Part shown: positions 1 through 64,000 of the stretch, piece after piece
Layout: each line of letters starts with the position of its first letter
Position numbering within the stretch: the first letter of the stretch is position 1
Source of the DNA: Flavobacteriales bacterium
Lineage (GTDB): Bacteria; Bacteroidota; Bacteroidia; Flavobacteriales_D; UBA2798
Assembly: GCA_019694795.1 (NCBI GenBank)
Contig: JAIBBF010000007.1
Location: 1-64,000 of the forward strand
Direction of reading: 5' to 3'
Length of the DNA: 64,000 nt
Notes under the pieces: model-generated
Seen by the model: the letters and a program-made list of their open reading frames with translations, nothing else
What the model was told of the DNA's origin: nothing
Database searches by the model: none
Made by a program: the position numbers and the translations under genes

Positions 1-803
1 CCAATTATTTTTTGCTCTGTTTTTTTTGGTTTTTCCCATGGATGCAACCACCGGCGTGTATTGGCAGTGTCTCCTATGTATTCATAATCGCTGCGTTGAA
101 AACGAATGGAAGAGAGATGTGCATTGTAAACGCGGATGGTATCTGACTTCGTCTTTATATCTGCAAAAACCACATTGTTATTATCGTCGTTTTTAAAACG
201 GATTTCTCCGCTGTTTATAATCGGATATGCACTGAAAATGGCGACCCCAAAATACTGTTCCATTCTCATTTTATGGGTGTAACCTTCTACCACATGTTTA
301 GTGCGCAATATTGAAATAAGTGTATCCCGTGTTTCGAAATAACCGGGAATTCCCGAATAAAAAAATTCCTGAAAGCAAACAATATCCGGATCTTCCCGCT
401 GTAATACTTTGAAAATTTCCTGTCGCACGGTAACGTGATCCTGGTAATTATATAAATCGAACAGGCGGACATTCCAGGTCAGCAGTTTAACTTTTTCGGA
501 TGATTCGCTTAATGGACCGGTGCTAAAATTAATTTGAAAGAAATGGCGCAGATGATTTAATCCAACAATGATGGTAAAGAGTGATAATAACATCCATTTA
601 TTACGAAGTAATAACCAAACGATGAAAAAGAGAATGGAGAGGAATAAAAAAACAGGATAGGCGAGTCCGAAAAATGCTAACAACCAAAAATCCTGGGGAT
701 CAATATGGGTGGCAAGATAGGAGAGAAGAAGACAAGCTGAACTAAGAATATTGCCAATTAGCAATAGTTTTAAAACAAAATTCAGCTTTCGCTCTTTAAA
801 CAT
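1..803 (-). CDS. Endonuclease/exonuclease/phosphatase family membrane protein, partial (C-terminus beyond window)
   Basis: The reading frame opens at an ATG at 803 and stays open to base 1, so the C-terminal part is missing. Residues 1-90 hold about three hydrophobic segments. A soluble domain follows that begins with LLTWNVRLFD (the Asn motif of the DNase I-like fold) and then DPDIVCFQEF, whose Glu is a metal ligand. YNAHLSSIRF further on fits the same fold. The substrate (DNA, sugar phosphate or lipid phosphate) cannot be told from this part. The start overlaps the stop of the upstream rhomboid gene by 8 bases, so the two are probably translated together. Family assignment is firm; exact function is not. 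Confidence 0.85.
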   Translation of the reverse strand, partial: MFKERKLNFVLKLLLIGNILSSACLLLSYLATHIDPQDFWLLAFFGLAYPVFLFLSILFFIVWLLLRNKWMLLSLFTIIVGLNHLRHFFQINFSTGPLSESSEKVKLLTWNVRLFDLYNYQDHVTVRQEIFKVLQREDPDIVCFQEFFYSGIPGYFETRDTLISILRTKHVVEGYTHKMRMEQYFGVAIFSAYPIINSGEIRFKNDDNNNVVFADIKTKSDTIRVYNAHLSSIRFQRSDYEYIGDTANTRRWLHPWEKPKKTEQKII

Positions 804-1707
804 TTTTATGCGAATTGAACAGGAATTCTTTTTCCTCTTTCGTCAAGCTTTCATAGCCGGAACGATTTATTTTATCCAGAATATCATCCACCCTTTTTTG
901 AGTTGCAGCTTTTCTGTCATTATAAACTTCGTCGGAAATTGGACGCTTATTGTTGCTGTGTTTGACTTTTAATTTCGATGATTTTCTAAACCAGCGTGCA
1001 GGTGAAAAAAGATCGGTAAGGTCGAATCGGTTTAAAATAAAAGAAGGTTTTTTAAAAAATCCTGAAGCCCAGATTCCATATAATGCACCACCTAAATGCG
1101 CAATTCTTGCACCGCGGTTATCATTGGGAATTGCGACTAAATCCAGCATAATAAATAAAAGCGCCACAATGATCAGTTTAATGGGGAATACACCGAAAAA
1201 CATGACTTCGAGTCGTGGTAAATGAAAGGTGACAGCAACGAGTAATGCCATCGTTGCTGCGGAAGCTCCGTGCAGGTAGTACATTTGTTTTCCCTCGAAA
1301 ACAGGAAACAAATTCATGGCCGCAAAATAAAAAATGAAGCCGGCAAGGCCTCCGAAAATATAAGTGTTTAGTAATTTTTTTTCGTCGAGATGCTGGAGGT
1401 AAAGTTGACCGGTAAAATAAAGCAAGACCATTTGGATTAGAAGGTGCCAAAAGGATAAATGAAGGAACATGTAAATAAAAGGCGACCATGGATGCGTCAG
1501 ATTGTGCCTGATCATTCCATTGGGTGCAAATACTTCAAGGATATTATCGGCAATAAAATTTTTAGGTGTGTTGTTCAGGTACATCACCAGCATCAGGATG
1601 GCCATAATGAGAAACACGCCAACATTCAACAGGATTAGTTTGGTTAAAAGGTTACCTGTTTTGAATTGATATTTTATTTCATCCGTAAAGGTGCGTTGCA
1701 TGGTCAA
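796..1707 (-). CDS. Rhomboid-family intramembrane serine protease (first of pair)
   Basis: A 303-residue protein with about six membrane segments and a soluble basic tail after residue 220. Rhomboid features are the HLSFWHLLIQ segment in TM2, the catalytic serine in HGASAAT (the family norm is GxSG, so the residue after Ser is Ala rather than Gly), and the catalytic His in ARIAHLGGALYG. The Asn usually found after the TM2 histidines is replaced by Gln. The enzyme would cleave membrane-spanning substrates in the cytoplasmic membrane. It overlaps the second rhomboid gene by 4 bases (ATGA) and the downstream endonuclease-like gene by 8, so it sits inside an operon. Activity is likely but less certain than for its neighbour. 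Confidence 0.88.
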   Translation of the reverse strand: MTMQRTFTDEIKYQFKTGNLLTKLILLNVGVFLIMAILMLVMYLNNTPKNFIADNILEVFAPNGMIRHNLTHPWSPFIYMFLHLSFWHLLIQMVLLYFTGQLYLQHLDEKKLLNTYIFGGLAGFIFYFAAMNLFPVFEGKQMYYLHGASAATMALLVAVTFHLPRLEVMFFGVFPIKLIIVALLFIMLDLVAIPNDNRGARIAHLGGALYGIWASGFFKKPSFILNRFDLTDLFSPARWFRKSSKLKVKHSNNKRPISDEVYNDRKAATQKRVDDILDKINRSGYESLTKEEKEFLFNSHKNV

Positions 1708-2444
1708 TAGAAATTACGACGGTCTTTTTTCTTCTGAAAATATACGATGAGTCCACCAATTAATGCTCCTCCCAAATGCGCAAAATGTGCCACATTATCC
1801 CATGAATATTGCATGACTCCAAGATAAAGCTCAATGAAAATCATTACTGGAATAAAATACTTTGCTTTAATCGGAATAGGTAAAAAGATAAGCATCATTT
1901 CAGTATTTGGGAATAACATTCCGAATGCAATCATAATTCCGTATAAAGCTCCCGAAGCACCCACCGCCGGCATATTCAGCGATAAATTGAGTGCAGCGAC
2001 AGTTTCGTCTGAATAATTCATTCCCTGTTTAAAAAGCGATTGGCCATTTTCTTTTACGACTTCCACCACATCTGCTGGTAATTTGGAAACCAATTGAAGA
2101 TATTCGACGTAATTCACCAGTGAATAAAGGAACATCGCACCAATCCCTGTGATGAAATAAAAACTAATAAATCGTTTGGGTCCCCACATCCGTTCCAAAA
2201 TAGAACCAAAGGTTACCAATGCAAACATGTTAAAAAACAGATGGCCTAAATCGCCATGCATAAACATGTAAGTGATGATTTGATAAGGTTCAAAATTCGG
2301 AGAGGCAGGATTGGATAAACCTAAAATAAAATCGAGTTGTATTCCTTGCCGTTCAAATGTGAATTTGGCAAAAAACATCAATACGTTAAGAATAAGAAGA
2401 TTCTTAACTACGGGTGGCATATTTCTGAAAAGGGCTTGTAACAT
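1704..2444 (-). CDS. Rhomboid-family intramembrane serine protease (canonical, second of pair)
   Basis: A 246-residue membrane protein with the complete rhomboid active site: HGDLGHLFFNMFAL in TM2 (His and Asn oxyanion-hole residues), the GASGALYG serine motif, and the catalytic His in AHFAHLGGALIGG. Residues about 95-150 form a longer soluble loop between membrane segments. The protein probably cuts single-pass membrane substrates. The start codon shares its first base with the end of mutL (2444), and the 3' end overlaps the next rhomboid gene by 4 bases, which indicates a translationally coupled operon. Paired unequal rhomboids downstream of mutL match a gene order I recall from Flavobacteriia. 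Confidence 0.92.
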   Translation of the reverse strand: MLQALFRNMPPVVKNLLILNVLMFFAKFTFERQGIQLDFILGLSNPASPNFEPYQIITYMFMHGDLGHLFFNMFALVTFGSILERMWGPKRFISFYFITGIGAMFLYSLVNYVEYLQLVSKLPADVVEVVKENGQSLFKQGMNYSDETVAALNLSLNMPAVGASGALYGIMIAFGMLFPNTEMMLIFLPIPIKAKYFIPVMIFIELYLGVMQYSWDNVAHFAHLGGALIGGLIVYFQKKKDRRNFY

Positions 2445-4273
2445 CAGCTAAATTTTTTTTCTATTTCGTCCATCGTGTAAGTAATAATTACGGGTTTTCC
2501 CGATGGAGAAATAAAGGGTGTTTCACAAGCAAACAATTCATCGACCAAACGGTTCATTTCCTCATTTGTCAGTTTTTTTCCTGCCTTTATGGCAATGGAA
2601 GATGACAGTGAACGTGCCAAAGATTCATATTTGTTCTTCCTTATTTCAGAAGAATGATGCTTTAATTCCTCCAGCATTTTCTCAATTAATCCGACCGGAT
2701 TCGCATCCCCAGCTTCTGCTGGTGTCCCGTTAATGGCAATGGAATTTCCTCCCATTTCACTGATGTCAAATCCCAAATGCTTCAGGTCCTCGTTCAACTC
2801 GCGGATCAGGGATAAATCGGCAGGACTTAAATCCATCATAGATGGAAATAACTGTTGCTGGGTCATACCCGTATGCTGCGCAAGCGAAACAATGAAACGC
2901 TCAAATAAAATCCGATCATGCGCACGATTCTGGTCAATAAGCCAAAAGCCGGATTTTACCGGACATAAAATGTATTTCCGGTGCAACTGTATGGTTATCC
3001 GCTCGCGTTCCTCTTCTTCTTCCTGTTCAAATATTTTAGGTTGTACAGGTTGATTGGTATTCATGATTTTATAAACCTCCTCCCATTGCTCAGAAGAAGC
3101 AGGTTTATTTAAATAGGCAGATGATGAGGACGAAGTTTTGGAAGCGCCACTGTTCTTTTTTTCTTGTTCAAATGGATTATAATTCGGATCAACTTTTATT
3201 ACTGGTTGAACAATGGGACGATCTTTCTCCGGTAAAGGAAGATCGATAGCGGTTTCCGTATTAAAATCGATTGCAGGAGAAATATTGTATAATCCAATGG
3301 CTCTTCTTGCAGCAGAATGTAAAATAGCGTAAATACTTTTTTCATCCTCAAACTTAATTTCAGTTTTGGTTGGATGAATATTTACATCAATACTTGCAGG
3401 TGGAACATCCAGGTAAACAAAATAAGATGGGAAATTTTCTTTTAAAATAATTCCCTCATAGGCTTTGTGAATGGAATGGTGGAGATAAGGACTTTTGATA
3501 AAGCGGTCGTTGACAAAGAAAAATTGCTCTCCACGGGTTTTTTTTGAGAATTCCGGTTTTAAAAGATATCCTTTAATGTGCACAATATCCGTATGCTCTT
3601 CAATTGGAACCAGGCGTTCATTGTAGCTTTTTCCAAATATGGCAACTATACGTTGACGAATATTCCCTGCCGGTAAATTGAATATTTCATTTCCGTTGTG
3701 GTTGAGTTCAAAATGCACTTCGGGGTGTACCAGTGCCACACGTTCAAATTCATCAAGCACATGCTTGAATTCAACATTATCTGATTTTAAAAAGTTTCTT
3801 CGGGCCGGAATATTGAAGAATAGATTTTTTACCAAAAAGGTAGTGCCATCCTGACATTGATCTTCTTCAATGGACTTTATTTCTGATCCTTCAATAATGA
3901 TTTTTGTCCCCAGAGCATCATTCTTTCGTTTAGTTTTGAGTTCTACCTGTGCCACCGCTGCAATGGAAGCCAATGCCTCACCTCGAAATCCTTTGGTGCG
4001 TATTGCAAATAAATCGGAAGCTTCTTTTATTTTACTGGTAGCATGCCGTTCAAAACATAAACGGGCATCTTCTGCTGACATCCCTGTTCCGTTATCCATT
4101 ACCTGAATAAGTGTTCTACCGGCATCTTTAATCAGCATTCTGATTTTCGTTGCTCCGGCATCTATGGAATTCTCTAAAAGTTCCTTTACGGCAGATGCAG
4201 GACGCTGAACCACCTCGCCGGCGGCAATTTGATTGGCAATGGAGTCGGGAAGAAGTTGTATAATGTTCGACAT
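2444..4273 (-). CDS. mutL: DNA mismatch repair protein MutL
   Basis: A 609-residue protein of normal MutL length. The N-terminal GHKL ATPase carries NQIAAGEVVQRPASAVKELL with the catalytic Glu near residue 31, then DNGTGM, RHATSKI and TKGFRGEALAS. A linker rich in Ser, Gln and Glu spans about 360-430, followed by the dimerisation domain. That domain has DQNRAHDRILFE where endonuclease-type MutLs have DQHA(x)2E(x)4E, and CETPFISPSGKPVI near the end where many have CPHGRP, so nicking activity is uncertain. MutL couples MutS mismatch recognition to strand removal. It lies 13 bases after the small gene at 4287 and shares a base with the following rhomboid gene. Confidence 0.97.
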   Translation of the reverse strand: MSNIIQLLPDSIANQIAAGEVVQRPASAVKELLENSIDAGATKIRMLIKDAGRTLIQVMDNGTGMSAEDARLCFERHATSKIKEASDLFAIRTKGFRGEALASIAAVAQVELKTKRKNDALGTKIIIEGSEIKSIEEDQCQDGTTFLVKNLFFNIPARRNFLKSDNVEFKHVLDEFERVALVHPEVHFELNHNGNEIFNLPAGNIRQRIVAIFGKSYNERLVPIEEHTDIVHIKGYLLKPEFSKKTRGEQFFFVNDRFIKSPYLHHSIHKAYEGIILKENFPSYFVYLDVPPASIDVNIHPTKTEIKFEDEKSIYAILHSAARRAIGLYNISPAIDFNTETAIDLPLPEKDRPIVQPVIKVDPNYNPFEQEKKNSGASKTSSSSSAYLNKPASSEQWEEVYKIMNTNQPVQPKIFEQEEEEERERITIQLHRKYILCPVKSGFWLIDQNRAHDRILFERFIVSLAQHTGMTQQQLFPSMMDLSPADLSLIRELNEDLKHLGFDISEMGGNSIAINGTPAEAGDANPVGLIEKMLEELKHHSSEIRKNKYESLARSLSSSIAIKAGKKLTNEEMNRLVDELFACETPFISPSGKPVIITYTMDEIEKKFS

Positions 4274-4286
4274 GGTTATTCAGTCC

Positions 4287-4604
4287 TCAGAAAAAGCTGT
4301 CCCAAAGCTCTAGTCTCTTAATGGCATACAAACAAACACCAACTAAACCTGCTATAAGAACAAGCAAACGAACATGACGATCGCGGGCATCTCTCGTAGC
4401 ATGATTTTTCGACTGCCAACGGCTGTTCATATTGTCACGGAAATTAAATTCCCGTCTTACTTTTTCAGGATCAGTTCCTGTTTTTTCCGAATGGGAGCGA
4501 ACAAGGTCATCCAAACGTTCTTTTCTTTCGTTGTAATAACGCGGCGTGTACGAAAACTTTTTCGGATCGCGAACTTTAAAAAATCTGGACTTTAGACTAA
4601 ACAT
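4287..4604 (-). CDS. Small conserved membrane-anchored protein upstream of mutL
   Basis: A protein of about 105 residues: a basic, Tyr-, Arg- and Glu-rich N-terminal part (KFSYTPRYYNERKERLDDLV), a charged middle, and one hydrophobic C-terminal segment (LLVLIAGLVGVCLYAI), so it is probably tail-anchored in the inner membrane. An upstream in-frame ATG at 4628 is rejected as the start because an exact TAnnTTTG promoter element lies at 4618-4625, between the two ATGs. Small proteins of this kind beside mutL are, as I recall, often labelled riboflavin synthase subunit beta in Bacteroidota, but nothing in the sequence supports that label. Function unknown. Confidence 0.8.
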   Translation of the reverse strand: MFSLKSRFFKVRDPKKFSYTPRYYNERKERLDDLVRSHSEKTGTDPEKVRREFNFRDNMNSRWQSKNHATRDARDRHVRLLVLIAGLVGVCLYAIKRLELWDSFF

Positions 4605-4617
4605 AGGATAGATTTTA

Positions 4618-4625
4618 CAAAAATA
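4618..4625 (-). promoter_or_regulatory. Bacteroidota -7 promoter element (TATTTTTG) for the mutL operon
   Basis: An exact match to TAnnTTTG on the minus strand, 13 bases before the ATG at 4604. It would drive the small membrane protein, mutL, both rhomboids and the endonuclease-like gene. No clear -33 element was identified. Confidence 0.5.
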
Positions 4626-4779
4626 CACTTCTTTCCTCTATAAACGAATTTTCATTGATAATATGCGTAGAAATGTGAATTCTTAACCAACGGTCATGTT
4701 GTTGCGTATCCGGTTTTCGTTCACCTGGTGATGTTGAAAATTCACCTGCCCATGTACGTTTTTAGGACCTTAGCCTGTG

Positions 4780-4787
4780 TATTTTCG
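4780..4787 (+). promoter_or_regulatory. Possible -7 promoter element (TATTTTCG) for the GH3/beta-lactamase gene
   Basis: One mismatch to TAnnTTTG, 25 bases before the ATG at 4813. It overlaps the alternative start at 4777, which would then be untranscribed. Weak by itself. Confidence 0.3.
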
Positions 4788-4812
4788 GTTCAATTCTTGT
4801 TATTCCCTAAGC

Positions 4813-7797
4813 ATGAGGAGTTTTTTTAAATGGTTGAGTGTGTCGTTCCTGCTGGTGCTGGTCACTGCATTTGTGTGGAAACCGGATGAGGGAGCAGGGT
4901 TTCGGTTGAATCCCATTTGGAACATAAAGCCCCGATTCCTTGATGCAGATAAGCATTGGGCCGACTCCGTACTTTCTACCATGACGCTCGATGAAAAAAT
5001 TGGTCAGCTTTTCATGGTTGCTGCCTATTCTAATCGCGATTCGAGTCACCAGAAGGAGATCATTTCCCTCATAGAAAATCAAAAAATTGGTGGATTGATA
5101 TTCTTTCAGGGTGGACCAGTTCGTCAAGCCCAGTTAACCAATTTATACCAGCAAAAAAGTAAAGTTCCCCTGATGATTGGTATCGATGGGGAATGGGGAT
5201 TGGCCATGCGATTGGATAGCACCGTAAAATATCCCAAGCAAATGACCTTAGGTGCATTATCCAACGATACCCTGATTTACCTGATGGGACTTGAAATCGG
5301 AAGAGAATGCAGAAGAATGGGGATTCATATCAATTTCGCACCTGTTGTGGATGTGAATTCTAATCCGAAGAATCCGGTAATCAATTTTCGTTCGTTTGGC
5401 GAGGACCGATACAATGTGGCCCGGAAATCCTTTGCGTATATGCTGGGATTACAGGATCGATTTGTATTGGCTTGTGCCAAACATTTTCCCGGGCACGGTG
5501 ATGCGTCCACAGATTCGCATTTGACCTTACCGGTGATTGATAAAAGCAAAAAGCAATTGGATTCACTGGAACTTTATCCTTTTCGCTTTTTAATCCGATC
5601 CGGATTATCCAGTGTTATGGTAGCGCATTTGTATGTTCCCTCATTAGAGAAAACAGAAAATTTAGCTACTACTTTATCAAAAAAGGTCGTTGCTCAATTA
5701 CTGAAAAAGGAAATGCAATTCGAGGGCCTTGTTTTTTCAGATGCGCTTAATATGAAAGGGGTAAGTGCTTTTTACAAACCCGGTGAAGTAGAATTAAAGG
5801 CACTACTTGCAGGAAATGATGTGTTGTTATTTGCGGAAGATGTTCCTAAAGCGGTGGCCTTGATAAAAGAATCAATTCGTAAAAAGGAAATATCCGAAGA
5901 AGAAATTGAAAGCAGATGCAGAAAAATATTACTGGCAAAAAAATGGGTAGGACTGGATAAAGAAAAACTGGTTAAAACAGAAAATCTGTACAGCGATTTA
6001 CATACCCCTTTTTCTGAATGGATTTCACGACGTTTATACGGTGAGTCGATGACCTTATTGGAGAATAAAAATAACATTCTCCCCATTATGCGATTGGATA
6101 CTTCCAGAATTGCTGTTTTAACAATAGGTGATACCTTGAATAACTCCTTTATGCAATCCTGCGAAAAATATGCTTCAATCGATAAATACGCAGTTTCTCT
6201 TCAACCCGGAGGAGCAAATGTGGGAGAATTGATTTCATCCTTGAAGAAAAATGATTTAATTCTTATTAGTCTTCATCCTTCTACCAATTCCCCGGAAAAA
6301 AACTATGGAATTACAAAAGAAGCTGTTGGTTTAATCAATCAGTTGAATCAAAATAAAAAAGTGGTTGTTGCCTATTTTGGGAATGTTTACGGACTTTCTC
6401 ATTTCCCGGGTGCAAGTTTATTGGATGCATTGGTGATGTGTTATGAAAATTCCCCATTAGGGCAGGATTTGGCAGCGCAGGCAATTTTTGGGGGAATTGG
6501 ATTACATGGACAACTACCGGTAACGGCTTCCAGGTATTTTAAACTCAATGACGGATTATGTTATGAAGGCGGAATTCGATTTGAATACACCATTCCTGAA
6601 GTCTTTGGTATTAAGCGCGAATATTTTAATAAAATAGATTCATTAGCCACCCTTGGCATTCGGGAAAAGGCCTATCCGGGGTGCCAGATTTTTATTGCCA
6701 AACACGGAAAAGTAATTTACAATAAGGCCTTCGGTTATCACACCTATGATAGTACCCGCGCGGTAAAAACGGATGATATTTATGATCTGGCATCCGTTAC
6801 CAAAATTACTTCTACTGTAGCTGTATTAATGCATTTGGTAGATCAGAAAAAATTTGATCTGGATAAAACCTTGGGAGATTATATTCCCGAATTACTCGAT
6901 TCAAGTGATTATTCTAAAATTGTCATTAGAAAAATGCTTGCGCATGAGGCAGGATTGGTTCCATGGATCCCTTTTTATACAAAGACACTCATCAAAGGCA
7001 AACCGGATCCCAAAATTTACCGAACTACACCTTCAGATAGTTTTCCTTATCGTGTTGCCGACAATATGTATATTTTAAAATCGTATCAGGATTCGATTTT
7101 AAACGATATTAAACACACATCACTTCGTGGGCAAAAAAATTATTTGTATTCGGATGTTGGTTATTATCTGCTAAAAATCATTATCGAAAAAATTACCAGC
7201 ACAAAATTAGATCATCTGGCAGATTCATTGTTTTATCGTCCGCTAGGTGCAAGCACATTAACCTACAATCCCAGAACAAAATTTCCATTGGATAGGATTC
7301 CACCGGAAGAGGATGATAAAGTGTTCAGAAAACAATTAATTCATGGCGACGTGCACGATCAGGGTGCGGCGATGTTGGGTGGTGTTGCTGGTCATGCTGG
7401 TTTATTTGCCAATGCCAATGACTTGGGGAAAATGATGCAAATGATGATGAATTACGGGACTTATGGTGGACAAAAATTCCTTTCCAGAAGTGTAGTTCTT
7501 GATTTTACACGTTGCCAGTTTTGTCCAGGAAATAGGAGGGGCGCAGGATTCGATCGTCCGGTAATGCAGGATGGATTAGGTCCAACCTGTAATTGTGTTT
7601 CAGCCGAAAGTTTTGGTCACACCGGATTTACCGGAATCACGGCATGGGCGGATCCCGGTGAGGATGTCATCTATTTGTTTTTATCCAATAGAAGTTATCC
7701 GGTTGCCGATAACAATAAAATTTTGAAAATGGGATTAAGAACGGATATTCAACAGGCCATCTATGATGCCATTCGGAAATCGAGAAATCACCAATAA
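4813..7797 (+). CDS. GH3 beta-N-acetylglucosaminidase (NagZ-like) fused to beta-lactamase-family serine hydrolase
   Basis: A 994-residue exported protein from the ATG at 4813, which gives a compact signal segment (SFFKWLSVSFLLVLVTAFVW); the frame also opens at 4777. Residues about 40-380 are glycoside hydrolase family 3 with the NagZ loop KHFPGHGDASTDSH (near 223) and the nucleophile in FSDALNMKG (D310). A second GH3-type domain follows to about 590. Residues about 610-990 are a serine hydrolase of the class C beta-lactamase/penicillin-binding family, with SVTK (S661), a YSD motif and a C-terminal HTGFTG motif. It probably acts on muropeptides in the periplasm, in cell-wall recycling. It is a single gene; the minus-strand patatin gene ends 2 bases after it. 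Confidence 0.92.
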   Translation: MRSFFKWLSVSFLLVLVTAFVWKPDEGAGFRLNPIWNIKPRFLDADKHWADSVLSTMTLDEKIGQLFMVAAYSNRDSSHQKEIISLIENQKIGGLIFFQGGPVRQAQLTNLYQQKSKVPLMIGIDGEWGLAMRLDSTVKYPKQMTLGALSNDTLIYLMGLEIGRECRRMGIHINFAPVVDVNSNPKNPVINFRSFGEDRYNVARKSFAYMLGLQDRFVLACAKHFPGHGDASTDSHLTLPVIDKSKKQLDSLELYPFRFLIRSGLSSVMVAHLYVPSLEKTENLATTLSKKVVAQLLKKEMQFEGLVFSDALNMKGVSAFYKPGEVELKALLAGNDVLLFAEDVPKAVALIKESIRKKEISEEEIESRCRKILLAKKWVGLDKEKLVKTENLYSDLHTPFSEWISRRLYGESMTLLENKNNILPIMRLDTSRIAVLTIGDTLNNSFMQSCEKYASIDKYAVSLQPGGANVGELISSLKKNDLILISLHPSTNSPEKNYGITKEAVGLINQLNQNKKVVVAYFGNVYGLSHFPGASLLDALVMCYENSPLGQDLAAQAIFGGIGLHGQLPVTASRYFKLNDGLCYEGGIRFEYTIPEVFGIKREYFNKIDSLATLGIREKAYPGCQIFIAKHGKVIYNKAFGYHTYDSTRAVKTDDIYDLASVTKITSTVAVLMHLVDQKKFDLDKTLGDYIPELLDSSDYSKIVIRKMLAHEAGLVPWIPFYTKTLIKGKPDPKIYRTTPSDSFPYRVADNMYILKSYQDSILNDIKHTSLRGQKNYLYSDVGYYLLKIIIEKITSTKLDHLADSLFYRPLGASTLTYNPRTKFPLDRIPPEEDDKVFRKQLIHGDVHDQGAAMLGGVAGHAGLFANANDLGKMMQMMMNYGTYGGQKFLSRSVVLDFTRCQFCPGNRRGAGFDRPVMQDGLGPTCNCVSAESFGHTGFTGITAWADPGEDVIYLFLSNRSYPVADNNKILKMGLRTDIQQAIYDAIRKSRNHQ

Positions 7798-7798
7798 T

Positions 7799-10015
7799 TT
7801 ATTCCAGTAATTTTTTTAGTTTCTCCATCGATTCCTGATTTTCCGGAATGTTTTTCAGTGAAGAAATTACTTGTTGTTTTTCTAAGCGGGTAAGATGCCA
7901 GCTCAGGGAAGTTCGTTGTTTTTCGTTCTGAATCATATGGAAATTCACTACGTCGAGCGGACAATCCAACCACGACGAAGCATATTGTAACAGCTGATCA
8001 TTATCGAAATCCTGTGTGTTAAAAATGTTATCGTATAAATTTCCAAGCGGTTTTACGAGGAGTTTCATCACCGAATTTTTTTTGAGAGGCTCATCCACTT
8101 CTTTCTGACGATCTCTAACCTGAATGAAAACGACACCATCTGTATTTGAACTGATCCAGTTTCTGAATACATAAATATAGCGCAACGCCAAACGAATGCC
8201 ATAATTGTCGCGATAACCTGCGTCCATCACCTCAATCGTTGGTTCGGATGGTAAGGTTACCATTGGCATTACATATGGAAATGATGCATTCATTCGAATG
8301 GCAGAACTATACCTTAAATTCCATGCATTTTGATGTTCAAACATTTTGGTAAATTCAATGTATTCCTGTCCCGGAATATTATCGAAATCGATTTCAGGTT
8401 GGCAGTTCGTTAAATAGGAAACCGGCTGGGAAGAAATGATTAATCGTCGTCCATCGTTGATGATAGTCGGACAAAACATCATGGTTGGAATTTCCGAATT
8501 TCGTTCAGGAACGATATAGTCATACAAGCGCTTATCAAAGGCAGAATCGAGGTTAATGTTGAGTTGCTTTTCGAACATATAACCGCGGTCGATGGTGTAG
8601 GAGTAGGGGCCATCACTAAAGTGACGATAACGAATGAAAATGTCGTTGGTAGCTATTGTAAATGCCACCGGATTTAAAATATCCTGAGAAATTTTATCAA
8701 TGTATTTTTTATCGTTTCGGTGAATATCTGCTTCTGTTTTCTCTCTCAAAAACAGTTCACGGTAATAAGCTGCACCAATCATTCCTCCCGACGAACCCGT
8801 AATTAAATGGGTGCGGTCCATCAGTGTTCCGTTTAACGTACTATCTACATTTTGCAATACATTCAGTGTCCATAATGCAGAACGTATTCCTCCTCCGGAT
8901 GTGCAGATCACTACAAATTTTGGTTTAGCCTTATCGCCGGTGAGAAGTTTATTGTTTTTCGCCCGCCATTGGTTAAGCGACTCCAAACCATAATTCATAT
9001 CCTTTTTATGCATCTTTTTGTCCGACTGCATTTCATGGATTGTACTCAAATTATAGGTGGCTTGTTTACCACTGTAATCTAACCCGTAGGCGAAATTTTT
9101 ATACGAGAATAATTCGGTGTGCAGCGATAAATAATTCAATAGAATTAATAGTCCGATCATAAAGGTAAAGGTCCAACCCCGCAACCAGCTGTACACTGCA
9201 CTAATGATCATAATTAACATGGTAAACACCAGTAAAACACTGGCGCCTGCAGGAATCAGGAAGTAGGAATTTTCACCCATCGATCCAAATAACAAAAAGG
9301 AAATAACCATCACGATTTCGAAGATGGAGGCATTGATGTGATTTTGTGCTAAAACCCGTTTTAAAAGTTCCGTATCATAATGCTTACTTTCCCTTGCAAT
9401 TTTAATTCTGAAAGGAGATGCCATGTAAGTCTCCACGTTCCAACCATGTTCGGTATTAAATAATTCATACCATTTAATTTTTTTATGGAGCGTGGTTTGT
9501 ATGCCTTTCGATTTGATTTCTTCCTCCATGGCTTCTTCCGTTTTGCCACTGAGTTTGTAAAAATCTTTATTGGTTTTAAAGAAATAATACATGGAGAAAA
9601 AGAAAAACACAAACAAGCCGGTGAAAAATCCCGACATGTTCCGGATAATATTGCCAACCGGTTCTAATTCTTTATTGTATTGGAAATGGACCGCCTGGTA
9701 AACATATAATAGAATAAAGGCGGCAGGAATAATAAAATTATTAATGCTGAATTTGTAAAATGGTTTCGATACGGTGGCGATGAATGAGAATTTATATCCG
9801 TGCATTACATAGCTGTACATGTTAAAGGCCATAATAAATCCGGCACATGAAAAGCCCATGATAAAATGACTCATAAATCCCACTTCACCTAAGTATTCAG
9901 GATATAAAAACAAATAGGCGAGACCGAATTTAGAACCCAGTGAATGAGTAATAATCCCAAATAAAACTAACCAGAATAATAGGAGAAAATGGTTTCTCTT
10001 AAAATGAAGAAACAT
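7799..10015 (-). CDS. Membrane-anchored patatin-like phospholipase
   Basis: A 738-residue protein from the preferred ATG at 10015, whose product begins MFLHFKRNHFLLLFWLVLF; an upstream ATG at 10087 would add 24 residues before the first membrane segment. The first half contains about seven hydrophobic segments. The second half is a patatin-like hydrolase with the glycine-rich oxyanion loop SGGGIRSALWTL, the nucleophile in GSSGG (near residue 409) and the Asp of the catalytic dyad in VMDAGYRDNYG (near 598). It would hydrolyse acyl esters of membrane lipids, with the catalytic half probably on the cytoplasmic face, though topology was not established. It follows the arginase-family gene and may be cotranscribed with it. 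Confidence 0.88.
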   Translation of the reverse strand: MFLHFKRNHFLLLFWLVLFGIITHSLGSKFGLAYLFLYPEYLGEVGFMSHFIMGFSCAGFIMAFNMYSYVMHGYKFSFIATVSKPFYKFSINNFIIPAAFILLYVYQAVHFQYNKELEPVGNIIRNMSGFFTGLFVFFFFSMYYFFKTNKDFYKLSGKTEEAMEEEIKSKGIQTTLHKKIKWYELFNTEHGWNVETYMASPFRIKIARESKHYDTELLKRVLAQNHINASIFEIVMVISFLLFGSMGENSYFLIPAGASVLLVFTMLIMIISAVYSWLRGWTFTFMIGLLILLNYLSLHTELFSYKNFAYGLDYSGKQATYNLSTIHEMQSDKKMHKKDMNYGLESLNQWRAKNNKLLTGDKAKPKFVVICTSGGGIRSALWTLNVLQNVDSTLNGTLMDRTHLITGSSGGMIGAAYYRELFLREKTEADIHRNDKKYIDKISQDILNPVAFTIATNDIFIRYRHFSDGPYSYTIDRGYMFEKQLNINLDSAFDKRLYDYIVPERNSEIPTMMFCPTIINDGRRLIISSQPVSYLTNCQPEIDFDNIPGQEYIEFTKMFEHQNAWNLRYSSAIRMNASFPYVMPMVTLPSEPTIEVMDAGYRDNYGIRLALRYIYVFRNWISSNTDGVVFIQVRDRQKEVDEPLKKNSVMKLLVKPLGNLYDNIFNTQDFDNDQLLQYASSWLDCPLDVVNFHMIQNEKQRTSLSWHLTRLEKQQVISSLKNIPENQESMEKLKKLLE

Positions 10016-10135
10016 GAGTTGAAGTGGAAAGAAAAAAAAGATCCTTCTAAGTCCAGTGTGTATGTTGATCTTTTCTTCCACTCCCAATCTGAATTATTCC
10101 TGATACGACGCGAGGTCGAAATAGGTTCGGTTAAA

Positions 10136-11137
10136 TTATGGTTTATTGTTAATGACCTTCATCAGGTCGCTCACCATGTAGCTGAGCGTTTTTCCGTGGA
10201 TACCGGCATCCTCTTTTGAATGGCAGGGAGCTCCTTCCGGAAAATGAGCATAGGCCAAATCAACATTTTTCCCAATGTACATGATCATTTTTCTGGCAGT
10301 CTCCACCGAAAATCCACTCTCTGTCATTGCTGAACTTGGAAATCCGGCCACCGAATCCAAATCAAACTCCAGTCCTCGAAATCCATTACCGCCAAAACGA
10401 ATTAATTCCAGTAATCGCTCTTCTAAAACAAATTCCCCTCTCAACCAGGCATCATAAGTGAAATAGGACATGTTCGAATTTTGATCGAGCTGCTGAAGCA
10501 GATACTCAGAGTTATAGCTTTCATGGAGTCCCGCTACAGCGTAGGTAGAAATGAGATGTTCATGCATGGCATAGGAAAAACCGTTCCCACTGTGGCGGCC
10601 TTCCTGTGGACGAATATCCGAATGGGGATCTACATTAATAATTGAAATGGTTTGCTGTTTCGCTTCAAACCAGGATTTAATTATCGGGTAAGCATTGTTA
10701 TGTCCACCCCCAATTACAATGGGCAAATAACCCTTAGCGAAAATCGGTTTTAACACTGAAACGACCTTATGATCCAGCGCCTCAACTTCGGATCTCAATT
10801 GTTCGGTGGATAAATCCGATTTGTTTTTCCATTCCTCACAATCCACTTCACCGGCAATCATGATTTCGCTTCCGCTAAGAAAACGGTTGGACTGAATATT
10901 TAGGAATTTCGATAAAAACACTTCCCACATCTCCTGCGATCCAGCCCGACCTCCATTTGCTCTGGGACCAAAATCTTCGGGAATTCCAATTAGAACAAAT
11001 CGAATTTGATCAGGCCAATTTTCAATGGATGCGTAATCTCCTGAAAAATGAACCTCTTCACCCAACTTTTTCTCTCCTTTACGGATAGATACAAGTTGCA
11101 AACCTTCACTGCGTGATATGGTTTTTAGATTTTTCAC
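10136..11137 (-). CDS. Arginase/agmatinase/formimidoylglutamase-family hydrolase
   Basis: A 333-residue enzyme of the ureohydrolase fold. The binuclear metal ligands can be read in VIGGGHNNAYP (His), INVDPHSDIRP (Asp-x-His-x-Asp) and LEFDLDSVAGFP (Asp-x-Asp). GGGHN instead of GGDH and the sequence after the last motif look more like formimidoylglutamase-type members of Bacteroidota than true arginase. No histidine-utilisation genes are near, so the substrate is open. The start at 11137 gives a 258-base gap to the divergent PKD gene. A near-consensus promoter (TATTTTTA) about 20 bases upstream is weak support for that start. Confidence 0.85.
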   Translation of the reverse strand: MKNLKTISRSEGLQLVSIRKGEKKLGEEVHFSGDYASIENWPDQIRFVLIGIPEDFGPRANGGRAGSQEMWEVFLSKFLNIQSNRFLSGSEIMIAGEVDCEEWKNKSDLSTEQLRSEVEALDHKVVSVLKPIFAKGYLPIVIGGGHNNAYPIIKSWFEAKQQTISIINVDPHSDIRPQEGRHSGNGFSYAMHEHLISTYAVAGLHESYNSEYLLQQLDQNSNMSYFTYDAWLRGEFVLEERLLELIRFGGNGFRGLEFDLDSVAGFPSSAMTESGFSVETARKMIMYIGKNVDLAYAHFPEGAPCHSKEDAGIHGKTLSYMVSDLMKVINNKP

Positions 11138-11395
11138 TTTATTCTTTTTGTAAAAATAGAATTAATAATTTGTTCATAGAATAAAAGTTATTTCACTGTT
11201 ATTCAGTGATGTATGCAGATTAATCGATAAAGTAGTCAATTCTTACATTTTCAAAAATTGGTTGATTCCTTTAGTCGTTTGATAGTCCAAATCTTGCGAT
11301 TGGTCAGATTTTAATTCCCGGTTAATAACTCTTTTGGTTTTCAACTCGTTTCTGTGCTCAGTTTCAATAAATTTGTCGAACCAAAATACGTGTTT
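11138..11395. other. Divergent intergenic region
   Basis: This 258-base AT-rich gap between two divergently read genes must hold both promoters. I found no exact TAnnTTTG, no long inverted repeat and no RNA gene. On the minus strand, TATTTTTA lies about 20 bases before the start at 11137. Confidence 0.4.
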
Positions 11396-14300
11396 ATGGT
11401 TAAAAAATTACTCTTGGTGTTATTCGTGCTTGTTTCCGGCATGAGCTACGCTGTAACAAACAATTCCGGATTCGGATATTTTCAGATAACCTATGCCAGT
11501 GATTGTGCTCCGGTAAACGTCAGCTTTACCAATTTCGGGTATCCTGGTGCTACCAATTACAAATGGTACTTCGGAGATGGTTCGCCGGTGAATACCACGA
11601 TGTCGCCCTCGCATACATTTGCGAATGCTGGTGTCTACACAGTGCAAGTTGAATATTATGGTCCTTCAGGAAATTTTCTGGCGAACGACTATTACTACTT
11701 GTATTTAAACGGTGATCCCAATGGAATTAACACCTACGCCAATCAAGGTTGTGTTGGCGACCGCATGGTGTTTTTTCTAAACTTCGGAGATCCGAACTCA
11801 ATTTACAATGTTTATACCTATACCTACAACTACGGTGATGGTAATGTTGAAACACATCCTTATTCGTCTTCAGAACATACTTACAATAGTCCCGGAACGT
11901 ATAACGTTTCCATTACTGTAAATACGCCTTGCGGAACATTTATTGAAAACACAACCATTACCATTGGAACCAATGTTCCCATGACAACAGGTTGGTTCGA
12001 TATGTGGCCGAATAACATTTGTCCGGGAGATATGGCCTATGTCAATTACGGTGGTTCATCCACTCAATTTATCACCTTTGGTGATGGTACATTTGGAACA
12101 GATCCATACAACCATACCTACAATACTCCGGGTGTTTATCCGGTTACTGCAACACTGACAAATGGTTGTGGTAATTCTCAAACGTTTTACGATACGGTAT
12201 ATGTTTCAAATAATATTCAATTTGATCCATATTCTCCAATCAATTTCTGGCACGACAATGCTGCTTGTCCGGGAATGACGGTCAACTTCCAGGCATCTGC
12301 GCAATATTCTTCAGTGCTTTGGCAGTTCCCTGATGGTACCACTTCAAGCCAATTTGAGCTTGATAAACTTATCAATCAATCATTCGCAAATCATTCAATT
12401 TATTTAACAGTTACCAATGGATGTGGTTTCGACACTACGGTTCAGTCTCAAATCAATATTGTGAGCACCATGCCGGTTACTGACATCGATCTTTTTGCTC
12501 CTCCTACCGTATGTACAGGTGGCGAGTTCTTATTCACAGCTGATGGAAATGACTCACCGCCGGATAATGTAACTTACACTTGGGATTTTGGAGACGGAAC
12601 AACAACCAATGATTATTCAGGTACACACATTTTTGCAAATTCAGGAACCTATACCATTACGCTCACAGCAGTGAATGCATGTGGTTCGGATTCTACGCAA
12701 ACCATGACGGTAACTGCGGGTAACAACGTGGCTCCGGATCCTAATTACACACAGATTATGGTTGCACCGGAAGATGGAGCATGTGTAGGTGATTCGGTAT
12801 TAATTGTGGTTTATCCCGGATTAGAAGGTGATTATTTCTTCGATTTTGGTGATGGTACTAACTCCAATTCCTATAGCTTCCTGAATGTGTTTGGAAGAGA
12901 ATATGCATATACCAAACACCGTTATAATGCATCAGGTACTTATACTGTAACGGTTACTTACACCAACTCATGCGGATTATCGGTTACCAAATCGTTAGAT
13001 TATAATATCGGTTCAAGTATTCCTGCTTCAGCCGAAGTATTGTATGATCCTTCACAAAATGTCTGCTTCGGAGATCCCGTTTCTTTTAGTGCATTTGGAG
13101 GTACTTCTTACGAATGGAATTTCGGTGATAACACAGGAACTTTAGTTACCACCAACACATTTATTCCGGTAGAACATACCTACGCTGTTCCTGGTCCGTA
13201 TAATGTAACTGTTCGCGTTACCAACGCTTGTGGTAATACAGATATAGCAACCGTAAATGTGGTTGTTCCTGATAATAGAATCAATTTAACAACAAGTTCT
13301 GTAGATGCACAATGCGGACAAGAATCCGGAAAAGCTATTGCAGTTATTTCAGGCGGAAATCCTCCGTATAGCGTTACCTGGTCCAATGGCGACACTGGGG
13401 TATTAATTGATAGCCTTGCTTCAGGAATCTATGTGGCTAACGTAACCGATAGCAAAGGTTGTTACAATTTCGCTTTAGCCACAGTGAGTGATGCCCAGGC
13501 TCCTGCTATTGTGGTTAGTAATGTGGTAGATGTAACTTGTTATGGGGCTTCTAATGGCGTTATTGACATTCATGTGATCGGAAGCACTGGTCCATTTACT
13601 TATCAATGGAGCAATGGAGCAAATTCAGAAGATATTTCAAACCTGGCTGCTGGCCCATATGAAATCACCGTTACCGATGCCTATGGATGTAAAGCAGTAG
13701 AATCCATTGAAGTTGGTAGTCCTGGTGAAGTAACCGTTAGCTTTATTACTCAATCTGCAGATTGCGGTGCTAATAACGGAATGATTCAGGCAGTAGCCAA
13801 TGGAAATTCAGGTCCATTTACCTATGTATGGTCTACCGGAACACTGGATGATGAATTATTCAATCTCGGAGCAGGAATCTACACTGTAAATGTAATCGAT
13901 CAAAATGGCTGCCTGGTAACCGAAAGTGTTGCACTGAGTGAAGTTGACACAACAGCGGGACAATCATTTGGAGGTCCGGCCATTTTAACCAGTTCTATTT
14001 CAGATTTGGATTGTAATGGACCAGGTTCTACGATCGATATTGAAATCGTACAATCTTCAGGAAATCTATCCTACAATTGGAGTACTGGTGCAACCACTCA
14101 GGATGTCACAGTAAGTTCTGTTGGAGATTATAGTGTGATGGTAACAGACAATACCACCGGTTGTAAAGCTTATGAGTTATTTACAATTTCTCATGCAGCT
14201 CCAAACGGACAAGAAATCTGTATGGTTACTGTCGATTCCATGTACTCGTTCAATAAAGTGGTTTGGGAAAAAGAAATTACAACTCAGATTTCTCATTATA

Positions 14301-15055
14301 ACGTATACCGTGAGTCATCTCAAAACGGACTTTACTATCTTATCGGAACAGTACCTTACGACAGTTTGAGTTTATATAACGACTACGTTGCTAATCCTAT
14401 GATCACTGCCTGGAGATATAAAGTTGCAGCAGTTGACTATTGTGGTGAAGAATCATCATGGAGTGCGCTTCATAAGACTATCCACGTTAACCAAAACTTA
14501 GGATTAGGAGGAGTTGTCAACCTGATTTGGGATCATTACAAAGGATTCGATTACACAACTTATACCATTATTCGTTATACCGACGCTAATGGCTGGCAAA
14601 CGATAGGTTCGGTTTCTTCTGCAAATACATCATTTACTGATCCAACCCCACCTTCAGATCCAAGTTTATTCTATGTAATTGAAACCAATCCTACAGTAGG
14701 CTGTGTTTCTACACGTGCAATCAATAACAACAGTACCCGGTCTAACCGCACACAAAACTCAGTAATGTCGCCCGCTGCTTCAGTAGGCGAAATATTGGGA
14801 AGCATCGAAGGAATGGCCATTTTCCCTAATCCAAATGATGGTCAATTTACCCTTCAGGCTGATTTTGTATCTGCGGATCAGGCAACTATCGAACTGTATT
14901 CCATGGATGGAAGAGTTATCTCAGCATGGCAAATCAATGCCGGACAAGGAAGATATTCCAGATCCATCGATATGAGTTCAGAGCCTGCAGGTATCTATTT
15001 TGTTCGCATCAGTAACGGAACATCCTCCTTTGTTAAAAAGGTAATCATCCGTTAA
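11396..15055 (+). CDS. Secreted PKD/SprB-repeat protein with T9SS sorting domain
   Basis: A 1,219-residue exported protein. The ATG at 11396 gives a typical signal peptide (VKKLLLVLFVLVSGMSYA); an in-frame GTG at 11354 is less likely. About seven PKD-like domains span residues 25-620, each with a version of W-x-FGDG followed by H-x-[FY]-x(3-4)-G-x-Y-x-V. About four SprB-like repeats follow (WSNGDTG or WSTG, ending in VTDxxGC), then a fibronectin-III-like segment. The C-terminus MAIFPNPNDGQFTLQ through FVKKVIIR is a type A T9SS sorting domain. It is probably displayed on the surface through T9SS as an adhesin or matrix protein. A strong terminator follows. Confidence 0.93.
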   Translation: MVKKLLLVLFVLVSGMSYAVTNNSGFGYFQITYASDCAPVNVSFTNFGYPGATNYKWYFGDGSPVNTTMSPSHTFANAGVYTVQVEYYGPSGNFLANDYYYLYLNGDPNGINTYANQGCVGDRMVFFLNFGDPNSIYNVYTYTYNYGDGNVETHPYSSSEHTYNSPGTYNVSITVNTPCGTFIENTTITIGTNVPMTTGWFDMWPNNICPGDMAYVNYGGSSTQFITFGDGTFGTDPYNHTYNTPGVYPVTATLTNGCGNSQTFYDTVYVSNNIQFDPYSPINFWHDNAACPGMTVNFQASAQYSSVLWQFPDGTTSSQFELDKLINQSFANHSIYLTVTNGCGFDTTVQSQINIVSTMPVTDIDLFAPPTVCTGGEFLFTADGNDSPPDNVTYTWDFGDGTTTNDYSGTHIFANSGTYTITLTAVNACGSDSTQTMTVTAGNNVAPDPNYTQIMVAPEDGACVGDSVLIVVYPGLEGDYFFDFGDGTNSNSYSFLNVFGREYAYTKHRYNASGTYTVTVTYTNSCGLSVTKSLDYNIGSSIPASAEVLYDPSQNVCFGDPVSFSAFGGTSYEWNFGDNTGTLVTTNTFIPVEHTYAVPGPYNVTVRVTNACGNTDIATVNVVVPDNRINLTTSSVDAQCGQESGKAIAVISGGNPPYSVTWSNGDTGVLIDSLASGIYVANVTDSKGCYNFALATVSDAQAPAIVVSNVVDVTCYGASNGVIDIHVIGSTGPFTYQWSNGANSEDISNLAAGPYEITVTDAYGCKAVESIEVGSPGEVTVSFITQSADCGANNGMIQAVANGNSGPFTYVWSTGTLDDELFNLGAGIYTVNVIDQNGCLVTESVALSEVDTTAGQSFGGPAILTSSISDLDCNGPGSTIDIEIVQSSGNLSYNWSTGATTQDVTVSSVGDYSVMVTDNTTGCKAYELFTISHAAPNGQEICMVTVDSMYSFNKVVWEKEITTQISHYNVYRESSQNGLYYLIGTVPYDSLSLYNDYVANPMITAWRYKVAAVDYCGEESSWSALHKTIHVNQNLGLGGVVNLIWDHYKGFDYTTYTIIRYTDANGWQTIGSVSSANTSFTDPTPPSDPSLFYVIETNPTVGCVSTRAINNNSTRSNRTQNSVMSPAASVGEILGSIEGMAIFPNPNDGQFTLQADFVSADQATIELYSMDGRVISAWQINAGQGRYSRSIDMSSEPAGIYFVRISNGTSSFVKKVIIR

Positions 15056-15079
15056 TACAGGATAAATTTTCTAAACAGA

Positions 15080-15110
15080 CCCCCGGAATTGCTCCGGGGG
15101 TTTGTTATTT
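15080..15110 (+). terminator. Rho-independent terminator after the PKD gene
   Basis: An 8-base stem (CCCCCGGA, 15080-15087, with TCCGGGGG, 15093-15100) and a 5-base loop are followed by TTTGTTATTTT. The stem is GC-rich and clear. Confidence 0.9.
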
Positions 15111-15151
15111 TAGGAAAAAACGGCCATTTTTACGCTTCCTAATAATATTGA

Positions 15152-18100
15152 TTGCGACTGATTTTCAGATATAGTTCCATTTTTATTCTTTTCATGTTTG
15201 CGCAAAACGCGTGGGCATGGGGCGATGAAAAAGGCGGATTGAACATAAGGAACTATTCTCCCCAAGAATATGGCGCACACGCTCAAAATCTTTGTATTAC
15301 TCAGGACAAACGCGGAATCATGTACTTCGGTAATAATTCAGGCGTGTTACAATACGACGGTAATTACTGGACTTTAATTGATATTTCCGCAGGTAAAAGT
15401 GTTACCCAATTAGCCGTTGATTCTTCGGGTGTGGTTTATGTTGGAGCAGATGAAGATTTAGGATATTTATTACCGAATGCTAATGGAAAATTGGTGTTTC
15501 ATTCACTGTTATCCAAATTGCCGAAAGAGGTAGAAACACTGGAGCGCTTTGTTGGTGTTTTCCCATCTGATTCTGGTGTTTATTTTATCACCAGAAAATA
15601 CGTTTTATTTTATAACAAGAAATCCTTTTCGGTTATTGAACCCGAAGCACAAATTCATAATTCCTTTTTAGTCGGAGATCAAATTTTTCTGACGTTAAAA
15701 ATAATTGGAATTCATTATTTGAAACAAGGAAAACTGGTAGCTCTTCCAGGGACAGAGGCCTTGCAAAACACCAATATTTACGATATTTCCATGTTCCGCG
15801 GGAATATGGTAATTACCACTTCCGACGATGGAATTTATGTTTACAGAGGCAATCATTTACAATTGGTGAATAAGGAAATTGTAAATGTGTATAATGCCAT
15901 CAATGTATTTAACACCTATTACGCTGTTGGTTTATATGGCGATGGATTAGTTGTCCTGAATAAAAATTTCGAAAAGGAATTTTTCTTTGGATTAAACAAT
16001 GGACTGCAAGACGGAACGATTTCCGATATTTTTGTGGACCGTGAAAATAATTTATGGTTAGCGCTTGTTCGAGGTATTGCTAAAATTGAACTGATTTCTC
16101 CTATATCCTTGCACAACTTTAATACAGGATTAAATGGAACGGTAGAAGACGTAATTCGACACAAGGGAAAAATTTATGCATCCACCTTGAATGGTGTTTT
16201 TTACATGGATCCAGCAGCAGAGGGGGAAAAGAAATTTAAACAAGTTCAGAATTTATCCATCGATTGCTATGGCATGTGCAATTTCATTCTGGAAGGCGAC
16301 ACTGTTCTGTTGATTTCGGGTGTAGATGGAGTTTACGAAATGTTACCCGGAAATATTCCTCACAAAGTGATGGAAGGAGCACCTTGGAATGTGCAACAAT
16401 CCATATCCTATAAAAACCGCGTAATCGTAGCAGAGTATGGTGGATTATCATCGTTTGTGCGCAAAGAAGGAAAGTGGGTTACCGAAGGAATGGTGGAAGG
16501 CATTGAAGGTGATATTTTCAATTTCGTTGAAAAGAAAAACGGCGAACTCTGGTTAGGGACTTCAGACATCGGCGTTGTTAAAACCGATACCCGCGTATTT
16601 ACCGATAAAAACACAAAAATCATATTTTACGATTCCACTTCAGGCATTCCTTCCGGGCTGGTTTATTTAACGCTGGATCCAAACGATAATGTGGTTTTTG
16701 GTACCGACAATGGCATTTTTCAGTTTAATGAAAAGCAAAAAAAATTCTATAAGGATAAAAAATACGATATAAAATCACCTACCGGAAAAACAGGAATTCA
16801 CCGGGTGAACTTTGATAAAAAAGGTCATTTATGGACCTCTGTTTTCTATTCAGGAAACAGTTACGATGTTATGTTTTATAAAAATAATAACTGGTACAAA
16901 ACACCATTTTTAAGATACAACGGCGAGATTGTTCATGCCATGTATCATGAATCGGATGGAACAACGTGGATTGGATCAGCTTCCGGCTTGTTGCGTTTCG
17001 ACCAGAATTTCCAGAAAGAATATGAATCGCTTTTCGATGTTTCGATTCGTGAGGTAAGAGGAGGAAATAAACTGATTTTTGAAGGAGCATTTTTTAATTC
17101 CGATTCACTTCCTGTTTCTGACCAACCGGATTGGTTTGTACCTGAATTAGCGTATACCAACAACAATTTAGAGATTAAATTTTCGGCACTCTCGTTTTTC
17201 GATGAGAAAGCTACTTTGTTTTCATTTATACTCGAAGGGCAGGACAATGAATGGAGTCGCTGGTCTTCATCTTCATCAGCTACCTTTACCAACATCCACG
17301 AAGGAGAATATATCTTTCGGGTGAAAGCCAGAAATGTATATGGTGTTGAATCGGAAGAAGCAACCTTCCGTTTTATCATTTTGCCTCCATGGTACCGAAC
17401 CATTTGGGCTTATATCGCTTATATTATTTTCTTCATCGCTTTTGTTTGGGGAGCAATTTCTGTTTCAACCAGAAGTCTGAAACGTATTATCCAGGAGCGT
17501 ACGGCAGAGATAGTACACCAAAAAGAAGAGATTGAAAAACAAAAGGAAATTGTAGAGGAAAAGAACAAGGATATTCTCGATAGTATTAAATACGCGAAAC
17601 GCATTCAGGATGCTATTCTTCCGGAAGAGGAAACCATGAAAGATGTAATGGGCAAGGACCTCTTTGTTCTATTCCGTCCTAAGGATATCGTTTCGGGTGA
17701 TTTTTACTGGATGAAAGTGAAGGGGCCGAAAGTCCTTTTTGCAGCCGTAGATTGCACTGGTCATGGTGTACCCGGAGCATTCGTATCCATTGTAGGGAAT
17801 AATGGCTTAAATCGGGCCGTAAATGAGTTTGGATTGGTGAAACCTGCCATGGTGTTGGATAACCTGGCTGTTAATGTTGAGGAGAGTTTCCGTCAGCAGG
17901 GTCATTCCGAGGTACGCGATGGAATGGACATATCGCTTTGCAGTTTAGAAATGTTGGGCTTTAATCAGGCAAAACTGGAGTGGAGTGGAGCTAACAATCC
18001 GATTTGGATTATTAAGGGCGAAAATCCGACAGAAGTGCTGGAGGTTAAGGCCGATAAACAACCGATTGGAAAATTTGAAAACAGAAAACCATTTACCAAT

Positions 18101-18337
18101 CACGAATTTGATCTGGTGAAAGGCGATACCATTTATATTTTCACAGATGGATTTGCGGATCAGTTTGGTGGACCACAAGGCAAAAAATTCAAATATTCTC
18201 AGCTGAAAGAACTCTTATTGTCACTTCAGAATTTATCCATGGCCAATCAACGCCAAATCATCAGCGATAAATTCGATGAATGGAAAAACGAATTGGAGCA
18301 AATTGATGATGTCTGCATCATCGGTGTACGCATCTAA
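15152..18337 (+). CDS. Propeller/Y_Y_Y sensor with SpoIIE-type serine phosphatase output
   Basis: A 1,061-residue membrane protein. The start is TTG at 15152, directly after an in-frame TGA; it is the only start that keeps the signal peptide (LIFRYSSIFILFMFAQNAWA). Residues about 30-650 form a two-component-regulator-type beta propeller (for example NLWLALVRGIAKIE and TTWIGSASGLLRFD), then a Y_Y_Y domain to about 745, one membrane segment near 752-772, a coiled coil, and a SpoIIE/PP2C domain from about 809. Its metal-binding motifs are GDFYWM, AAVDCTGHGVPGAFVS, DGMDIS and FTDGFADQFGG. A periplasmic signal probably controls dephosphorylation of a cytoplasmic partner, perhaps an anti-sigma-factor antagonist; no partner gene is adjacent. 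Confidence 0.92.
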   Translation: MRLIFRYSSIFILFMFAQNAWAWGDEKGGLNIRNYSPQEYGAHAQNLCITQDKRGIMYFGNNSGVLQYDGNYWTLIDISAGKSVTQLAVDSSGVVYVGADEDLGYLLPNANGKLVFHSLLSKLPKEVETLERFVGVFPSDSGVYFITRKYVLFYNKKSFSVIEPEAQIHNSFLVGDQIFLTLKIIGIHYLKQGKLVALPGTEALQNTNIYDISMFRGNMVITTSDDGIYVYRGNHLQLVNKEIVNVYNAINVFNTYYAVGLYGDGLVVLNKNFEKEFFFGLNNGLQDGTISDIFVDRENNLWLALVRGIAKIELISPISLHNFNTGLNGTVEDVIRHKGKIYASTLNGVFYMDPAAEGEKKFKQVQNLSIDCYGMCNFILEGDTVLLISGVDGVYEMLPGNIPHKVMEGAPWNVQQSISYKNRVIVAEYGGLSSFVRKEGKWVTEGMVEGIEGDIFNFVEKKNGELWLGTSDIGVVKTDTRVFTDKNTKIIFYDSTSGIPSGLVYLTLDPNDNVVFGTDNGIFQFNEKQKKFYKDKKYDIKSPTGKTGIHRVNFDKKGHLWTSVFYSGNSYDVMFYKNNNWYKTPFLRYNGEIVHAMYHESDGTTWIGSASGLLRFDQNFQKEYESLFDVSIREVRGGNKLIFEGAFFNSDSLPVSDQPDWFVPELAYTNNNLEIKFSALSFFDEKATLFSFILEGQDNEWSRWSSSSSATFTNIHEGEYIFRVKARNVYGVESEEATFRFIILPPWYRTIWAYIAYIIFFIAFVWGAISVSTRSLKRIIQERTAEIVHQKEEIEKQKEIVEEKNKDILDSIKYAKRIQDAILPEEETMKDVMGKDLFVLFRPKDIVSGDFYWMKVKGPKVLFAAVDCTGHGVPGAFVSIVGNNGLNRAVNEFGLVKPAMVLDNLAVNVEESFRQQGHSEVRDGMDISLCSLEMLGFNQAKLEWSGANNPIWIIKGENPTEVLEVKADKQPIGKFENRKPFTNHEFDLVKGDTIYIFTDGFADQFGGPQGKKFKYSQLKELLLSLQNLSMANQRQIISDKFDEWKNELEQIDDVCIIGVRI

Positions 18338-18344
18338 GCAAAAA

Positions 18345-18370
18345 AAAAGGCTTCCGTTAGGAAGCCTTTT
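18345..18370. terminator. Bidirectional rho-independent terminator
   Basis: An inverted repeat with arms AAAAGGCTTCC and GGAAGCCTTTT around a 4-base loop, preceded by A residues and ending in T residues. It can serve the phosphatase gene on the plus strand and the small gene ending at 18388 on the minus strand. Confidence 0.9.
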
Positions 18371-18387
18371 CATTACAAACAATATGA

Positions 18388-18705
18388 TTATACATCGCGG
18401 GTTTTGATGATAACTTTACATCCACCACCTGGAGTTCCACCACCTCGCTTATTCATGGTGAAGATTAAATCGCGTATGATGGCAATTTCATCTGTAGTAG
18501 GGGTTCCGTCTACAGCCAGGTTGGTAATCATTCTAGCTTTGGTAGCCGTTCCTGTTTCATCGGTTTCATACGATACGCCATCATTGTTGCTGATGTTATC
18601 TTTTAATACGTCGCCCTTGTAGGCCACTTCTTTGGCACCGGGTGATGGCAGAATGGTAGCTTGTGTACGATCTGCAGAAATTCCATAAATAATACCTGTG
18701 TTCAT
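18388..18705 (-). CDS. Small protein of unknown function, possibly OB-fold/cold-shock-like
   Basis: A 105-residue soluble protein with no signal peptide and no recognised family. The N-terminal 65 residues (MNTGIIYGISADRTQATIL, then a GDV and a DGVSYETDETGTATKA segment) loosely follow the spacing of a cold-shock or S1-type OB fold, but the RNA-binding KGFGF and VFVH motifs are absent. The end is glycine-rich (GGGTPGGGC) with a single Cys, followed by KVIIKTRDV. It lies on the opposite strand between two phosphatase genes, with a terminator after it and a near-consensus promoter (TAGTATTG, 18730-18737) 25 bases before its start. Function unknown. Confidence 0.75.
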   Translation of the reverse strand: MNTGIIYGISADRTQATILPSPGAKEVAYKGDVLKDNISNNDGVSYETDETGTATKARMITNLAVDGTPTTDEIAIIRDLIFTMNKRGGGTPGGGCKVIIKTRDV

Positions 18706-18763
18706 GATGTGTTTTTTTTAGGTTCTCTACAATACTAAAAAAAGAAAACTATATTTACTAGCG

Positions 18764-20731
18764 ATGAGGGTACTGAAATTACATCTGTTTTTGACCTTTT
18801 TTGGGCTGATTCTTACATTTTCGGGTAAGGCGGAGAATGCGAAACTTGACTCACTTAGCCTTGAACTTGAGCGTGCTAGGTCGGTTGAAGCTAAACTTAA
18901 TATTCTATATGCGATTTCAGTAAATTATAATTTCATTAATCCGGATTCGGCAGTTCTCATCAGTTCTAAAGGAATTGAACTATCCGAGCAAAATCATCAA
19001 ATTTTATTAGAAGCTAAATTTAAATCTTCACTGGCCGATGCGCATCGGATTAAAGGTAATTATCAAGTAGCAATCAATTTATTATTAGAGGCCATTAACA
19101 TTTTTGATGCTAATAATGATGAATTAGGGATGGGAGATTGCTACAATAAAATTGGAGCGGTATATATTGAATTAAATCAGTTTGAAACAGCAATTGACTA
19201 TTTTTTAAAATCATTAGTAAAATTTGAACACCAAAAAAACTTAAAAGGAATTTCGAATTGTCTAAACAATCTTGGTGCTAGCTATTTTTACCTTGAAGAA
19301 TATGAGAAAGCAATTGATTTTTTTAAGAGGTCACTTTCAGTTGAAGAGCAAAATAATAGTAAACAAGGTGTTTGTGAAGGATTAATGAATATTGGTGCTG
19401 TATATCACGGATTAAATAACTATGAATTAGCAGAAAAATATTTTATTGATGCGCAAATAATTGCAAAGGAAATTAATGACAAATCTTTAGAAAGTAATCT
19501 ACTAAATAACATCTCACAAATTCAACTTGATATTAAAGATTATCATGCGGCTATTGAAAACTTAAAAAGGGCAGTTGCACTTGCTTTAGAATCGGGAAAT
19601 TCGGATGATTTAGATACCTACTTAGTTAATTTAAGCGCAGCCTATGCGAGGGCGGGCGACTACCTTTCTGCATACCATACTTCACAGGATTTAATTGTTC
19701 ACCGCGATAGTATCTTAAGTGTAGAAAACCAACGATCCATTGCGGAAATGACCACCAAATACAAGGCGGATCAAAAGGAAAAAGAAAATCAGATTTTACG
19801 TCAGAATGCGGTGATTTCCGATTTGGAAATTGAAAATCAGCGTTGGTGGATGTATGGAATTTCATCAGCACTTTTTGTAATGGTGGTTATCGGATTTTTA
19901 ATCTTCTGGGCTTATCGTCAGAAACAAAAAGCCAATGTGATTTTAAAAGAACAACGGGATACCATTGCCATGCAAAAAAAGGATCTGACAGATTCTATTC
20001 AGTATGCCCGTCATTTACAAGATGCCATATTACCGGAAGATGATTTTCTAAAAGGCGTTTTTGCGGAATCATTTATTTATTATCAGCCAAAAGATATTGT
20101 GTCGGGCGATTTTTATTGGTTTCACGAAAGTGAAGAATATATTTTTCTTTCCGTTGCAGATTGTACCGGACATGGCGTTCCGGGGGCAATGGTAAGTATG
20201 GTTTGTCACAATGCTATTCAGCGGACCGTAACCGAATTCAATATTATTGAAACAGGAAAAATTCTCGATCATGTTTCAGAGTTAATTGAAAAAACCTTTT
20301 CAGGAAATAATCACTCGGTGCATGATGGAATGGATATTTCATTGTTGAGGATTACAAAAAAAGACCTCTCCATTCAATGGTCAGGAGCCAATAATCCATT
20401 ATGGATATTAAGGAAAGATGCAGAAGAAATGGATGTAATTCGTCCAAACCCTCAGCCCATCGGTTCATTTTTCGAGCGCAGTTTATTTACCACCAATCAC
20501 GACCAATTACAACGAGGCGATACCTGTTATCTATTCTCCGATGGTTATGTTGATCAGTTTGGTGGTCCCACAGGTAAAAAATTTAAAACTGGTAACCTGA
20601 AAAAACTGTTTTGTGCCTTATCAAAAACAACACTTCAACACCAACAGGAAATTCTCATCAATACACATATTCAATGGAAAGGTGAGATGGAACAGGTGGA
20701 TGATATTTGCGTTTTAGGAGTTCGGATTTAA
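18764..20731 (+). CDS. TPR sensor with SpoIIE-type serine phosphatase output
   Basis: A 655-residue membrane protein with a signal-like N-terminus (KLHLFLTFFGLILTFSGKA), about six TPR repeats over residues 35-320 (for example YEKAIDFFKRSLSVEE), a coiled coil, a membrane segment near 361-384 (ALFVMVVIGFLIFWAY), and a SpoIIE/PP2C domain from about 408. That domain has DSIQYARHLQDAILP, GDFYWF, SVADCTGHGVPGA, DGMDIS and FSDGYVDQFGG, closely matching the phosphatase half of the gene at 15152. The TPR part is visibly more AT-rich than the phosphatase part, so the two halves may differ in origin. The 3' end overlaps the convergent ferritin-like gene by 18 bases. Confidence 0.92.
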   Translation: MRVLKLHLFLTFFGLILTFSGKAENAKLDSLSLELERARSVEAKLNILYAISVNYNFINPDSAVLISSKGIELSEQNHQILLEAKFKSSLADAHRIKGNYQVAINLLLEAINIFDANNDELGMGDCYNKIGAVYIELNQFETAIDYFLKSLVKFEHQKNLKGISNCLNNLGASYFYLEEYEKAIDFFKRSLSVEEQNNSKQGVCEGLMNIGAVYHGLNNYELAEKYFIDAQIIAKEINDKSLESNLLNNISQIQLDIKDYHAAIENLKRAVALALESGNSDDLDTYLVNLSAAYARAGDYLSAYHTSQDLIVHRDSILSVENQRSIAEMTTKYKADQKEKENQILRQNAVISDLEIENQRWWMYGISSALFVMVVIGFLIFWAYRQKQKANVILKEQRDTIAMQKKDLTDSIQYARHLQDAILPEDDFLKGVFAESFIYYQPKDIVSGDFYWFHESEEYIFLSVADCTGHGVPGAMVSMVCHNAIQRTVTEFNIIETGKILDHVSELIEKTFSGNNHSVHDGMDISLLRITKKDLSIQWSGANNPLWILRKDAEEMDVIRPNPQPIGSFFERSLFTTNHDQLQRGDTCYLFSDGYVDQFGGPTGKKFKTGNLKKLFCALSKTTLQHQQEILINTHIQWKGEMEQVDDICVLGVRI

Positions 20732-21457
20732 TAAAAACAGCGCTTGTTTATTGCTGTAATTTTTCATTTTTCTAAACGTTCTGTTCCGAACGGCATTGAC
20801 AGATTTTACAAATTGGAAAAATGATATTCCTGCTGTTTTAAATATTTTACGGTGATCCTTCCAAACCATTAGAATAGCACCTTGGGTAAGTACCCAATGA
20901 TGAAATAAAATCCAGGCCCTCCGGAAGGAATTTCGTTTCTCATAAAAATGAGACAAGGTATAGGCCTGAAATTCCAAATGGTATTCCTCATCCGAAAGAA
21001 TCTGAATACAAATATCATTCAGCGTTTCAGATTTTGTACAATGTCTCAATGCATCGTAATACACAGCGGCCACCATTTCGGCTGTGACCAATATGTAAAC
21101 CGAATGTTCGATGGTCCCCCAGGAACGTATTTTTCGGAATACCGAATCGCTGAAATTTTTTCGGTTGGGAGGAATACCGTTTTCTTTCATAAAAACAGCG
21201 AGAATTTTCGCATGGTTTTGTTCTTCCCGTATAAAGGAGTGGATGGTTTTTAAATAGGATGCATCTCCCCATTCTTTTGCGGCGTGAATTAGATTTCTTC
21301 CTTCCGAATTTTCTCCCCGCTGAAAGATGGCAATGGATTTTCCAATGATGGATTTTTCTTTGGGACTAATCCAACTTGAGGAATCAAAAAGAATGTGATC
21401 GAAATGACCTTTGTTCGATTCGAAATGATTGTACCAGTGATCAAATTTTCCGTTCAT
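20714..21457 (-). CDS. Ferritin-like (putative diiron) protein
   Basis: A 247-residue, mostly helical soluble protein. Carboxylate and histidine motifs spaced as in four-helix diiron proteins are seen: FQRGENSEGRNL, IREEQNHAKIL (E-E-x-x-H), VTAEMVAAVYYDAL and LSDEEYHLEFQA (E-E-x-H). The ligand set fits the ferritin-like superfamily, near acyl-ACP desaturase or rubrerythrin-type proteins, but the reaction cannot be named. A basic C-terminal tail (VRNRTFRKMKNY) follows. Its 3' end overlaps the phosphatase gene on the other strand by 18 bases, and 54 bases separate its start from the map stop. No exact promoter was found. Confidence 0.7.
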   Translation of the reverse strand: MNGKFDHWYNHFESNKGHFDHILFDSSSWISPKEKSIIGKSIAIFQRGENSEGRNLIHAAKEWGDASYLKTIHSFIREEQNHAKILAVFMKENGIPPNRKNFSDSVFRKIRSWGTIEHSVYILVTAEMVAAVYYDALRHCTKSETLNDICIQILSDEEYHLEFQAYTLSHFYEKRNSFRRAWILFHHWVLTQGAILMVWKDHRKIFKTAGISFFQFVKSVNAVRNRTFRKMKNYSNKQALFLLNPNS

Positions 21458-21511
21458 GTTTTTGCTTTGGAGGCAAACGGAAAATTGAAGCGAAGAATTA
21501 CTTCATTAACA

Positions 21512-22333
21512 TTATTTGTGAATCGCCAGGGCAGAGGATGGTTTCCACATTCCTCGTTTTTCGAGCGCTGCTTCTACAAAATCGAAGGTGGAAAGAATAT
21601 CTGCATTTCCATTTACAACAGCTACATCATGTTCGAAATGCGCTGAGGGTTTATTGTCGGCAGTGGTAATGGTCCAACCATCCGAAGATTGACGGATATT
21701 CCGGGTACCCATGTTGATCATCGGTTCAATGGCAATTACCAGTCCTTCCTGCATTTTCGGTCCATATCCTTTTCGGCCATAATTTGGCACCTGAGGCTCC
21801 TCGTGGAGGTCCTTACCCAAACCGTGACCAACAAGCTCTCTCACCACTCCGTAACCGTGTTTTTCGGCGTGGATTTGAATGGCATTAGATAGGTCTCCAA
21901 TTCGGTTACCTGCTTTAACTTTAGATATTCCGATGTACAGGCAATCATAAGTGACCTGCAAAAGTTTTTTGGCATCTTCATTAATTTCTCCAATGGCAAA
22001 CGTAAAGGCATGGTCGCCATGAAAGCCATTGAGTTTGGCCCCGCAATCCACGGAAACAATATCTCCTTCTTTAAACGGATTCTTGGTTGGAATTCCGTGA
22101 ACAACAGTCTGATTAATGGAAACACATAAGGTGTTCGGATAACCATGATAGCCTAAAAATGTAGGTGTACCACCGTTATCGCGAATGTATTCTTCGGCAA
22201 TTTTATCGATTTGAAGCGCAGTAACACCCGGACCAATCATTTCTGCAATAGCACCAAGGGTTCTGGAAACCAATTGGGCACTGTTTCGCATCAGTTCAAT
22301 TTCTTCGGGAGTTTTATAGAGGATTGAAGCCAT
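21512..22333 (-). CDS. map: Methionine aminopeptidase, type I
   Basis: A 273-residue enzyme from the ATG at 22333; an upstream TTG at 22360 is rejected because a promoter-like CATTTTTG lies between the two. It removes the N-terminal Met of new proteins. All five metal ligands are present: D96 (SVDCGAK), D107 (GDHAFTF), H170 (VGHGLG), E203 (AIEPMI) and E234 (FEHDVAV); H79 (VVHGIP) is the substrate-contacting His. The C-terminal 20 residues (EKRGMWKPSSALAIHK) extend a little beyond the usual fold. It is divergent from bshA, with about 105 bases between the starts. Confidence 0.97.
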   Translation of the reverse strand: MASILYKTPEEIELMRNSAQLVSRTLGAIAEMIGPGVTALQIDKIAEEYIRDNGGTPTFLGYHGYPNTLCVSINQTVVHGIPTKNPFKEGDIVSVDCGAKLNGFHGDHAFTFAIGEINEDAKKLLQVTYDCLYIGISKVKAGNRIGDLSNAIQIHAEKHGYGVVRELVGHGLGKDLHEEPQVPNYGRKGYGPKMQEGLVIAIEPMINMGTRNIRQSSDGWTITTADNKPSAHFEHDVAVVNGNADILSTFDFVEAALEKRGMWKPSSALAIHK

Positions 22334-22337
22334 AATG

Positions 22338-22345
22338 CAAAAATG
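22338..22345 (-). promoter_or_regulatory. -7 promoter-like element (CATTTTTG) directly before map
   Basis: One mismatch to TAnnTTTG and exactly 4 bases (CATT) before the map ATG. This matches the arrangement before several other genes here and suggests a leaderless or nearly leaderless mRNA. Confidence 0.4.
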
Positions 22346-22438
22346 CCAATAATTCGGCAAAAGGAAAAATAATCAATTTTAAAATTAAAGGAACTTTCAA
22401 TCGTCTTATTTGTTACTTTGAAATCAAATTCACCAGCA

Positions 22439-23563
22439 ATGAAGATTGGAATAGTGTGTTATCCCACGTTTGGAGGGTCCGGAGTAGTGGCAACGGAGTT
22501 AGGAATAGCACTTGCAAATAAAGGACATCAGGTTCATTTTATATCCTACGATCAACCGGTTCGACTCAACGGTGCCCAGAAAAATATTTTTTATCACGAG
22601 GTTCGGGTTTCCGATTATCCCTTATTCGATTATCAGCCCTACGAACTCGTTTTAACCAGTAAGTTGGTTGACGTGGTGAAATATGAAAAGCTCGATTTAT
22701 TGCATGTTCATTACGCCATACCTCACGCCAGTGCAGCTTATATGGCCAAACAAATTCTTAAAAAAGAAGGAATCGATATTCCATATATCACCACCCTGCA
22801 TGGAACGGATATCACCTTATTGGGTAAAGATGAATCCTTTGAACCAGTAATTACATTTGCCATCAATGAAAGTGATGCAGTTACTGCGGTTTCCGAAAGT
22901 TTAAAACAGGACACGGTAAAATTTTTCCACGTAAAACGTGACATCAAAGTGATTCCCAATTTTATTTGTCCGGACGAATATGAAGTTCCCCGTAACGAAG
23001 GATTGCGAAAAATTTATGCACCGAATGGTGAATTTATTCTTACACATATTTCTAATTTTCGTCCCGTTAAGCGAGTAGGGGATGTGATGAAAGTGTTTGA
23101 GCAAGTGAGAAAGGAAATTCCGTCGAAATTATTATTGGTTGGAGATGGACCTGAACGTCACGCCCTGGAGAAAATGTGTCGCGATTCTCATTTATGCGGT
23201 GATGTGATTTTTGTTGGAAAGGTGAAACAGACCATCGATTTATTGCGGTTGTCCGATTTGTTTTTGCTCACTTCAGAAACAGAAAGTTTTGGTCTTGCCG
23301 CATTGGAAGCACTTGCAGCAGGCGTGCCGGTTATCAGTAGTAATACAGGAGGTATTCCGGAAGTTAACGTTCAAAATTATTCCGGATTTTTAAGTGATGT
23401 GGGTAACGTGGAAGAGATGGCTAAAAATGCCATTTCCATTCTCAAGAATCCAGAAAAATTTGAACAGTTTAAATCGAATGCTTTAGAGGTTGCCTCTCGT
23501 TTTAATATTGAGAAAGTGCTGCCTTTATATGAGGATTTATATCACTCGGTGATTCGGAAATAA
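22439..23563 (+). CDS. bshA: N-acetyl-alpha-D-glucosaminyl L-malate synthase BshA (GT4)
   Basis: A 374-residue glycosyltransferase from the ATG at 22439; a TTG at 22418 is less likely. The N-terminus MKIGIVCYPTFGGSGVVATE and the TLHGTDITLLGKD and SETESFGLAALEALAAG segments are characteristic of BshA, which joins UDP-GlcNAc and L-malate as the first step of bacillithiol synthesis. The retaining GT4 donor site (E-x7-E) is the ESFGLAALE region. bshB and bshC are not in the window. Its TAA at 23561-23563 abuts the stop of the giant repeat gene on the other strand with no intervening base. Confidence 0.95.
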   Translation: MKIGIVCYPTFGGSGVVATELGIALANKGHQVHFISYDQPVRLNGAQKNIFYHEVRVSDYPLFDYQPYELVLTSKLVDVVKYEKLDLLHVHYAIPHASAAYMAKQILKKEGIDIPYITTLHGTDITLLGKDESFEPVITFAINESDAVTAVSESLKQDTVKFFHVKRDIKVIPNFICPDEYEVPRNEGLRKIYAPNGEFILTHISNFRPVKRVGDVMKVFEQVRKEIPSKLLLVGDGPERHALEKMCRDSHLCGDVIFVGKVKQTIDLLRLSDLFLLTSETESFGLAALEALAAGVPVISSNTGGIPEVNVQNYSGFLSDVGNVEEMAKNAISILKNPEKFEQFKSNALEVASRFNIEKVLPLYEDLYHSVIRK

Positions 23564-26500
23564 TTATTCTTTCGGAACGGCGGTTTCAACGCTGAATTGA
23601 GTTTCAGAAATGGGTTTTCCATCCTTAAAGTAGGAGTTACCGGTTCGGTTGGTAATCATCAAATATTCGTGAAGATTTTCACCATCGCGCACCATGCGTT
23701 GAATGGTAATTTCAAGCGGACGACCCTGTCCGTCGTTTTTCTGGAACGATTTTTCACTTACTAAACGGGCAGTATTGCCACTGAACGGATCGTTGGTTTG
23801 GTACTTGGTATTCTCCAGTTTTTCCTGGTTATTATCGCGCACCAAATCACCGTGTGATGAAATTTCTTCTTCCTTCAGATTTCTGAAATCCTTTTCTTCC
23901 TGAAGTTTTTTATTGTTTTCACCGGCATTCTGCCCCATATCCGCATAATGATTTTCGCGTTGAATGAGTTCTTCGGTGAGTTGATCTTTGGTTCCCTGAC
24001 GTTTTTCAGTGGCGTTACCTTCGAGTGTACTTTCCGTGTTGTAACGATCTTCTTTTACCTGTGCAATGTTTTGTTCTTTTTCCTGACGGATAATGTCTTC
24101 TTGCGCTAATTGATCGGTTAGCGTATAATTATCCTGCGTCAGTTTTTCACTGGTACCTAGGCGTTTTTCAGTAGCATTACCTTCCAGTGTTCCTTCCATT
24201 TCATAGCGTTGTTCTTTGAAGTCGGAAAGGTTCATGTGTTTTTCCTGGCGAATAATATCTTCCTGCGCTAATTGATCGGTTAATGTATAATTATCCTGTG
24301 TCAGTTTTTCGCTGGTGCTGTAACGTTTTTCAGTGGCACTTCCTTCGAGTGTACTTTCCTGATTGTAGCGGTCTTCTTTAAACTGAGAGATGTTTTGTTC
24401 TTTCTCTTGACGAATAATATCTTCTTGCGCCAATTGATCAGTGAGTGTATAATTATCCTGCGTCAGTTTTTCGCTGGTGCCTAATCGTTTTTCAGTAGCT
24501 GTCCCTTCAAGGGTGCTTTCCTGGTTGTAACGATCTTCTTTAAACTGTGAAATGTTTTGTTCTTTCTCTTGGCGAATAATATCTTCCTGCGCTAATTGAT
24601 CAGTGAGGGTGTAATTATCCTGTGTCAGTTTTTCGCTGTTATCTAATCTCTTTTCCGTTGCATTTCCTTCGAGTGTACCTTCCATTTCATAGCGTTGTTC
24701 TTTGAAATCGGAAAGATTCATATGTTTTTCCTGACGAATAATATCTTCCTGTGCAAGTTGATCGGTTAAACGATAATTATCTTGCGTTAACTGTTCGCTG
24801 GAGCTGTAACGTTTTTCAGTAGCATTTCCTTCGAGTGTAGTTTCGGTCGTGTAAATGTCCTCTTTTTGATCTCCGATATCGCGGACATTTTGGCGACGAA
24901 TCATGTCGGTTCCAACTTCACTGTACACGTAGTCGGTTTTCATTTGTTCGTAAACACGACTATTCTCCAGCAATACCTCATTACGAGATCCGCTCAATTC
25001 TGAATTCGCCACTTCGCGTTGTTCTTTCAAATTGGCATAACCACTTACATTATCGGCACGTTTTTTCTCACCTTCTTCACTATAGGTTTCAAAACTTTCT
25101 TCGACAACAGTAAAGTTCTGGTCGTTTTCAATTCTTCGTTCGTCCTGCTTGTTTGTGGCAATCCTGTTTTGCTCATCAACCGCCAGCTTTTCATCTTCCG
25201 AGCTCGACCAACGGGCTTCATCCAGCTCCGATTTGGTTTTTGCCATTAAAGCCTGCGCTTCTTTTATATCAATATCAACAGGATTTCCATAATACGATTC
25301 TTTAAGAACCGGTGCATTGTTGCCTTGGTTTTGTACTTTTTGCTGATTGAATCCCTGGTTATTGGAGTTATTACTGTTACCTCCTAATAGCGCATCAATT
25401 TCTTTGATTCGTTTTTTAGGGTATTCGATGGTAGGTTGAAGATCGGATGCTTTAACATATAAATCGCGGGCTTCCGTGTAGTTTTTGGTATTAAAGTTCT
25501 TGTTGGCTTCTGCTATTATCTTGTTGTAATCTGAAGCACCCTGTTGAGCATTTTCTTTGGACTTAATTTTCTCCAGCTGATCCTTTGGATATTGTTCATT
25601 CGGCTTAAAGGTTAAAGCCCGTTTGTATAAATCTTTGGCGTCGGACCACTTACTGTTATTAAAATTCTCATCTGCTGCAGCAATAATGGCCTTATACTGA
25701 TTTTCGAAAAATGCTTTTTTGTTTTCTAACTCCTCACGCGATTTCTCAAGCATTTTGGTCGCGTCTTTATCACCGGGAATAGCTTCAAGTGCTTTTTCAA
25801 AGTGAACGATGGCTTTATCAAATGCACCGGCATTAAATTCGTTCATTCCTTTGTTGTACTCAATCTGATATTTTTCTTTAGCACTTGCTTTGGCCGCTAA
25901 TTCATCTTTGAGTCGTTTTGCTTCTTCAATTTTATCCTTAGGATATTGTTCACTTGGATAAATACCTAAAGCTTCATTGTAGGATGCAATGGATTTGTCA
26001 AAATCATTCTTGCCTAATTCTCCATCTGCGCGTTTAACAATGGCATCGTATTTTTTCCTTTTTTCTTCTTCGGCGAGCTTATCATTCAATTTCTTGTTGA
26101 TTTCCTCAATCCGGTTTTTTGGATGCTGATCGGTAGCATTTAATTTAATGGCACGTTCATAATACATTTTTGCATCCGCATAATTTCCGGCATCAAAATC
26201 TTTATCAGCCTGCGCAATAATAAGATCGTATTGTTTCTTGATTTCACCTTGTGAGATTTCTTTTAGGCGAATATTGGCTTTGTCGATCATCTCCTGCGGA
26301 TAGGTTTCGTCAGGTTTGATTTTCATTGCCTCAGCATAAATCTTTTTCGACTCTTCGTATTGCTCACTATTAAAGGCACGATCGGCTTCTTCAACCTTGG
26401 CCTGGTATTTTCTTTTTTGCTCTTCTAACTTGGCATTATTGGCAGCATTAGCAGCTTCCTCCGCTTTTTTCTGATTGGCTTTAGCAATCTGATCATCCGG

Positions 26501-29500
26501 ATATTTTTCAGCTGGCTTTTTGCTTTTTGCCTGTTTGTAAACATCAATTGCCTGATCCCATTGTGAAGCAGCAAAGGCAGCATCCGCCTGGGCAATTAAA
26601 TCTTTATATTCCTGATCTAAACGCGCCTGTTCATCTTTCGCTCTGATTTCATCTTTCTTTTTATTGGCAGCTGCAATCTGATCTTTTGGGTATTGTTCAT
26701 TCGGTTTTAATGCAAGCGCTGCATTGTATTCCTGAATGGCTTCATCATAGGAAGCTGATTTGAAGAACTTGTCGGCCTCAGTTATTTTTTTCAAATACTC
26801 TTCCTCAAGTTTCTTCTTGTTATTTTCTAAGTCTTTTTGTTCCTGAATTTTTGCATTCGCTTTTGCAATTTGATCATCCGGATAGGTTTCTGTACCAATT
26901 ATTTTTTTCGCCGCCTCATAGAGTGGGATAGAAGCAGACCATTGTGCAGCGTTAAATGCGGCATCTGCTTTTTTAATGGCCTCATTGTATTGTGAGCGTA
27001 ATGCTTCGTTTTGTTTTTTCTCGTCGATTTTCTTTTGGGCCTCGGCAGAACGTTCCTTGGGATAGGATTGGTCCTTCATGATGTTGGCAGCACGATCGTA
27101 ATATCCTTTAGCATCTTCATAATTACCGGCATTAAATTCTTTGTCGGCAAAAGCGATCATATCATCATACATCCGTTTTTTATCTGCGAACTTTTTGTCT
27201 TTTTCCTGACGTGCTTTTTCGAGATAATCCGACGCATTTTTATCGTTGGGCGTATAGGTTAAAGCTTCTTCGAAACGCGAGATTGCCAAATCAAATTCTC
27301 CGGCATTATAATGCGTCATTCCTGCATCAAATGCGGCTTTCGATTTCGCTTTCTTTTCATTTTCGGATGCAATTTGCGCTGCTTGTTCATTTTTCTTTTG
27401 TGTGGCAATTGCAATTTGATCTTTTGGTGTTTTTTCGCTGGGTTTAACTTTTAACGCATTATTATAATTTTCGATGGCTTTATCCCAATTACCTGCATTG
27501 AAATCGGCATCTGCTTTAGCCATAAATTCAACAAATTCCTGATCCTTTTTTGCGAGGGCTTCATTCTCTGCCTTTTTGGCTTTGGCTTTCGCAATTTGAT
27601 CGGCAGGGTATTTTTCATTGGCTTTAATTCCCAATGCCGAAGTATAAGCACTAATGGCACTATTCCAATCGCCACTATCAAATGCCACATCTCCCTGCTG
27701 AATAAATTCCTTGTATTTCGCTTCTTGTTCCTCTTTCGATTTGAGTGCTAATTCTTCGTCGTTTTTGGTTTTTCGAACGGCATCCAGTTTAGCCTGATAT
27801 TCCGGTTTCGGATCTAGTCCAATAGCCTCTTCATAGAATTTAATAGCGTCGTCGTATTTTTTCTGAGGAACCAAAGCATCTGCTTTTGCTACCAGATCTT
27901 TTGCTTTTTTAACCAGCGCTTCTTTGTCGAGCAGTTCCTGTTTCTTCTGTTTGGCCTGGTCGATGAGTTCTTGGGGACGACTCTCGCTGGGTTTTAATTT
28001 TTTAGCAGCTTCAAGTGTTGCAATGGCTTTATCAAATTCGGATGCATTCAATTCGGTTTCTCCCTGGCGCATCAGATCCTGATACTGTTTTTCGAGTGCA
28101 GCATTTTTTTCTGCATCCGCTTTTTTCTGTTTAGCCAGATTAATCTGATCGGTCGGATATTTTTCTCCGGGTTTAAGTCCAAGTGCGGAGGTATAGTCGG
28201 CAATGGCTTTATCGTATTCGCCTGCATTTAGATTAGCATCTGCTTTTGCAATCAGGTCCTGATATTGTTTTTCTTTAGCTTCTTTTTCTTTGTTGGCTAA
28301 TTCAGCATCATCCTTCGCTTTTTTAGCTGCATCGAGTTTCTTTTGGTATTCAGAATTGTTATCAAGATTTAGAGCTTCCTGGTAGAGCGCAATGGCATCA
28401 TCGTATTTTTTCTGAGGCAAGAATGCATCAGCTTTGGCAACAAGTTCTTTGGCCTTTTTAATATTGGCTTCTTTGTCGAGCGCTTCTTGTTTTTTCGCTT
28501 TTGCCTGTTCAATCATTTCCTGTGGCTTGGTAGCATCAGGCTTTACTTTTAAAGCAGCTTCATAACCGCTTATGGCTTTGTCCCATTGTGATGCAGTAAA
28601 ATCGGCATCTGCAATTTTCATTAATTCAGTATACTGCTTTTCAATAGCAGCATTTTTTTCTTTGTCGGCCGCTTCCTGCTTCTTTTGTTTGGCCAGGTCG
28701 ATCATTTCCTGGGGTTTACTTTCAGCGGGTTTGAACTTTTTAGCTGCTTCAAAGGAGGCAATCGCTTTATCCCATTGTTGGGCATTTAAATCGGTTTCAC
28801 CTTGCTTCATTAAATCAGCATACTGCTTTTCGGTAGCGGCATTTTTTTCTGCTTCAGCTTTTTTCTGTTTGGCTAGAGCAATCTGATCGGCAGGATATTT
28901 TTCAGAGGGACGCAAAGCTTGTGCTTTCGTGTAGGCTTCAATGGCTTTGTCCCAATTACTTCCGTTAAGTTCATTATCACCTTGGGTGATTAAATCGATA
29001 TACTCTTTATTCGCTTTGTCTAAATTCGCTTTATCGGCTTTTGCTTTATCCAGTTTAGCTTGAACGGCAGGATCTTTTTTAATATCCAATGCCGAGGTGT
29101 AATTGCTTATGGCATCGTCGAGTTTCTTAGCCGTTACGGCATCGTCACCTTTTTTAACGAAGGCAAGGAATTCCTGATTTTTTTTATCGGCATTCGTTTT
29201 GGATTCCTGGGCTTTTGCAATTAAATCCTTTGGTTCCTGTTCAGTTGGTTTTATTTTCTGCGCTTCGGTATATTTTTTTATCGCATCGTCATATTTCCCC
29301 TCATCAAAGAATTTATTTCCGTCGTTAATGGCCGTTGAATAATTTTTATCCTTTTCCATTTCTGCATTGATCAACTTATCAATTTCAGCGATCTTTTGCG
29401 GTGGAAGCGGTTCATTGGGTTTTAGTTTGCCGGCCTCCTGATAATTTAATTTGGCAGTAGCATAATCCTTTTGTTTAAAGGCGGCATCTGCTGCTGTGAT

Positions 29501-30232
29501 TTTCTCCTGGTATTGTTTATCTATTCCCTTTGATGCTTCTAATTCGGCTTGTTTCTTTTTGGCATCATCCAATTTAGCAACTACTGCCGGATCATTTTTA
29601 ATGGCAATGGCTTCGGTATACTTGGTAATGGCAGTTGTATAATCTTTTTTTGTTCCAGCGGCATCACCTTCCTGCACCAGCTTTGCAAATTTGGCATCCG
29701 CTTCGGCAGCACCTTTTTGTTTTTCTTCAATTTTCTTAATGATTTTCGCGAGCTCTGAATTATACGCTTCAACCACTTTAAAATCCCAGTTAACATCCTC
29801 CTCGCGTTTGTCATAACGGATAATTCCCGTCGGCTTGTTGGCTAAAGGGGAATAATCCACTCCTTCTACGATGGGAACCATCGACATATCCAACGGAAAT
29901 CCATATCCTTCTTCCGGAATGTGTGCAGGAGGAATGTTGGTCAGGTCGACCTCCACATACCGGGTGTAAAATCCGGAAATGGTAAATGAAATTTTGTATT
30001 TGGCATCAAGTTCAATTGGATTCAGCTTCACTTTACCGTTGGAACCTGTCGTTTTGGTTTCTACTACTGAACCATTTTTTTCAACCGTAACTGTAACACC
30101 CCCCATCGGAGCGCCGGTCATTTTGTTCACCACTTTGGGGTTATCGAAAATCGCCGGTGGTTTTTCCTGGGCATAGGAAGTAAATGCAAGGAAAATACCA
30201 AGCACCGCTAAATTATGAGCAAGCCATTTCAT
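23564..30232 (-). CDS. Giant exported repeat protein: 24 TPR-like repeats plus 54-residue tandem repeats
   Basis: About 2,222 residues from the ATG at 30232, whose signal peptide ends FLAFTSYAQ; an ATG at 30259 adds 9 residues. A carboxypeptidase-regulatory-like domain covers about 25-110. I count 24 repeats of 56-65 residues, each like a short TPR plus a charged linker (pattern YDKAIxxYTxAxxLKPxExYPxDQI, then K/E-rich helix). A transition segment follows, then five 54-residue repeats (LTQDNYTLTDQLAQEDIIRQ...), and a short domain with TNRTGNSYFKDGKPI at the end. There is no T9SS sorting domain and no OmpA domain. It is probably a periplasmic or envelope-spanning scaffold. Function unknown. 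Confidence 0.93.
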   Translation of the reverse strand: MKWLAHNLAVLGIFLAFTSYAQEKPPAIFDNPKVVNKMTGAPMGGVTVTVEKNGSVVETKTTGSNGKVKLNPIELDAKYKISFTISGFYTRYVEVDLTNIPPAHIPEEGYGFPLDMSMVPIVEGVDYSPLANKPTGIIRYDKREEDVNWDFKVVEAYNSELAKIIKKIEEKQKGAAEADAKFAKLVQEGDAAGTKKDYTTAITKYTEAIAIKNDPAVVAKLDDAKKKQAELEASKGIDKQYQEKITAADAAFKQKDYATAKLNYQEAGKLKPNEPLPPQKIAEIDKLINAEMEKDKNYSTAINDGNKFFDEGKYDDAIKKYTEAQKIKPTEQEPKDLIAKAQESKTNADKKNQEFLAFVKKGDDAVTAKKLDDAISNYTSALDIKKDPAVQAKLDKAKADKANLDKANKEYIDLITQGDNELNGSNWDKAIEAYTKAQALRPSEKYPADQIALAKQKKAEAEKNAATEKQYADLMKQGETDLNAQQWDKAIASFEAAKKFKPAESKPQEMIDLAKQKKQEAADKEKNAAIEKQYTELMKIADADFTASQWDKAISGYEAALKVKPDATKPQEMIEQAKAKKQEALDKEANIKKAKELVAKADAFLPQKKYDDAIALYQEALNLDNNSEYQKKLDAAKKAKDDAELANKEKEAKEKQYQDLIAKADANLNAGEYDKAIADYTSALGLKPGEKYPTDQINLAKQKKADAEKNAALEKQYQDLMRQGETELNASEFDKAIATLEAAKKLKPSESRPQELIDQAKQKKQELLDKEALVKKAKDLVAKADALVPQKKYDDAIKFYEEAIGLDPKPEYQAKLDAVRKTKNDEELALKSKEEQEAKYKEFIQQGDVAFDSGDWNSAISAYTSALGIKANEKYPADQIAKAKAKKAENEALAKKDQEFVEFMAKADADFNAGNWDKAIENYNNALKVKPSEKTPKDQIAIATQKKNEQAAQIASENEKKAKSKAAFDAGMTHYNAGEFDLAISRFEEALTYTPNDKNASDYLEKARQEKDKKFADKKRMYDDMIAFADKEFNAGNYEDAKGYYDRAANIMKDQSYPKERSAEAQKKIDEKKQNEALRSQYNEAIKKADAAFNAAQWSASIPLYEAAKKIIGTETYPDDQIAKANAKIQEQKDLENNKKKLEEEYLKKITEADKFFKSASYDEAIQEYNAALALKPNEQYPKDQIAAANKKKDEIRAKDEQARLDQEYKDLIAQADAAFAASQWDQAIDVYKQAKSKKPAEKYPDDQIAKANQKKAEEAANAANNAKLEEQKRKYQAKVEEADRAFNSEQYEESKKIYAEAMKIKPDETYPQEMIDKANIRLKEISQGEIKKQYDLIIAQADKDFDAGNYADAKMYYERAIKLNATDQHPKNRIEEINKKLNDKLAEEEKRKKYDAIVKRADGELGKNDFDKSIASYNEALGIYPSEQYPKDKIEEAKRLKDELAAKASAKEKYQIEYNKGMNEFNAGAFDKAIVHFEKALEAIPGDKDATKMLEKSREELENKKAFFENQYKAIIAAADENFNNSKWSDAKDLYKRALTFKPNEQYPKDQLEKIKSKENAQQGASDYNKIIAEANKNFNTKNYTEARDLYVKASDLQPTIEYPKKRIKEIDALLGGNSNNSNNQGFNQQKVQNQGNNAPVLKESYYGNPVDIDIKEAQALMAKTKSELDEARWSSSEDEKLAVDEQNRIATNKQDERRIENDQNFTVVEESFETYSEEGEKKRADNVSGYANLKEQREVANSELSGSRNEVLLENSRVYEQMKTDYVYSEVGTDMIRRQNVRDIGDQKEDIYTTETTLEGNATEKRYSSSEQLTQDNYRLTDQLAQEDIIRQEKHMNLSDFKEQRYEMEGTLEGNATEKRLDNSEKLTQDNYTLTDQLAQEDIIRQEKEQNISQFKEDRYNQESTLEGTATEKRLGTSEKLTQDNYTLTDQLAQEDIIRQEKEQNISQFKEDRYNQESTLEGSATEKRYSTSEKLTQDNYTLTDQLAQEDIIRQEKHMNLSDFKEQRYEMEGTLEGNATEKRLGTSEKLTQDNYTLTDQLAQEDIIRQEKEQNIAQVKEDRYNTESTLEGNATEKRQGTKDQLTEELIQRENHYADMGQNAGENNKKLQEEKDFRNLKEEEISSHGDLVRDNNQEKLENTKYQTNDPFSGNTARLVSEKSFQKNDGQGRPLEITIQRMVRDGENLHEYLMITNRTGNSYFKDGKPISETQFSVETAVPKE
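23981..24790 (-). repeat. Five tandem 162-bp units inside the giant repeat gene
   Basis: Units on the minus strand are 24790-24629, 24628-24467, 24466-24305, 24304-24143 and 24142-23981. The register is exact: the CAG of the TCAG or TTAA motif recurs every 162 bases. Two unit types alternate by an internal segment: HMNLSDFKEQRYEMEG in units 1 and 4, and EQNIxQxKEDRYNxES in units 2, 3 and 5. Imperfect partial copies flank the array on both sides. Confidence 0.95.
25340..29700 (-). repeat. 24 tandem TPR-like protein repeats of about 170-200 bp
   Basis: At the protein level the units begin with a [KQ]-x-[LI]-x-x-[GA]-D-x-x-[FL] helix and carry a [YW]-[DN]-[KD]-A-I core. Copies at DNA level are far more diverged than the 162-bp array. 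Boundaries are approximate. Some neighbouring pairs (for example repeats 8-10 and 5-7) look like duplicated blocks. Confidence 0.8.
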
Positions 30233-30307
30233 CGATCGATTTTTCTTCTGTACACCCATTCAAGCCAAAGGTTGAGCCTACCTTACAAATATCGTTAAAA
30301 ATTGCAT

Positions 30308-30315
30308 TAGATTCG
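30308..30315 (+). promoter_or_regulatory. Possible -7 promoter element (TAGATTCG) for the FAD oxidoreductase
   Basis: One mismatch to TAnnTTTG, 24 bases before the ATG at 30340. No convincing -33 element. Confidence 0.3.
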
Positions 30316-30339
30316 CCTTTAGGACTAATAACAAAGACC

Positions 30340-31455
30340 ATGCAATTAAGTTACTGGGAGAAAAAGCGATTTTTTGATGGCATCGATGTGGCCATCATCG
30401 GAAGTGGTATTGTAGGACTTTCTGCAGCCATTGAACTGAAACGGACTGCGCCCAATAAAAAAATAGTGGTTCTTGAACGAGGATTCCTGCCCTATGGAGC
30501 CAGTACCAGAAATGCGGGATTTGCATGCTTTGGAAGTATAACTGAATTGGAGGAGGACCTACTTTCGGTAGGCGAACAAGAGACCTTTGCATTGGTGGAA
30601 CGTCGTTATAAAGGATTGGTTAATTTGCGTCAATTACTTGGCGATCATTCCATTGGATTGGAACGGAAAGGTGGATATGAAGTGTTTTCTTCGGAAGAAG
30701 AATGGGAAAAGGCGAGAACCAGAATTCCCTATTTCAATCAGCTTTTAGCAAATGGCATTGGGGAAAAAGTGTATTCTGAATTTACTTCATTGGAATCCCA
30801 GTTTGGTTTTTCGGGATTTAAGGGTGCTATTTTAAACCAATTCGAAGCCCAAATTGATACCGGAGAAATGATGGCTAATCTATTGCGACTTGCCCAAAAA
30901 GAGGGAATCATCATTTTAAACGGAATTCAGGTAGAGGACCTGGATGGTCAACGGATTATTACCCGGGATTTCGATTTTAAGGTGGGACAGGTTTTAATTA
31001 CGACCAATGGCTTCGCCCGCCAATTAATTCCTGAATTGAATGTAGACCCTGCCAGAGCACAAGTATTGGTTACGGAAGAAATACCGGGACTAAAACTGGA
31101 AGGAACATTTCATTATCAGAAAGGTTATTATTACTTCAGAAATATTGGGAAAAGGATCCTGTTGGGTGGCGGTAGAAATCTCGATTTCGAAGGCGAAAAA
31201 AGCACAGAAATGATTCAGACTTCCAGAATTCAGGAAGCGCTGGAAGAATTGCTTTATCAGCATATCATTCCTTATGAAAAACCTAACATCGAAATGCGTT
31301 GGAGTGGGGTAATGGGAGTTGGAGAAAAACGGTCACCGATTGTTAAGCAACTTAATGCACATCAATTCTGTGCAGTGCGAATGGGAGGAATGGGTGTGGC
31401 AATTGGAACCTTAGTAGGAAAAGATATTGCAACCTTAATGTTATCCGCAAATTAA
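30340..31455 (+). CDS. FAD-dependent amine/amino-acid oxidoreductase (DAO family)
   Basis: A 371-residue enzyme from the ATG at 30340. The frame extends back to 30184, but that would read through the start of the divergent giant gene. The dinucleotide-binding motif DVAIIGSGIVGLSAAIELKR is near residues 15-35, the second FAD contact is VLERGFLPYGASTRNAGF, and the C-terminal MRWSGVMGVGEKRSPIV plus GMGVAIGT complete the D-amino-acid-oxidase fold. The substrate is probably a secondary amine or amino acid, not resolvable here. It is a single gene with a 4-base convergent overlap with the membrane protein ending at 31452. Confidence 0.9.
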   Translation: MQLSYWEKKRFFDGIDVAIIGSGIVGLSAAIELKRTAPNKKIVVLERGFLPYGASTRNAGFACFGSITELEEDLLSVGEQETFALVERRYKGLVNLRQLLGDHSIGLERKGGYEVFSSEEEWEKARTRIPYFNQLLANGIGEKVYSEFTSLESQFGFSGFKGAILNQFEAQIDTGEMMANLLRLAQKEGIIILNGIQVEDLDGQRIITRDFDFKVGQVLITTNGFARQLIPELNVDPARAQVLVTEEIPGLKLEGTFHYQKGYYYFRNIGKRILLGGGRNLDFEGEKSTEMIQTSRIQEALEELLYQHIIPYEKPNIEMRWSGVMGVGEKRSPIVKQLNAHQFCAVRMGGMGVAIGTLVGKDIATLMLSAN

Positions 31456-32054
31456 AATAACCAGCGTAAGGAAGCATAAGTCAGGAAGTCGAATACAGCC
31501 GACAAACTGAATAGCAAAATGAAATTATAAATACCATTGCCCGGCTCATTTTCTCTTTGGTATTTCCACACAATTGAAACACCAGTTAATCCGCAAATCC
31601 AGTAGCTAAATGCGGAGAGAGGCACCTCGGTTTTTCCCAGGAAATTACCCGGTAAAAAAATTAAGGTTGCAATTAAAAACAGATTAAACATCATCCATTG
31701 CCGACCCCATTCTTTGGGTGTTTTCATATAGGATTTCACAAAAGTGAAAAGGTGAAAAACACTGGCAATGATTAAAAGCACATAGGAAAAAAAAGCAAAT
31801 CCAAAGGTATTGTCGCCCACCTGCATCATGTCCGCCCAGGCGCTGATTCCCAATGAGGATGTTAATGAAATTAAAGCAAAACGTTCAGAATCTTTTTGCG
31901 ACTGAAGTGCAAAATAAATTCCAATACCGGTTAATGCAATGGCATCAATGTAAATGGGCGGAATAAATTTTCCGGGTTGTCCCAATAAATTTGCTATTCC
32001 AAAAACAACAAACGTTAAAAGGGCAGAAATGGCAATTTTGAATGATTTTCTCAT
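31452..32054 (-). CDS. Multi-pass membrane protein of unknown function
   Basis: A 200-residue hydrophobic protein with about six membrane segments (for example ISALLTFVVFGIANLLG and FFSYVLLIIASVFHLFTF). A short charged loop (KSYMKTPKEWGRQ) lies in the middle. No catalytic motif or family is recognised. It starts on the last base of the lipoprotein gene (32054), so the two form an operon with probable translational coupling, and its end overlaps the FAD gene on the other strand by 4 bases. Confidence 0.75.
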   Translation of the reverse strand: MRKSFKIAISALLTFVVFGIANLLGQPGKFIPPIYIDAIALTGIGIYFALQSQKDSERFALISLTSSLGISAWADMMQVGDNTFGFAFFSYVLLIIASVFHLFTFVKSYMKTPKEWGRQWMMFNLFLIATLIFLPGNFLGKTEVPLSAFSYWICGLTGVSIVWKYQRENEPGNGIYNFILLFSLSAVFDFLTYASLRWLF

Positions 32055-32662
32055 TAGAATCCCCAGGAGAAATTATCGATGTACACTTTATTGAGCGAAT
32101 CCATTTTATCTTCTTTCACAAAGTGATCGTTTAATTCGACAACAGTGGTAGGTTCATAATGATTTTTTCTCCATTCATGATAGATAGCTACCGTTCCAAC
32201 TACTCCATCTTTATAACGAATAATCATATCATATTTGCCGGAAGGAGTGGTGCGTAATTCCAATAGTTCCCCGGCAAAATCATTGGTGACTTTAAACACG
32301 CCATCAATTTTTGCAATGTTCAATACGCGGAAATCCGGTGAATACACATTTGCTTTTGCTTCAACCAAAAATCCTTCATTCCAATTACCACTTCGGTGAT
32401 TCATAAAAACCCGAAAACGATCATGTCCGCACAATGGATTTTTCAACGAATCCGGTTTAGAAGGATCAAGGTTTATATCACATAATCCAACACCGCTCAT
32501 AATGGAAACCACCACCGTGTCCTGATATTCGGGATAGGATAAATCAATCAGAATTTTTTCAGAAGCGAAGGTGTCGACAGGAATAACATTCTTTTTTTCT
32601 TCACTGGTGCAGGAAGAAAATGCTACGATAAAGGCAAGGCAGAATAAAAGTGGTGCTTTCAT
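32054..32662 (-). CDS. Lipoprotein of unknown function
   Basis: A 202-residue lipoprotein with signal LFCLAFIVAFSSC, lipidated Cys near 18, and a polar CTSEEKKN start to the mature part. The rest is beta-rich and has Cys residues at VGLCDIN and NPLCGHDRF that might pair. No known domain is recognised. An exact TATTTTTG promoter lies 4 bases before its ATG, so the mRNA may be leaderless. It is followed without a gap by the membrane protein at 31452, which may work with it in the envelope. Confidence 0.82.
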   Translation of the reverse strand: MKAPLLFCLAFIVAFSSCTSEEKKNVIPVDTFASEKILIDLSYPEYQDTVVVSIMSGVGLCDINLDPSKPDSLKNPLCGHDRFRVFMNHRSGNWNEGFLVEAKANVYSPDFRVLNIAKIDGVFKVTNDFAGELLELRTTPSGKYDMIIRYKDGVVGTVAIYHEWRKNHYEPTTVVELNDHFVKEDKMDSLNKVYIDNFSWGF

Positions 32663-32666
32663 AATG

Positions 32667-32674
32667 CAAAAATA
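32667..32674 (-). promoter_or_regulatory. -7 promoter element (TATTTTTG) with 4-base spacer to ATG
   Basis: An exact TAnnTTTG match on the minus strand followed by CATT and the ATG at 32662. The distance places the likely transcription start at or within a few bases of the start codon. Confidence 0.55.
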
Positions 32675-32677
32675 CCA

Positions 32678-33307
32678 TTAGAAATGATATTGAAAGCCTA
32701 GTTGAACACCGATTTGATGGGAATATATCTCCAGATTCTGACTTTCTTTTAAAGCCGCAAGGTTTTGTCGCCACCCGAAACCAAAATTAAGCGCTGCCTG
32801 ATCCGAAAACTGGATAAGGATTCCTCCTCCGATTCCTGCATAAAATCCACTATAACCCGATGTATACTTTGGAGCAATTAAAGGATCTGTTTCCTGATAG
32901 TATTTTCCTTTTGCCTGAATGCTGTTCACGGCAGATAGTGAAAAATAGGGTGTAAAGCGATTAATTTCATTGGGAAAACGAAAAATAAAATCGACAGGAA
33001 TTTCAATCATTTGATGATCGGAATAGGGATAATAACCAGTTGTGGAAATATGGTTTAATTGAAAATAGTCAACCCCCGACTGAATAGAAATCTCTTCGCT
33101 AATGTTCGTTCCAATACGCAATCCGCCACCAGGAGTATAGGTGCTAAAACGGAAATTTCCTTCTCCAAAAGTAAAAGCATCGCCATTTGCCTTAATCAGG
33201 AAATAGACATTTCCGGCTTTTTTAGAGGCTGCATCACAAAAGCATTTTTGAGCATTTGCCTGTGGGATGAATGCTGCTAATAGAAATATGCCAAGAACTA
33301 AGCGCAT
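32678..33307 (-). CDS. Outer-membrane beta-barrel protein (PorT/OmpW-like fold)
   Basis: A 209-residue protein from the ATG at 33307 with signal peptide MRLVLGIFLLAAFIPQANAQ; the frame also opens at 33385 but that adds a non-signal N-terminus. Alternating hydrophobic strands (FSTYTPGGGLRIGTNISEEI, FTPYFSLSAV, GFYAGIGGGILIQFSDQAAL) and the terminal aromatic LGFQYHF are typical of small outer-membrane barrels. Two Cys lie just after the signal (QKCFCDAASKK). Transport or structural role unknown. It sits 15 bases before the lipoprotein gene, which has its own promoter within that gap. Confidence 0.82.
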   Translation of the reverse strand: MRLVLGIFLLAAFIPQANAQKCFCDAASKKAGNVYFLIKANGDAFTFGEGNFRFSTYTPGGGLRIGTNISEEISIQSGVDYFQLNHISTTGYYPYSDHQMIEIPVDFIFRFPNEINRFTPYFSLSAVNSIQAKGKYYQETDPLIAPKYTSGYSGFYAGIGGGILIQFSDQAALNFGFGWRQNLAALKESQNLEIYSHQIGVQLGFQYHF

Positions 33308-33505
33308 AAAAGTTGAACTTAAAAAGAGGATAAAATGTTGCTTATTGGTCCAACTAAAAAGGGCACAAAGGACCCAAAATTCCATAAATCACCCCTTCGG
33401 GTGAAGAATTAAATTTAATTGATTAACAATCGTTTATAGTTATTAACAATTTATCAATTAATGTTAGTAACTATTTAATTCGACTGAATATCAAGGTGTC
33501 GGAAA
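33308..33505. other. AT-rich intergenic region
   Basis: About 200 bases between the HMG-CoA-lyase-like gene and the beta-barrel gene, very AT-rich (TTAATTGATTAACAATC and similar). No exact promoter element, terminator or small gene was identified. Confidence 0.4.
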
Positions 33506-34363
33506 TCAATGGAAAATCCTACTTGAATCGATCAATGTTTGATTAAAATGATCGTTATTGATTCCGGTTGAAATGTGATGCACGTTAAAATAGCCGATCA
33601 TTTTTTCGGTGGGCATGTTGCCGGTTAAATCATCTTTAGCCATGGGACAACCACCAAAGCCTTTGATGGCCCCATCAAATCTTCTGCAACCTGCTTGATA
33701 GGCAGCAGCAACTTTTTCTTCCCAGGTATCGGGAGTAGTATGCAAATGCGCTCCAAATTCAACCTCGGGTAGGGCGGGAATCAACGAACGAAATAAATAA
33801 TCGATGTTTTGCGGATCAGATACACCAATGGTATCGGAAAGCGCAAGGATTTTTACACCGAGTTCGCGATAAAGTTTTTCGCACCATTCCATTGCAATTT
33901 CTGCATTCCAGGTATCGCCATACGGATTACCGAAGGCCATTGAAATATATACGACCAGCTCCTTGTTTGTTTTGAGGCAAAGATTTTGAATTTCTTTAAC
34001 CCTATCGAGCGATTCCGCAATGGAACTATTGGTATTACGTTGTTGAAATGTTTCTGAAATTGAAAATGGAAATCCCAGGTATTTAATTTCATTAAAACGG
34101 CAGGCATCTTCAGCACCGCGAACATTGGCGATAATTGCAAGTAGTTTTGAAGGTCCGCTTAAATCCAAACCAGCCAACACTTCTGCCGTATCGGCCATTT
34201 GGGGAATGGCTTTTGGACTAACAAAACTGCCAAAATCAACAGTGTTGAAATTACACTTTAAAATGCTGTTGATATAAGCGATTTTTTCTGCGGTTGGAAC
34301 AAATTCTTTCATTCCCTGCATAGCGTCGCGTGGACACTCAACGAGTTTAACTGCAGTATTCAT
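33506..34363 (-). CDS. Hydroxymethylglutaryl-CoA lyase-family protein
   Basis: A 285-residue TIM-barrel enzyme. [10 protein letters not shown] at the N-terminus carries the catalytic Arg-Asp pair, FGAHLHTTP the metal-binding His pair, and [17 protein letters not shown] the active-site Cys loop of HMG-CoA lyase, which splits HMG-CoA to acetyl-CoA and acetoacetate in leucine degradation. The ATG at 34363 overlaps the pyrD stop as ATGA; an ATG at 34378 would add five residues. The operon link to pyrD is by position only; the pathways are unrelated. No other leucine-degradation gene adjoins it. Confidence 0.88.
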
Positions 34364-35403
34364 GCTTGTTGTTTCCATTTTAAAATTCCCTTATTGATCT
34401 TTTTCATGAGTGATGGTCCTTCATAAATAAACCCGGTGTAAACTTGTACCAGACTTGCGCCGGCTTTTAGTTTTTCAATCGCATCTTCGGCGCTATGAAT
34501 TCCACCCACTCCAATAATTGGAAATGATCCGTTCGATTTTTTATGTAAATAAGAAATTACCTCTGTAGAACGTTGTTTTACGGGAAGACCACTTAATCCT
34601 CCTGCTCCGATTTCTTCTACTTTTTTAGGATCGGTTTTTAGCTTACTCCGATCGATGGTTGTATTGGTGGCAATAACACCGGCAATCTTCGTTTCATTTA
34701 CAATTTCTATGATATCATTCAATTGCTCATCACTTAAATCCGGTGCAATTTTCAGAAGGATGGGCTTTGGCTGTTGTTTTTGTTTATTTAAAGCCATTAA
34801 ACCATTTAACAGCTGCATTAAAGGTTCTTTTTCCTGCAGTTCACGTAATCCCGGAGTATTGGGAGAACTAACGTTTACAACGAAATAATCGACATAAGGA
34901 AATAAGGCCTCAAAGCAGATTTCATAATCTTTTCCTGCATCTTCATTGGGAGTCACTTTGTTTTTTCCAATATTACCACCAATGATAATTTTACCACTAC
35001 GTTTTTTTAAACGTTCTACCGCTTCGCTTACGCCTCCATTGTTAAAACCCATTCGGTTAATGAGACCGGAATCGAGTGGTAAGCGAAATAAACGGGGTTT
35101 AGGATTACCAGGTTGTGCTTTTGGAGTTAGCGTTCCAATTTCTACAAATCCAAAGCCCAGACATCCCAATTCTTCATATAAGCGCGCATCCTTATCAAAA
35201 CCTGCAGCCAGTCCTACGGGGTTCGGAAATTTAATTCCGAAAACTTCAGTTTCAAGCGCCGGATTTTTAACGCGGTAAATTGAACGAACGAGCGATTTCA
35301 TTCCCGGTATCCAAAGCGAAATCCGGATCAAACGAAAAACGGTGTGATGTATTTTTTCGGGATCGAAAAGAAAAAAAACAGGCTTTAAAAGGATCTTGTA
35401 CAT
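34360..35403 (-). CDS. pyrD: Dihydroorotate dehydrogenase (quinone), class 2
   Basis: A 347-residue flavoenzyme of pyrimidine synthesis. An N-terminal helical extension ([20 protein letters not shown]) marks the membrane-associated, quinone-using class 2. FMN-site motifs are [36 protein letters not shown], the catalytic serine in [12 protein letters not shown], and [11 protein letters not shown] near the end. An exact TATTTTTG promoter lies 15 bases before the ATG. It overlaps the HMG-CoA-lyase-like gene by 4 bases and is divergent from arfB. Confidence 0.97.
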
Positions 35404-35418
35404 GGTGCAAATTCAGTA

Positions 35419-35426
35419 CAAAAATA
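35419..35426 (-). promoter_or_regulatory. -7 promoter element (TATTTTTG) for pyrD
   Basis: An exact TAnnTTTG match on the minus strand, 15 bases before the pyrD ATG. Confidence 0.5.
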
Positions 35427-35467
35427 GCATTCCAACACCATTTTTTCGGGAAAAGCAGCAAATGATT

Positions 35468-35475
35468 TAGTTTTG
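35468..35475 (+). promoter_or_regulatory. -7 promoter element (TAGTTTTG) with 4-base spacer to arfB ATG
   Basis: An exact TAnnTTTG match followed by CAGG and the ATG at 35480. It predicts a leaderless or nearly leaderless arfB mRNA. Confidence 0.5.
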
Positions 35476-35479
35476 CAGG

Positions 35480-35878
35480 ATGATTCCTGATTTATATACC
35501 GAATTTCAATTTAAAACCAGCCGAAGCGGAGGAAAGGGAGGTCAACACGTGAATAAAACGGAATCTAAGGTGGAGTTGATTTTTCATGTGAACAATAGTG
35601 AGTTACTGACCGAAGACCAAAAAACGATTTTACTAGAGCGCTGGACCAACAAAATGGATTCGGAAGGGTATTTTCACCTTACGGAAGAAGGTGACCGAAG
35701 CCAGATAAAAAATAAGGAAGAATTAATCCGAAAGTTTTATGCCCTTTTAAAATCGGCATTGCGACCGGTAAAAAAGCGAAAAACAACCAAAGTTCCCAAA
35801 GCAGTAAAGGCTAAACGAAGAGAAGATAAAAACCGACGGTCCGACATTAAAGCCAATCGCCAAAAACCGAAATTGTAA
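35480..35878 (+). CDS. arfB: Alternative ribosome-rescue factor ArfB (peptidyl-tRNA hydrolase)
   Basis: A 132-residue protein with the release-factor-like catalytic GGQ (residues 20-22, in SRSGGKGGQHVNKTESKVEL) and a basic C-terminal tail (KKRKTTKVPKAVKAKRRE...) of the kind that enters the empty mRNA channel of stalled ribosomes. It frees nascent chains on non-stop messages. Length and both features are typical. The start is fixed by the promoter element 4 bases upstream. A bidirectional terminator follows directly. Confidence 0.95.
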   Translation: MIPDLYTEFQFKTSRSGGKGGQHVNKTESKVELIFHVNNSELLTEDQKTILLERWTNKMDSEGYFHLTEEGDRSQIKNKEELIRKFYALLKSALRPVKKRKTTKVPKAVKAKRREDKNRRSDIKANRQKPKL

Positions 35879-35880
35879 AA

Positions 35881-35907
35881 AAAAGTCCGACAAATTGCCG
35901 GACTTTT
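35881..35907. terminator. Bidirectional rho-independent terminator
   Basis: Arms AAAAGTCCG (35881-35889) and CGGACTTTT (35899-35907) around a 9-base loop, with A residues before and T residues after. It serves arfB and, on the other strand, the DUF4836-like gene. Confidence 0.88.
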
Positions 35908-35924
35908 TATTATTAAGAAAAAGC

Positions 35925-37502
35925 TTAAAACTCGAATTGGAAAAAGGTATCCATTACGGCTTTTGTAATTACGTATAATCCATTTTCCCCGGTATTGCGG
36001 AAGGTCATTTCAAAATGCATTTCTTCCATGTTTCCGTATGCGTATACTTTGTCCCAATTAGCCATTACCTGACGCGCTTCTTTTTCACGTTCACTCATGG
36101 AGGCTACCAGAGGTTTAAAGTCGAACATACCGAAGAATGGGTTTTCGCTCGCTTTCTTTTCGAGTCCATCCGCTTTAAAATCTTTCAGTTTACCATTGGT
36201 GGCAACTGAATTGGCCAGACTTTCCGAATTAGAGATGTAAAGTTTACCGGGAGTGAAAACCATATAAGCGTCTCTGTTTTTGTAAACACCATTTTCTGAT
36301 TTTGTAAGATCGGGCATGGTATCTACCATTGATTTTAGTAAATCACCTTTAATTCCAAGGGAAACAGAGAACAAGGGCTCGTTCGATTTATAGGTTTCAG
36401 TTTGTGTTTTTCCTGCTTCATCCTGGTATTCGTATGATTTTTCTACTTCTTCCATTCCTACAAAACTCATAGCAAAATCACCAGTGAAGGAATTCACCAA
36501 ATCATTAAATGCTATACCTGTTTTTTCGGAAAACTGATTTTTCTCTTTAGAAATTTCTTCAGGATCTACCGATTCGATGAAGGACATGAAATTAGAAGGG
36601 GAGAGGGATAGTGAGAAGAATCCAAAAAGTTTATCGTTGGTCAAAAAAGAAAGGGTAGAAGGATCAACTCCCTTTTTCGTCAGGTCTTTAGTTTTTGCCT
36701 TTGCTTTATCCGATAAATGATTGATCATTTTTGCAGAGATCTTATCGGTTTCAAATGAAACGGTGTAATAGGTATAAGAACCATCAAAGGTTTCAATCAG
36801 GTTAGCTAATTGTTCCTTTTCCTTACCACGTGCTTCGCGGTTTCCGAGTTTCATCATATCCCCGGAGAAAATCATAGCGCTGAAATCGGCATCTTCTTTC
36901 AAAAAGGTAGCATAGTTTTCATTGGGTTCGGTTTCTACGATCGACTGCGCCATTTTTTCATCCATCAATTTTTCCATTTGCTCTTTGGTGATGTCGAAAT
37001 TGTTAGGATCGGTCATGATAAACATTCCGAATTTTTTGTACCAGCAAATGGCCATTTCATTTTTAGGAGAAATCACATAGTGATAATCATTTTTTTCTGC
37101 CGGTTCAACTTCCATGTCTTCACGAATCAGCTTCGCAAAGGCTTCCGGATCTTTGAGATTGAAAACTGTAACCACACTTTCAATGGTCCCCTCATCATTG
37201 ATGTCGGCCAACACAAAACTTTTACCTGAAAAATCGATACCCGTTTTTTCGGAATCCGTCACATAATCGATCATCTCTGCAAAAATCATTTTAAATGCAC
37301 CCGGAAATACAGCTCCGTCGCTCATTCCTGATTTATCAAGTATTTCCTGCGCTTTTAATGATAAAATCATTTCGGGATTACTTTGTGCAATCAGGTTAAT
37401 GGAGGCACGCTCTGCATCAATGGCGGTTTTGTCGCCACAGGCACTGAGTAAAATAGCTGCAGAAGCCAGAACAAAAAATGATTTCTTAAATGGAATAAAC
37501 AT
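35925..37502 (-). CDS. DUF4836-like lipoprotein
   Basis: A 525-residue lipoprotein with signal FFVLASAAILLSAC and lipidated Cys near 22. The mature part has the repeated build of DUF4836-type Bacteroidota lipoproteins (NPEMILSLKAQEILDKSG, then FVLADIND and GAFKMIFAE-like segments, and later SLGIKGDLLKSMVDTMPDL). The function of that family is unknown. It is a single gene between two terminated or divergent neighbours with a well-formed promoter (-7 at 37535-37542 and a TTG 21 bases upstream of it). The family call is from pattern memory and is moderately sure. Confidence 0.75.
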   Translation of the reverse strand: MFIPFKKSFFVLASAAILLSACGDKTAIDAERASINLIAQSNPEMILSLKAQEILDKSGMSDGAVFPGAFKMIFAEMIDYVTDSEKTGIDFSGKSFVLADINDEGTIESVVTVFNLKDPEAFAKLIREDMEVEPAEKNDYHYVISPKNEMAICWYKKFGMFIMTDPNNFDITKEQMEKLMDEKMAQSIVETEPNENYATFLKEDADFSAMIFSGDMMKLGNREARGKEKEQLANLIETFDGSYTYYTVSFETDKISAKMINHLSDKAKAKTKDLTKKGVDPSTLSFLTNDKLFGFFSLSLSPSNFMSFIESVDPEEISKEKNQFSEKTGIAFNDLVNSFTGDFAMSFVGMEEVEKSYEYQDEAGKTQTETYKSNEPLFSVSLGIKGDLLKSMVDTMPDLTKSENGVYKNRDAYMVFTPGKLYISNSESLANSVATNGKLKDFKADGLEKKASENPFFGMFDFKPLVASMSEREKEARQVMANWDKVYAYGNMEEMHFEMTFRNTGENGLYVITKAVMDTFFQFEF

Positions 37503-37534
37503 AATTGGTGCTCTAATTTTTAGGTTTGGTCTGC

Positions 37535-37542
37535 CAAAAATA
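37535..37542 (-). promoter_or_regulatory. -7 promoter element (TATTTTTG) with TTG at -33 spacing
   Basis: An exact TAnnTTTG match 32 bases before the ATG at 37502. On the minus strand a TTG lies 21 bases upstream, which fits the known TTG-N19-21-TAnnTTTG layout of Bacteroidota. This is the best-formed promoter in the window. Confidence 0.6.
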
Positions 37543-37625
37543 CCGGTTTTATCTTTTCAAAAACAAGATGTATCGGTAGGAATAAAAATTATTTATGAAC
37601 GGGAATCCCGTGGCATGGCCTTTAA

Positions 37626-37633
37626 TATCTTTG
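37626..37633 (+). promoter_or_regulatory. -7 promoter element (TATCTTTG) with 4-base spacer to ATG
   Basis: An exact TAnnTTTG match followed by CACC and the ATG at 37638, suggesting a leaderless message. Confidence 0.55.
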
Positions 37634-37637
37634 CACC

Positions 37638-38213
37638 ATGCACGATATTGAGCCGCATTATAACTGGAGAAGTCTGTATACCGCAGAAGAAGATGCGAGG
37701 AGTCCGTTCTACGGCAGGGAATACAGTGAGTTTGAGTTTGGCAATCATGTATATGATCATTATATCCATCCCCAATGGGATGAATTCGGATCGCAAACGC
37801 TTTACCTGAAACTGCTTTATACAGATTATCATCAGGGATATTGCATCATTGAAATGATTGGTGAATGGAACGATTGTTTGTACAACGATATCATGGTTTT
37901 AAAGCGTGAAATACTTGAACCACTTATGGATGAAGGAATCTCCAAATTTATCCTGGTCGGGGAAAATGTGCTCAACTTCCATGCCTCAGACGATTTGTAT
38001 TATGAGGAGTGGTCCGACGATATCTCCGCGGATGGTGGCTGGATTGCCCTTGTAAATTTTCTGGATCATGTTATCCGCGATATGCAGGATGCCAATATCG
38101 ATTCCTATTTGGTAATGGGGGGAAATGTCAATGAAATTGACTGGAGAACCTTACATCCGTCTGACTTCTATAAGCGGGTGGATAAATATGTTCACCGAAG
38201 ATTAGAGGCATGA
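37638..38213 (+). CDS. Conserved hypothetical protein, acidic, soluble
   Basis: A 191-residue cytoplasmic protein with no signal peptide or membrane segment, acidic and rich in Tyr, Trp and Asp (YNWRSLYTAEEDARSPFYG, then EWNDCLYNDIMVLKREIL and FILVGENVLNFH). It reads like an alpha/beta protein with a C-terminal helical region. I know no named family, though its look (no low complexity, normal codon use) marks a real gene. A promoter 4 bases upstream fixes the start. The 3' end overlaps the convergent Nudix gene by 22 bases. Confidence 0.8.
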   Translation: MHDIEPHYNWRSLYTAEEDARSPFYGREYSEFEFGNHVYDHYIHPQWDEFGSQTLYLKLLYTDYHQGYCIIEMIGEWNDCLYNDIMVLKREILEPLMDEGISKFILVGENVLNFHASDDLYYEEWSDDISADGGWIALVNFLDHVIRDMQDANIDSYLVMGGNVNEIDWRTLHPSDFYKRVDKYVHRRLEA

Positions 38214-38644
38214 ACCGATAGGAGTTCCGCCACTTTTTTATCTATGGGAAAGGTAAAATGTTCCGGACTAATCTCAGCCATTTCAATCCACCTGAACGAC
38301 TGCGCTCCTTCCGATACTTCAAAGTCAAATTCCCGTTCCGAGATGCGGATATTACGGCTATCGAAATCCTGAACTAAATAATAAATACTGATGATTTGAT
38401 TCGAGGTATGGAAAGCCGAAGCCTGAAAAAAATCGGTGGTATAAAAATGAGAAATGCCATCAATTTCAAGGTCCATTTCCTCCCGGCATTCCCGTTTTAG
38501 GCAGTCAATAGTTCCTTCTCCAAATTCAAGTCCCCCTCCCACAAACTTGGTAAATGATTTTCCAAAACGGTGCTCGTCGGTAACCAGGACCTTATTTTCA
38601 TGGATTAGAATTCCATAAACACGGATATTAAATACCTTTTTCAT
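38192..38644 (-). CDS. Nudix hydrolase
   Basis: A 150-residue protein with a complete Nudix box, GGGLEFGEGTIDCLKRECRE followed by EMDLEI, matching G-x5-E-x7-R-E-U-x-E-E-x-G-U except that the last Gly is Asp. It would hydrolyse a nucleoside diphosphate linked to another group; the substrate is not evident. N-terminal strands (VYGILIHENKVLVTDEHRFG) precede the box as usual. It overlaps the upstream membrane gene by 4 bases (ATGA) and the convergent hypothetical gene by 22 bases. Confidence 0.9.
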   Translation of the reverse strand: MKKVFNIRVYGILIHENKVLVTDEHRFGKSFTKFVGGGLEFGEGTIDCLKRECREEMDLEIDGISHFYTTDFFQASAFHTSNQIISIYYLVQDFDSRNIRISEREFDFEVSEGAQSFRWIEMAEISPEHFTFPIDKKVAELLSVHASNLR

Positions 38645-39276
38645 GAATCAATGACCTCAGAATTGGATTGCGATTGCTGTAAATATTGGATATAGGCACT
38701 TATTTCTTTTTTATAGGTGGATAATAACCGGGCATTTAACAGCAATGAAGTGAAAACAATAAAAGAGAAATTTTGTTGGGGCGGCAAGATGAACAGGATA
38801 ATCAAATTCAAATAGACAATCATCAGATCGATTATTCTAAAATTTGAAATTCCATTATGGAGCAAGATGAGAGAAAGTCCGTGCCCCATACTAAATGCCG
38901 AATAAACGACGGTAATATTGATTCGATCACCAAAATAATTTTCTTTAGAAAATAGAGCAGCAAGCAAATTAAGCAAAGCACAAAAGATGATAGAAATTTG
39001 AAGGGGCTTTAATTTTTTAGGCGGATGATTATTGGTGTTCCGCGGAATTAATCCATCCACTTTAATTTCAAGATCCAAACTAACAGGATTTACCCTTAAT
39101 GAAAGCTCCCGGTGATCGGGAAGAATGTATTTTATTTCTTTGGATAATTCATTCATGCTCGGATAAGAACCCAGTTCCGTTTCATTGTACCAGATTCTGA
39201 CATTCCGGAATTGTTTTTCCCAGGTCATTCTGATTTCTTCCGGATGATCTTTGGTGCCGAACTGAATGCTTTTCAT
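38641..39276 (-). CDS. Membrane protein of unknown function
   Basis: A 211-residue protein with a soluble N-terminal half (FGTKDHPEEIRMTWEKQFRN and a beta-rich segment like LSLRVNPVSLDLEIKVDG) and about four membrane segments in the second half (for example LQISIIFCALLNLLAALF and LMIVYLNLIILFILPP). No known domain is recognised. It is translationally coupled to the Nudix gene through an ATGA overlap. The terminator at 39304-39323 lies just upstream, belonging to the acidic-tail gene, so this pair probably has its own promoter within the short gap. Confidence 0.75.
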   Translation of the reverse strand: MKSIQFGTKDHPEEIRMTWEKQFRNVRIWYNETELGSYPSMNELSKEIKYILPDHRELSLRVNPVSLDLEIKVDGLIPRNTNNHPPKKLKPLQISIIFCALLNLLAALFSKENYFGDRINITVVYSAFSMGHGLSLILLHNGISNFRIIDLMIVYLNLIILFILPPQQNFSFIVFTSLLLNARLLSTYKKEISAYIQYLQQSQSNSEVIDS

Positions 39277-39303
39277 ATCCGAATGAGGGAATGGTCAAAA
39301 AAA

Positions 39304-39323
39304 AATCCCGCAGTTGCGGGATT
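39304..39323 (-). terminator. Rho-independent terminator of the acidic-tail gene
   Basis: Stem AATCCCGC/GCGGGATT with a 4-base loop. On the minus strand it is followed by a run of about ten T residues. Confidence 0.85.
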
Positions 39324-39343
39324 AAATATAGGAATCATTTAGC

Positions 39344-39742
39344 TTAATCTTCATCATCATCATCACCGGCATCATCACCAGCTTCATCATCATCACCTCC
39401 GTCGGCATCCGGTTTATCATATTCCTCTTCGTCGTCGTCATCCGCTCCGAATTCTCCCTTATCGCCTTCGAAACCGCCTCCGGTATCCGGAACACTAAAG
39501 TCATCGTCGCCAAAGAATTCTTCATCCTCATCATCGACCGATTTTGATTTTTTCTCTACGAATTTAACCTTAACCAGGTAAATGGCTTCGGCTGTTTCAA
39601 GGGTAACAACGGTAAGTGTTTCCTTAGGCGTAACTATTTTCTGTACATGCCCGGCATAACCGGCAGGATACTTCTTTTTAAGCTCCTGTTGCATTTCAGG
39701 ACTTAATTTCTCATAGCTAATGATACTTTTCTTCTTTTCCAT
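39344..39742 (-). CDS. Small protein with long acidic tail
   Basis: A 132-residue protein. The first 75 residues (SYEKLSPEMQQELKKKYPAG, then VTPKETLTVVTLETAEAIYL) form a compact basic domain, and the last 60 are almost all Asp, Glu and Gly (DDEDEEFFGDDDF, then DDDDEEEYDKPDADGGDDD). I recall similar proteins sometimes misnamed DNA primase in Bacteroidota; nothing here supports a primase. The tail could mimic nucleic acid or bind a basic partner, but that is a guess. Its stop is followed by a strong terminator, and mnmA ends about 127 bases upstream of its start. Confidence 0.8.
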   Translation of the reverse strand: MEKKKSIISYEKLSPEMQQELKKKYPAGYAGHVQKIVTPKETLTVVTLETAEAIYLVKVKFVEKKSKSVDDEDEEFFGDDDFSVPDTGGGFEGDKGEFGADDDDEEEYDKPDADGGDDDEAGDDAGDDDDED

Positions 39743-39869
39743 TACTCGAAAGCTAAAAGATGTTTTGCGTTTTTAATTTCGGGGCTAATATAAAAGGAAT
39801 TTCCAAATGCAAAATTTCCTGCAATAAAAAACGTGCTTCATTTTTTTAACCAAAGGATGAGGAAATCTT

Positions 39870-41048
39870 TCAATAATGGATTACTCCCGAACCAATCAAT
39901 TCATCATCGAGGTACCAGGCAGCAAACTGACCGGGAGTAATTCCCTTCTGAGGCCTGTCGAATTTTAAGTACCACCCTTCGGGTGATGGAATGATCGTCG
40001 CATCTTCCAGGGGCTGACGATATCTGATTCTGGACTTCACTTTTAAACCGCCATTTCCGGGTATCAGATCTTTTCTGATCCAATGAATTTCATCATTTCG
40101 AATGAATAAGGCCTTGCGGTATAAACCGGGATGATCTTCTCCCTGTCCGGTATAAATAATGTTATTTTCTACATCCAGCGCTATCACAAATAAGGGACGG
40201 GCTGTGCCTCCGATGTTGAGACCTTTTCGTTGACCAATGGTATAAAAGTGAGCCCCGTCATGCTTTCCAACTATTTTACCCATTTCTGGCTGATACGTAA
40301 AAGGGTGGGAGAGGCCTGATAAATCGGAATCGCTTAGGGAATTGTAATCGGTGTACATTGGCAAATCGGAAGGGATTTCTATCACTTTCCCTTCTTTTAC
40401 CTTCAACTTTTGTTGCAAAAATTCAGGCAGGCTGATTTGTCCGACAAAGCATAATCCTTGTGAATCTTTTTTGTTGGCGGTAATTAAATTTTCGCGGGCC
40501 GCTATGGCTCTTACTTCACTTTTTTGTAAATGTCCAATGGGAAATAGTGCTTTCGAAAGCTGTTCTTGCGATACCTGGCACAAAAAATAACTCTGGTCTT
40601 TATTTGGATCCAATCCGGATAACAGGCGATAAACCGGTCCATCTGGACCCTGAATTTCATCCCTCCGGCAATAATGACCGGTGGCCACCAGATCTGCACC
40701 CAATTTTAAAGCGGCGTCCAAAAACACATCGAACTTTATTTCACGGTTACACAACACATCCGGGTTAGGGGTTCTTCCCAATTCGTATTCCCGGAACATG
40801 TAGTCAACAATCCGATCCTTATATTCTGCCGAGAAATCAATGGTTTGAAAAGGTATTCCCAGTTTTTCTGCCACCAGCATCGCGTCTGTGGAATCATCTA
40901 TCCAGGGACATTCATTGTGTAATGTAACGGACTCATCGGTCCAGTTGCGCATAAAAATCCCAATCACCTCATACCCTTGCTCTTTCAGCAAATAGGCGGC
41001 AACACTGGAATCTACTCCCCCCGAAAGGCCTACAACAACGCGTTTCAT
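39870..41048 (-). CDS. mnmA: tRNA-specific 2-thiouridylase MnmA
   Basis: A 392-residue PP-loop enzyme that makes 2-thiouridine at the wobble position of Lys, Glu and Gln tRNAs. It has SGGVDSS (residues 9-15), FMRNWTDE, the catalytic C100 in [13 protein letters not shown], and the second catalytic C200 in [11 protein letters not shown]. The tRNA-binding and C-terminal beta-barrel regions ([14 protein letters not shown]-like segment, and [18 protein letters not shown]) are complete. An exact TATCTTTG promoter lies 4 bases before the ATG. Confidence 0.97.
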
Positions 41049-41052
41049 GGCA

Positions 41053-41060
41053 CAAAGATA
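41053..41060 (-). promoter_or_regulatory. -7 promoter element (TATCTTTG) with 4-base spacer to mnmA ATG
   Basis: An exact TAnnTTTG match on the minus strand followed by TGCC and the mnmA ATG, the leaderless arrangement again. Confidence 0.55.
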
Positions 41061-41119
41061 GTTAGTATTCAGCGTTTAATTTGTTTAAAAAGGAATGTTA
41101 TTTTTACAAAAAAGCTCCT

Positions 41120-41994
41120 ATGAAAAAGTTGATGGTTTTGGCCCTGGTGTTGAATGTCCTTACCGGCTTCGCACAAAAGGGAAAAAGTAAGGAAGATCTG
41201 GTTGCATTTCGGATTTTTGATTCGAAGGGCAAAGAAGTTCGCTTTGCTGATGCAAGTGCACGATTGCTGAAAAATGATGTCGTGTTTTTTGGAGAGCTGC
41301 ACAACAATGCCATTGCACACTGGATTCAGCTTCGTTTAACGCAGGCCTGTTGGGAAGTGAAAAAAGAAAATATGTTTCTCGCTGCAGAAATGTTCGAAGC
41401 GGATAATCAATTGGGAATGGACGATTTTTTGAAGGGTAACATCGACGAAAAAGTGTTTAAGGAAAAAGTTCGTTTGTGGCCCAATTATGAAACAGATTAC
41501 AAGCCTTTGGTGGATTTTGCCAAGGAAAAAAACTTGCTTTCATCTGTGCGAATGTCCCCCGCAAATATGCCAATCTGGTTTATAAACGTGGTTTAGATTC
41601 ATTGGCACTTTTAAGTCAGGAAGAAAAAAACTGGATCGCTCCATTGCCCATTGAATATGATGGATCATTAGGCTGCTACAAACGCATGCTGGAGATGTCG
41701 GGTGGTCACGGTGGTGATAATTTACCCAAAGCACAAGCGGTTAAAGATGCTACGATGGCATGGTTTATTTCCAAGGCTTGGTCGAAAGGAAAATTTGGTA
41801 TTCACTATAACGGATCCTGGCACTCGGAGTATGGCGAGGGTATTCAATGGTATTTAAAAAAGTATTCTCCGGGCATACAATTGGGTTCCATCACCACGGT
41901 GAGCCAAAAAAATGTGAATGTATTGGAAAAGGAAAACCTGGATAAATCGGATTTTATCATTGTGGTGGCGGAAGATATGACCACGACCCATTAA
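41120..41994 (+). pseudogene. ChaN-like (haem-binding/DUF399 family) gene split by a -1 frameshift
   Basis: The first frame, from the ATG at 41120, gives signal peptide KKLMVLALVLNVLTGFAQ and the ChaN motif FFGELHNNAIAHWIQL, and stops at 41596. The -1 frame continues the family sequence from about 41534 (AFICANVPRKYANLVYKRG, then LGCYKRMLEMSG and FGIHYNGSWHSEYG) to a stop at 41994. Joined, the product is 291 residues, a normal ChaN length. The junction is the heptamer A AAA AAC at 41527-41533 read in frame as AAA AAC. Adding one A also restores the frame, so a homopolymer deletion, a sequencing error or programmed frameshifting are all possible. Confidence 0.85.
41527..41533 (+). other. A AAA AAC slippery heptamer at the ChaN frame junction
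   Basis: The zero-frame codons are AAA (41528-41530) and AAC (41531-41533), preceded by A, a canonical -1 slippery sequence. Only a weak 4-bp stem (TGCG/CGCA, 41547-41563) was seen downstream. Confidence 0.7.
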
Positions 41995-42120
41995 AAAATG
42001 TTAAGGGTTGAATTTCTCACCGAGGCTTCCGTTTATCTCTAAGATATTAACTATACATTGCTGATACTTATTCTTTGAATCAGACCAACAGTTGGGTCCA
42101 ATTTGGCATTTTTGTAACAC

Positions 42121-43092
42121 ATGGAATACCCTTTAGATATATCGTTAGTCATTCCTCTGAAAAATGAGGAAGAATCTCTTCCGGAATTGTGCGCGTGGAT
42201 TGACCGCGTTTGTAAGCAACACAAGTTTAGTTATGAAGCTATTTTGGTGGATGATGGAAGCGATGATAATTCATGGAGCATCATTCAATCGATCTCATCG
42301 GAGAACAATAATGTAAAGGGAATTAAATTCAGAAGAAATTACGGCAAATCGGCGGCCTTGCATGTGGGATTTGAAGCTGCAAGGGGACGTGTGGTAATTA
42401 CGATGGATGCGGATTTGCAGGATAGTCCCGATGAAATTCCGGAACTCTATGCCATGATCACCGAGCAGGGATATGATTTGGTTTCCGGTTGGAAAAAGAA
42501 GCGCTATGATCCCATCATGAAAACGCTTCCCACCAAGTTATTCAATTGGGCAACACGTAAAATGTCGGGCATTTATCTCCATGATTTCAATTGTGGATTA
42601 AAGGCGTATAAAAACAAGGTGGTAAAATCGGTAGAGGTAATGGGCGAAATGCACCGTTACATTCCTGTTATTGCCAAATGGAACGGTTTTAAAAAAATCG
42701 GAGAAAAAGTAGTTGCGCACCAGGCCAGGAAATACGGATCATCCAAGTTCGGGTGGAATCGTTTTATCAATGGATTTCTCGATTTATTTACCATCACTTT
42801 TGTGAGTCGTTTTTCCAAAAAGCCCATGCACTTTTTCGGAGCTTTGGGAACCTTAATGTTTTTCATCGGTTTTATACTTGCCCTGTATATGGGAATCGAT
42901 AAATTATTTATCAATACCGCAGGAAGCAAAATTGCTGAGCGTCCGGTTTTTTACATTTCCCTTACAACCATGATATTGGGAACTCAATTATTCCTGACCG
43001 GATTTTTGGCTGAATTGCTGGTTAGAAATTCGTCGACCCGCAACAATTATCATGTAGAGGACAAAACCGGTTTTTCAACTTCCGATAAGTGA
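42121..43092 (+). CDS. Family 2 glycosyltransferase, polyprenyl-phosphate type (GtrB/DPM1-like)
   Basis: A 323-residue membrane protein. The GT-A domain has VIPLKNEEESLPELC, LVDDGSDDNSW, the MDADLQDSPDEIPELY metal and acceptor motif, and LHDFNCGLKAYK. Two C-terminal membrane segments (FFGALGTLMFFIGFILALYM and MILGTQLFLTGFLAELL) place it among GtrB/ArnC/DPM-type enzymes that load a sugar onto a polyprenyl phosphate in the inner membrane. The stop overlaps the GTG of the next glycosyltransferase gene (GTGA), so they form an envelope-glycan operon. Confidence 0.92.
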   Translation: MEYPLDISLVIPLKNEEESLPELCAWIDRVCKQHKFSYEAILVDDGSDDNSWSIIQSISSENNNVKGIKFRRNYGKSAALHVGFEAARGRVVITMDADLQDSPDEIPELYAMITEQGYDLVSGWKKKRYDPIMKTLPTKLFNWATRKMSGIYLHDFNCGLKAYKNKVVKSVEVMGEMHRYIPVIAKWNGFKKIGEKVVAHQARKYGSSKFGWNRFINGFLDLFTITFVSRFSKKPMHFFGALGTLMFFIGFILALYMGIDKLFINTAGSKIAERPVFYISLTTMILGTQLFLTGFLAELLVRNSSTRNNYHVEDKTGFSTSDK

Positions 43093-44222
43093 GAATTGCG
43101 ATCATAGGACCAGCATGGCCATTGCGTGGCGGTATTGCAAATTTTAATGAAGCTTTAGCGCGGGCATTGCAAAAAGAAGGACATCAGGTTCGACTTTTCT
43201 CCTTTTCACTACAGTATCCCGGATTTTTATTCCCCGGTAAAACACAATTTGAATCGGGCGCAACACCAGCGGATCTTGATATTGATACATGCATTAATTC
43301 GGTAAATCCGATTTCGTGGAGGAAGAGTTCCAGAAAAATTAAAGCCTATCAACCAGATCTTGTTTTAGTCCGCTTTTGGCTTCCCTTTATGGGACCAGCA
43401 CTCGGGTCCATTTGTAAATCGCTGCGAAAAAAAATTCCGGTAATCGCCATTACGGATAATGTTATTCCACACGAAGGAAGACCGGGCGACAGGGTATTCA
43501 CGTCCTATTTTTTAAAACAGTGCCACGGCTTTATCGCGATGTCGCAATCGGTTCTTTCCGATCTGGATAAATTTAATGTAAAGGGACCCAAAAAATTATT
43601 GGCGCATCCTATTTATAATATTTTCGGTGAAGCAGTAGATCGAAAATTGGCTTTGGAAAAATTGGGGCTCGATCCGGACTACAACTACTTATTGTTTTTT
43701 GGGATCATTAGAAAATACAAGGGACTGGATATTCTGCTTGAAGCATTAAGCAGGGTAGACGTTAAAAAATATAGCGTAAAATTATTAATAGCAGGTGAGT
43801 TTTATGAGGATGATCAACCCTACAAAAAATTCATCAGTGATCATCAGCTGGAGCAGGTGGTTGTTTTGCATGATCATTTTATTCCTTCCGACGAAGTGAA
43901 GTACTATTTCAGTGCCGCAAGTCTTGTTACACAAACCTACCGTACGGCAACCCAAAGTGGCGTAACTCAGATTGCGTATCATTTTGGTAGACCGATGCTG
44001 GTAACGGATGTAGGCGGATTGGCAGAGACGGTTCCCCATGGTAAAGTGGGCTATGTAACCAGTACTCAACCTTCCGTTATAGCATCATCCATCGAGGATT
44101 TTTTTCTTCACCACCGTGAGGAGGAAATGATTAAAAATACTCAATTGGAAAGCAAGCGGTTCGAATGGTCGGTATTTACCCAAGGCATAATGGATTTACT
44201 GGCGCAAGTCGAGGCCCGATAA
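43089..44222 (+). CDS. Family 4 glycosyltransferase
   Basis: A 377-residue GT-B enzyme with N-terminal IAIIGPAWPLRGGIANFNEA, ITDNVIPHEGRPGD in the middle, and the donor-domain LLFFGIIRKYKGLDILLEAL and TQSGVTQIAYHFGRPML regions. The start is GTG at 43089, overlapping the previous stop by 4 bases. Donor and acceptor cannot be named, but with its partner it likely builds a surface glycan or lipid-linked sugar. Its stop is followed closely by the YwqK-like gene, which has its own promoter. Confidence 0.9.
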   Translation: MRIAIIGPAWPLRGGIANFNEALARALQKEGHQVRLFSFSLQYPGFLFPGKTQFESGATPADLDIDTCINSVNPISWRKSSRKIKAYQPDLVLVRFWLPFMGPALGSICKSLRKKIPVIAITDNVIPHEGRPGDRVFTSYFLKQCHGFIAMSQSVLSDLDKFNVKGPKKLLAHPIYNIFGEAVDRKLALEKLGLDPDYNYLLFFGIIRKYKGLDILLEALSRVDVKKYSVKLLIAGEFYEDDQPYKKFISDHQLEQVVVLHDHFIPSDEVKYYFSAASLVTQTYRTATQSGVTQIAYHFGRPMLVTDVGGLAETVPHGKVGYVTSTQPSVIASSIEDFFLHHREEEMIKNTQLESKRFEWSVFTQGIMDLLAQVEAR

Positions 44223-44245
44223 TTGTATTGAAAAAAATGAATGGT

Positions 44246-44253
44246 TAAATTTG
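44246..44253 (+). promoter_or_regulatory. -7 promoter element (TAAATTTG) with 5-base spacer to ATG
   Basis: An exact TAnnTTTG match followed by AAAAT and the ATG at 44259. It fixes that start and rules out the upstream ATG at 44241. Confidence 0.5.
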
Positions 44254-44258
44254 AAAAT

Positions 44259-45068
44259 ATGAAGGTCCTGTTTTTTATTTCTGTGATGATGATTTCCCTG
44301 CAAGGAGTGGCACAAACGAGTCCACAGCAAGGACAACCGACCAAAACCAATCAACTGGACGCCAAAGGACAGAAAACGGGTCCATGGACGGTGACCTATG
44401 ATAAGACCAACAAGGTTCGATATAAGGGTCAATTCAAAGCCGGAAAGCCTTATGGTGTATTCGAACATTATTACGAATCCGGCAAGCTGAAAGCAAAAAT
44501 TACCTATATGACCGATGGAAAAACTTCCAGAGGTAAATACTATTATGAAAACGGAAATCTATTATCTGAGGGAAAGTATATCAATCAGAAAAAAGATTCC
44601 ATCTGGTTGTTTTATGATGAGCGCGGTAAATTAAGTTCTTCCGAAAAGTTTGTCAATGATTTGAATGAAGGAAAGAAAACCGTCTTTTATTTAAATGGAT
44701 CTCCATCTGAAGTATTAAATTTTAAAGGAGGCAAACGAAATGGCGAATGGATCCGTTATTTTGAGGATGGGAAAACCATGATAAAAGGGGCATACAAAGA
44801 TGATATGTACGCCGGAGAAGTCCTTTATTATCACACCAATGGAAAAATGATGTTGCGTGAGTTTTATCTAAATGGTAAATTAGAGGGCGTTCGCATACAA
44901 TACGACGATGAAGGCAAGGAAGTAGCCAGAGCTCATTACAAGCAAGGCAAAAAATTAGAAGGCAAGGAAGAGGAAGCTTACATCAAGGAAATGGAAGAAC
45001 GCAAAAACAATATTCAGCAGCAAAAGCAAAACGGAAATAAAGGAACGAGTGGTACAAAACCGAAATAG
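44259..45068 (+). CDS. Exported YwqK/MORN-like repeat protein
   Basis: A 269-residue protein with signal peptide VLFFISVMMISLQGVAQ. The mature part is a string of MORN-like units of the YwqK type (YKGQFKAGKPYGVFEHYYES, GKYYYENGNLLSEGKYINQK, GEWIRYFEDGKTMIKGAYKD, GEVLYYHTNGKMMLREFYLN), ending in a Lys- and Gln-rich tail. In this phylum these repeats are often called antitoxins, but here it is secreted and no toxin adjoins it. The 3' end overlaps the lipoprotein gene by 20 bases. Role unknown, probably in the envelope. Confidence 0.85.
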   Translation: MKVLFFISVMMISLQGVAQTSPQQGQPTKTNQLDAKGQKTGPWTVTYDKTNKVRYKGQFKAGKPYGVFEHYYESGKLKAKITYMTDGKTSRGKYYYENGNLLSEGKYINQKKDSIWLFYDERGKLSSSEKFVNDLNEGKKTVFYLNGSPSEVLNFKGGKRNGEWIRYFEDGKTMIKGAYKDDMYAGEVLYYHTNGKMMLREFYLNGKLEGVRIQYDDEGKEVARAHYKQGKKLEGKEEEAYIKEMEERKNNIQQQKQNGNKGTSGTKPK

Positions 45069-45735
45069 TTTTATTCTCATTTTACTGGTAATCTTATCCA
45101 TTTCCTGTAAAAAGCAAGCTGATCCGGAACTTCCGGAAGAAGGGAAATTGTATTTTCCGCTCGATATTGGGAAATATGTCATTTATAATGTGGCCGAAAT
45201 CAACATCGATGCTCCCGTAAGCAGGTTTGATACCACGCGCTATCAGCTGAAGCAAATTAATCAATCTGTTTTTATTGATAATACCGGTCAACCCTGTATT
45301 CGTGTTGAACGTTATTGGAGAACTGCTGATACGTTACCTTGGGTGATAAAAGATGTCTGGTATCACTACCGTGGCGAACAAAATGCACAAACCGTAGAAG
45401 AAAACCAACGGTATATACGTTTGGTTTTTCCTATGACAGAAACCTCGGTTTGGAATGGGAATGCGTATAATCAAATCGGACAATGGAATTATTTATACGA
45501 GAATATTAATCAACCCTTGACCCTCAACAACCAATCGCTCAGTCAAACAGTTTTGGTTCGTCAGCGCGATTATTCCAATTTCATAGAAAAGCAGGATTGT
45601 TTTGAAATCTATGCCAAAGAAATTGGATTGGTAAAAAAACAATATGTAGATATCGAAATTATTAATGGCGATTCTACACAAGTAAACCGCGGTTATATGT
45701 TATTCCAAAACCTGATTTCTTATGGTGTGGAATAG
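45049..45735 (+). CDS. Lipoprotein of unknown function
   Basis: A 228-residue lipoprotein from a GTG at 45049, the only start that keeps the signal (SFILILLVILSISC, lipidated Cys near 20). The mature part is beta-rich, with many Tyr, Trp and Asn (FPLDIGKYVIYNVAEINID, and later ETSVWNGNAYNQIGQWNYLY). The general look matches Bacteroidota outer-membrane lipoproteins without a named family. It overlaps the upstream gene by 20 bases and the subtilase gene by 14, so its level is probably tied to both. Confidence 0.82.
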   Translation: MVQNRNSFILILLVILSISCKKQADPELPEEGKLYFPLDIGKYVIYNVAEINIDAPVSRFDTTRYQLKQINQSVFIDNTGQPCIRVERYWRTADTLPWVIKDVWYHYRGEQNAQTVEENQRYIRLVFPMTETSVWNGNAYNQIGQWNYLYENINQPLTLNNQSLSQTVLVRQRDYSNFIEKQDCFEIYAKEIGLVKKQYVDIEIINGDSTQVNRGYMLFQNLISYGVE

Positions 45736-47386
45736 GGGATTGGTGCTGGTATTTTTATTTTTTTTCCAGCTATCAAAAGCTCAAAGTCCTTTTCGTGTAT
45801 TTGTCTATTTCAGCGATAAAACAAATACGCCATTCACACTTCAGCATCCGGAAGATTATTTAAGTCAACGTTCCATTCAACGCCGAATCAACCAGGGAAT
45901 AGCTGTTAATGCTACCGATTTACCGGTTGATCCGCAATACCTTTCCACACTGAAAGGGATCAATGGAGTCCATGTCCGTTTTGCCAGCAAATGGCTCAAT
46001 GGTGCAAGCGTTGAACTAGCTGATTCAAATGCTTTAAATCAGGTGCTGGCTTTGCCTTTTGTTCATCATGCTGAACGAAGTTTTGTTTCTTCCACGGCCC
46101 AGGTTGAAAAAAATTATGTTCAATCCGACACCCGCGAATCGGGTTGGCAAATTGCTTCAGATAATTATTACGCCATTTCTTACAACCAGATCAATATCAT
46201 GAACGGACATTTACTTCATGATGCAGGATTTGATGGAACGGGAATGATGGTGGCTGTAATGGATGCAGGTTTTCCTAATGTAGATCAGATGTCGGTTTTT
46301 TCGCGTTTGCGGAATGAAGGAAGAATTTTAGGTACCTACGATTTTGTGGATAATGAAGTGAACGTTTACAACAATTATCATTTTCACGGAACCACTGTTT
46401 TATCGTGTATGGCAGCTTGGGATCCGGGGCATTTTATCGGGACTGCTCCCGGTGCTTCCTATTGGTTATTTGTCACCGAAAACGATGCAACGGAAACCTT
46501 ATCTGAAGAAGACAATTGGATAGCCGCAGCCGAGTTTGCAGATAGCGTAGGTGTTGATGTTTTTAATACCTCACTAGGTTATACGGAATTCGACGATACC
46601 ACCACGAATCACACGTATGCCGATATGGATGGGAATACCACCCGGATTACTATTGCGGCGGACCTGGCGGCTTCTAAAGGGATTTTAGTGGTAAATGCTG
46701 CGGGTAATTCCGGCGCTGCTCCCTGGCATTATATTTCTGCCCCTGCAGATGGCGATTCGGTTTTGACCGTTGGTGCTGTAATGCCGGATAAATCCTATGC
46801 TTATTTTTCTTCGCAGGGACCAAGTTATGATGGACGATTAAAACCGAATATAAGCGCGCAGGGAATGTATGCCAATATCGTTTGGCCGGATGGAGTAATT
46901 GGATTAGCAAACGGAACTTCATTTGCATCGCCTATTCTTGCGGGAATAGCCACTTCACTCTGGCAATCGTCGCGCAATAAATCGGCAATGGAAATTTATC
47001 ATGCCTTGGAACAAAGCGGAGATCATTATCTCAATCCGGATTACATGGTTGGTAACGGTGTTCCCGATGTAGCTCTCGCATATCAATTTCTCAATGGAAA
47101 TTCATTGAGTTCAGCTAAAAGTCAAAACGAAGAAATTGCGGTATATCCGAATCCATTCAACAATGAAATCGTGGTTGACTTCTACGCGCTCGAGAGCGAA
47201 AACTTAGTCATTGAAATAATCACCGTAACCGGTGATGTCGTTTATTCAGAACGACTTTTAGTTGGAGGAAAATTGAGTCACCGTATACAGTTAAGCGGAA
47301 TTACAGAACCACTCCCAAGGGGAATGTACCAATTAAAAATTAGTCACTCCGGTGGAATTATAACTAAGAAATTAGTTCATTACTGA
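45722..47386 (+). CDS. Subtilisin-like (S8) protease with T9SS sorting domain
   Basis: A 554-residue secreted protease with signal peptide VLVFLFFFQLSKAQ. A propeptide-like region runs to about 140 (PEDYLSQRSIQRRINQGIAV). The catalytic triad is D181 (VAVMDAGFPNVDQM), H222 (FHGTTVLSCMAA) and S400 (GLANGTSFASPILAG), with the oxyanion Asn in VVNAAGNSGAAPW. The C-terminus VYPNPFNNEIVVDF through ITKKLVHY is a type A T9SS sorting domain. It is therefore sent outside by T9SS and attached to or released from the surface. The start overlaps the lipoprotein gene by 14 bases. Confidence 0.95.
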   Translation: MVWNRGLVLVFLFFFQLSKAQSPFRVFVYFSDKTNTPFTLQHPEDYLSQRSIQRRINQGIAVNATDLPVDPQYLSTLKGINGVHVRFASKWLNGASVELADSNALNQVLALPFVHHAERSFVSSTAQVEKNYVQSDTRESGWQIASDNYYAISYNQINIMNGHLLHDAGFDGTGMMVAVMDAGFPNVDQMSVFSRLRNEGRILGTYDFVDNEVNVYNNYHFHGTTVLSCMAAWDPGHFIGTAPGASYWLFVTENDATETLSEEDNWIAAAEFADSVGVDVFNTSLGYTEFDDTTTNHTYADMDGNTTRITIAADLAASKGILVVNAAGNSGAAPWHYISAPADGDSVLTVGAVMPDKSYAYFSSQGPSYDGRLKPNISAQGMYANIVWPDGVIGLANGTSFASPILAGIATSLWQSSRNKSAMEIYHALEQSGDHYLNPDYMVGNGVPDVALAYQFLNGNSLSSAKSQNEEIAVYPNPFNNEIVVDFYALESENLVIEIITVTGDVVYSERLLVGGKLSHRIQLSGITEPLPRGMYQLKISHSGGIITKKLVHY

Positions 47387-47389
47387 TTT

Positions 47390-48004
47390 TTACTTTATTT
47401 CGAGCTCCAGCATTTTTTTATTGCCCAGGAATCCCTCGAGTTGATCTCCGATTTTAACAGGACCCACACCCGCCGGTGTACCGGTATAAATCAAATCGCC
47501 TGTTTTTAACGTGATAAAACGAGATACATAAGCGATAATGGTGGGGATATCGAAAACCATTTCAGCAGCATTTCCCTGTTGAACGGTCTTTCCGTTAATA
47601 TCGAGACGAAATGTTAAAGCGGATAAATCACCAGCTTCTGCAAGGGGAATCATCTCATTCGAAATTATAGCGGCATTATCAAATGCTTTGGCAATTTCCC
47701 AGGGTAAGCCTTTGTTTTTTGCTTTTTCCTGAAGATCACGCGCCGTAAAATCGATGCCAATTCCTACTTCAGAAATGTAATTTAAAGCAAATTCTTTTTC
47801 AATGCTTTTTCCCATTTTCCCCACCTTAAGTACAATCTCAATTTCGTGATGAAGATTTTCGGTGAAATCAGGATAGTGAAAGGGGTGTCCTTTTTGCAAT
47901 AATGAAGTATCCGGTTTTAAAAAGAAAACTGGTTCGGTGGGAACGGCACTATTGAGTTCTTTGGCGTGGTCGGCGTAATTTTTACCAATGCAAATTATTT
48001 TCAT
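47390..48004 (-). CDS. Fumarylacetoacetate hydrolase-family protein
   Basis: A 204-residue single-domain protein: KIICIGKNYADHAKEL at the start, metal ligands in LHHEIEIVLKVG and IGIDFTARDLQ, the conserved FDNAAIISNEM region, and LKTGDLIYTGTPAGVG near the end. Members act as hydrolases, isomerases or oxaloacetate decarboxylases on small oxo acids; which applies here is not evident. It overlaps the exonuclease gene by 4 bases. The convergent protease stops 3 bases away on the other strand with no clear terminator between. Confidence 0.92.
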   Translation of the reverse strand: MKIICIGKNYADHAKELNSAVPTEPVFFLKPDTSLLQKGHPFHYPDFTENLHHEIEIVLKVGKMGKSIEKEFALNYISEVGIGIDFTARDLQEKAKNKGLPWEIAKAFDNAAIISNEMIPLAEAGDLSALTFRLDINGKTVQQGNAAEMVFDIPTIIAYVSRFITLKTGDLIYTGTPAGVGPVKIGDQLEGFLGNKKMLELEIK

Positions 48005-48771
48005 TGTGCTTTCATGTTTTGTTTGATCTCTGTAATGATTTTTTTGGTGAACAAGGGGAAATCACCCTGCATCATCCAGGAATAGTATCCGGGTTCATTT
48101 TTAAATACTTCTTCCACCGCTTTTCCTTTGTGTTTACCAAAATTAAAAACAGGTATATCTTTTTCGTTATAGACAATTCTTCCTGCAAAATCCAGTGGAA
48201 CATATTTAGGTTTGGTAAATTCATGCAGGTAATCCACATCCGATTTTAAATCTACATATTTCTCCAATTGCGCATCCAGCACCTCGGCTGTAGCTTTAAT
48301 ATCGGCTTCAGCACTGTGTGCATTGGTAAGTTCTTTCTGGCAATAAAATTTATAGGCGGCTGCTAATGTGCGTTGTTCCATCTTATGAAAGATAGCCTGT
48401 ACATCAACCATTTTCTTTTTACGGATATCGAAGTCGATATTACAACGCAGAAACTCTTCTACTAAAACAGGGAAATCGAATTTAATGGAATTATATCCTG
48501 CTAAATCTCCTTCACCAATGAATTGCAAAATCTCATTGGCCAATTCGGCAAAAGTAGGAGAGGCAGCCACATCTTCATCGTAAATTCCGTGGATGAGCGA
48601 TGACTCCAGCGGAATGGGCATACAAGGATTCATCCTTTTGGTATACACTTCTTCGGAATTATCCGGATTTCGTTTTAATATGGAAATTTCTACAATACGA
48701 TCCGCACCCACATTCACACCGGTGGTTTCAAGATCTATAAAACAAAGTGGACGCTTAAGTTGTAATTTCAT
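48001..48771 (-). CDS. DEDDh 3'-5' exonuclease (DnaQ-like) with C-terminal DUF3820-like domain
   Basis: A 256-residue protein. Exo I is CFIDLETTGVN, Exo II is AGYNSIKFDFPVLV, and Exo III is HSAEADIKATAEVLDAQ, with the acidic metal ligands and a catalytic His. The C-terminal 80 residues (NFGKHKGKAVEEVFKNEPGY through FTKKIITEIK) match the small DUF3820-type domain often joined to such exonucleases in this phylum. It probably trims DNA or RNA ends in repair or turnover. It is translationally coupled to the FAH-family gene; the PD40 gene ends 7 bases upstream of its start. Confidence 0.9.
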   Translation of the reverse strand: MKLQLKRPLCFIDLETTGVNVGADRIVEISILKRNPDNSEEVYTKRMNPCMPIPLESSLIHGIYDEDVAASPTFAELANEILQFIGEGDLAGYNSIKFDFPVLVEEFLRCNIDFDIRKKKMVDVQAIFHKMEQRTLAAAYKFYCQKELTNAHSAEADIKATAEVLDAQLEKYVDLKSDVDYLHEFTKPKYVPLDFAGRIVYNEKDIPVFNFGKHKGKAVEEVFKNEPGYYSWMMQGDFPLFTKKIITEIKQNMKAQ

Positions 48772-48778
48772 AAAATCA

Positions 48779-50314
48779 TCATTCTGCAGTAAGATTAATT
48801 ATTTTCTCAATCTTACCCAAACGATGGGTGAATTCATTCACCTTAATGTTTTCCGAATGCGTTTTATAACCATCCGCTTCAACACTGAGAACGTATTTAC
48901 CGGGACCAAGAATAATCGTATAACGTCCGGTACCGGGGTTGGGACGATAATCTCCAACTACATCACCCGATTCGGTGGAAATGGAAATGATAACATCCTT
49001 TAACGTTTCTTCCGTTTTAGCCGGATTGGGAATAGTAATAAGGAATAATGTCTGAATGAATTCTACTTCTTCAAATGTAACGCGGTAAATATCCAAATCG
49101 CCCTGACCATCTTTTCGTTGAGCAGATACATAGGCATGCTTCCCATCTTCTGCAAATGAAATGGTACGTTCATCAAACGGCGTATTGAGCGGATATCCTA
49201 GATTTTTAGCCTGAGAAAACATTCCTGTTTCAGGATCAAAAGAAGAACTGTAAATATCGTATCCACCCATTCCCGGTAATCCATTTGAACTAAAATACAA
49301 GGTTAATCCATCGGGACTCAAGGAGGGGAAATCTTCATCACCAGTGGTATTGATTTCTGGTCCGCAATTAAATGGAATTCCCCATTTGCCATTGGGTAAT
49401 TTTCTAACCATCCAGATATCGTATCCTCCTGCACCACCGGAGCGGTTACTTGCAAAAAAAATAATATTACCGTCGGGCGACATATAACCTGAAGTTTCAA
49501 TACTCTTCTCGGCATTTACCTGTTCTACGAAAGTTTCCTTTTTAAAGGCACCATTCTTTTTATAACATCTGTACAATGCGCCCTTTTCTTCGCTTCCGGT
49601 GGAAAACAAGAATACACTTTCACCATCAGAAGATAATCCAACCACCTGATCATCGTAAGTGGAATTCATTTGTGTTACCAGTTTACCGGAGGTAAAAGTT
49701 TCACCATTAAATGTTGTAGAAAATACTTCCGAAGCATAATATCCATCGTATTCCACTTTCGAAGATTTTCCTTCTTTGCGGCGCGAGGTGTAGTAAATGG
49801 TTTTTTCATCACCTGTGGTGAAGGGATAATAATCGGGGAATTCGGAATTAATTCCGGGACCAAGGTTTTGAAAAGTAACCGGAATGGGATGTTGCATCAT
49901 TTGTTTTGCAACCTGACAATTATCGATGTATTTATCAATGGAAGCATGCAGTTTTGCCGGTGCCTTTTTTCGGAACTCCTGAAATAATTCAATAGCCTTA
50001 TCGAATTTGTAATCGTAGGTATAAGCAATGGCAAGTTGAAAGGGCGTTTCTGCGGGATATTTAGGTTGTTTGTAGGCACGTTCGAGGTATTGAATAGCCA
50101 TTACCTTATCAATGTTCGTACGCAAATAGCAAACCCCTAAATGGAAATTATAGTCGGCATTATCCCTTTCCAGTTTTAAGAGTTTTTTGTACTCGGGAAT
50201 AGCGTAGAGGTAATTCGTTTTTTTTAAAAAATCTTCAGCAATACCAGGATCAGGTTGCGCCATGGATCCGGTAGAGATAATCGTTAACAAGAGAAAAAAT
50301 AAATATTTCTTCAT
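48779..50314 (-). CDS. TPR/PD40 envelope protein without OmpA domain
   Basis: A 511-residue exported protein from the ATG at 50314 (signal KKYLFFLLLTIISTGSMAQ); an ATG at 50332 adds six residues. TPR-like repeats run to about 150 (YNFHLGVCYLRTNIDKVMAI), then PD40 propeller blades (SPDGNIIFFASNRSGGAGGYD, SPDGLTLYFSSNGLPGMGGYD), then a PEGA-like beta domain to the end (GPGKYVLSVEADGYKTHSEN). It lacks the C-terminal OmpA peptidoglycan-binding domain of its neighbour at 50419. The likely role is in the periplasm, in T9SS or gliding machinery, by analogy with PorE-type proteins. Confidence 0.88.
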   Translation of the reverse strand: MKKYLFFLLLTIISTGSMAQPDPGIAEDFLKKTNYLYAIPEYKKLLKLERDNADYNFHLGVCYLRTNIDKVMAIQYLERAYKQPKYPAETPFQLAIAYTYDYKFDKAIELFQEFRKKAPAKLHASIDKYIDNCQVAKQMMQHPIPVTFQNLGPGINSEFPDYYPFTTGDEKTIYYTSRRKEGKSSKVEYDGYYASEVFSTTFNGETFTSGKLVTQMNSTYDDQVVGLSSDGESVFLFSTGSEEKGALYRCYKKNGAFKKETFVEQVNAEKSIETSGYMSPDGNIIFFASNRSGGAGGYDIWMVRKLPNGKWGIPFNCGPEINTTGDEDFPSLSPDGLTLYFSSNGLPGMGGYDIYSSSFDPETGMFSQAKNLGYPLNTPFDERTISFAEDGKHAYVSAQRKDGQGDLDIYRVTFEEVEFIQTLFLITIPNPAKTEETLKDVIISISTESGDVVGDYRPNPGTGRYTIILGPGKYVLSVEADGYKTHSENIKVNEFTHRLGKIEKIINLTAE

Positions 50315-50418
50315 CAATCCAAATTCTTTCACTTCAACAACGTATACAACATGTGTACCAATCGCCTTTATAAAAATAACAGAAATTGGGAATAATTGAA
50401 AAAGAAATAGATGGGGAC
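50315..50418 (-). other. Short intergenic stretch between PD40 paralogues
   Basis: About 100 bases between the two PD40 genes. It contains TATTTTTA on the minus strand (one mismatch to TAnnTTTG) but no clear terminator. Confidence 0.3.
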
Positions 50419-53100
50419 TTAAAAACTGAAGGTGAATTCCGCTACATCGGGAATATTCACTTTAAACTCCACACGGCGGTTTAATTGTCGTCCATCGGGA
50501 TTGTCGCTTCCATCCGGATTGGTATTGGCAGCTGCAGGCTTGGATTCGCCATACCAGGCTTGTTTCATTCTTGAGCGGTCGATACCCTTCGAAAGCAGGT
50601 AATTATAGGCTGCGTTCGATCTTCTTTCCGAGAGTTTTACATTGTATTCGTCGGTCCCCTTATGATCGCAGTGTCCGTCCATGGCGATTTTAACGTCTGG
50701 ATTAGCAATCATAAATGTGGCGATCGTTTCGAGGGTAACAATACTTTTCTGACGAAGGAAATAGCGGTCGAAATCGAAATAAATATTCTCGAAATTTGGA
50801 ATCTCCTTCAAGAGTTTTTCCAGATACACACGATCGATGAACTCGGTATAATAAAGTTCTTTGGTTTGTGGATCAAGGGTTTTGATGTAAGAAGAGAATA
50901 ATTGGTCGGCATCTCCAATATCAATTTTATACAAAAACGCTCCGTTATCCTTTAATAAAGCCAGATCACGTTTCGATTCTTCTGCATTTTTAAATCTGAA
51001 AAATCCGACTTTATTGGTGGCAGTAGCTTTTACAATTTCCTTGGTTTCGTTCACCAGATAAACCGGCATTTCATTTACGGGAGTACTTTCTTTAGAACGC
51101 AAATCGGTTTTTTCGATGGTTCCTTCTAACGAAAAGTCCACATTAGAACCTTGCTGCACATCACCATAATTACTTAAGCGTGCATCGGTTTCATCGATTA
51201 GAATTTTATAGGTTTCCTTTGGATCAACATGTAGAAATTGGAAATATCCGTCCTCGTTAGTTCGTGTGGTTCTTACAATTTCATTTTGTGCATTCACTAA
51301 AAAGATCTCAATTCCTTTACCAGGTATCACAGCATTGTGCATTACTCTACCACCCAGTGCCATCCATAAATCAGGATTCGCATCGCGGTTTAGGAATGAA
51401 CCGTCTTCTGGTAAACGATCAATTTTAAATTCTTCGAGTGAATTCGTTTTCACATCGAACATAGCGTTTTTAAATTTCGATTCCTGAGCGAGTTGATTGG
51501 TAAGTGTATCTTTATTCCGTTTAACATTGATCTCCTGAAACAAAGGGAAAAATTCGCACTGCTTGGGTAGGGTAAATTCCTGGGTGTGCGGACGAGAAAC
51601 TTCAAATCCGTCAACCACCATTTCCATTTGATAGGTATTGTTTGGTGGTAATACAATCACATATTTACCGCTGTATTTATCAGAGGTATAAGTGCCTATC
51701 AGATTACCTGTTTTTTTATCTGTGATGGTAATTTTAGCACTGGCAGGTAACATTTTATCACCTGCTAAAACCAATCCTCTGATTTCGGTATTAGGTATAT
51801 TTCTGCAATCGAGTTGAACGCGATAAATATCCATATCTCCAAAGCCACCCATTCTGGATGATGAAAAATAACTGTAGGTATTATCAGCAGAAACTAAATA
51901 AAAGATATCATCACCGGCAGAGTTTAATGGTAAACCGAGATTAACCGGTTTGCTGAGTTGTCCACCCACCACCTCACATTTAAAAATGTCATACCCACCA
52001 ATGGAGTTATGTCCTTTAGAAGAGAAGAAAAATGTTTTACCGTCGTGGCTTAAAAACGGCGCATCTTCATCAAAGGGTGTATTGATGGATTCCCCCAGAT
52101 TTTCTGCTGGTCCCCAAGTTCCGTCAGGTTGTTTGTGACTCAAATAAATATCTCTACCACCAAATCCGCCACCGCGATTCGATACTACATATAATAGTTG
52201 TTCGTCGGGCGTAATAAAAACACTGGGTTCGTGACTTCTCGAATTCACATTTTTATTCATACGAACCGGTTCCGACCATACGCCATCTATCAATTCCGAT
52301 TGCCAAACATCTTTATCTCGATAGATAAATAATTTGGTTTCATTTTCATTGTATCCAATAACGGCATCGTGACTCTTTGTATTTACTTTACTCGAAATAT
52401 AAATACCCGAAGAATCGAATTTAGTAGGGAAGGACCAGGTTAAAGAATCGAGTTTGTAGCTTACATAGATGTCTTCAAAATACTTTGAATCCATATATAA
52501 TTGATCACCTGTGCTACCACTTTTTCTTCCGGTAAAAATGAGGATCGTTTCATCTTGTTTTACAACAGGAGTATATTCAGAGTAATCTGTATTTACCCGT
52601 TCTCCCAGATTAATAACTTTTAATGTCTTATTTTCTTCACCGAGAAGTGCAATTCCGGAATTACACATTTCAATGTACCGGGTTAAATCCTGCGATAAAA
52701 GTTGTCCATCCGGTGATCCGTCTAAAAACCTTCTGAACTCATTATAATAGTATATCGCTTTATCAAATTGATGGGTATAATGATAAGCTTTGCCCAGGTA
52801 CAAAAAGATCTCTGCAATGGTATCCTTACCTGACCGGCGAAGTGCTTCTTCAAAATAAGGAAGCGATTTTTCTTTTTGAACTTCAGAATTAAAATAGGAT
52901 AAACCGGCTTCGAAATGATAATCGACTTTCGAAGGATTCATCTCAATCAGCTTCGCATAGGTCTGTTTAGACTCGGCATACTGACCCTCTGTTAATTGCT
53001 TTCTGGCCTTCTTTAATAGCTTACGCTCAGATCCTTGCCCGTAGGACAAACCCGCTGCCAGAAACAGAGTTATTAACAGATATGCTTTGGTCAATTTCAT
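50419..53100 (-). CDS. TPR/PD40/OmpA envelope protein (PorE-like)
   Basis: An 893-residue exported protein with signal KLTKAYLLITLFLAAGLSYG. Domains in order: TPR-like repeats to about 140, a PD40 propeller (TPDEQLLYVVSNRGGGFGGRD, SHDGKTFFFSSKGHNSIGGYD) to about 430, carboxypeptidase-regulatory-like beta domains to about 760, and a complete OmpA domain from about 780 (IYFDFDRYFLRQKS, AMDGHCDHKGTDEYNVKLSE, RRVEFKV) that should bind peptidoglycan. This layout is that of PorE-type proteins tied to T9SS. A promoter element lies 10 bases upstream, so it need not depend on the gene at 53179. Confidence 0.92.
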   Translation of the reverse strand: MKLTKAYLLITLFLAAGLSYGQGSERKLLKKARKQLTEGQYAESKQTYAKLIEMNPSKVDYHFEAGLSYFNSEVQKEKSLPYFEEALRRSGKDTIAEIFLYLGKAYHYTHQFDKAIYYYNEFRRFLDGSPDGQLLSQDLTRYIEMCNSGIALLGEENKTLKVINLGERVNTDYSEYTPVVKQDETILIFTGRKSGSTGDQLYMDSKYFEDIYVSYKLDSLTWSFPTKFDSSGIYISSKVNTKSHDAVIGYNENETKLFIYRDKDVWQSELIDGVWSEPVRMNKNVNSRSHEPSVFITPDEQLLYVVSNRGGGFGGRDIYLSHKQPDGTWGPAENLGESINTPFDEDAPFLSHDGKTFFFSSKGHNSIGGYDIFKCEVVGGQLSKPVNLGLPLNSAGDDIFYLVSADNTYSYFSSSRMGGFGDMDIYRVQLDCRNIPNTEIRGLVLAGDKMLPASAKITITDKKTGNLIGTYTSDKYSGKYVIVLPPNNTYQMEMVVDGFEVSRPHTQEFTLPKQCEFFPLFQEINVKRNKDTLTNQLAQESKFKNAMFDVKTNSLEEFKIDRLPEDGSFLNRDANPDLWMALGGRVMHNAVIPGKGIEIFLVNAQNEIVRTTRTNEDGYFQFLHVDPKETYKILIDETDARLSNYGDVQQGSNVDFSLEGTIEKTDLRSKESTPVNEMPVYLVNETKEIVKATATNKVGFFRFKNAEESKRDLALLKDNGAFLYKIDIGDADQLFSSYIKTLDPQTKELYYTEFIDRVYLEKLLKEIPNFENIYFDFDRYFLRQKSIVTLETIATFMIANPDVKIAMDGHCDHKGTDEYNVKLSERRSNAAYNYLLSKGIDRSRMKQAWYGESKPAAANTNPDGSDNPDGRQLNRRVEFKVNIPDVAEFTFSF

Positions 53101-53110
53101 TGAAACTTAC

Positions 53111-53118
53111 CAAAGCTA
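53111..53118 (-). promoter_or_regulatory. -7 promoter element (TAGCTTTG) before the PorE-like gene
   Basis: An exact TAnnTTTG match on the minus strand, 10 bases before the ATG at 53100. Confidence 0.45.
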
Positions 53119-53138
53119 CCTATTAATCAACCTGTAAT

Positions 53139-53160
53139 ATTTTACCCTTTTAGGTAAAAT
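53139..53160. terminator. Intercistronic inverted repeat, possible weak terminator
   Basis: Arms ATTTTACC and GGTAAAAT (8 bases each) around a 6-base loop lie between the two PD40/OmpA genes. It is AT-rich and has no good T-run, so it may be a weak terminator, an operator or an mRNA-processing site. Confidence 0.45.
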
Positions 53161-53178
53161 TGCACATAGTAATGTTAA

Positions 53179-55608
53179 TTATTTTGCTTTTAAACGGATG
53201 TACTGGTACTTGTGGTACTCATCCGCATTCTCTTTATAGTCGCCGTTATACTCAGGTCCCTGAACCATTGAAGTCTCGGAAACGAACTTGATTTTGTCTT
53301 CAGAAATACCTTTTGCTTTTAGGGCAATGATCAATCGCTTTTTGGCTTCTTCCATACGCACCTTAGCCAGGTTTTCATTTGTTTTAAAGGTAGCCGTTGG
53401 AACTTTTGATGCGCTGGACTCAATATCGATATACACCACACCATTTGCTTTCACCAACTTCGCTGCATCGTTTACGAACTTGTTAAAGTTCTTATCATCC
53501 GATACTCCTTTTTTGTTGTAGTTGTAATAACGTTCGTAGGAACTAGGTTCCGCTTTAATAACAACATTATTTTGGTTGGTGTTGTTGTTGTTATTCGTAG
53601 CAACTTCTTTTTTGTTGTAACTGTATTTACATTTTCCGTCTCTGGTAGTTGTGCCCACCACCTTATTCGTATTATCGACCAATACAATTTCAAGTTCTTC
53701 ACACAGGGTGATGTTATCCACCTTCATTTTGAAGAGATAGGTATTGTCCGGATTTAATTTGCGGAAATTAAATGTACCGTCGGGATTCACCGATTCGGTG
53801 GCCATTTTTTTACCGTTCTCATCCATGATTTCTACCGACAACTTTTTGCCTTTGAGATTATCCAGATTCCCTAACACTTTCCAGGTATAGGTAGTCTCGT
53901 TGGTAGTATTGGTATTGTTTTCCGGATTTTCTTCAATAATACCCATAGCCACTGGATCTAACAGAAGCACCTTTTCCAGTTCCTGATAAGAAGCTTCACA
54001 AGGAACCTGGAATTGGTATTGATGGAATGTATTTCCTTCCATTTGATAATCCACCAGGTATTCGTGGCAAGGGGTTAAAACGAATACATAAGAACCATCT
54101 TGCGGACGAGGCTTATATTCGGTTGGATCGCCACCTTCGGTGAGGTCGGAAACCAAAATCACAATTCCATTAGGAATCGGTTGTCCGGAAGGGACTTTAA
54201 TATATCCTTTTAAGATAGCCACATTTACGATAGCAGTAGAATCCAGCTGAATCATGTAAATATCCTTTTCACCATAGGTGTCGGAACGTACAGAACTGAA
54301 ATAACCTCTTTTTCCATCGGCACTGGTGATGAAGAATACATCATCATCTACAGAGTTAATCGGAACCCCAATGGGAACGGGATCAGAAAAGGTTTTGTCT
54401 TCTTTGAATTCGGAAACAAATACATCGAATCCTCCCATACTTTTATCGGAGTTGGAGGAGAAATAAAGTACGCGTCCATCCGCAGAAATAAATGGGGCGT
54501 CTTCATCGTAAATGGTGTTAATAGGCGCTCCAACGTTAAACGGAGTACTCCATTGTCCATTCGGTAATTTAGTTACTCTGTAAATATCACGACCACCTAA
54601 TCCGCCCGGACGATCCGATACGAAATAAGCTGTGTTTCCATCCGGAGTAAAAGTAATGTGAGTTTCCCATGAGGTTGAATTGACGAAGTCACCAATGGGT
54701 TCCATTTCGGTATAAGCCGTATCAACAAAGTCGGAATAATAAATATTTCCATCACCATCTACATCGTGATAAATGTAGAGACGTTGACCATCGGCCGAAA
54801 CGCTGATGGTAGCTTCATTCTCGCGCATTTTGTTGAATAAATCGACTTGTTGCGCTTTGCCCCATTCACCAGTTTCACGGTTACGGAATGAAACGTAGAT
54901 ATCTTCATAATATTTACCATCATCCGGAATAATAGCTCGGATGTTGGACGAATCGGCTCTCAATCTTCTTGAGGTAAAATAGAGTGCATTTTCATCTAAG
55001 GAAATTACCGGAGAGTAATCGGAGTATTCGGAATTGACATTCGGACCCAAATTGATGGTTTGGGTATTTCCCTGGCGAGGATTTGCAACTTCATATTTTG
55101 CATTGTTCGCCATGGCAATCTGACGGTCAGCATCCGGAGCGAGAATGTGTTTTGTACCTGCTTCTGATTTAAAGCGGGTAAACATTTCGATGGCTTTATC
55201 GAACTGATAATTTAAATGATAAGCCTTTCCGAGGTAATAGTATAAATCGACAGGAGCCTGGGTTTCGGTAAAGTCGAAGGGATTGTATTTTTTGGTAACC
55301 TGATTGAGGCCTTTTTCCAAATGAGGAAGTGCTTTCGTTTTATTCAGGTTCAAATTCAAATAACAAACCCCTGCCTTAAAATTGTAGTTGGCATTGTCAG
55401 GTTTTTCTTCCAGAATAATCAACCAAACGCGCAATGCCTGGTAGTACTGCTTTTCTTTCATCAGTTCTGTGGCAATGTCGAATTTATCGGGTAGAGGAAT
55501 TTTTCTCAGATCCTCATCCGATGGTGGGGTTCCTTGCGCAAATACGCCGGAAACGATTCCTGTAAGAAAGAAAATTACTACAAGTAAAAAGGCCTTTTTA
55601 GTTCGCAT
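53179..55608 (-). CDS. TPR/PD40 envelope protein with diverged OmpA-like C-terminus
   Basis: An 809-residue exported protein with signal FLLVVIFFLTGIVSGVFAQ. TPR-like repeats (about 45-200), PD40 blades (TPDGNTAYFVSDRPGGLGGRD, SADGRVLYFSSNSDKSMGGFD), a regulatory-like beta domain (LKGKKLSVEIMDENGKKMAT), an Asn-rich linker (NNNNTNQNN), and a C-terminal 120 residues that follow the OmpA pattern in outline (VVYIDIESSASKVPTATF, RMEEAKKRLIIALKAKGI) but lack the usual NR-x-x-R-R-V-E end. Peptidoglycan binding is therefore doubtful. It starts 18 bases after the E2 stop, so it may share that promoter. Confidence 0.88.
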   Translation of the reverse strand: MRTKKAFLLVVIFFLTGIVSGVFAQGTPPSDEDLRKIPLPDKFDIATELMKEKQYYQALRVWLIILEEKPDNANYNFKAGVCYLNLNLNKTKALPHLEKGLNQVTKKYNPFDFTETQAPVDLYYYLGKAYHLNYQFDKAIEMFTRFKSEAGTKHILAPDADRQIAMANNAKYEVANPRQGNTQTINLGPNVNSEYSDYSPVISLDENALYFTSRRLRADSSNIRAIIPDDGKYYEDIYVSFRNRETGEWGKAQQVDLFNKMRENEATISVSADGQRLYIYHDVDGDGNIYYSDFVDTAYTEMEPIGDFVNSTSWETHITFTPDGNTAYFVSDRPGGLGGRDIYRVTKLPNGQWSTPFNVGAPINTIYDEDAPFISADGRVLYFSSNSDKSMGGFDVFVSEFKEDKTFSDPVPIGVPINSVDDDVFFITSADGKRGYFSSVRSDTYGEKDIYMIQLDSTAIVNVAILKGYIKVPSGQPIPNGIVILVSDLTEGGDPTEYKPRPQDGSYVFVLTPCHEYLVDYQMEGNTFHQYQFQVPCEASYQELEKVLLLDPVAMGIIEENPENNTNTTNETTYTWKVLGNLDNLKGKKLSVEIMDENGKKMATESVNPDGTFNFRKLNPDNTYLFKMKVDNITLCEELEIVLVDNTNKVVGTTTRDGKCKYSYNKKEVATNNNNNTNQNNVVIKAEPSSYERYYNYNKKGVSDDKNFNKFVNDAAKLVKANGVVYIDIESSASKVPTATFKTNENLAKVRMEEAKKRLIIALKAKGISEDKIKFVSETSMVQGPEYNGDYKENADEYHKYQYIRLKAK

Positions 55609-55626
55609 CAGATTTGATTTCAGGTA

Positions 55627-56964
55627 TTAGATTTCGCGGTTCATATCGAATTGTTCGAGGTAATCGGCCACTCTCCGCACAAAACTTCCACCCAATGCGC
55701 CATCAACCACTCTGTGATCGTACGAGTGAGAAAGGAACATCATATGTCGAATACCAATAGTGTCTCCAAAAGGAGTTTCAATTACTGCAGGTTTTTTCCG
55801 GATGGCACCGGTAGCCATAATGGCAACCTGCGGTTGATTAATAATAGGCGTACCCATTACATTTCCAAACGTACCTACATTGGAAACCGTGTAAGTTCCT
55901 CCTGTAATTTCATCTGGTTTTAATTGATTATTTCTTGCACGATTAGCAAGATCATTTACGGCTTGTGTAATACCTACCAGATTTAAGCGATCGGCGTTTT
56001 TAATCACCGGCACAATTAAATTTCCGGAAGGCAATGCAGCTGCCATACCGATGTTGATTTCTTTGCGTTTAATGATTTTGTCGCCATCAACGCTAATGTT
56101 GATCATTGGGAAATCCTTGATCGCTTTAACAATGGCTTCGATGAGAATCGGAGTATAGGTTAATTTCTCTTTTTCTCTTTTTTCGAATTCCTTCTTCACT
56201 CGTTCTCTCCATAAAACCATGTTGGTTACATCCACTTCAACGAATGATGTAACGTGAGGAGAAACCTTTTTCGAATTCACCATGTATTCCGCAATCAGCT
56301 TACGCATGCGGTCCATCTCAATGATTTCATCTCCTGGGAATACCGGAACAGATACTTTCTTTTCTTCTCTGACTTCGATTTTGCTTTCCGGTTTTGATTC
56401 TGCAACGGTAACAGGTGATTGCTGAACTACAGTTTGAACTTTTCCTTTACCGCGGTTAGGCAGGTAATTCAAAATATCTTTTTTGGTAACGCGTCCTTGC
56501 AAGCCGGTACCCTGGATGGAGTCTAATTCTTCGATGGTGACACCTTCTGTTTGTGCAATAGTGCGAACGAGAGGTGAATAAAATTTTCCTTGTCCGCCAT
56601 TTTTTACCAATGGAGCAGGGGTGGAATGGTGACCATTCGAACTAACTGAAGCTGTATTGGCAACTGGTGCATTGCTTACGGAAACTTCTGCTTTAGGGGC
56701 TACAGGAGTTGCAGCAGCAGAGGCTTCAGATCCGATGATGGCAATTGCTTTTCCAACTTGCACCACATCGCCTTCGTTGCATAATCTTTTAACCAGAATT
56801 CCCGCATTGGGTGAAGGAACTTCGGAGTCAACTTTATCCGTTGCAATTTCAATGATGGGTTCATCGAGTTCAACCATATCCCCCTCATTTTTCAACCATT
56901 TGATGATCGTTGCCTCTGCAACACTTTCTCCCATTTTGGGCAACAAAACTTCGACCTGCGACAT
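55627..56964 (-). CDS. 2-oxoacid dehydrogenase complex E2 (dihydrolipoamide acyltransferase)
   Basis: A 445-residue protein. A lipoyl domain carries the lipoylated K44 (EIATDKVDSEVP), a peripheral subunit-binding domain is near 130-170 (SPLVRTIAQTEGVTIEELD), and the catalytic domain ends with SHSYDHRVVDGALGGSF holding the His-x3-Asp-Gly active site. The sequence resembles the branched-chain or mixed-substrate E2 of Bacteroidota more than a pyruvate-only E2. No E1 or E3 gene is adjacent. An exact TATTTTTG promoter lies 33 bases upstream. Confidence 0.93.
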   Translation of the reverse strand: MSQVEVLLPKMGESVAEATIIKWLKNEGDMVELDEPIIEIATDKVDSEVPSPNAGILVKRLCNEGDVVQVGKAIAIIGSEASAAATPVAPKAEVSVSNAPVANTASVSSNGHHSTPAPLVKNGGQGKFYSPLVRTIAQTEGVTIEELDSIQGTGLQGRVTKKDILNYLPNRGKGKVQTVVQQSPVTVAESKPESKIEVREEKKVSVPVFPGDEIIEMDRMRKLIAEYMVNSKKVSPHVTSFVEVDVTNMVLWRERVKKEFEKREKEKLTYTPILIEAIVKAIKDFPMINISVDGDKIIKRKEINIGMAAALPSGNLIVPVIKNADRLNLVGITQAVNDLANRARNNQLKPDEITGGTYTVSNVGTFGNVMGTPIINQPQVAIMATGAIRKKPAVIETPFGDTIGIRHMMFLSHSYDHRVVDGALGGSFVRRVADYLEQFDMNREI

Positions 56965-56997
56965 TTTATTTGCTTTTTTTGATTTTAGATTAAGCTA

Positions 56998-57005
56998 CAA
57001 AAATA
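56998..57005 (-). promoter_or_regulatory. -7 promoter element (TATTTTTG) for the E2 gene
   Basis: An exact TAnnTTTG match on the minus strand, 33 bases before the ATG at 56964, implying a leader of roughly 25-30 bases. Confidence 0.5.
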
Positions 57006-57066
57006 AGCTAATTATCCTATTGAACAAGCACTTTAATAAAATGTGAAAAACTGATAATCAGCTTAT

Positions 57067-59025
57067 TTAGCTTTTTCTTTCAGAAGGTTTTTTAAACAAA
57101 CCCGAAAACAGCAATTTGAAGTCATTGCCCAGCTTATAATCCTTGGCATAAATAATATCTACTTTTTTAATCCAATCTTCTGATTGAGAATTAATTGAGA
57201 TATTACTTGCGGTGCTAAAAACACCCGGTTTAATTTTAGGAAGTCGGTAATGGGAGGGATTTGCCACCTGATATCCGATGAGTGTTTTTTTCCCAATGAA
57301 AACCTTTAAAAAATCGGGTAATAGGGAAAAATTGGAAGGACGAATTAGTCCGATAACCGGTATGAAAAGAATGCAGCAAATTGAACCAAATAAATCGAAC
57401 ATTCGTTTGTTTCTGACATTGGCCGGTCGGGAAATGGAGTTGATATCGATAACGTACAAATCGCCGGAGGTGTCGATGCTATTGCTTCCAATCAGATACA
57501 AACTTTCAGGTTGTGCTATTTTAAAATCCACTTTTGAGTGATCGGAGGTGGACATTAAATCGATGATTTGTTGTGCTGAATTATCACGGGCACAAAAAAT
57601 AATTTCATCGATTCGCAGGACGTCGATGATCTCATTGAGTTGGGAAATGTCGCCTACAAAATGAGGGTCCTTAATTCCTTTTTCCGGCTGTACAAAAGCG
57701 ATAAAATCGGAGTAATTATTCGTTTGCTTTAATAAACCAGCTACCCGGTCTGCTTCGTCTGTTTTGCCAATGATCACAAAGCGTTTTGTGCGTCGTTGTT
57801 TAAGATTGTAATTTCTCCATCCGCTTAAATGAAAAATTAATCTCAGGTTGATGTAAACCAGGGTTGCCCAGAGAGAAGAAAGCAAAATGAAAATTCTGGA
57901 GAATTGCCAATCCTTAGGCAACAAACCATAAACCATGAGAATAACTGCTGTACCAATAGCTAAACCTTTTATAATTTTTAAAAGTTTAACCGGTTTATCA
58001 TACCCACCGGAGAGCCAAACCGACAATAACCAAATGATGGAGTAGGAGGGAATGGCAATTTGTAGAACTTGTTCCGGGAAATGAATGCTCTTGTATTCGC
58101 CGTAATAATTTGCAATCAGAGCAGATCCTCCAAGTATGAGTGCAAAATCAATAAGTGGAACAATGGTTTGCTTGATGGCCCGACTGATAATGGCCATTCC
58201 TGCACGGAGATAAATGGCCAGGTGAATAAAAAAAGAAAACAGCCTTGCATTTTTTTCGGAGAAATGTTTGCGTGCAAAAATGATCATGGCATTGTAAAAC
58301 ACAAACACATAATTCACCGAACTTTTTTTGGTGCTTTCTCCTTTGTAATGGATAATTCGTGTTTTTGGGAAGTAATAATTTTTGTATCCGCCTAAAATTA
58401 TCCGGTAAGAGAGATCGATATCTTCGCCATACATGAAAAAATCCTCATCCAGCAGACCCACTTTTTCCAAGGCATTTTTCCGCATTAACATAAATGCACC
58501 GGAAAGAATTTCTATTTCATGTACTTCTTCTTTATCCAGATAACCTAAGTGATATTTTCCAAACCGACGCGATTTTGGGAATAAGGCGGATAGTCCGAAT
58601 ATTTTATAAAACGCAACCGCAGGAGTGGGTAGTCCACGTTTCGATTCAGGTAAAAACTTCCCTTTACCGTCGATCATTTTTACACCCAATCCACCGGCAT
58701 CCGGATGTTGGTCCATAAATTCAATCACCTTTTTAAACGTGTCTTCTTCCACTACGGTATCCGGATTTAACAAGAGGACATATTCTCCTTTTGCCATCCG
58801 CATGGCCTGATTGTTGGCTTTAGAAAATCCGGCATTGAATTTATTTTCGATGAGAATTACCTGCGGGAATTTTTTCTTCACCATGGTGCAGGAAGCGTCG
58901 ATCGAGTTATTATCCACCACAAACACCTCTGCCTTTATCTCCTTTAGAGCGGCATAAACAGAATTAAGGCATTGCTCGAGGAAATACTCGACGTTATAAT
59001 TCACTATGACGATGGAAAGCTTCAT
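57067..59025 (-). CDS. Family 2 glycosyltransferase fused to a membrane sugar-transferase-like region
   Basis: A 652-residue protein. Residues 1-290 are a rhamnosyl-type GT2 (LSIVIVNYNVEYFLEQCLNS, FVVDNNSIDAS, LLLNPDTVVEED, FMYGEDIDLSYRI). About four membrane segments follow (290-400), then a nucleotide-binding-like region (RFVIIGKTDEADRVAGLLKQ, DEIIFCARDNSAQQIIDLM), then a segment resembling the start of a polyprenyl-phosphate sugar transferase (KRMFDLFGSICCILFIPVIG). The catalytic KFRSM and acidic motifs of that family are not seen, so the second enzyme is probably inactive or remodelled. Likely acts in surface polysaccharide assembly. Confidence 0.85.
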   Translation of the reverse strand: MKLSIVIVNYNVEYFLEQCLNSVYAALKEIKAEVFVVDNNSIDASCTMVKKKFPQVILIENKFNAGFSKANNQAMRMAKGEYVLLLNPDTVVEEDTFKKVIEFMDQHPDAGGLGVKMIDGKGKFLPESKRGLPTPAVAFYKIFGLSALFPKSRRFGKYHLGYLDKEEVHEIEILSGAFMLMRKNALEKVGLLDEDFFMYGEDIDLSYRIILGGYKNYYFPKTRIIHYKGESTKKSSVNYVFVFYNAMIIFARKHFSEKNARLFSFFIHLAIYLRAGMAIISRAIKQTIVPLIDFALILGGSALIANYYGEYKSIHFPEQVLQIAIPSYSIIWLLSVWLSGGYDKPVKLLKIIKGLAIGTAVILMVYGLLPKDWQFSRIFILLSSLWATLVYINLRLIFHLSGWRNYNLKQRRTKRFVIIGKTDEADRVAGLLKQTNNYSDFIAFVQPEKGIKDPHFVGDISQLNEIIDVLRIDEIIFCARDNSAQQIIDLMSTSDHSKVDFKIAQPESLYLIGSNSIDTSGDLYVIDINSISRPANVRNKRMFDLFGSICCILFIPVIGLIRPSNFSLLPDFLKVFIGKKTLIGYQVANPSHYRLPKIKPGVFSTASNISINSQSEDWIKKVDIIYAKDYKLGNDFKLLFSGLFKKPSERKS

Positions 59026-59087
59026 GCAATGGGCACAAAATAAAGCAAAATAAATTCAATCGGACCTATAACGGTCAAAGGCCACTA

Positions 59088-59711
59088 TTATTTGCCAACC
59101 GTAAAGCCGGATTCATAGGGAATACGGTTTAAAATAGACCTTCCCAACGTAACTTCATCGGCATATTCCAGTTCATCTCCCACGGAAATTCCCCTTGCGA
59201 TACTGCTGATTTTAATATTAAAATCTTTCAATTTTCTGAAAAGATAAAAATTGGTGGTATCGCCTTCCATAGTGGCAGAAAGTGCAAGAATGATTTCTTT
59301 TATTTCGCCGGACTCCACCTTTTTCACCAGCGATTCAATTTGCAAATCTTGCGGACCAATTCCATCCATAGGTGAAATAATTCCCCCTAACACATGGTAC
59401 TTTCCGGTAAATTGACCTGTGTTTTCTATTGCCATCACATCGCGGATATCCTCCACTACACATAGCAATGATTCTTCCCTGCCGGGATTTGCGCAAATGG
59501 AACAAATGCTTTCATCAGAAATATTATGGCAATTATTGCAATGCTTTAAATCATGTGCCAGATGCAAAAAAGCAGCGGAGAATTTTTCAATTTCTTCTGG
59601 CTTTTTTTTCAGCATACTTAATACCAAACGCAAAGCTGAACGTCGTCCCACCCCAGGCAGGGAGGACAATTGTTCAACAGCTTCTTCAATAATTCTGGAT
59701 GAATATTGCAT
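59088..59711 (-). CDS. recR: Recombination protein RecR
   Basis: A 207-residue protein of standard RecR length. It has a helix-hairpin-helix start ([17 protein letters not shown]), a four-Cys zinc finger (C58, C61, C70, C73), and a Toprim domain beginning [17 protein letters not shown] and continuing [18 protein letters not shown]. It loads RecA at gaps together with RecO. An exact TACTTTTG promoter lies 4 bases before its ATG. Confidence 0.97.
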
Positions 59712-59715
59712 GCCA

Positions 59716-59723
59716 CAAAAGTA
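59716..59723 (-). promoter_or_regulatory. -7 promoter element (TACTTTTG) with 4-base spacer to recR ATG
   Basis: An exact TAnnTTTG match on the minus strand followed by TGGC and the recR ATG. Confidence 0.5.
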
Positions 59724-59785
59724 GCTTAAACTAGTTCTGAGAAATCAAGCCGGAAAAGGCTTTTTGCACTTTATTTTCAACAGAT

Positions 59786-60181
59786 TTAAATAAAGGTTCG
59801 GAGCCAGGCTTCAGCTTCGTGTTTTTTTCTGAAGACCTTAAAAGGATATTTGGGCCGGTTAAAGCGATAATAGAAATCGGCAATGAGTTTATAGGCCAAA
59901 TTTGTCACAACAATTGCATAAGCGCAAGCCGGTGTTTTCGATTCCATCTGAACAGCGTGGTCTCTGCCTTCACGTGTGACCGTTACACCTTCCATAGCTT
60001 CGAACATAAATGGACGTTTTTCCTCACCCAAAACTTCCAGAAATACCTTCAAATTCTCCAATTGATTTGCCACATCGATAACGGTATCATCCTTGAAAAT
60101 GATTTGAACGATTCCGTCTTCACGAAAGTGAATAAAGGATGAACTAGTCTCTCTGGTTTCAATAATTCCTGTGCGAATCAT
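59786..60181 (-). CDS. Conserved protein of STAS/SEC14-like (DUF7793-type) fold
   Basis: A 131-residue soluble protein with beta-strand start (SSFIHFREDGIVQIIFKDD), a helix with NQLENLKVFLEVLGEEKRPFM, a central strand VTREGRDHAVQ, and TNLAYKLIADFYYRFNRPKY leading to an EAEAWLRTF end. This pattern is that of small STAS/SpoIIAA-like proteins of Bacteroidota often annotated DUF7793; role unknown. It lies 8 bases after the paaH-like gene, so it is probably cotranscribed. A weak 5-bp hairpin follows it. Confidence 0.7.
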   Translation of the reverse strand: MIRTGIIETRETSSSFIHFREDGIVQIIFKDDTVIDVANQLENLKVFLEVLGEEKRPFMFEAMEGVTVTREGRDHAVQMESKTPACAYAIVVTNLAYKLIADFYYRFNRPKYPFKVFRKKHEAEAWLRTFI

Positions 60182-60189
60182 GCCTCAAG

Positions 60190-61356
60190 TTAATGAAAAA
60201 ACGTTTCCGAAGCGCTTTGCATCTTTTTTAAAATCGGACTGGGACGATATCTATCTTCACCGTAAAGGTCCTGCAAGTGATTCAGGCGATCTAACACATT
60301 TTTTATTCCTATTTCATCTGCCCAATGCAATAGTCCTTTCGGATAATTTACGCCCTTGGTCATAGCCAAATCGAGGTCTTCCCGTGTAGCGATATTCAGG
60401 TAAAGTGCATCTGCCGCTTCATTGATCAGCATGACCAAAATGCGCTCAACGATATAATTTCCTAATTCAGTGTCCTTATTCGCTTCTGGTTGAACGGCTC
60501 CTTCGGCATAGTTGTAATAACCTCTTCCGGTTTTGCGGCCAAGACGTTTGGATTCAACCTGACGCTTCTGGGTGAAGGACGGTTTATACCTCGGATCATA
60601 GAAAAACTCCCTGAAAACAGTTTCAGTAACAGTATAGTTTATGTCATTACCAATGAAATCCATTAATTCAAAAGGTCCCATTCGAAATCCTCCGATTTCC
60701 TTCATGGCCCAGTCGATGGTAGCAAAATCGGCGATTCCTTCTTCATAAATCCGGATTGCTTCGCCGTAATAAGGGCGAGCAACGCGATTTACGATGAACC
60801 CGGGTGTGTCTTTGGCTAATACCGTATTCTTACCCCAGGAGTCGATTAATTTGCGGGAAAGGACCAAATATTCCTCTTCAGTTTGAACGGCTGGAATAAT
60901 TTCCACCAGGGGCATTAAGGGTGCAGGATTGAAAAAATGGATACCAACTACTCTTGAAGAATTTTGTACTGAGGCAGCGATTAGGGTCACCGATAAAGAA
61001 CTGGTGTTTGTGGCAAGAATTGCATTGGGGGCTATGATCTGTTCCAGCTTTGAAAACAATTCTTGTTTGGCATTCAGGTTTTCTATAATAGCTTCTATAA
61101 CTAAGCCGCAATCTTTAAAAGCGTTTAAGTCAGACGCAAAATGAAAACGCGATATTACATCGGCAGCACTTTGTATTTTTCCTTTTTCCTGAAGGGAATT
61201 CAGGATTTTTTCTAATGAAGATTTTGCTTTATTCAGCGATTCAGGATTAGCGTCGAAAAGGACAACCTGATGTCCATTCATAGCTGCTACCTGAGCAATT
61301 CCACTTCCCATGGCGCCACTTCCTACAACGCCGATATGCATGTTTTTCATATCCAT
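60190..61356 (-). CDS. paaH: 3-hydroxyacyl-CoA dehydrogenase (PaaH-like)
   Basis: A 388-residue enzyme with the NAD-binding motif HIGVVGSGAMGSGIAQVA, a catalytic His-containing HFFNPAPLMPLVEIIP, and KDTPGFIVNRVARPYYGEAI, then a C-terminal second helical domain (MTKGVNYPKGLLHWADEIG). The NRVARPYYGEA stretch and single long form resemble PaaH of phenylacetate degradation, which oxidises 3-hydroxyadipyl-CoA, but other short-chain substrates are possible. Its start abuts the stop of the paaG-like gene. No other paa genes are in the window. Confidence 0.88.
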   Translation of the reverse strand: MDMKNMHIGVVGSGAMGSGIAQVAAMNGHQVVLFDANPESLNKAKSSLEKILNSLQEKGKIQSAADVISRFHFASDLNAFKDCGLVIEAIIENLNAKQELFSKLEQIIAPNAILATNTSSLSVTLIAASVQNSSRVVGIHFFNPAPLMPLVEIIPAVQTEEEYLVLSRKLIDSWGKNTVLAKDTPGFIVNRVARPYYGEAIRIYEEGIADFATIDWAMKEIGGFRMGPFELMDFIGNDINYTVTETVFREFFYDPRYKPSFTQKRQVESKRLGRKTGRGYYNYAEGAVQPEANKDTELGNYIVERILVMLINEAADALYLNIATREDLDLAMTKGVNYPKGLLHWADEIGIKNVLDRLNHLQDLYGEDRYRPSPILKKMQSASETFFH

Positions 61357-62133
61357 TTATTTTCCTGTAAATACCGGAGCTCTTTTTTCTAAAAAGGCAT
61401 TAATACCTTCTTTATGATCTGCACTTGCAGCTGCTTCTACCTGAACTTTTGCTTCAAGTTTTAATTGAGCACTTAGGTCGTTACTTACACTTTCATTCAA
61501 CAGTCGTTTGGTAAGTCCAATTCCCTTCGTAGGCATGGCGGCTAACTGGGTACATAATTCAAGTGATTTGGCAACGAATTCATCATCTGCAAATACTTTC
61601 CAAATGAAACCAAGCTCTTTTCCTTCCTGCGCACTGATTTTTTCACTTAAAAACATCAATGCCGCTGCACGGTGATATCCGACTATTCGGGGTAAAATAT
61701 GGGTTCCACCGCTATCGGGGATGAGTCCGATTTTACTGAATGCCTGGGAAAATGAAGCCGATTGTGTGGCAAGAACAATATCACAAGCCAAAGCCAGTGA
61801 TGCACCGGCACCGGCAGCCACACCATTAACCGCTGCAACGATGGGCTTTTCCATAAAGCGCATTTTTTCAACAATCGGATTGTAATGTTCAATGACAATT
61901 TTTTCAATTCCGGGTCCACTCGGATCAATCGCCTCACCTAAATCCTGACCAGCGCAAAATGCTTTTCCACTCGATGTGAGCATAACACAACGTACATCAT
62001 CATCTGCAGCGCATTTATCGAGTACGGACTGTAACTCAAGTGCCATTTGGCGGTTGAACGAATTAAACTTATCCGGACGCGACAAGGAAATTTTGCCTAC
62101 ATGTCCGATTTTCTCGAATTGAATGAAATCCAT
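61357..62133 (-). CDS. paaG: Enoyl-CoA hydratase/isomerase (PaaG-like)
   Basis: A 258-residue crotonase-fold enzyme. CoA-binding and oxyanion-hole regions are SGKAFCAGQDLGEAID and AAVNGVAAGAGASLALACDI, and IGLIPDSGGTHILPRIVG carries the catalytic Asp of the PaaG (ring-epoxide isomerase) type. Identity with PaaG rather than a general hydratase rests on this segment and on the neighbour being PaaH-like. A near-consensus TATATTCG lies 19 bases upstream as a possible promoter. Confidence 0.85.
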   Translation of the reverse strand: MDFIQFEKIGHVGKISLSRPDKFNSFNRQMALELQSVLDKCAADDDVRCVMLTSSGKAFCAGQDLGEAIDPSGPGIEKIVIEHYNPIVEKMRFMEKPIVAAVNGVAAGAGASLALACDIVLATQSASFSQAFSKIGLIPDSGGTHILPRIVGYHRAAALMFLSEKISAQEGKELGFIWKVFADDEFVAKSLELCTQLAAMPTKGIGLTKRLLNESVSNDLSAQLKLEAKVQVEAAASADHKEGINAFLEKRAPVFTGK

Positions 62134-62187
62134 AATTAAAAAACTTAGAAGGCGAATATAGGTGGCCTTGAACGAAAAAAAAAGAAA

Positions 62188-62706
62188 TTATAGCATCTCG
62201 GAGTATTTACCAGCCCGCGGTCCCAATTCAATTGCTTCCATATCGAAGATCCGTTGGCCATCAATTTTAAAGCGAAGCAGCGTTTTCACTTTGTGAAATC
62301 CATGAACACCTGCTGCTCCCGGATTTAAGTATAAAAACTGAAGTTTCTTATCGAATTCCACCCTTAAGATGTGGCTATGTCCACATACCAAAATCCCGGG
62401 TTGATGCTCAATGATTAATTTTTTTGCTGCAGCAAGGTAGGTGTAGGGTTTTCCTGCAATATGGTGAATCATCACTTTTACCTCTTCACACATAAAAACA
62501 GCTGTTTCCGGATAAGATTTTCTTAACTCCGTACCATCAATATTTCCATAAACAGCTTTTAGTGGTTTAAATGCTTCAAGTTGTTCAACAACATGGGAAG
62601 TACCGATGTCACCCGCATGCCAAATTTCATCGCAATCGGCAAAGTGGACAAACACTTTTTCATCCAAATAACCATGCGTATCGGAAATAATTCCAATTTT
62701 TCTCAT
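62188..62706 (-). CDS. YfcE/MJ0936-family metallophosphoesterase
   Basis: A 172-residue calcineurin-fold phosphodiesterase. Metal-binding motifs are ISDTHGYLD, HAGDIG, YGNIDGTELR, IHHIAG and CGHSHILRVE, and NPGAAGVHGFHKV near the end is typical of this family. Members cleave artificial phosphodiesters; the natural substrate is unknown. It overlaps the ATPase gene by 4 bases (ATGA), so the two are cotranscribed and coupled. Confidence 0.92.
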   Translation of the reverse strand: MRKIGIISDTHGYLDEKVFVHFADCDEIWHAGDIGTSHVVEQLEAFKPLKAVYGNIDGTELRKSYPETAVFMCEEVKVMIHHIAGKPYTYLAAAKKLIIEHQPGILVCGHSHILRVEFDKKLQFLYLNPGAAGVHGFHKVKTLLRFKIDGQRIFDMEAIELGPRAGKYSEML

Positions 62707-64000
62707 CGCAGTTTTTTCTTTTGGAGTCGAATGGAATTCCCAACTACAATTACATCAGAAAAGGCCATGGATAAAGAACCAATCATCGGGTTTAGCCAGC
62801 CCATTGCTGCAATCGGAATTGCGATTACATTGTAGAAAAATGCCCAGAACAAATTTTGTTTTATGGTGAGCATGGTGTGTTTACTAATGAGATAAGCATC
62901 AGAGATGGCCTGGATATTGGGGGTGAGTAAAACCACTTGTGCAGCATTTATGGCAACATCCGTTGCCAAAGAAGGAGAAATACCTAAATAAGAAGCGGAG
63001 AGGGCAGGTGCATCGTTAATTCCATCACCAACCATGGCGGTGAATTTTTCTTTATTCAATGCTTTCATTTTTTCCAGTTTTTCTTCCGGAAGTTGTTCGC
63101 CATACCATTGCAGTATTCCCAATTCCTCTGCCACGGTTTTGCAATTTTCGTTTTTGTCGCCACTTAACAAGATGGGTTCAATACCATGATTTTTTAACTG
63201 GGAAATCATTGCTTTTGCACCCGGTTTTATTTCGTCTTTTAATTCAATATAAGCGACTGGCTTTTCATTTTTCCAAATCACAATTTCATGCAAGCCGGCT
63301 TCCGAAACCGCAGAATACATTCTGGATGACCCTACCGCCCAACGCGTATTATCTGAATCTATGGCCTGAATTCCTTTTCCTTTAATTTCATTAACCTGAA
63401 ATAGTTCTATTGAACCGGACCTTTGCTGAAGCGATTTCACTATGCTTTTTGCCAGCGGATGTGAACTGTTTTTTTCAATGGAAAACAATACAGACTCAAT
63501 GAACTCCTTTGAATCATCCGAAACGATTCGTATCGATTTTATTTCGAATTCGCCAGTGGTGAGCGTTCCGGTTTTATCGAATACAATCTGTTTAATTTTG
63601 GAGAATCGTTCTAAGGTATCTCCCCCCTTGATCATGATTCCATTTTTTGCAGCTCTTCCTACTCCTGACACTACCGCTGTAGGTGTTGCTAATCCCATAG
63701 CGCAGGGACAGGAAATGACCAAAACAGCAATACTCTGCATCAAGGCCTGCTGAATTGAAATATCGAATACAAAAAAAGAAAGTACAAAGGTTAACATGGA
63801 TATGGCCACAACCGCAGGGACAAAAATTGCACTGACTTTATCGGATAACTTTTGCAACTGAGGTTTTTGGGTTTGCGCCTGTTTCACCAGGGTGATGATC
63901 TTGGATAGGGTGCTGTCTTTTCCGATTTTGGTGGCGCTGATTCGTAGGGTACCCTCAAGTAAAATAGTACCGCCAATTACGTTTTGTCCCGTGCTTTTAA
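62703..64000 (-). CDS. Heavy-metal (copper-type) P1B ATPase, partial (N-terminus beyond window)
   Basis: The frame runs to the right window edge; the 432 visible residues begin inside the actuator-domain region and an internal GTG at 63887 is not the start. The CPC motif in SCPCAMGLATPTAVV points to Cu+ or Ag+ transport. Phosphorylation (DKTGTLTTGEF), nucleotide (SSHPLAKSI) and hinge (GDGINDAPAL) motifs are intact. The last segments carry FYNVIAIPIAA and MAFSDVIVVGNSIRL, where the second Ser of the usual M-x-x-S-S is Asp. It exports or delivers copper across the inner membrane. It is coupled to the YfcE-like gene. Confidence 0.93.
   Translation of the reverse strand, partial: KSTGQNVIGGTILLEGTLRISATKIGKDSTLSKIITLVKQAQTQKPQLQKLSDKVSAIFVPAVVAISMLTFVLSFFVFDISIQQALMQSIAVLVISCPCAMGLATPTAVVSGVGRAAKNGIMIKGGDTLERFSKIKQIVFDKTGTLTTGEFEIKSIRIVSDDSKEFIESVLFSIEKNSSHPLAKSIVKSLQQRSGSIELFQVNEIKGKGIQAIDSDNTRWAVGSSRMYSAVSEAGLHEIVIWKNEKPVAYIELKDEIKPGAKAMISQLKNHGIEPILLSGDKNENCKTVAEELGILQWYGEQLPEEKLEKMKALNKEKFTAMVGDGINDAPALSASYLGISPSLATDVAINAAQVVLLTPNIQAISDAYLISKHTMLTIKQNLFWAFFYNVIAIPIAAMGWLNPMIGSLSMAFSDVIVVGNSIRLQKKKLR

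Follow-up and report, generated by a model that had tools for sequence, protein, structure and literature searches.

The gene at 23564-30259 on the minus strand of the 64,000-nucleotide stretch of DNA analysed here (the window) encodes a giant exported protein which, judged by sequence comparison, is one member of a broad Bacteroidota family in which the ends are conserved and the middle can be exchanged. An earlier note on this DNA had given the coordinates exactly and the length as about 2,200 residues (2231 aa), but had treated the protein as a lone giant; instead, it belongs to a family that also has a conserved FAD-oxidoreductase neighbour. A diagnostic new C-terminal domain unites the giant, for which 'TPR protein' would otherwise be the sole annotation, with hundreds of further proteins. 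The function tentatively preferred here, at slightly less than an even chance, is that of a secreted, non-lipidated envelope rod, most likely periplasmic, acting as a tether or spacer with two docking ends. Conserved ends joined by an exchangeable rod make a clear and testable functional prediction, and little is understood of how the outer membrane is tethered in this phylum.

The gene and its product

The reading frame starts with an ATG at 30259, and its stop codon ends at 23564. The gene is single copy, with one match in its own genome, and no plasmid copies were found. Its features are collected in Table 1. The export proposed earlier is in line with an N-terminal signal peptide ending in ...FTSYA/QEK. 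The relatives likewise possess a hydrophobic N-terminus ending in ..AQ or ..GQ, and a signal peptide is present in all family members printed. Cysteine is absent from the entire protein, and a motif check for a lipobox gave no match in 114 family members. Pfam recognises the TPRs and a weak carboxypeptidase-regulatory domain with no further match; in particular, neither an OmpA domain nor a T9SS tail (Por_Secre_tail or CHU_C) was detected. The earlier statement that OmpA, T9SS and lipoprotein anchors are missing is therefore borne out by Pfam and the motif check. An assembly artefact of repeats was ruled out, as a congener (G001), assembled independently, has a homologue of 2402 aa whose frame is open throughout, and the repeat copies have diverged.

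Table 1. Features of the giant gene and of its divergent neighbour (window coordinates)
Feature	Residues	Coordinates	Strand	Basis and remarks
Whole giant gene		23564..30259	-	ORF and translation; 2231 aa
Signal peptide	1-30	30170..30259	-	Sequence; signal-peptidase-I-like site SYA/Q, without lipobox
N-domain	34-158	29786..30160	-	Pfam, profile against PDB, AlphaFold2; carboxypeptidase-regulatory/Cna-B-like beta-sandwich with family-specific extension
24 TPR units	190-1622	25394..29692	-	Iterated HMM; AlphaFold2 on residues 34-474; Pfam TPR
Asn/Gln/Ser-rich linker	1627-1660	25280..25381	-	Sequence
Long charged helical region (predicted)	1661-2140	23840..25279	-	AlphaFold2 on residues 1800-2231, medium confidence
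54-residue repeats	1808-2131	23867..24838	-	Five full copies at 1808-2077, then degenerate
C-terminal family domain (C-domain)	2148-2231	23567..23818	-	Alignments A1/A3, AlphaFold2; beta-meander and short helix
Divergent intergenic region, 80 bp		30260..30339	.	Start codons of the two genes
FAD-dependent oxidoreductase (DAO family)		30340..31455	+	Pfam DAO 4e-43; divergent from the giant; likely start 30340, MQLSYWE

The TPR array

An iterated profile reproduced exactly the 24 TPR-like repeats counted earlier, each with an i-Evalue of at most 3e-15 and spaced by approximately 60 residues. Pfam TPR_2 matches the giant with an E value of 6e-54 (176 bits against a cut-off of 27). With the curated cut-off passed, 24 units and modelled helix pairs, the giant belongs to the TPR repeat superfamily. 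The region is indeed lysine-rich (16.7% Lys), and the regular PxExYPxDQI linker between the units was confirmed and is found repeatedly in the family.

The structure prediction proposed in the earlier note was carried out for residues 34-474 with AlphaFold2 and 31 homologues. The model (pLDDT 94.9) consists of the beta-sandwich N-domain followed by helices of 35-44 residues that alternate with helices of 14 residues, in which the long helix of each unit links one TPR hairpin to the next. Its overall shape is not fixed, as the pTM is 0.47. Foldseek returned only local matches to TPR proteins, with TM values of 0.10-0.15 and rmsd values of 23-51 Å, and the model is therefore not a compact TPR superhelix. 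The similarity to canonical TPR proteins, such as OGT, consensus TPR arrays and BamD, lies in the hairpin consensus (local Foldseek E down to 1.4e-7). The canonical unit comprises 34 residues, whereas that of the giant comprises around 60 with a long shared helix, and a TM of about 0.1 indicates another overall arrangement.

The long helical region and its repeats

The second repeat class noticed earlier consists of 54 residues and is present in five full copies plus partial ones. The full copies share 72-94% pairwise identity in amino acids and 68-88% in nucleotides. This nucleotide divergence marks them as old copies, not as the product of a collapsed or stuttered assembly. In the giant, identity at lag 54 stands 32 sd above shuffled sequences. 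A heptad coiled coil was considered for these repeats and is unsupported, the period being 54, equivalent to 15 helical turns of 3.6 residues. For residues 1800-2231, AlphaFold2 predicts helices of roughly 220 and 100 residues with medium confidence.

The period recurs in relatives whose repeat sequence is unlike that of the giant. Within the order, most members keep a 54-residue internal period in the helix following the TPRs, also where the repeat sequences differ. Of the 23 order and named relatives that have a long coil, 13, in families including f1, f3, f5, f6, f9, f11 and f13, place lag 54 first or second out of 115 lags; by the same ranking it is absent in family f4. Outside the order, it ranks first in two families (L212, L213).

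The terminal domains

The N-domain matches Pfam CarboxypepD_reg with an E value of 5e-6 and 27.2 bits, below the curated cut-off of 32.3 bits. Profile comparison with the PDB retrieved the SdrD B domain (7.5e-9) and Cna B (1.5e-5), and the domain is modelled as beta strands with a pLDDT above 90.

The small end domain reported earlier proved to be conserved across the family. It measures about 60 residues, is common to all full-length proteins at 20 loci drawn from numerous families across the order, and follows the consensus LAxxYPxGVTEE...RIVVxGNKGDEY...YYFKNGxSISExTW. In every member it occupies the extreme C-terminus, on carriers ranging from about 240 to 2400 aa. The model of residues 1800-2231 predicts a beta-meander and a short helix, with a pLDDT mostly of 92-98 over 2166-2226. 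The C-domain has no match in Pfam or among PDB sequences. Por_Secre_tail and CHU_C are unmatched across the C-domain set; the TolA-III/TonB C-terminal domain gave no Pfam match and does not appear among the Foldseek matches listed for the C-domain model.

The nearest shape in the PDB is the N-lobe beta-meander of the SMC head (Smc1, 1w1w), superposed over 45 residues at 1.7 Å with 31% identity. The Foldseek E value is 0.076; the profile E value is 0.24 with A1, while the deeper A3 does not return the match at E ≤ 10. As neither type of match is significant, homology to the SMC head was rejected as unproven; there is also no ATPase. In a separate search, the SMC family TIGR02168 was above cut-off in 0/24 genomes of the order compared with 10/14 control genomes, and these bacteria may use a different condensin.

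Distribution and architectures of the family

Of 245 near-complete genomes from the window's order, 237 carry the C-domain, usually in a single copy, and 60/60 genera are represented. The order takes in the Crocinitomicaceae, and both genomes tested from that family carry it. Across the class, the deeper profile A3 detected the C-domain in 178/396 sampled genomes and 81/199 genera, with 1-8 copies each. It was not found in the roughly eight named Flavobacteriaceae or in the tested genomes of Pedobacter and Pontibacter. As the C-domain is near-universal in the order and occurs in almost half of the sampled class genomes, it probably has a core envelope role. A gene specific to the order had been suggested by profile A1 (3/296 phylum genomes), a view withdrawn after the A3 result on the class sample. 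The A1-negative families f14-f20 are also not among the A3 positives, and therefore sampling is the main reason for the discrepancy. The N-domain is present in 37 of 40 relatives (25/27 genera), where it mostly opens frames of 900-2400 aa.

Several architectures can be distinguished. In one layout, the N-domain and C-domain flank 2-25 TPR units; members of 906-925 aa have five TPRs, and L062 has 22 without a coil. The giant of the window adds the 54-residue-repeat helix between TPRs and C-domain. L067 has a mixed helix and TPR middle between both end domains. In L044 the two ends enclose a TolA-like helix without TPRs, and NCBIfam scores L044 as TolA with 79 bits; judged by profile, L198 and L202 are built in the same way. 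TPRs followed by the C-domain, without an N-domain, occur in L197, L204 and L206, and a single TPR with the C-domain forms proteins of about 240-300 aa (L152-L155, L196, L200, L205). N-only proteins span about 170-200 aa. Three genomes (L195, L203, L207) encode an operon of an N-only protein, an N-TPR2-C protein and a protein with five or six TPRs between both ends. At the gene level, the TPR array is wholly replaced by a TolA-II-like low-complexity helix in L044:612-2681 and mostly so in L067:1928-4975. Genus g10 of family f9 (e.g., L142-L145) has short versions of 843-878 aa with a diverged C-domain.

No characterised family matching the giant was found in Pfam, NCBIfam, PDB sequences or the open-access literature searched. 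TPR rods and periplasmic tethers are already known kinds; the searched libraries hold nothing that combines a new C-domain and a TPR unit with a long helix with exchangeable middles and a conserved helical period of 54 residues.

Neighbouring genes

The homologue and neighbour search, also suggested earlier, identified the FAD oxidoreductase as the sole conserved neighbour, adjoining the family gene in 14/20 loci of the order. It also lies beside the family gene in other families (L044, L047, L062, L067, L210, L214). Flavobacteriaceae without the giant encode the same oxidoreductase next to accB/accC or mtgA, and it therefore looks like an ordinary enzyme. For this reason, deriving the giant's function from its DAO neighbour was rejected, and the divergent pairing suggests shared regulation at most. 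T9SS genes are not among the neighbours of the family gene, and in the loci read no inner-membrane anchor or motor gene (TolQR/ExbBD) was seen next to it.

On the other side, bshA (22418-23563, plus strand; bacillithiol synthesis, 552 bits) is convergent with the giant gene at zero gap. In the window's genus it adjoins the giant or lies close to it, and it is also near the family gene in f10, L040 and L043.

Comparison with known systems

PorE (PG1058) is a T9SS-associated lipoprotein with the order TPR, beta-propeller, CRD and OmpA_C. The giant resembles it as an exported Bacteroidota protein combining TPRs with a carboxypeptidase-regulatory-like domain, the latter assignment resting on a 27.2-bit match below cut-off and on SdrD B at 7.5e-9. 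In the giant, however, the domain order is reversed, the TPRs are far more numerous and the C-domain is added. Unlike PorE, it lacks a PD40/WD40 beta-propeller (no PD40 match), the peptidoglycan-binding OmpA_C domain and N-terminal lipidation, having no cysteine, with no lipobox in 114 members.

Some family members resemble domain II of TolA in having a long Ala/Lys/Glu-rich helix between end domains. The end domains differ from those of TolA, and the giant has TPRs in place of the TolA-II helix. In addition, the family has a cleavable signal peptide with an SYA/Q-type site, as read from the sequence, in contrast to the uncleaved inner-membrane helix of TolA and TonB. Compared with T9SS cargo, the giant lacks a C-terminal sorting domain of type A or B.

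Proposed role in the cell envelope

In the preferred tether reading, the N-domain and C-domain would be the working ends, docking on envelope partners, and the helical middle, whether made of TPR units, the 54-residue-repeat helix or a TolA-like helix, would mainly set distance and stiffness. The giant would thus hold two envelope structures apart. Because the ends are kept and other extended helical designs replace the middle, the latter most likely serves as a rod, with the specific work left to the ends. The ends are constant across middles with 24, 5 or 22 TPRs, mixed middles and TolA-like ones. Also counted in favour of a tether are the long and short helix units, the non-superhelical Foldseek result, the 54-residue period kept across families, the operons with N-only, short and long members, and secretion without a lipobox (signal peptide in all printed members, lipobox in 0/114). 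A periplasmic location is favoured because PorE and TonB-dependent transporters have CRD-like domains that are located in the periplasm (PMC7192894, PMC12204202). The signal peptide, repeats, conserved ends, exchangeable middle and distribution are read directly from sequence, and the helix pattern and C-domain fold are predicted; from these we infer the rod shape, periplasmic location, docking and tethering.

Fully extended, the giant is estimated at 24 units of about 3 nm each, to which the helix adds up to 79 nm. This is far more than a normal periplasm could accommodate, and the molecule would therefore have to be folded back on itself, run along the wall or be extracellular. The earlier suggestion that the repeats could span much of the periplasm is thus plausible and perhaps understated, as the modelled long and short helix units would together exceed it when extended. 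Array length varies several-fold, from 4 to 25 units, which argues against a fixed ruler. A wider proposal, regarded as quite unlikely, is a Bacteroidia-wide, unrecognised tether system in which interchangeable rods join two docking domains, N-only and single-TPR-C proteins serve as caps or partners, and the whole takes over the work performed by Tol-Pal in other Gram-negative bacteria.

TPRs usually bind ligands, and the array could accordingly be a multivalent scaffold and not a spacer. This is the main rival of the tether, though rather unlikely: the TPRs, classic protein-binding modules, would bind many copies of one or more envelope proteins (e.g., of the T9SS, gliding or outer-membrane-assembly machinery), with array length setting the stoichiometry. 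Members that have exchanged the TPRs for a TolA-like helix nevertheless keep both ends (L044; L198 and L202 by profile). A link to the T9SS might be seen in SprA, which is present in 177/178 C-domain-positive genomes, and 10/11 SprA-negative genomes lack the C-domain. The one exception is G602; SprA is present in the remaining sampled members of its family. However, SprA is found in 36/36 order genomes tested and in 385/396 class genomes, so that its co-occurrence adds little. Furthermore, 208 of the 385 T9SS genomes in the class are without the C-domain, the few genomes that lack SprA cluster by family, and the neighbourhoods are free of T9SS genes. Dependence of the family on the T9SS was consequently set aside, leaving a weak one-way association with SprA.

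A cell-surface fibre appears improbable. Here the rod would project from the cell as a filament for gliding or adhesion, and the C-domain would be a T9SS tail of non-canonical type, a new signal for sorting to the outer membrane or anchoring there. The extended length suits such a filament, and the C-domain does terminate proteins of very different size in T9SS-bearing bacteria. T9SS tails sit on many unrelated cargos, whereas the remaining parts of C-domain carriers, an N-domain and/or TPRs of one type, are family-specific too; the low copy number per genome and the unmatched Por_Secre_tail and CHU_C profiles also speak against it.

Very improbable is a force-transducing or outer-membrane-tethering system in place of Tol-Pal, which is reported missing from Bacteroidetes (PMC12204202): some members have a TolA-II-like middle and contact between CRD-like domains and TonB-like proteins has been proposed (PMC12204202), but an adjoining anchor or motor gene was not found, the family lacks a TolA/TonB C-terminal domain and a peptidoglycan-binding domain, and the Flavobacteriaceae tested have no C-domain.

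Other genes in the window

Two conserved proteins without Pfam match are encoded at 31452-33385 (minus strand), beside a small outer-membrane beta-barrel protein, and the gene order is the same in the congener L024. Three related genes lie side by side at 48779-55608 (minus strand), including a PorE-like protein (50419-53100; TPR, PD40, CarboxypepD_reg, OmpA) and one with PD40 and CRD-like domains (53179-55608). A T9SS cargo of 1233 aa with PKD domains, SprB repeats and a Por_Secre_tail is encoded at 11354-15055 (plus strand). Two SpoIIE-phosphatase sensor-like proteins, of the Reg_prop/Y_Y_Y and TPR types, are located close together at 15152-20731 (plus strand). The gene at 4777-7797 (plus strand) encodes a glycoside hydrolase of family 3 fused to a beta-lactamase-like domain; L040 and L043 have this fusion gene close to the family gene as well.
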